Source of the DNA: a bacterium
GTDB lineage: Bacteria > ARS69
DNA: 16,770 nt
Direction: 5' to 3'
NCBI GenBank assembly: GCA_025774865.1
Contig: JALGZO010000750.1
Span: forward strand, 1 to 16,770
In this document: positions 1 through 16,770 of the stretch, piece after piece
Position numbering within the stretch: the stretch's first letter is position 1
How the letters are laid out: each line of letters opens with the position of its first letter
Notes under the pieces: generated by a model
What the model was told of the DNA's origin: nothing
The model's database searches: none
What the model saw: only the letters and a program-made list of their open reading frames with translations
Position numbers and translations under genes: made by a program

Positions 1-191
1 AGATCGATGCGGATCACACCGCCGATCGCCGCGATCCAGGCCTCCTGCCCTCGGACGGCCACGTCGACGATCTCTCCGGTCGCCGCGTACAACGTCCAGT
101 CGTCCGAGGCACATTGAGCCATCGCGGAGGCGGGGAGGAGACTCGCTAAGAGGCACAGAGGAAGGAGGGCCTTCCACAGCAGGCTGGTCAA
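1..191 (-). CDS. Secreted protein, N-terminal part only (cut by window edge), possible beta-propeller
   Basis: The first 63 residues of an exported protein are visible; the rest lies beyond base 1. The TTG start at 191-189 overlaps the TGA stop of the preceding gene (TTGA) and has a strong Shine-Dalgarno site, AAGAGGAG, six bases upstream, so the start is well supported. Residues 1-26 form a signal peptide: Lys7, a Leu-rich core and a signal peptidase I site at about Ala-Met-Ala|Gln. The mature part begins QCASDDWTLYAATGEIVDVA and continues to a VIRID strand, which resembles one blade of the propeller repeats in periplasmic sensor-type proteins (inference from one short repeat). It is the last visible gene of unit 2 and translationally coupled to the GT2/phosphotransferase fusion. 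Function unknown; it may be unrelated to glycan synthesis. Confidence 0.75.
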   Translation of the reverse strand, partial: MTSLLWKALLPLCLLASLLPASAMAQCASDDWTLYAATGEIVDVAVRGQEAWIAAIGGVIRID

Positions 192-2326
192 GAGTCGCTC
201 CTCTTCGATTCGGGGTGGGTCCACCTGAGAGCCAGGGTCTCGAGAACGATCTTCAGATCTTCCTGGGGAGATTGATTCTGCAGATAGGAGAGCGTGAGAG
301 AGATCTCTTCGTCCGCGGACAGACCCTCCCGTTCGTGAAGTCGCCACGGTCCCGTGGCGCCGGGGCGCACGAGGTCGAAAACTACGCGCAAATCTTCGCG
401 CTCTGCAACCTCCTCGGGCCGGAACGGACGCGGACCGACCAGAGCGAGATGGCCGCGGAGGACGTGCCCGAGCGTCTCGGCCGCGGCGCCCCGGCCTATC
501 CCCACTCGCCGCCGGAAGGTCGTTCCCTCGAGGCCGTGGATCGTCTCGTGAGGCTCGGACTCGGCAGGCGAGCGAAACGCCCGACTCCAGGCGAACGGAC
601 CGAGGAAGAACAGGGCCACGGCGGCGAGGGCCGCGTCCGTCGCCCGCCGCAAGCGCCTCGCGACATGACCTCCCTCGAGCGATCCGAGATCGACGACCGG
701 GCGCCCGAGGAGCTCCGACACCGCGAGATGACCCGGCAGGAAATCGGCGAGGCCCGAGACGAGCCGGGGTCGCACTCCGTCCCGTCGGCACAGAAGCACG
801 AGCCGCGCGAGGTCGCGGTCAGAGAGCGTGGGCTTGACGAGGAGCACCTCCCCCACCCGATGGCGGCGGATCACCTCGCGGATCCCGTCGGCGTCCCAGA
901 ATTCCCGGAATCGTCTCTCCTCCTTGGCCGGACGGTCGGGGAGCGTGGCCACGATCTCGTAGCCGAGCTCCGGGCGGGCTTCCAAACGGCGCGCGAGCTC
1001 CGTCGCCGTGACTCTCTCGCCGAGCACCACCACGCGCGTCTGATCGAAACGGCTCTGCCGCAGGGCCCGCGCGGCGCGGGCGAGCACGAACCGCCCGAGG
1101 ATCATGCCCGCGAACGCGAACGGCACGAACGCCGCGAGCATGAAGCGGCTGTACAGCTCGGACCGAGTGAGAAAGGTCGACGCCATCAGGATCAGCGTGG
1201 AAAACGCCAGTCCCTTCGCGATCTCGAAGGCATCGTCCAAGAGCGCCCGCGACGAGGGACGCCGATAGAGTCCGAGTATCGCGTTCACCAGGAGCACCAC
1301 GGCGTTCATGAGGAGCAGGAACGCCCCGTACGACTCCAGCGGGAAGACCGGGCGAGCGAGCACGCTCCGGAGCAACGTGCGCAGGGCCCACGCCCCGGCG
1401 AACGCGGCGTTGACGGCGATCACGTCGCCGCCCAGGTGGAGCGCCGCCAGCAGGAGGTCACGGTGCTTACGCAGCCGGTACAGCAGGGTGTTCCACTTGT
1501 CGAAGAAGCGAAACATGCTGTTGAGGTGAGCGAAGAGCCGGAGGTTGAACACCCCCCCCGCCGCACTCTCGCGCCGGTGTGCGTGCGTCATGCGAGCGCC
1601 GGGTACGTAGACCACTTTCCATCCGTGTTGCTTCATGCGGTAGCACCAGTCGACGTCCTCGAAGTACATGAAGAAGCGCTCGTCCATGAGCCCGACGTCG
1701 GTGATGGCCTCCGCGCGCACCATCATGCATGCGCCGAGCATCCAATCGACTTCGCGGACCGTTTCGTGGTTCCAGTCCATCATCAGGTGGTCGCGCACGA
1801 TCCGGCTGTTCGGAAACAGCTTTCCGATCGGCGTGCGGCGATGCAGCAGCGTCTTGAACGTATAGAAAGTCCGGCAGGAGTACTGGAGCGTGCCGTCGGG
1901 GTTCAGCAGCTTGCCACCGGCGATCCCGGTCCCGGGATCCTCGTCGAGGTGGCGGGCCAGCGCGTCGATCGATCCGGGTATCACTTCGATGTCGGGGTTG
2001 AGGATGAGAACGTAACGGCCGGCGGCGGTCCGGATCGCCTGATTCACGGCGCGCGAGTAGCCCGCGTTCTCGCGGTTCACCAGGAGCCTCGCTCCCGGAT
2101 ATTCCTCCGCCACCATTTCCGGGGAGCCGTCCGCGGAATCGTTGTCGACGACGATGATCTCGTAGGGGCGTGAGGTCCCCGACGCCGCCAGGGTCTCGAG
2201 ACACCGGCGGAGGAAGTCGCGCGTGTTGTAACTGACGATGACGACGCTGACCTCGGGACTCGTCAGCGCGGACGGCCGTCCTTCGCCACCGTCTTCCCCA
2301 AGAGGGACATGAACCGGAGTTTCCAT
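188..2326 (-). CDS. GT2 glycosyltransferase fused to a degenerate polyprenyl-phosphate glycosylphosphotransferase
   Basis: A two-part protein of 712 residues if started at ATG 2326. Residues 26-275 are a GT-A glycosyltransferase of the rhamnosyltransferase-like GT2 group: VSVVIVSYN, VVDNDS, the LNPD metal/nucleotide site at 109-112 and the acceptor-side FFMYFEDVDW at 218-227. Four membrane helices follow (about 290-315, 333-354, 370-386, 393-416), then a nucleotide-fold segment starting RVVVLGE (about 431). The last 150 residues keep WbaP/PssY-type landmarks: a membrane helix (563-582), VGPRP (630-634), the RPGATGPW loop and the SYLQNQSPQEDLKIVLET tail. The canonical LDELPQ motif is replaced, with Ala-Ala (614-615, bases 482-487) where the catalytic Asp-Glu pair should be, and the usual KFRSM stretch is missing. 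The phosphotransferase half is therefore probably inactive or regulatory. ATG 2326 overlaps the upstream gene by 64 bases with a weak ribosome site; a CTG at 2266, overlapping the upstream stop, is an alternative. Confidence 0.87.
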   Translation of the reverse strand: METPVHVPLGEDGGEGRPSALTSPEVSVVIVSYNTRDFLRRCLETLAASGTSRPYEIIVVDNDSADGSPEMVAEEYPGARLLVNRENAGYSRAVNQAIRTAAGRYVLILNPDIEVIPGSIDALARHLDEDPGTGIAGGKLLNPDGTLQYSCRTFYTFKTLLHRRTPIGKLFPNSRIVRDHLMMDWNHETVREVDWMLGACMMVRAEAITDVGLMDERFFMYFEDVDWCYRMKQHGWKVVYVPGARMTHAHRRESAAGGVFNLRLFAHLNSMFRFFDKWNTLLYRLRKHRDLLLAALHLGGDVIAVNAAFAGAWALRTLLRSVLARPVFPLESYGAFLLLMNAVVLLVNAILGLYRRPSSRALLDDAFEIAKGLAFSTLILMASTFLTRSELYSRFMLAAFVPFAFAGMILGRFVLARAARALRQSRFDQTRVVVLGERVTATELARRLEARPELGYEIVATLPDRPAKEERRFREFWDADGIREVIRRHRVGEVLLVKPTLSDRDLARLVLLCRRDGVRPRLVSGLADFLPGHLAVSELLGRPVVDLGSLEGGHVARRLRRATDAALAAVALFFLGPFAWSRAFRSPAESEPHETIHGLEGTTFRRRVGIGRGAAAETLGHVLRGHLALVGPRPFRPEEVAEREDLRVVFDLVRPGATGPWRLHEREGLSADEEISLTLSYLQNQSPQEDLKIVLETLALRWTHPESKRSDS
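198..205 (-). promoter_or_regulatory. Ribosome binding site deciding the TTG start at 191
   Basis: AAGAGGAG on the minus strand, six bases before TTG. It is one of the strongest Shine-Dalgarno matches in the window and makes the non-ATG start credible despite the four-base overlap with the upstream stop. Confidence 0.7.
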
Positions 2327-3081
2327 ACCAGCCAAAATGCCTCGATGATGATCTTGCGGTTCATCTTCGACGTCCCCGAATGTCGGTCGACGAAGACGAT
2401 CGGGACTTCCCGGATTCGAAACCCGTTTCGCCACGAGTGAAAGTTCATTTCGATCTGAAACCCGTAGCCATCCGATCGCACCTGTTCGAGATCGATGGCT
2501 TCGAGCACTTCCCGGCGGAAGCACTTGAACCCGCCCGTCGAATCGCGTAGCGGCAGACCGGTCACGATCCGAGCGTACAGATTCGCTCCGTACGATAGGA
2601 TCAGCCGACGGATCGGCCAGTTGACGACGTTCGCGCCTCCTCCCAGGTACCGGGAACCCACCACGAGATCGACGTTGTCCTCATCGGCGACCCGAAGCAT
2701 CTCCCGGAGATACTTGGGGTCGTGCGAGAAGTCCGCGTCCATCTCGAAGATGAACTCCGCCTCCGTATTCGCCAGAGCCCACCGGAACCCCGCCACGTAG
2801 GCTGACCCCAGGCCCAGCTTCGCCTCCCGGTGCAGTGCGTGCACGCGGCCGGTGGAGGCCGCCAGCCGCTCGGCCGCGTCCCCGGTCCCGTCCGGCGAGT
2901 TGTCGTCGACGACGAGAACCTCGATCGACGGATCGAGCCCCAGCACCACCGGAACCAGGTTCGTCAGATTCTCCCGCTCGTTGTAGGTCGGGATGATGAC
3001 AAGGACTCTCACGCCGAAACCGTCGGGGAGGGGCGCGCCGAGATCGGCCCGGCGCTCGTCAGGAACCCCCTCGAGGGGCAT
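2263..3081 (-). CDS. DPM1-like GT2, polyprenol-monophosphate sugar (mannose-type) synthase
   Basis: Soluble GT-A enzyme of the dolichol-phosphate mannosyltransferase group, expected to transfer a hexose from a nucleotide sugar to polyprenyl phosphate on the cytoplasmic face. Counting from GTG 3012 (249 residues), it shows VLVIIPTYNERENL (3-16), VVDDNSPDGT (34-43), the metal-binding MDADFSHDP (91-99), GSRYLGGG (119-126), DSTGGFKCFRREVL and DRHSGTSKM. It ends after WKLRF with no membrane helices, as in the short soluble DPM1 class. The reading frame opens at ATG 3081, 12 bases after the previous stop, giving 272 residues. The first 23 of these look unconserved and neither start has a good ribosome site, so GTG 3012 may be the true start. 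Mannose is the usual family donor, but the actual sugar cannot be read from the sequence. Confidence 0.92.
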   Translation of the reverse strand: MPLEGVPDERRADLGAPLPDGFGVRVLVIIPTYNERENLTNLVPVVLGLDPSIEVLVVDDNSPDGTGDAAERLAASTGRVHALHREAKLGLGSAYVAGFRWALANTEAEFIFEMDADFSHDPKYLREMLRVADEDNVDLVVGSRYLGGGANVVNWPIRRLILSYGANLYARIVTGLPLRDSTGGFKCFRREVLEAIDLEQVRSDGYGFQIEMNFHSWRNGFRIREVPIVFVDRHSGTSKMNRKIIIEAFWLVWKLRFMSLLGKTVAKDGRPR

Positions 3082-3093
3082 CCGTCGAACATT

Positions 3094-4098
3094 CTAACAT
3101 CCCTGGCGGAGCGATCCGGCCCGCTCGGGCCCCGGGGGCGTCCCGGGCGCGTCCGTCTCGCCCCGATCCGCCGGCGATAGGCTCGTCTCTCCGGTCCTCT
3201 CCCGCAGCGTCTCGCGCAATGAGGCGATCTGTTCCGAAAGAAACCCGAGACCGAGAAACTGGGTTCCGAGGAGAACGAGCAGCATGACGAGAAAGAGGAG
3301 CGGGCGAGATCCGACACCGGTGAGAAGCTTCAGGAGGATGAGGAGGATTCCCAGAAGCGTCCCCACGCCGACCATCGCGACTCCCCACGACCCGAAGAGG
3401 AGCATCGGCTTGTCGCGAAAGGACGTCTCGAACTTCACGACGAGCAGGTCGAGGAGCCCTCGGAGAATCCTCCTCCTCCCGAACTTCGAACGACCGGAGT
3501 GCCTCGGATAGTAGTTCGTCCGGATCTCCTTCACCCGGAACCCCTTGCCGGCCGCGAGCACCACGACGTAGCGGTGCCAGTCCGACCGAAGGTGAATGAC
3601 CTCGATGACCTCCCGACGGAAGCCCTTGATCCAGTTCAGATCGTGAGCGTCGATCCCGAAGAGGCGCCGGCAGAGGAAGTTGTAAACGAGCGAGACGAAG
3701 AGTTTCCCCTCCCGGCGACCGATGCGCCAGCCCACGACGACGTCGTTGCCGCTTCGGAGCTCCGTCATCATCTTCGGGATGTCCTCGGCCGGATCCGACT
3801 GGAGATCAGCGGGCAGGAAGATCACCCAGTCGCCGCGAAGGTTGCGAAAGCCCGTGTTCAGCGCTTCCGACAGGCCGAAGTTGCGACGATGCCGAAACGC
3901 TCGCAAGTGGGCCAGCCGCTCGCGAGCGCTTTCGACCTCCGCCCAGGTCCCGTCGGTGCTCCCGTCGTCGACGAAGACGATCTCGCCCGGCAACCCGGCG
4001 GCATCGAGACCCTCGTCGATGCGCTCGAACAGTCGCTCGACGTTCCCCTCTTCGTTGAACGCGGGGATGATCACGGAAATGAGGGAGTCCCTCTTCAC
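3094..4098 (-). CDS. GtrB/DPM-like GT2 with two C-terminal membrane helices
   Basis: 334-residue polyisoprenyl-phosphate sugar synthase-like glycosyltransferase. Visible motifs are ISVIIPAFNEEGNVERL (7-23), VDDGSTDGTW (43-52), RNFGLSEALNTGF, the donor/metal site LPADLQSDP (95-103), NWIKGFRREVIEVI (155-168) and HSGRSKFGRRRI (200-211). Two hydrophobic helices (about 231-258 and 267-287) anchor the C-terminus, followed by an amphipathic and then polar, Pro/Glu-rich tail. This layout matches GtrB/ArnC-type enzymes, which charge polyprenyl phosphate with a sugar for later use outside the membrane. The GTG start at 4098 overlaps the TGA of the dehydrogenase gene and has GGGAG six bases upstream. 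The much longer open frame upstream of this start is only a shadow of the dehydrogenase gene. The donor sugar is unknown. Confidence 0.9.
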   Translation of the reverse strand: MKRDSLISVIIPAFNEEGNVERLFERIDEGLDAAGLPGEIVFVDDGSTDGTWAEVESARERLAHLRAFRHRRNFGLSEALNTGFRNLRGDWVIFLPADLQSDPAEDIPKMMTELRSGNDVVVGWRIGRREGKLFVSLVYNFLCRRLFGIDAHDLNWIKGFRREVIEVIHLRSDWHRYVVVLAAGKGFRVKEIRTNYYPRHSGRSKFGRRRILRGLLDLLVVKFETSFRDKPMLLFGSWGVAMVGVGTLLGILLILLKLLTGVGSRPLLFLVMLLVLLGTQFLGLGFLSEQIASLRETLRERTGETSLSPADRGETDAPGTPPGPERAGSLRQGC

Positions 4099-5165
4099 AG
4101 GCCGCTCCCATCCGCCGGCTCCACCTCGAAGGCTTCCCCGCCGGCCTCCAGCGACTTCTGCGCGGCCTCGAGGGCGGACACCACCGAGAGCCCTTGCTTT
4201 CCGTCGGTCCTCGGTGTCGCGCGCGTCACGACGCACTCGACGAAGTGAGCGCACTCCTCCGCGAGCGGCTCCGTGAACGTGATCTTCGGGATGTGGATGT
4301 CGCCGGAGTGCAGTTTCAACTGAAACTCGCCGTACTCCGCGTCGGGGGTCGTACGGCGTACACCCTTGTCGTAGATCTTGATCTTTCCTTCCGTCTCCAC
4401 GTCGTCGTAGACGACCATCTTCTTCGAGCCGACGAACGTGGCTCGCCGCACCTTGCTCGGATCCAGCCAGCTGGAGTGGATGTGCGCCACCGCCCCGGAC
4501 GGGTACTCGAACATCGCGAACGCCACGTCCTCGATGCCGGGCTGCAAGAACGAACGGCCCATCGCGCGGACGCGCATCGGTTCTTCCCCGAGCACGTGGT
4601 TCACGATGGAGACGTCGTGCGGCGCCACGTTCCAGAGCGCGTTGACGTCCTGGCGGATGCGGCCGAGGTTGACGCGGCTCGCGTACACGTACAGCACCTC
4701 GCCGATCTCCCCCGAGTCGTAGAGATCCTTGATGCAATGTACGGCCGCGTTGTAGATGAACGTGTGACCCGCCATCAGGACCCGCTCGTTCCGGCTCGCG
4801 CACTCCAGGAGCGCGCGGCACTCGGCCACGGTCACGGCGAGCGGTTTCTCGACGAGAACGTCCTTGCCGGCCTCCATCGCGAGGATCGCCAAGTCGTGAT
4901 GCGTGGCCGCGGGGGTCGCGATCACGAGCGCCCGAATCGACTCGTCGTCCAGCACGTCCTGTACGTCCGTGCACAGGGCGGTGCCGGGATAACGACGGCC
5001 CACCGTCTCGAGCCGCGCCTTGTCGGTGTCTACGATCGCTGCGAGCCGCGCGCCCGGCGCCTCCGCCATGTTCCGAATCATGTTCGGGCCCCAATAGCCC
5101 GCCCCGACCACGGCGACGCCGACGGTTTCCTTCTGTGTGTCCTCACGAGTCGAAGCGGTGCGCAT
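4095..5165 (-). CDS. Gfo/Idh/MocA family NAD(P)-dependent sugar dehydrogenase
   Basis: 356-residue oxidoreductase. The Rossmann motif GAGYWGPN (21-28) binds NAD(P); VLVEKPLA (103-110) carries the family's conserved lysine (K107); the catalytic region reads LWNVAPHDVSIV (177-188), with H183 and D184. The family oxidises sugars, and members with GYWGPN and APHD motifs in polysaccharide loci, such as WlbA/WbpB-type enzymes, act on UDP-N-acetylglucosaminuronate to give a 3-keto sugar. That substrate is an inference. The aminotransferase and acetyltransferase that complete that pathway are not in this window. ATG 5165 overlaps the previous stop by one base (TGATG). A TTG one codon upstream is also possible. 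The stop overlaps the next gene's GTG by four bases, so the gene sits in the middle of a coupled chain. Confidence 0.9.
   Translation of the reverse strand: MRTASTREDTQKETVGVAVVGAGYWGPNMIRNMAEAPGARLAAIVDTDKARLETVGRRYPGTALCTDVQDVLDDESIRALVIATPAATHHDLAILAMEAGKDVLVEKPLAVTVAECRALLECASRNERVLMAGHTFIYNAAVHCIKDLYDSGEIGEVLYVYASRVNLGRIRQDVNALWNVAPHDVSIVNHVLGEEPMRVRAMGRSFLQPGIEDVAFAMFEYPSGAVAHIHSSWLDPSKVRRATFVGSKKMVVYDDVETEGKIKIYDKGVRRTTPDAEYGEFQLKLHSGDIHIPKITFTEPLAEECAHFVECVVTRATPRTDGKQGLSVVSALEAAQKSLEAGGEAFEVEPADGSGL
4105..4109 (-). promoter_or_regulatory. Ribosome binding site for the GTG start at 4098
   Basis: GGGAG on the minus strand, six bases before GTG, inside the end of the dehydrogenase gene. 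It picks this start out of an open frame that extends about 1 kb further upstream. Confidence 0.6.
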
Positions 5166-5854
5166 CAATCACCGAACCTGTACTTGACGATGAAGTAGAG
5201 GGCCGCGACGCCATCACGCCAGGTGATCTTCTTCCCCTCTTCGTAGCCGCGCCCGTTGTAGGAAATCGGAACTTCGTAGACCTTGTAACCGCGCTTGAAC
5301 ACCTTCGCCGTGAACTCCGGCTCGAATCCGAAACGGTTCGCCTCGAGTCGCAGCGAACGGAAGATCTCCCCGCGGCACATCTTGAAGCACGTCTCCATGT
5401 CGGAAAGCATCGTGTTGTAGAGCACGTTCGTCACCCACGTGAGGAACCGGTTCCCGAGGTAGTGCCAGTAGAGGAAGACCCGGTGGGTGCCGAGGAAGCG
5501 GGTGCCGAAGGTGACGTCGGCGCGCCCGTCGAGAATCGGCGCCGCCAGCAGCTCGTACTCCTCCGGGTAGTACTCGAGATCCGCGTCCTGGATCACGACG
5601 AGGTCTCCGGTGCAGTGCGGCTGGGCCGTCCGTATTGCCGCGCCCTTGCCCCGGTTCACGGAATGATGGAAGACCCTCACGTCGCCGTCGCTCTCGAGAC
5701 GCTCCAGGATCTCTCGACTCCCGTCCGTCGACGCGTCGTCGACGATGAGCAGCTCCTTTTCCAGAGGGAACGGCGCGGCACGCACTCGGCGGACGATCTC
5801 CTCGATCGTCTTCTCCTCGTTGAAGACGGGGATGATGACGCTCAGCTTCTTCAC
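5165..5854 (-). CDS. DPM/DPG-synthase-like GT2 glycosyltransferase
   Basis: 229-residue GT-A enzyme of the DPM/DPG-synthase-like group, without membrane helices. Motifs: LSVIIPVFNEEKTIEEIV (4-21), IVDDASTDGS (37-46), NRGKGAAIRTA, the metal/donor site IQDADLEYYP (88-97), DMETCFKM (152-159), GFEPEFTAKV and the C-terminal YEEGKKITWRDG (204-215). The last motif marks a common bacterial subgroup that lies in many exopolysaccharide loci and probably charges polyprenyl phosphate. The GTG start at 5854 overlaps the TGA of the GT-C/TPR gene (GTGA) and follows GGGAG by eight bases. Tight coupling directly behind a GT-C enzyme suggests that it makes the lipid-linked donor for that enzyme (inference). 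The sugar is unknown. Confidence 0.92.
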   Translation of the reverse strand: MKKLSVIIPVFNEEKTIEEIVRRVRAAPFPLEKELLIVDDASTDGSREILERLESDGDVRVFHHSVNRGKGAAIRTAQPHCTGDLVVIQDADLEYYPEEYELLAAPILDGRADVTFGTRFLGTHRVFLYWHYLGNRFLTWVTNVLYNTMLSDMETCFKMCRGEIFRSLRLEANRFGFEPEFTAKVFKRGYKVYEVPISYNGRGYEEGKKITWRDGVAALYFIVKYRFGD

Positions 5855-7998
5855 CGGACGAGCTCCCGGACCGCCGCTTCGAGGTCCTTGTTCTTCGGGT
5901 CGAGCCGCAGGGCCTTCATCATCAGGGCCAGGGCCCGGGCCCGGTCCCCGTCCCTCAGTTCGAGGATGCCCAGGTTCTGGTAGTTGAGGGAGTCGAAGGG
6001 CCGTCGCTCAATCGCCTCTTCCAGGAGCGTTCGGGCCCGGCCGTAATCCTGTAGTTTAAACCAGCAAACCGATTCCAACGAGAGGAGTTCCGGCGTCACC
6101 TGCCCGCCCGCCTCCCGGTGACGCGTGAACCAATCGAGGGCGCTCTCCCAGTTCTCGCGGAGGGCCTCCTCCGATCCGCGCTCGAACAGCGTCGGCTCGT
6201 AGTCGTGGATGTGGCGGCCTCCGTACTCGCCTGGGACTCTCCGGACCTCAAGGGTACTCGAGAAGAGCGTCCGCACGGGCCAGATCTGAACGACGGACGA
6301 CTCGGTCAGCAGACCGGGGAAGCGCGCCTCGAGCCCGTCAGCGTCCCCCTGCCCGCAGACCGCGACATGGGTGATCCCGTGCTCCGCGAGCAGCCCCTCG
6401 CGTCCGGGTGGACCAAAGTATGGCAACACTCGGAGGCGAGTGTCCTGTCCGAGCAGCGGAGCCAACGGGCCGATCAGCGCGGCATCCTCTCCGATGAGCT
6501 CGGGCAACGTCGCCTTGACGTCCTCGAGAAACGTCGTCCGGTGCGTCGCCCACCAGCCCCACTGCCAGAGCGCGAACCCGGCCGAGGCGACGACCATCGC
6601 GGCTCCCGCGGCGCGAAGGCTGCTTCCCGCGATCGTCGGCGTCGACCGTCCCAACCGAGCCAGGATCTCCGGGTTCCACAGGATGACCACGTAGGCGGCG
6701 ATCCCCAGCACGCCCGCCCACGCGAGATTCTGGTTGAACGTGTCCACGTTCCGGAAGGCCGAGACGATCACGTCGAACGCATCCGAGGAAATGCGAGCCG
6801 GCGGCAGTGTCAGGTAGTCCAGTAGGAGCGAGGCGTAGTGCTTCGCCGCGTCGATCGCCCCGAAGAAGAACGAATACACCGCGACGATGATCGGCACGTG
6901 TTCGTCCCAGGCGCCGGGAGTCCGCAATCGGACGTCCTCGGCCCGGAGCAGACGACCGATGACGACGGCCGCCCCCGCCACCAACGCCGGCGCGAGGATC
7001 ACGTAGTACCTCGGTGCCTTGTACGGCAGCAGCGAATAGTACGCCCACATGCCGAGGAACCAGAACGCGTAGATGGCCGACCCGTTCTCGACGGCGCGAC
7101 GCCGGGCCCGACCGTTTCCCCCCACCCAGATCGCGAAGAAACCGCCGATCGCGCCGACCACCGGTATGCGGAAGAACATCCAGGACTTGCGCAACGCGTT
7201 GAAGACTTCGCTGACGCCCTCGCGCAGTGACACGAGGAACGGGAGCGGACCGTGCAGCCCCGTGGACTGCCGCTCGACGTGCCCGCGGATCTCCTCCGAG
7301 TGCGGCAGGAAGATCACGGCGAACCAGACCACGAAGACGACCCCGCCGCCGGCGAGGAGCGGCAGCACGCCCTTCGGACGCCGCTCGCGCAACGCGACGA
7401 ACAGGAGCAGACCCGGGAGGAACCCCAGCGCGTGGTACTTCCCGAAGAGCGTCGCTCCCACGGCGAGGGCGCCGGCGAGCGCCTGCGACCGGGTGGAACG
7501 ACTCATGACCGCGACGCATGCGAACGCGAGCATCATCGCGACGAGATTCTCGGCCACCGGCACGCGCGAATAGAACACCAACCATTGGTTGACCGCCCCG
7601 AGAGCCGCACCCAATAGCGCGACGCGCGGCCCGGCGCAGCGTAAGAGCCCCCACGCGAGCGCACCTACCGTCACGGTCCCGAGCAGGGCGGAGAGCACCA
7701 CGGTCGGAAGTCGTCCCGGACCGAACGGCAGGTAGAACAGGTACGTCAGCCCGTTCATCAGCGGATAGATCCACAGGTCCCGGTTGTAGTCGGTGATCCA
7801 TTGTCCGAAGAGTGCCGCGTTGCGCGCCGCGTGCACCATCGTCGGCGGGTCGGTGTAGATGCCGTTCGACCATGAGAAACGATCCGCGGGATCCGCGAGC
7901 GGCCACGCGATCCGAAGGACGAGTGCCAGGAGAACCAGCAGGGCGAACCATCGAAGGGTCGGGCCGTTGTCCGGGGCCACGCGATCGGGCGAACTCAA
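5851..7998 (-). CDS. GT-C (GT39/ArnT/PMT-like) membrane glycosyltransferase with C-terminal TPRs, paralogue A
   Basis: 715-residue polytopic protein. The N-terminal two thirds form about ten or more membrane helices in GT-C style, with a first extracytoplasmic loop SWSNGIYTDPPTMVHAARN (42-60). Asp50 there is the likely catalytic or metal residue. Further marks are YSRVPVAEN (143-151), TLFGKYHALGFLP (183-195) and the LLPYKAPRYY stretch ending near 332, which matches the PRYL motif of GT39 enzymes. A soluble domain follows (about 485-600: HRTTFLEDVK, APLLGQDT). Two TPR units at about 636-705 close the protein. GT-C enzymes use polyprenyl-phosphate sugars outside the membrane; acceptor and sugar are unknown here. 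It is paralogous to the genes at 8489-10552 and 10549-12654 but lies in a different transcription unit. The start is uncertain: TTG 7998, four bases after the DUF2304 stop, or GTG 7980. Confidence 0.85.
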   Translation of the reverse strand: MSSPDRVAPDNGPTLRWFALLVLLALVLRIAWPLADPADRFSWSNGIYTDPPTMVHAARNAALFGQWITDYNRDLWIYPLMNGLTYLFYLPFGPGRLPTVVLSALLGTVTVGALAWGLLRCAGPRVALLGAALGAVNQWLVFYSRVPVAENLVAMMLAFACVAVMSRSTRSQALAGALAVGATLFGKYHALGFLPGLLLFVALRERRPKGVLPLLAGGGVVFVVWFAVIFLPHSEEIRGHVERQSTGLHGPLPFLVSLREGVSEVFNALRKSWMFFRIPVVGAIGGFFAIWVGGNGRARRRAVENGSAIYAFWFLGMWAYYSLLPYKAPRYYVILAPALVAGAAVVIGRLLRAEDVRLRTPGAWDEHVPIIVAVYSFFFGAIDAAKHYASLLLDYLTLPPARISSDAFDVIVSAFRNVDTFNQNLAWAGVLGIAAYVVILWNPEILARLGRSTPTIAGSSLRAAGAAMVVASAGFALWQWGWWATHRTTFLEDVKATLPELIGEDAALIGPLAPLLGQDTRLRVLPYFGPPGREGLLAEHGITHVAVCGQGDADGLEARFPGLLTESSVVQIWPVRTLFSSTLEVRRVPGEYGGRHIHDYEPTLFERGSEEALRENWESALDWFTRHREAGGQVTPELLSLESVCWFKLQDYGRARTLLEEAIERRPFDSLNYQNLGILELRDGDRARALALMMKALRLDPKNKDLEAAVRELVR
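5863..5867 (-). promoter_or_regulatory. Ribosome binding site for the GTG start at 5854
   Basis: GGGAG on the minus strand, eight bases before a GTG that overlaps the previous stop codon by four bases. Confidence 0.5.
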
Positions 7999-8002
7999 CG
8001 CG

Positions 8003-8362
8003 TCACCCGTCCTCCGTCGTCCGGTCGTCGGAGCGGAGCTGCTCCCGCAGCAGGGAGATCTCCTGCGCGAGCTTCTTGGTTCGTTCCGACAGGTCCGAGA
8101 GAACGAGCGAGAAGTGGAGCAGGATGATCAGGAAGAATCCGAATCCCACGAGAAAGAGCGCCGAAGGCGGGTAGTGAATCCCCACGAGGAGCGCCAGGCG
8201 ATCGAGAAGCCCGCGCCAACACGACAGGAGGAGCAGGATCACCGCGGTGAAGATCCACAGGAGCGAGTACTGCTCCATCAGCTTCCGGGCTCGGACGAGC
8301 TCGAGGACGCCACCGAGGAGCAGAGCACTCCCCAGAATGGACACCCACTGGACACGATCCAT
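8003..8362 (-). CDS. DUF2304 small membrane protein
   Basis: 119 residues with three hydrophobic segments (about 5-22, 34-50, 66-88) and a charged, coiled-coil-like C-terminus (SERTKKLAQEISLLREQL). Features typical of DUF2304 are the RARKLMEQYSLLWIFTAVIL region, the GIHYPPSALFLVGFGF segment and the tail after LSDLSERTKKLA. The family has no proven biochemical role but is usually found beside DPM-like GT2 genes and may act as a partner or membrane anchor for them (from memory of the family). ATG 8362 is chosen because GAGGG lies five bases upstream and the family starts close to this Met; the frame stays open about 100 bases further but that part overlaps the promoter and terminator zone. It is the first gene of unit 2. 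Confidence 0.88.
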   Translation of the reverse strand: MDRVQWVSILGSALLLGGVLELVRARKLMEQYSLLWIFTAVILLLLSCWRGLLDRLALLVGIHYPPSALFLVGFGFFLIILLHFSLVLSDLSERTKKLAQEISLLREQLRSDDRTTEDG

Positions 8363-8367
8363 CGACG

Positions 8368-8372
8368 CCCTC
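8368..8372 (-). promoter_or_regulatory. Ribosome binding site for DUF2304 gene
   Basis: GAGGG on the minus strand, five bases before ATG 8362. It favours this start over upstream in-frame codons. A small imperfect hairpin (8377-8397, GGGGCGC pairing with GCGTCCCC around one bulge) lies just upstream in the leader; whether it matters is unknown. Confidence 0.55.
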
Positions 8373-8431
8373 GGAAGGGGACGCGCGAAAGCGCCCCGTG
8401 AAGAGAATCCGCCAACCGGGTGAAGGAGGGT

Positions 8432-8461
8432 AACATACGGCCCCTTTGGGGGGATCCTCAA
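8432..8461 (-). promoter_or_regulatory. Candidate sigma-70-type promoter of unit 2
   Basis: On the minus strand TTGAGG (8461-8456) and TATGTT (8437-8432) are separated by 18 bases. Each matches the sigma-70 consensus at four of six positions. The -35 element overlaps the T-tract of the preceding terminator. Transcription would begin near 8425, leaving a leader of about 60 bases. The match is moderate, and chance occurrence cannot be excluded; the argument is mainly positional, because a terminator just upstream requires a promoter in this 98-base interval for unit 2. Confidence 0.35.
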
Positions 8462-8485
8462 AACCGAGCCCCGCGGGCGGCTCGG
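8460..8485 (-). terminator. Intrinsic terminator ending unit 1
   Basis: Three bases after the TGA of the GT-C/TPR gene (8491-8489) the minus strand forms a perfect seven-base-pair stem, CCGAGCC (8485-8479) with GGCTCGG (8470-8464), an eight-base GC-rich loop and then TTTT (8463-8460). The T-tract is short, but position, stem strength and context are typical of a Rho-independent terminator. Confidence 0.75.
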
Positions 8486-8488
8486 CCC

Positions 8489-10552
8489 TCAGCGGGCCGT
8501 CTCGTCGAGGCCGAGGGCGTGCAGCAGGTCCGGATCATCGGGGTCGAGCGCGAGCCCTCGCCGCCACAGCGCGACCGCGCCGGCGCGGTCCCCCTCCCGC
8601 TCCAGGAGCCGGCCGAGGTTGTGGTGGTCCGTCGGGATCGTCGGGCGAAGCGCCATCGCGCGTTGTAACCCCTGCCTCGCGCGCGTCATCTCGCCCGCGC
8701 GGAACCACGCCCGGGCCTCGATCTGCAGGAGGTCGTGGCTTTCCGAGGCGACCGTCGCGCGGTGCTGAGCGACGAGCTCGAGGGCCTCGTGTGGGCGGTC
8801 GCGTGCGAGGTGCTCGACGGCCTGCTCGAGGAACGTCGGCTGGTAGTCGTCATTCGAAACGCGAACGACGCCCACGAAGCGGAGGAAGTGCGAGCGCAGC
8901 GGCCATCGACGGACGAGCACCATGTCGTCCCGAAGATCGGCCGCGAACACCGTGGACGACCCCGGGTCGCCGAGGTCCGCCACGTGCGTCACTTCGGGGG
9001 GAAGCCGGTTCACGACATCGCCGAACTGCGGGATTCCGATCCGATCGGAGTCTTGAACGAGAGCGGGCGCCATCGCGCCGAAGAGCACAGCGTCCTCCCC
9101 CACGACCGCGTCGAGGGACGCCTTCGCGTCCTCCAGCGCGTAGGTCCGGTGTCCGGCCCACCAGAGGAACTGGACCCCGTTGATGACGAGCGCGAGCCCG
9201 AGAAGACGTGCCGCGAGGCGCGCCGCAGCCGGCTGACCGAGCCGGAGAGGAAAGGCGCGCGCGGCGATCACGGCGAGCCCCACCCCGAGCGAACCTCCGA
9301 CGACGAGGACTGCGGGGAACGGATTCAGGCTCCACGCGATCTCCCCCAGGAACGTACGGACCGCCTGCACCGCAGACGACGCCGACGCGACGGTCAGATC
9401 CCGAAGAACCCACAGGCCGTGAGAGCACGTCACGACCGTCGCGAGTCCGGCCCCGAGAAGACCGGTGGCCCACGCGACGATCTCGGCGGCGCCGCGCGGG
9501 CGGCGGCGCGGAAGTCCTCGGGCCTTCGCGAATTCGTCGAGCAGGCAGGCCGCCCCCGCGACGAGCGCCACGGCGGCCGGCAGGTAGTAGCGGGGGGCCT
9601 GGTACGGGAGGAGCGAGTGATAGATCCACGCGGACGCGAACCAGAACGCGAAGATCGCGCCCCCCTTCTCCAGGCGATCGCGTCGCAGCTCCGCGTGCGC
9701 CAACGTCCCGAGCACGAAAGCCACGCCAAGCGATCCGAGCACCGGCATCCGAACGAAGAGCCACGACCGCTGGATGGCTCGCAGGAATTCAGCGACCCCC
9801 TCGAGCGGCGAGCGTAGGAACGGCACCTCCCCGTACAGCGGTGCCGCCCGCACCTGCTCGAGGAGCTCGGCCCGGAACGGGCGAAAGATCAGGAAGGCCC
9901 ACGCGGCGACCGCGACGCCGAGGCCGAGACCGGGAGCGGCGAGCACGCGCACGCGCCGGTCCCGGGCCAGGAGAAAGACGACGAGGGCCGGTAGGAAGGA
10001 GATCGCATGCAACTTCCCGAAGAGCACGGCCACCCCGGCCACCAGACCGGCCGCGAACCGCGATCGCTCACTCCGGCCGAGGGCGAGGGCCGCCGCTACC
10101 ACCAGCAACAGCGCGACGGCGTTCTCGACGACCGGCACGCGTCCGAACATGACGAGCCAGTAGCAGGTGGCAACGAGCGCGGCCGCGACGACAGAGCCCC
10201 GGCGCCCGATCGCGCGGGACGTCGCCCATGCGATGGCCGCCACGGTGGCGGCCCCGAGGAGCGCGGCCAAGAGCTGCGTGGTCAGACGGCTCGGGCCGAG
10301 CCCCTGGTAGGCGAGCCACGTGATCCAGTTGAAGAGCGGGTAGAAGACCAGGTCACGGCTCTCGTCGCGAGCCCATTCTCCGAAGAGGATCGCGTTGCGC
10401 GCCGAATGCGCGACCGTGGCTGGATCGGTGTAGACACCACTCGACCAGGAGATTCGTCGCGCCGGATCCGCGAGCGGCCAAACCGCCCGGAGCGCGAAGG
10501 CCAGGAGGACGAGCGCCGGCACCCTCCACCGACGAGGGATCTCGAGCCTCAT
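8489..10552 (-). CDS. GT-C (GT39/ArnT/PMT-like) membrane glycosyltransferase with C-terminal TPRs, paralogue B
   Basis: 687 residues with the same layout as the other two copies. The first extracytoplasmic loop is SWSSGVYTDPATVAHSARN (35-53) with candidate catalytic Asp43; FGRVPVVEN (136-144), VLFGKLHAISFLP (176-188) and LLPYQAPRYYL follow. The middle soluble domain carries HRTYALEDAKASL, APALVQDS and PQFG. Two TPR-like units occupy roughly 606-673, the second reading DHHNLGRLLEREGDRAGAVA. It is closer to paralogue C than to A (both share FGEW.RDESRD after the loop). ATG 10552 overlaps the stop of paralogue C (ATGA), so the two are translationally coupled and may work as a pair. It is the last gene of unit 1. 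Sugar donor and acceptor are unknown; a polyprenyl-phosphate sugar donor is inferred from the fold. Confidence 0.87.
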   Translation of the reverse strand: MRLEIPRRWRVPALVLLAFALRAVWPLADPARRISWSSGVYTDPATVAHSARNAILFGEWARDESRDLVFYPLFNWITWLAYQGLGPSRLTTQLLAALLGAATVAAIAWATSRAIGRRGSVVAAALVATCYWLVMFGRVPVVENAVALLLVVAAALALGRSERSRFAAGLVAGVAVLFGKLHAISFLPALVVFLLARDRRVRVLAAPGLGLGVAVAAWAFLIFRPFRAELLEQVRAAPLYGEVPFLRSPLEGVAEFLRAIQRSWLFVRMPVLGSLGVAFVLGTLAHAELRRDRLEKGGAIFAFWFASAWIYHSLLPYQAPRYYLPAAVALVAGAACLLDEFAKARGLPRRRPRGAAEIVAWATGLLGAGLATVVTCSHGLWVLRDLTVASASSAVQAVRTFLGEIAWSLNPFPAVLVVGGSLGVGLAVIAARAFPLRLGQPAAARLAARLLGLALVINGVQFLWWAGHRTYALEDAKASLDAVVGEDAVLFGAMAPALVQDSDRIGIPQFGDVVNRLPPEVTHVADLGDPGSSTVFAADLRDDMVLVRRWPLRSHFLRFVGVVRVSNDDYQPTFLEQAVEHLARDRPHEALELVAQHRATVASESHDLLQIEARAWFRAGEMTRARQGLQRAMALRPTIPTDHHNLGRLLEREGDRAGAVALWRRGLALDPDDPDLLHALGLDETAR

Positions 10553-12654
10553 CGAGTTTCCGCCCGCAGCGCCACCGCGACCTGCCCCGCCGCCCTGAAG
10601 AGCTCGGGATCGTAGGGATCGAGCGCCAGACCTCGAAGCCAGAGATGGAGCGCGCCCCGCCGATCTCCGTCGGCCAGGAGCAGGAGCCCCAGATTGTGGT
10701 AGTCAGTCGGATTGTTCGGCCGGAGCTCGATGGCCCGTTCCAGACTCTCCTTCGCCAGATCCGCACGTCCCATCTTGTGGTGGCTCCGGGCGGCGACCGA
10801 GTACGAGTCCGGAATCTCGGGAGCGGAGTCGCGAAACTCGCGGAACTGTTCGAGCGACTCCGCCCACCGCCCTCCCTCGATCGCGTCGACCGCTCGCTCG
10901 AACGCCGTCCGGCGATAGTCAGGGGTGGGGATACGGAACACCCGGAGGATCCGAACCAGGCGCGTGCGAAACGGCCAGCCATGGACCGTCTCGAGCCTCG
11001 CGCTGACTTCCGCGTCGACACCCCGAAACATCTTCGGATCACCGTATTCGGTCACGAGAAGGTGAGTCACACCGTACCGGTCGACATCCGCCGGCGATAC
11101 GACACCGAACTGCGGCAGTGCGACGCGTTGGGTGTCCTGCACGAGCAGCGGCGCGAACGCTCCCAGGACGACCGCCTCCTCCGCGAGGATGGCGTCCAGG
11201 GATTCCTTCGCGTCCTCGACGACATACGTGCGATGGAACATCCAGTCGAGAAGCTGACCCCCGTTCAAGACCAAGGCCGCACCGAGCGCGACCTTGGCGA
11301 CGCGCGCGCGGTCCCATCGCTCGATGCGACGCCGCAGGCGCTTCCCCGCGGGGTGGAACAGCACCCTCGAGGCGAGCGCCGTGACTACGAGCACCGCCAC
11401 CCCCACCCCCGCGAGCGTGGGTAGCCGGTCGATCGCATGCGCCATGCTCCGAAGCCACTCGCGCAACGCCGTCGTGGTCGGCGACGAGAACGGCACGATG
11501 CGTTCACTCCAGACCGCGAGCCCGTGCGCGACGGTCGCGCCGGCAGCGTACCCCGCGGTGAAGAGCCCCAATGTCCACCAGGTCTGCTCGGCGCGTCCGC
11601 GCGGGGGCCGCAACTTGACGCGCCCGCCCGTTCCCAGCTCGTGCACCTGGCCGGCGGCACACACCAGAAGCGGGACCACCGCGAGCAGATAGTAGCGAGG
11701 GGCCTGGTAAGGAATCACCGAGTAGTAGACGGCGAACGCCGCGAACCAGAACGCGAAGAGCGCAGTTCCGTTCTCCAGGCGCGCGCGCCGGACCTTTCGT
11801 CCGCCGAACGTCGCCAGGGTGAAGGTGAAACCCAGTAACGACAGTACGGGCAAGCGGTGAAAGAGCCAGGAGTTGCGGATCGCTTCCAGAAACTCGCGCA
11901 CTCCGCTCCCGACGGACTCGAAGAACGGAATCGCTCCGTACGACTCGGACGACCCCCGGATCTGGTCCAGAATGGCCGCTCGGTGCGGGAGAAACACGAG
12001 AACCGACCAGAGGACGGACGCGGCGCCGACGCCGGCGAGCGTCAAACCGAGCGCGCTCACCTTCCGATCGCGGAGCCAGAGAAACAACAACAGGGCGGGC
12101 AGGAACGCGATCGCGTGCAGCTTGCCGAACAGGAACGCGACTCCGACGAGCACCCCGGTCCCGAGCCGGGCGGGGGCGCGTCGGGACACCGCGAGCGCCG
12201 ACGCGATCGTCAGCAAAAGGACCGTCACGTTCTCCACGACGGGCACCCGCGAGAACATCACGAGCCAGAAGCAGAATCCGGTCAGGGTGGCCGCGAGAAG
12301 CCCTCCCCGGGGACCGACACATCGGTGCACCGCCCACGCCGCCGCTCCTACCGTCAGCGTTCCGAGCACTCCCGCCAGAAGCTGAGTCGCCAGCCGGCTC
12401 ACCCCGAAGATCTCGAACACGATCCACGTGAGAACGTTGTGGAGGGGGTAGAACATGAAGTCGCGACTCTCGTCCCGGATCCATTCGCCGAAGAGCGCCG
12501 CGTTGCGCGCCGCGTGCGTCACGGTCGCGGGGTCGGTGTAGATCCCGTTCGACCAGGAGAGGCGTGCACCCGGGTCGGCCAACGGCCACACGAAACGAAG
12601 AACCGCCGCGAGCGTGAGCACCCCGGCGAGCCGCCACCACTCGCGCCGACCCAT
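10549..12654 (-). CDS. GT-C (GT39/ArnT/PMT-like) membrane glycosyltransferase with C-terminal TPRs, paralogue C
   Basis: 701 residues. Motifs match the other copies: SWSNGIYTDPATVTHAARN (33-51) with candidate catalytic Asp41, FSRVPVVEN (134-142), FLFGKLHAIAFLPAL and IPYQAPRYYLLA. The soluble domain has HRTYVVEDAKESLDAIL, APLLVQDT and LPQFG, and the C-terminus two TPR units, the second being DYHNLGLLLLADGDRRGALH. ATG 12654 overlaps the upstream stop by one base (TGATG); a GTG one codon earlier is equally possible. The frame stays open upstream to 12804, but that part overlaps the GT2 gene and lacks the hydrophobic N-terminal pattern of the paralogues. It follows a DPM/DPG-like GT2 directly, as paralogue A is followed by one, suggesting donor-synthase/GT-C pairing (inference). 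Confidence 0.87.
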   Translation of the reverse strand: MGRREWWRLAGVLTLAAVLRFVWPLADPGARLSWSNGIYTDPATVTHAARNAALFGEWIRDESRDFMFYPLHNVLTWIVFEIFGVSRLATQLLAGVLGTLTVGAAAWAVHRCVGPRGGLLAATLTGFCFWLVMFSRVPVVENVTVLLLTIASALAVSRRAPARLGTGVLVGVAFLFGKLHAIAFLPALLLFLWLRDRKVSALGLTLAGVGAASVLWSVLVFLPHRAAILDQIRGSSESYGAIPFFESVGSGVREFLEAIRNSWLFHRLPVLSLLGFTFTLATFGGRKVRRARLENGTALFAFWFAAFAVYYSVIPYQAPRYYLLAVVPLLVCAAGQVHELGTGGRVKLRPPRGRAEQTWWTLGLFTAGYAAGATVAHGLAVWSERIVPFSSPTTTALREWLRSMAHAIDRLPTLAGVGVAVLVVTALASRVLFHPAGKRLRRRIERWDRARVAKVALGAALVLNGGQLLDWMFHRTYVVEDAKESLDAILAEEAVVLGAFAPLLVQDTQRVALPQFGVVSPADVDRYGVTHLLVTEYGDPKMFRGVDAEVSARLETVHGWPFRTRLVRILRVFRIPTPDYRRTAFERAVDAIEGGRWAESLEQFREFRDSAPEIPDSYSVAARSHHKMGRADLAKESLERAIELRPNNPTDYHNLGLLLLADGDRRGALHLWLRGLALDPYDPELFRAAGQVAVALRAETR

Positions 12655-13379
12655 CACGAAGCCGCGTCCGATTCTTTGCCGCGCGCCGGGGGCACGCTCC
12701 GGCAGAGCCCGATGAGGACCGCCAGAATCACCTTGATCATGTAGTAGGCGGACCGCGTCCACGTGATCGAGGAACGGCCGATCTCGCGATCCCGAAAGCG
12801 ACACCGCGTCTCGACGATCCGAAAGCCCGCGCGACTCAGCAGCACGAGGGCCTCCACCTCCGGGTAATCCCCAGGGTAGTGCTCGGCCAGGAATCCGATG
12901 ACGCGCGGGCCCGACGCGCGAAATCCCGACGTCGTGTCGCGCAGCCTCTGTCCCGTGACCCGAGACACGAGCCCCGAGAAGATGAGCATGCCGAGCCGCC
13001 GCAGGGGCGGGGCCTGGTAGGCCGTCTTCTCCACGTAGCGGGAGCCGAGCACCAGATCGGCTTCGCCCCGCTCGATCGGTTCGAGGAGGCGCCCGATCTC
13101 GTCGGGGCGGTGCTGGCCGTCTCCGTCGACCTGGACCACGACATCGTAGCTTTGTTCCTTCGCGAAGCAGAACCCGGCCTGTACCGCCGCGCCGATTCCC
13201 AGATTGTACGGAAGCTCGAGAACGCGCGCGCCTGCCGCGCGGGCCACATCGGCCGTGTCGTCGACGGACCCGTCGTCCACGACGACGACGTCCAGATCGC
13301 CGCGGGCACGGAGCTGCCGCACGACGTCCCCCACGGCGCCGCCCTCGTTGTACGCGGGTACGACGGCAAGAACTCTCAC
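12654..13379 (-). CDS. DPM/DPG-synthase-like GT2 glycosyltransferase
   Basis: 241-residue GT-A enzyme: VLAVVPAYNEGGAVGDVV (3-20), VVVDDGSVDDT (32-42), NLGIGAAVQAGF, the metal/donor site QVDGDGQHRPDE (83-94), GSRYVEK, DTTSGFR (148-154) and YPEVEALVLL. The C-terminal RSSITWTRSAYYMIKVILAVLIG carries one hydrophobic membrane-associated segment. This C-terminal signature is the one usually encoded next to DUF2304 genes (from memory of the family), yet the only DUF2304 gene here is 4.3 kb downstream in the other unit. Likely role: charging polyprenyl phosphate with a sugar. GTG 13379 overlaps the previous stop (GTGA) and has GGGGAG seven bases upstream, which rules out the longer open frame up to 14006. 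The stop overlaps the start of GT-C paralogue C. Confidence 0.91.
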   Translation of the reverse strand: MRVLAVVPAYNEGGAVGDVVRQLRARGDLDVVVVDDGSVDDTADVARAAGARVLELPYNLGIGAAVQAGFCFAKEQSYDVVVQVDGDGQHRPDEIGRLLEPIERGEADLVLGSRYVEKTAYQAPPLRRLGMLIFSGLVSRVTGQRLRDTTSGFRASGPRVIGFLAEHYPGDYPEVEALVLLSRAGFRIVETRCRFRDREIGRSSITWTRSAYYMIKVILAVLIGLCRSVPPARGKESDAAS

Positions 13380-14368
13380 GACCGCGCTCCCCGCGGGCGC
13401 CTGCCGAGGACTAGACTGGCGACCCCCCTGGTCATGCCCCATCCGCGCGCGTACGCGCGGAGCGTCGCCACGAATGCGAGCGAGAGCACGCGAATCGAGC
13501 GCGCGTGGAGGGCGACCCTGGCCGCGAGCACCGTGCTCAACAGGAACACGAGCGAGAACGTGACGAGTGCGATCGGGCCCGCGAGCCGAACGAAGACCGC
13601 ACTCAGCGCGACAACTCCCGAGAGCGCCGCGAGCGGCGGAGCGACCAGGTCGAGCGGTCCGGCGTACCCGTCGCCGCGCACGCGCCGCGGGTGCGTTCCG
13701 TAGAGAACCACGCGCCAGAAGCCGTGCCGCGATTGTTCGCGACCGTACCGGGCGAGGGACGTCGGGTGGTAGTGATCCACCAGGGCCTCCGGCACGAAAC
13801 GAATCCGGTGGCCGGCGTCCCGTAGGCGGTAGCAGAGATCGCTGTCCTCGCCCGAGGCCTCCGAGTAGAACGCGTCGAAACCGCCGACGGACTCGAGCGC
13901 CTCGCGACGCACCCCGAAGTTGAACGAGCCCACGTACTCGACCTCCCGGCCGAGACGCGAGTGTCGCCAGACGATCTCGGCGTGAACGATTTCGGCGAGG
14001 CGGCAACCCGGATTCGCGATGCCATAACTACCGCCCGCCACGGGCGTCCCCGTGTCAATGGCGCCGGCCAGAAGCCGCACCCAGTCCGGGTGAGGCACGC
14101 AGTCGGAATCGGTGAACAGGATCACGGGGGCGCGCGCCTCCCGCCAGCCTCGGTTGCGCGCAGCCGCCGGGCCCGAGTTCGCCTGACGGATCACTCGTGC
14201 TCCCATCCGCTCCGCCACCGCTGCGGTGTCGTCGGTGGAGCCGTCGTCCACCACGACGATCTCCAGGGACGGCGCCCCCTCCTGTGCACGACAGGCGGCG
14301 AGCGACGCCGGAAGCGTGCTCGTGGCGTCGCGAGCCGGGATGACGATGGACACGGCGGGCTCGGTCAA
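13376..14368 (-). CDS. GT2 glycosyltransferase with C-terminal membrane helices
   Basis: 330-residue inverting GT-A transferase. Motifs from the TTG start: VSIVIPARDATSTLPASLAA (6-25), VVVDDGSTDDTAAV (38-51), NSGPAAARNRGWREA, FTDSDCVPHPDW (85-96) containing the DxD site, the acceptor motif SGEDSDLCYRL (172-182), which holds the likely catalytic base, and QSRHGF (212-217), a weak echo of the QxxRW motif of processive GT2 enzymes. Two or three membrane helices lie at about 243-305, so the catalytic domain faces the cytoplasm at the membrane. It probably adds a sugar to a membrane-bound glycan intermediate; donor and acceptor cannot be read. TTG 14368 overlaps the upstream TGA (TTGA) and follows GGGAGAGGGAA by five bases. 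The upstream open extension to 14440 is not needed. Confidence 0.88.
   Translation of the reverse strand: MTEPAVSIVIPARDATSTLPASLAACRAQEGAPSLEIVVVDDGSTDDTAAVAERMGARVIRQANSGPAAARNRGWREARAPVILFTDSDCVPHPDWVRLLAGAIDTGTPVAGGSYGIANPGCRLAEIVHAEIVWRHSRLGREVEYVGSFNFGVRREALESVGGFDAFYSEASGEDSDLCYRLRDAGHRIRFVPEALVDHYHPTSLARYGREQSRHGFWRVVLYGTHPRRVRGDGYAGPLDLVAPPLAALSGVVALSAVFVRLAGPIALVTFSLVFLLSTVLAARVALHARSIRVLSLAFVATLRAYARGWGMTRGVASLVLGRRPRGARS
13387..13392 (-). promoter_or_regulatory. Ribosome binding site for the GTG start at 13379
   Basis: GGGGAG on the minus strand, seven bases before GTG. It fixes the start at the typical GT2 N-terminus instead of the long upstream extension of the open frame. Confidence 0.6.
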
Positions 14369-15486
14369 CCGACTTCCCTCTCCCAGATCTCGGCGATCTC
14401 GCGAACCGCGGCGTCGGAGCTCGCATGCTCTCGGAGCCACTCGACTCCCGCGGCGGGATCGGAGCCGGACGGGGCGCCGAGCTCCGCACTCACGGCCGCG
14501 ACGAAGTCCCCGGGACCGCCGTCCACCAGCCGAATGAACGGTCGAAGCCGTTCCGCGTCGGACGTCGCGGAGGCGACGACCCTCACGCCGGCCGCCAACG
14601 CTTCCCGGATCTTGATCGACGCGCGGTACCGGTTGACTTCCCGGTCCTCGAGAAAGTTCAGCGCGACGTCGGCGAGAGCATAGTAGGACGCCACCTCGTC
14701 GTGCGGAACGCCTCCGACGAAGACGACGAAGCCCGGCGGAAGACGGCTCGCGGCGATGTCCTCGAGGCGTCGGCGGTCGCGGCCGTCTCCCACGACCAGG
14801 AGACGGGCGTTCGGGTACTGGGCCGATACGGGCGCGAGGGCCCCCAGGAGCGCTCCGAGGTCGGAAGCCGGGCCCAAGTGTCCGGCGTACAGAAGCACGG
14901 GACCGGACCCGAGACCGAGCCGGGCACGAAGCTCGGGAGACGCCGTGGGGGCCGCGAAACGATCGGCGTCGACCGACTGCTCCACGAACACCGGCTCGCG
15001 CCCCGCTCCCCGCATCGGTCCCACGAGTCGACCCATGTTCTCGTTGTGCACAGTAACGTCATCGGCGGTCTTCGCCGCCGTGCGAAAGAAGCGTTCGACG
15101 ATGGCCCGCGCGGGCCCGGGCCGGTAATACGCACCATCGAGATCGTCGAGGTCGACCGCGACCCGCGCTCCCCGCGACCGGGCGATCCGGGCCGGCGCCC
15201 AGACGTTGGGAAGCGCCTTCAGCGTCCAGACGACCCGCGGCCGGATCCGCAGGACGGCCGCGGCGCCGTGCGCGAGCCAAAGACCCGCCTGCCACTCCGG
15301 CCGAACGGGGAGGCGCGGACACGGAACACGGTGGACGCCGGGCGGCGTTTCGGGATCGGAGCCGGGCGGGGCGGGCTCGACGAGCGAGACCTCATGGCCG
15401 CGGCGCGCGAGGGCACCGGCGAGCCCGCGGAAGCGGATCGCGCTCCCGGACTGGTGCTCTACGGACGACAGAAGGAGGATTCTCAT
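14365..15486 (-). CDS. GT4-type (GT-B fold) glycosyltransferase
   Basis: 373-residue retaining glycosyltransferase. The N-terminal half (1-185) starts MRILLLSSVEHQSGSAIRFR and includes VDLDDLDGAYY (111-121) and EQSVDADRF. The C-terminal donor half includes LLYAGHLGPASD (198-209), LLVVGDGRDRRRLE (229-242), FVGGVPHDEVASYYALADV (256-274) and the nucleotide-sugar clamp SIKIREALAAGVRVVAS (290-306), with K292 and E295 in the E-x7-E region. GT4 enzymes transfer sugars from nucleotide donors onto growing glycans in the cytoplasm; the specific linkage is unknown. There is no signal peptide or membrane helix. ATG 15486 overlaps the sulfatase-family stop by one base (TGATG). The frame is open to 15591, but that extension only overlaps the upstream gene. 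Confidence 0.9.
   Translation of the reverse strand: MRILLLSSVEHQSGSAIRFRGLAGALARRGHEVSLVEPAPPGSDPETPPGVHRVPCPRLPVRPEWQAGLWLAHGAAAVLRIRPRVVWTLKALPNVWAPARIARSRGARVAVDLDDLDGAYYRPGPARAIVERFFRTAAKTADDVTVHNENMGRLVGPMRGAGREPVFVEQSVDADRFAAPTASPELRARLGLGSGPVLLYAGHLGPASDLGALLGALAPVSAQYPNARLLVVGDGRDRRRLEDIAASRLPPGFVVFVGGVPHDEVASYYALADVALNFLEDREVNRYRASIKIREALAAGVRVVASATSDAERLRPFIRLVDGGPGDFVAAVSAELGAPSGSDPAAGVEWLREHASSDAAVREIAEIWEREVG
14374..14384 (-). promoter_or_regulatory. Ribosome binding site deciding the TTG start at 14368
   Basis: The purine-rich run GGGAGAGGGAA on the minus strand ends five bases before TTG. It supports a TTG start that overlaps the previous stop codon by four bases. Confidence 0.6.
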
Positions 15487-16770
15487 CAGTGCGCGTACCC
15501 GAGCGCTCGAAGCCGGCGAACCGCCTCGGGATCGGGTTCCGAGTGTCGCGGCGGCTCCCCTCTCGGCAGCGCCGCGCTCAGCCCCTCCCATTCCGGTCCG
15601 GTCGGCTCGACCGGTTGCCTCTCACCGGGGTCCTGCGTCAGGTCGAAGCCGATCCGCGATCCGGTCTCCCGATTCACGAGGAGCTTGCCGGTACCGCCGT
15701 CTTCCGTGAGCACGATCGCCGTCTGGTCCTCCTTCCCTTCCGGCGCGAAAGTCTCGGCGACGATCGGTTCTACCGGCGGATCGAGCTCCCCCCGGTAGCC
15801 CCCGAACGCGAATGCCCGCAAGGTCTCCGCGACGGACGTCACGGGAACGTCGAACTCGGTGCCCACCCAGTTCACGAGCGACACCTGCGGATGGACGAAG
15901 ACGTAGGGCACGCGCAGGTCTTCTTCGTAGAGCTGCGACCCGTGCGTGAGCTCACCGTGCTGTTCCAATCCCTCGCCATGATCCGCCGTCAAGAGGACCA
16001 GACCCTCGCCGTTCGTCTCATTGCGAAAGGCACGGAGGAGATCCTCCAACCAGCGGTCCGTCTCCCGGATCTCCGCGTCGTACGACGAGACCGGCCACCC
16101 CGTCACCGGCTTCCCGCCCGCGGCCGTCCATCCGACGGACTCGCGGGCGAACCGTCGCTCCAGAACTTCGGGAGCGTCGTACGGCGTGTGCGGGTCGAAC
16201 AGGTGAACCCACAGAAACCGCGGAGGCGAGGACTCGGCCAGCCACCGTATCGCAGCCGCGCAGGTCTTCTCGGCCCTTCGCTCGATCAGATCGAAGGGAA
16301 GGATGCGATTCGCGACTCGCACGGTGGCCAGTGCGGTCATCATGGGATGAACGCTTTCGAGCCGTGAAAACGTGTCGTCGTACGTCTGGAATCCGGGAGC
16401 GAGGCCGGACAGGCTCGCCTTGAGCGGAATGCCGCTGACGAACGCGGCGCAGCTCCAGCCGGCCTCGGAGATCTCGCGGACGATCGTGGGAATGTGTTCC
16501 GGGAGCGCCGTGCCGTTGTTCAGCACGCCGTGCTCCCGGGGAGTCCGACCGGTCATCATCGACACATGGCTCGGGTTCGTGAGCGGGATCGGCGCGTACG
16601 CGCGGGCATGCGCGCAGCTGGTCCGGGCGAGACGATCGATCGCCGGGGTCGTGCCACGCGGGTAACCGTAGCACGAGAGGTGATCGGCGCGCGTCGTGTC
16701 CAGCGTGACGAGCAGGATGTCCCGGGCGTCGTGCGCCGCCGCGCCGGCCCTGGCGGCCGGCCCGGGTGGG
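15486..16770 (-). CDS. Sulfatase / alkaline-phosphatase-superfamily hydrolase, N-terminus cut by window edge
   Basis: The reading frame is open to the right edge, so about 427 C-terminal residues are visible and the start, with any signal sequence, is missing. Numbering from the edge, the metal-binding start is DILLVTLDTTRADHLSCYGY (17-36). The active-site segment reads PLTNPSHVSMMTG (62-74). Then come HLFDPHTPYDAP (189-200), TADHGEGLEQHGELTHGS (261-278) and LYEEDLRVPYVF (280-291), all typical of PF00884. Formylglycine sulfatases have Cys or Ser at the start of C-x-P-S-R; here it is Thr64 and the Arg is His, so classical sulfatase activity is unlikely. A Thr nucleophile is known in phosphoethanolamine and phosphoglycerol transferases of this superfamily, so a phospho-transfer or phosphatase role is possible. 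A shorter start at GTG 16565 would lose the metal site. It is the first visible gene of unit 1. Confidence 0.88.
   Translation of the reverse strand, partial: PPGPAARAGAAAHDARDILLVTLDTTRADHLSCYGYPRGTTPAIDRLARTSCAHARAYAPIPLTNPSHVSMMTGRTPREHGVLNNGTALPEHIPTIVREISEAGWSCAAFVSGIPLKASLSGLAPGFQTYDDTFSRLESVHPMMTALATVRVANRILPFDLIERRAEKTCAAAIRWLAESSPPRFLWVHLFDPHTPYDAPEVLERRFARESVGWTAAGGKPVTGWPVSSYDAEIRETDRWLEDLLRAFRNETNGEGLVLLTADHGEGLEQHGELTHGSQLYEEDLRVPYVFVHPQVSLVNWVGTEFDVPVTSVAETLRAFAFGGYRGELDPPVEPIVAETFAPEGKEDQTAIVLTEDGGTGKLLVNRETGSRIGFDLTQDPGERQPVEPTGPEWEGLSAALPRGEPPRHSEPDPEAVRRLRALGYAH

Follow-up and report, generated by a model that had tools for sequence, protein, structure and literature searches.

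Three paralogous genes lie on the minus strand of the window, the whole 16,770-nucleotide stretch of DNA that was analysed, and each encodes a GT-C glycosyltransferase core followed by an alpha/beta domain of periplasmic type and a C-terminal TPR domain. We consider it fairly likely that the three proteins are inner-membrane glycosyltransferases that would use a polyprenyl-phosphate-sugar donor, act in the periplasm and hold their acceptor with the help of the TPR domain. Both halves of such a protein, and the bacterial GT-C+TPR architecture, are already known, and it is their pairing inside a conserved sugar-decoration gene set that is little described. What is new here is a distinct GT-C+TPR subfamily, found in multiple lineages and tied to a GacI/GacJ-like donor module. 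We computed the fold, the TPR assignment, the conserved residues, the gene order and the copy history.

Three paralogous genes and their copy history

The three genes and the parts of their products considered here are the following.

5851–7998, minus strand: GT-C-TPR copy 1 (P0001), 715 aa, conserved one-per-genome ortholog adjoining the DUF2304 gene
8489–10552, minus strand: GT-C-TPR copy 2 (P0002), 687 aa
10549–12654, minus strand: GT-C-TPR copy 3 (P0003), 701 aa, with a 4-base overlap with copy 2
7765–7893, minus strand: first external loop of copy 1 (residues 36–78), containing D36 and D50, from the alignment of homologues
5854–6189, minus strand: TPR domain of copy 1 (residues 604–715), a degenerate helix pair, two TPRs and a cap helix, from Pfam and the AlphaFold model
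8492–8836, minus strand: TPR domain of copy 2, from Pfam and motifs
10552–10908, minus strand: TPR domain of copy 3, from Pfam and the model

Copy 1 begins with a TTG codon, as does its L024 ortholog, and the 701 residues of copy 3 are counted from an internal ATG, the ORF list extending this frame to 12804 with a GTG. The initial annotation had described three related genes in one locus, which the comparison bears out: the genes are real, intact and 39–50% identical. Pairwise identities over about 670 residues are 42.6, 39.0 and 49.7%, with copy 1 at 39–43% to the other two, and copies 2 and 3 are recovered in a search with copy 1 at E values of 1.6e-129 and 4.6e-124, far beyond chance. Every motif quoted in that annotation was found in the sequences, namely SWS(N/S)G(I/V)YTDP, RVPV(A/V)EN, LFGK(Y/L)HA..FLP and APRYY. 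Two more paralogs are present on other contigs of the same genome, a metagenome assembly of 785 contigs.

Of 386 genomes surveyed, 35 were matched by a TPR-less profile, among them the five that represent the host's phylum. TPR tails of about 120 residues, confirmed by Pfam for those tested, are present in other families as well (G102, G240 and G368, which belong to one family, and G138, G275, G161 and G300). The bacterial GT-C+TPR family proposed at the outset thus stands, since homologues in several families carry the same tail behind a shared hinge, and the homologous tails rule out an invention specific to the phylum.

In the tree, copy 1 groups with the single DUF2304-adjoining copies of G001, G002 and G003 (support 100/100), copies 2 and 3 are sisters (99/98), and this pair clusters less firmly with the extra copies found in G001 and G002. 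Genome G003, whose completeness is rated at 100%, shares the gene order and carries copy 1 alone. Together, the tree and the single copy of G003 rule out a recent triplication as one event and indicate an old duplication within the family, after which a single slot expanded in tandem. The enzyme ancestral to this slot is copy 1, and copies 2 and 3 are a pair inserted later.

GT-C core and C-terminal TPR domain

The PMT_2 domain of Pfam (PF13231, cut-off 26.1 bits) was matched by copies 2 and 3 with 35.4 and 31.4 bits, and by copy 1 below the cut-off, with 18.8 bits (E 0.002). AlphaFold models were obtained for copies 1 and 3 from six-sequence alignments, with mean pLDDT values of 77.6 and 72.9, the external loops being their least certain regions (pLDDT <50). 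Comparison with Foldseek and VIA-align grouped the models with ArnT, PMT, STT3/AglB/PglB and ALG12. The model of copy 1 aligned with ArnT (5f15) at Z 21.8 over 428 residues (model residues 10–610, soluble domain included; E 9e-7 for the ArnT match in Foldseek), with Pmt4 at Z 22.1 and with STT3 at Z 23, and the model of copy 3 matched the same GT-C folds at Z 22–24. The GT-C fold claimed by the initial annotation is therefore supported by matches to ArnT, PMT and STT3 at Z 21–24. Predicted structures lacking this fold, or C-terminal helices other than TPRs, had been named there as grounds for giving the claim up; both the GT-C and the TPR fold were found.

An hhalign comparison with E. coli ArnT gave no significant alignment (a single ArnT sequence and a shallow profile were used); the relation to ArnT is based on the fold and the shared PF13231. 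A profile of the TPR-less core gave no GT-C match among PDB sequences. In up to 30 homologues, both with and without TPRs, R29, D36, D50, R145 and R330 do not vary and E150 and K187 hardly do; D36 is present in all 28 and D50 in all 29 homologues that cover the position.

All three proteins match TPR_2 above the Pfam cut-off (31.8–40.0 bits against 27), and residues 634–715 of copy 1 superpose on the designed TPR 1na3 with Z 15.0 and an rmsd of 1.4 Å over 82 residues. The two TPR units noticed earlier are good repeats, preceded by a degenerate helix pair and followed by a capping helix. Because the soluble domain lies inside the stretch aligned with ArnT and no hydrophobic helix follows it, the TPR tail should be periplasmic.

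A hinge motif, approximately Y-x-P-T-x-[FY]-E, directly precedes the TPR in 18 of 22 tailed members and is missing from all 10 TPR-less ones. The TPR nature of the tail is doubtful in two of the 22, G316 and G181. Since the tails were already known when the pattern was drawn up, it describes them and is no test. The distribution suggests that the tail arose once, or that it was lost once in the members without TPR; the root of the tree is arbitrary. The G316 and G181 homologues (L062:439-2286 and L065:640-2253) keep the hinge, and the tail of the one tested has no Pfam TPR match.

Gene cassette and putative donor module

The genes that surround the three copies are as follows.

188–2407, minus strand: GT2 fused to a degenerate polyprenyl glycosylphosphotransferase
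2263–3081, minus strand: DPM-like GT2
3094–4143, minus strand: ArnC/GtrB-like GT2 with C-terminal hydrophobic helices (ArnC 8vxh, E 1.8e-34; synteny)
4095–5168, minus strand: Gfo/Idh/MocA oxidoreductase, UDP-GlcNAc 3-dehydrogenase-like (below cut-off)
5165–5854, minus strand: DPM/AglJ-like GT2, with a 4-base overlap with copy 1
8003–8362, minus strand: DUF2304 small membrane protein of the GacJ/WpsB family (PF10066, E 1.5e-27), inferred start M34 of the ORF 8003–8461
12654–13400, minus strand: DPM/PpgS-like GT2 of about 240 aa, start approximate, the expected partner of DUF2304 (best NCBIfam match PpgS, E 5e-33, below its cut-off; DPMS 5mlz, E 1.4e-12)
13376–14440, minus strand: GT2 with hydrophobic C-terminal helices, conserved in the cassette
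14365–15591, minus strand: GT4 glycosyltransferase, conserved in the cassette
15486–16769, minus strand: first gene of the cassette, sulfatase family (PF00884), with conserved counterparts in G002 and G003

In the order of transcription, the cassette runs from the sulfatase-like gene through GT4, GT2 and the DPM/PpgS-like GT2 to copies 3 and 2, DUF2304 and copy 1, and continues with the AglJ-like GT2, the Gfo/Idh/MocA oxidoreductase, the ArnC-like GT2, the DPM-like GT2 and the GT2 fused to a phosphoglycosyltransferase-like part. Many of these genes abut or share a few bases. Several GT2 neighbours resembling polyprenyl-phosphate-sugar synthases are present, as first reported; the most informative neighbour, DUF2304, was absent from that account. 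DUF2304 and the GT2 at 12654–13400 are separated here only by copies 2 and 3 and are adjacent in relatives without the extra copies.

The order GT2, DUF2304, GT-C-TPR, together with the ArnC-like GT2, is kept in G001–G003, and the same block was found in four genomes of three other families (L076, L077, L079 and L080). Outside the phylum, the ArnC-like GT2 adjoins the GT-C gene in 7 of 8 TPR loci. An ArnC-like gene is present at loci L081 and L082, where no DUF2304 was detected, and neither gene was found at L086. A Wzx-type flippase is encoded 4–5 kb downstream in G001, G002 and G003; the contig of the window ends before that point. A search of five genomes found no GtrA flippase.

Some other features of the region are worth recording. 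Near the GT-C paralogs on G000:C681 and G368:C3 there are sulfatase-like genes as well. In the fusion protein of 188–2407, the Pfam domain Bac_transf covers only positions 95–175, the catalytic half being degenerate, and the usual acidic motif of DELPQ type is replaced in all four orthologs compared; the protein may have lost its phosphoglycosyltransferase activity and been retained as a scaffold. The oxidoreductase of 4095–5168, conserved between donor GT2 genes, is closest to an archaeal UDP-GlcNAc 3-dehydrogenase (below cut-off), which may point to a donor carrying a 3-keto or 3-amino sugar. Near the flippase of the cluster, a polytopic protein (L100:9387-10847, minus strand) carries SDDFLN and DFYRP in its first loop, resembling the DD and YRP motifs reported for TMTC; no Pfam match and no TPR were found in it.

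DUF2304 proteins of the GacJ/WpsB family activate a GT2 that makes GlcNAc-P-C55, in systems whose GT-C is GacL (PMC8035078, PMC10821137, PMC8327497). WpsB raises the activity of the GT2 WpsA, the synthase of GlcNAc-P-C55, and GacJ has the same effect on GacI (PMC10821137, PMC8327497); for S. pyogenes, the Wzx flippase is proposed to be GacK, and the GT-C is GacL (PMC8035078). In mycobacteria, PpgS too has a small membrane protein as its partner and supplies the GT-C Rv3779 (PMC3485146). GacI-GacJ-GacK-GacL and WpsA-WpsB of streptococci and lactococci and PpgS-Rv3632-Rv3779 of mycobacteria thus share with the window a soluble DPM-like GT2, a small membrane activator and a GT-C. In Gac/Wps the activator is a DUF2304 protein, as here, and a Wzx-type flippase takes part, such a gene being seen in G001–G003. 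As in GacIJKL, the DPM-like GT2, the DUF2304 protein and the GT-C gene were found in the same cluster; the likeness to GacL is one of cluster make-up. Unlike these systems, the GT-C here has a C-terminal TPR domain and several copies, and its long cassette, found in GC-rich MAGs, includes an additional ArnC-like synthase.

In the scheme we propose, the enzymatic roles, the topology and the donor route are drawn from homology. The DPM/PpgS-like GT2 (12654–13400), bound and activated by the DUF2304 protein (8003–8362), would make a cytosolic polyprenyl-P-sugar, with the ArnC-like GT2 (3094–4143) as an alternative or additional synthase. Several candidate donor synthases are present in the cassette, and the predicted pairing of the GT-C with DUF2304 and its GT2 therefore rests on gene order. 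The lipid-linked sugar would cross the membrane through the Wzx-type flippase, which may instead serve the main polymer rather than a monosaccharide carrier. The GT-C would then transfer the sugar, with D36 and D50 of the first external loop at the active site and the periplasmic TPR domain helping to hold or position the acceptor. Copies 2 and 3 would probably serve other sugar positions or other acceptors. A match of each copy to a different donor synthase, as suggested earlier, is not supported: G003 keeps all four DPM/ArnC-like GT2 genes with a single GT-C, so that copy number is not explained by the number of donors. By analogy, the window may be described as a multi-component transmembrane glycosylation module in which the GT-C carries TPRs.

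Possible acceptors and relation to known GT-C proteins

The architecture recalls TMTC1-4 and TMEM260, in which a GT-C is combined with TPRs proposed to recruit substrate domains (PMC11292533), and a 2021 paper had already pointed out full-length prokaryotic homologues of TMTC that combine GT-C and TPRs (PMC7801869). The three proteins resemble TMTC1-4 (CAZy GT105) in having lumenal-side TPRs C-terminal to a GT-C core, and paired acidic residues in the first external loop. TMTC1-4 have about 10 TPRs and a DUF1736 loop, whereas copies 1–3 have 2–3 TPRs (two clear ones, a degenerate pair and a cap, instead of the long array). PF08409 (TMTC_DUF1736) is absent from their Pfam matches up to E 1; it was also found in none of five genomes, the control genomes likewise giving no match. 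A specific relation to TMTC is therefore not borne out, the nearest solved folds being ArnT, PMT, STT3 and ALG12. TMEM260 and the bacterial DUF2723 proteins (GT117, PF11028) share the GT-C core and C-terminal TPRs and occur in the same genomes; copies 1–3 lack PF11028, and the TMEM260-like genes sit elsewhere. Membership in either the TMTC or the TMEM260 family was thus rejected for want of a Pfam match (PF08409, PF11028) in copies 1–3. TMEM260-like (PF11028) GT-C proteins were found in all five phylum genomes, and the two checked (L103:2768-5503 and L104:2205-4949) have C-terminal TPRs of their own. ArnT and PMT/PMT_2 (GT83, GT39) have in common with copies 1–3 PF13231 and a GT-C fold of about 430 residues including the C-terminal periplasmic domain; ArnT, unlike them, has no TPR. 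A text search of the literature for DUF2723 with TPR or GT39 with TPR found no paper.

The acceptor is slightly more likely to be a lipid-linked or surface glycan than a protein, given the flippase and the cytoplasmic glycosyltransferases of the cluster; the TPR and the TMTC/TMEM260 precedent would speak for a protein. If the proteins were O-glycosyltransferases in the manner of TMTC/TMEM260, the TPR would recruit folded surface or periplasmic proteins and the GT-C would add a single sugar to Ser/Thr. Peptides or proteins are the usual TPR ligands, the lumenal TPRs of TMTC1-4/TMEM260 are proposed to recruit cadherin or plexin domains (PMC11292533), the strong fold matches include PMT and STT3, both protein-glycosylating, and TMEM260-like proteins accompany the family in the phylum, with TPRs in the two checked. 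We nevertheless hold this reading to be somewhat unlikely, because copies 1–3 have no TMTC_DUF1736 or TMEM260-like Pfam match and lie in a glycan-synthesis cluster (cytoplasmic glycosyltransferases, flippase, DUF2304 module) whose studied relatives decorate cell-wall glycans. Rather doubtful, too, is the broader idea of a bacterial GT-C subfamily marked by the hinge, in which the TPR would be an acceptor-selection module and a GacI/GacJ-type donor module would feed TMTC-like periplasmic glycosylation by tandem copies differing in acceptor.

TPRs serve as scaffolds in many complexes of the envelope, and the tail could be an assembly module that docks the GT-C to envelope machinery, such as a polymerase or an export complex, and takes no part in acceptor choice. 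The TPR is about as conserved among orthologs as the catalytic core (50–55% against 51–57%), which fits a constant partner; equal conservation fits an acceptor-binding surface just as well, and we judge this unlikely. Decay of copies 2 and 3 into non-catalytic duplicates, leaving copy 1 alone at work, finds a parallel in relatives, where extra copies are broken or split (a frame change with a stop splits G002_c, and an assembly gap interrupts G001_b). This is very improbable here, as both reading frames are intact and keep all family-invariant residues.

Overall, the preferred reading remains that of GT-C enzymes whose periplasmic TPR domain would assist in holding the acceptor. If the acceptors are ordinary polysaccharides, the system would be one more variant of side-chain glycosylation. 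How TPRs steer a GT-C is a question posed by human TMTC and TMEM260, for which the bacterial family would offer simpler systems, with several lineages, 2–3 TPRs, TPR-less relatives and a conserved donor module. The DUF2304/GacJ-type donor modules of streptococci, lactococci and mycobacteria are also tied to uncultured bacteria.
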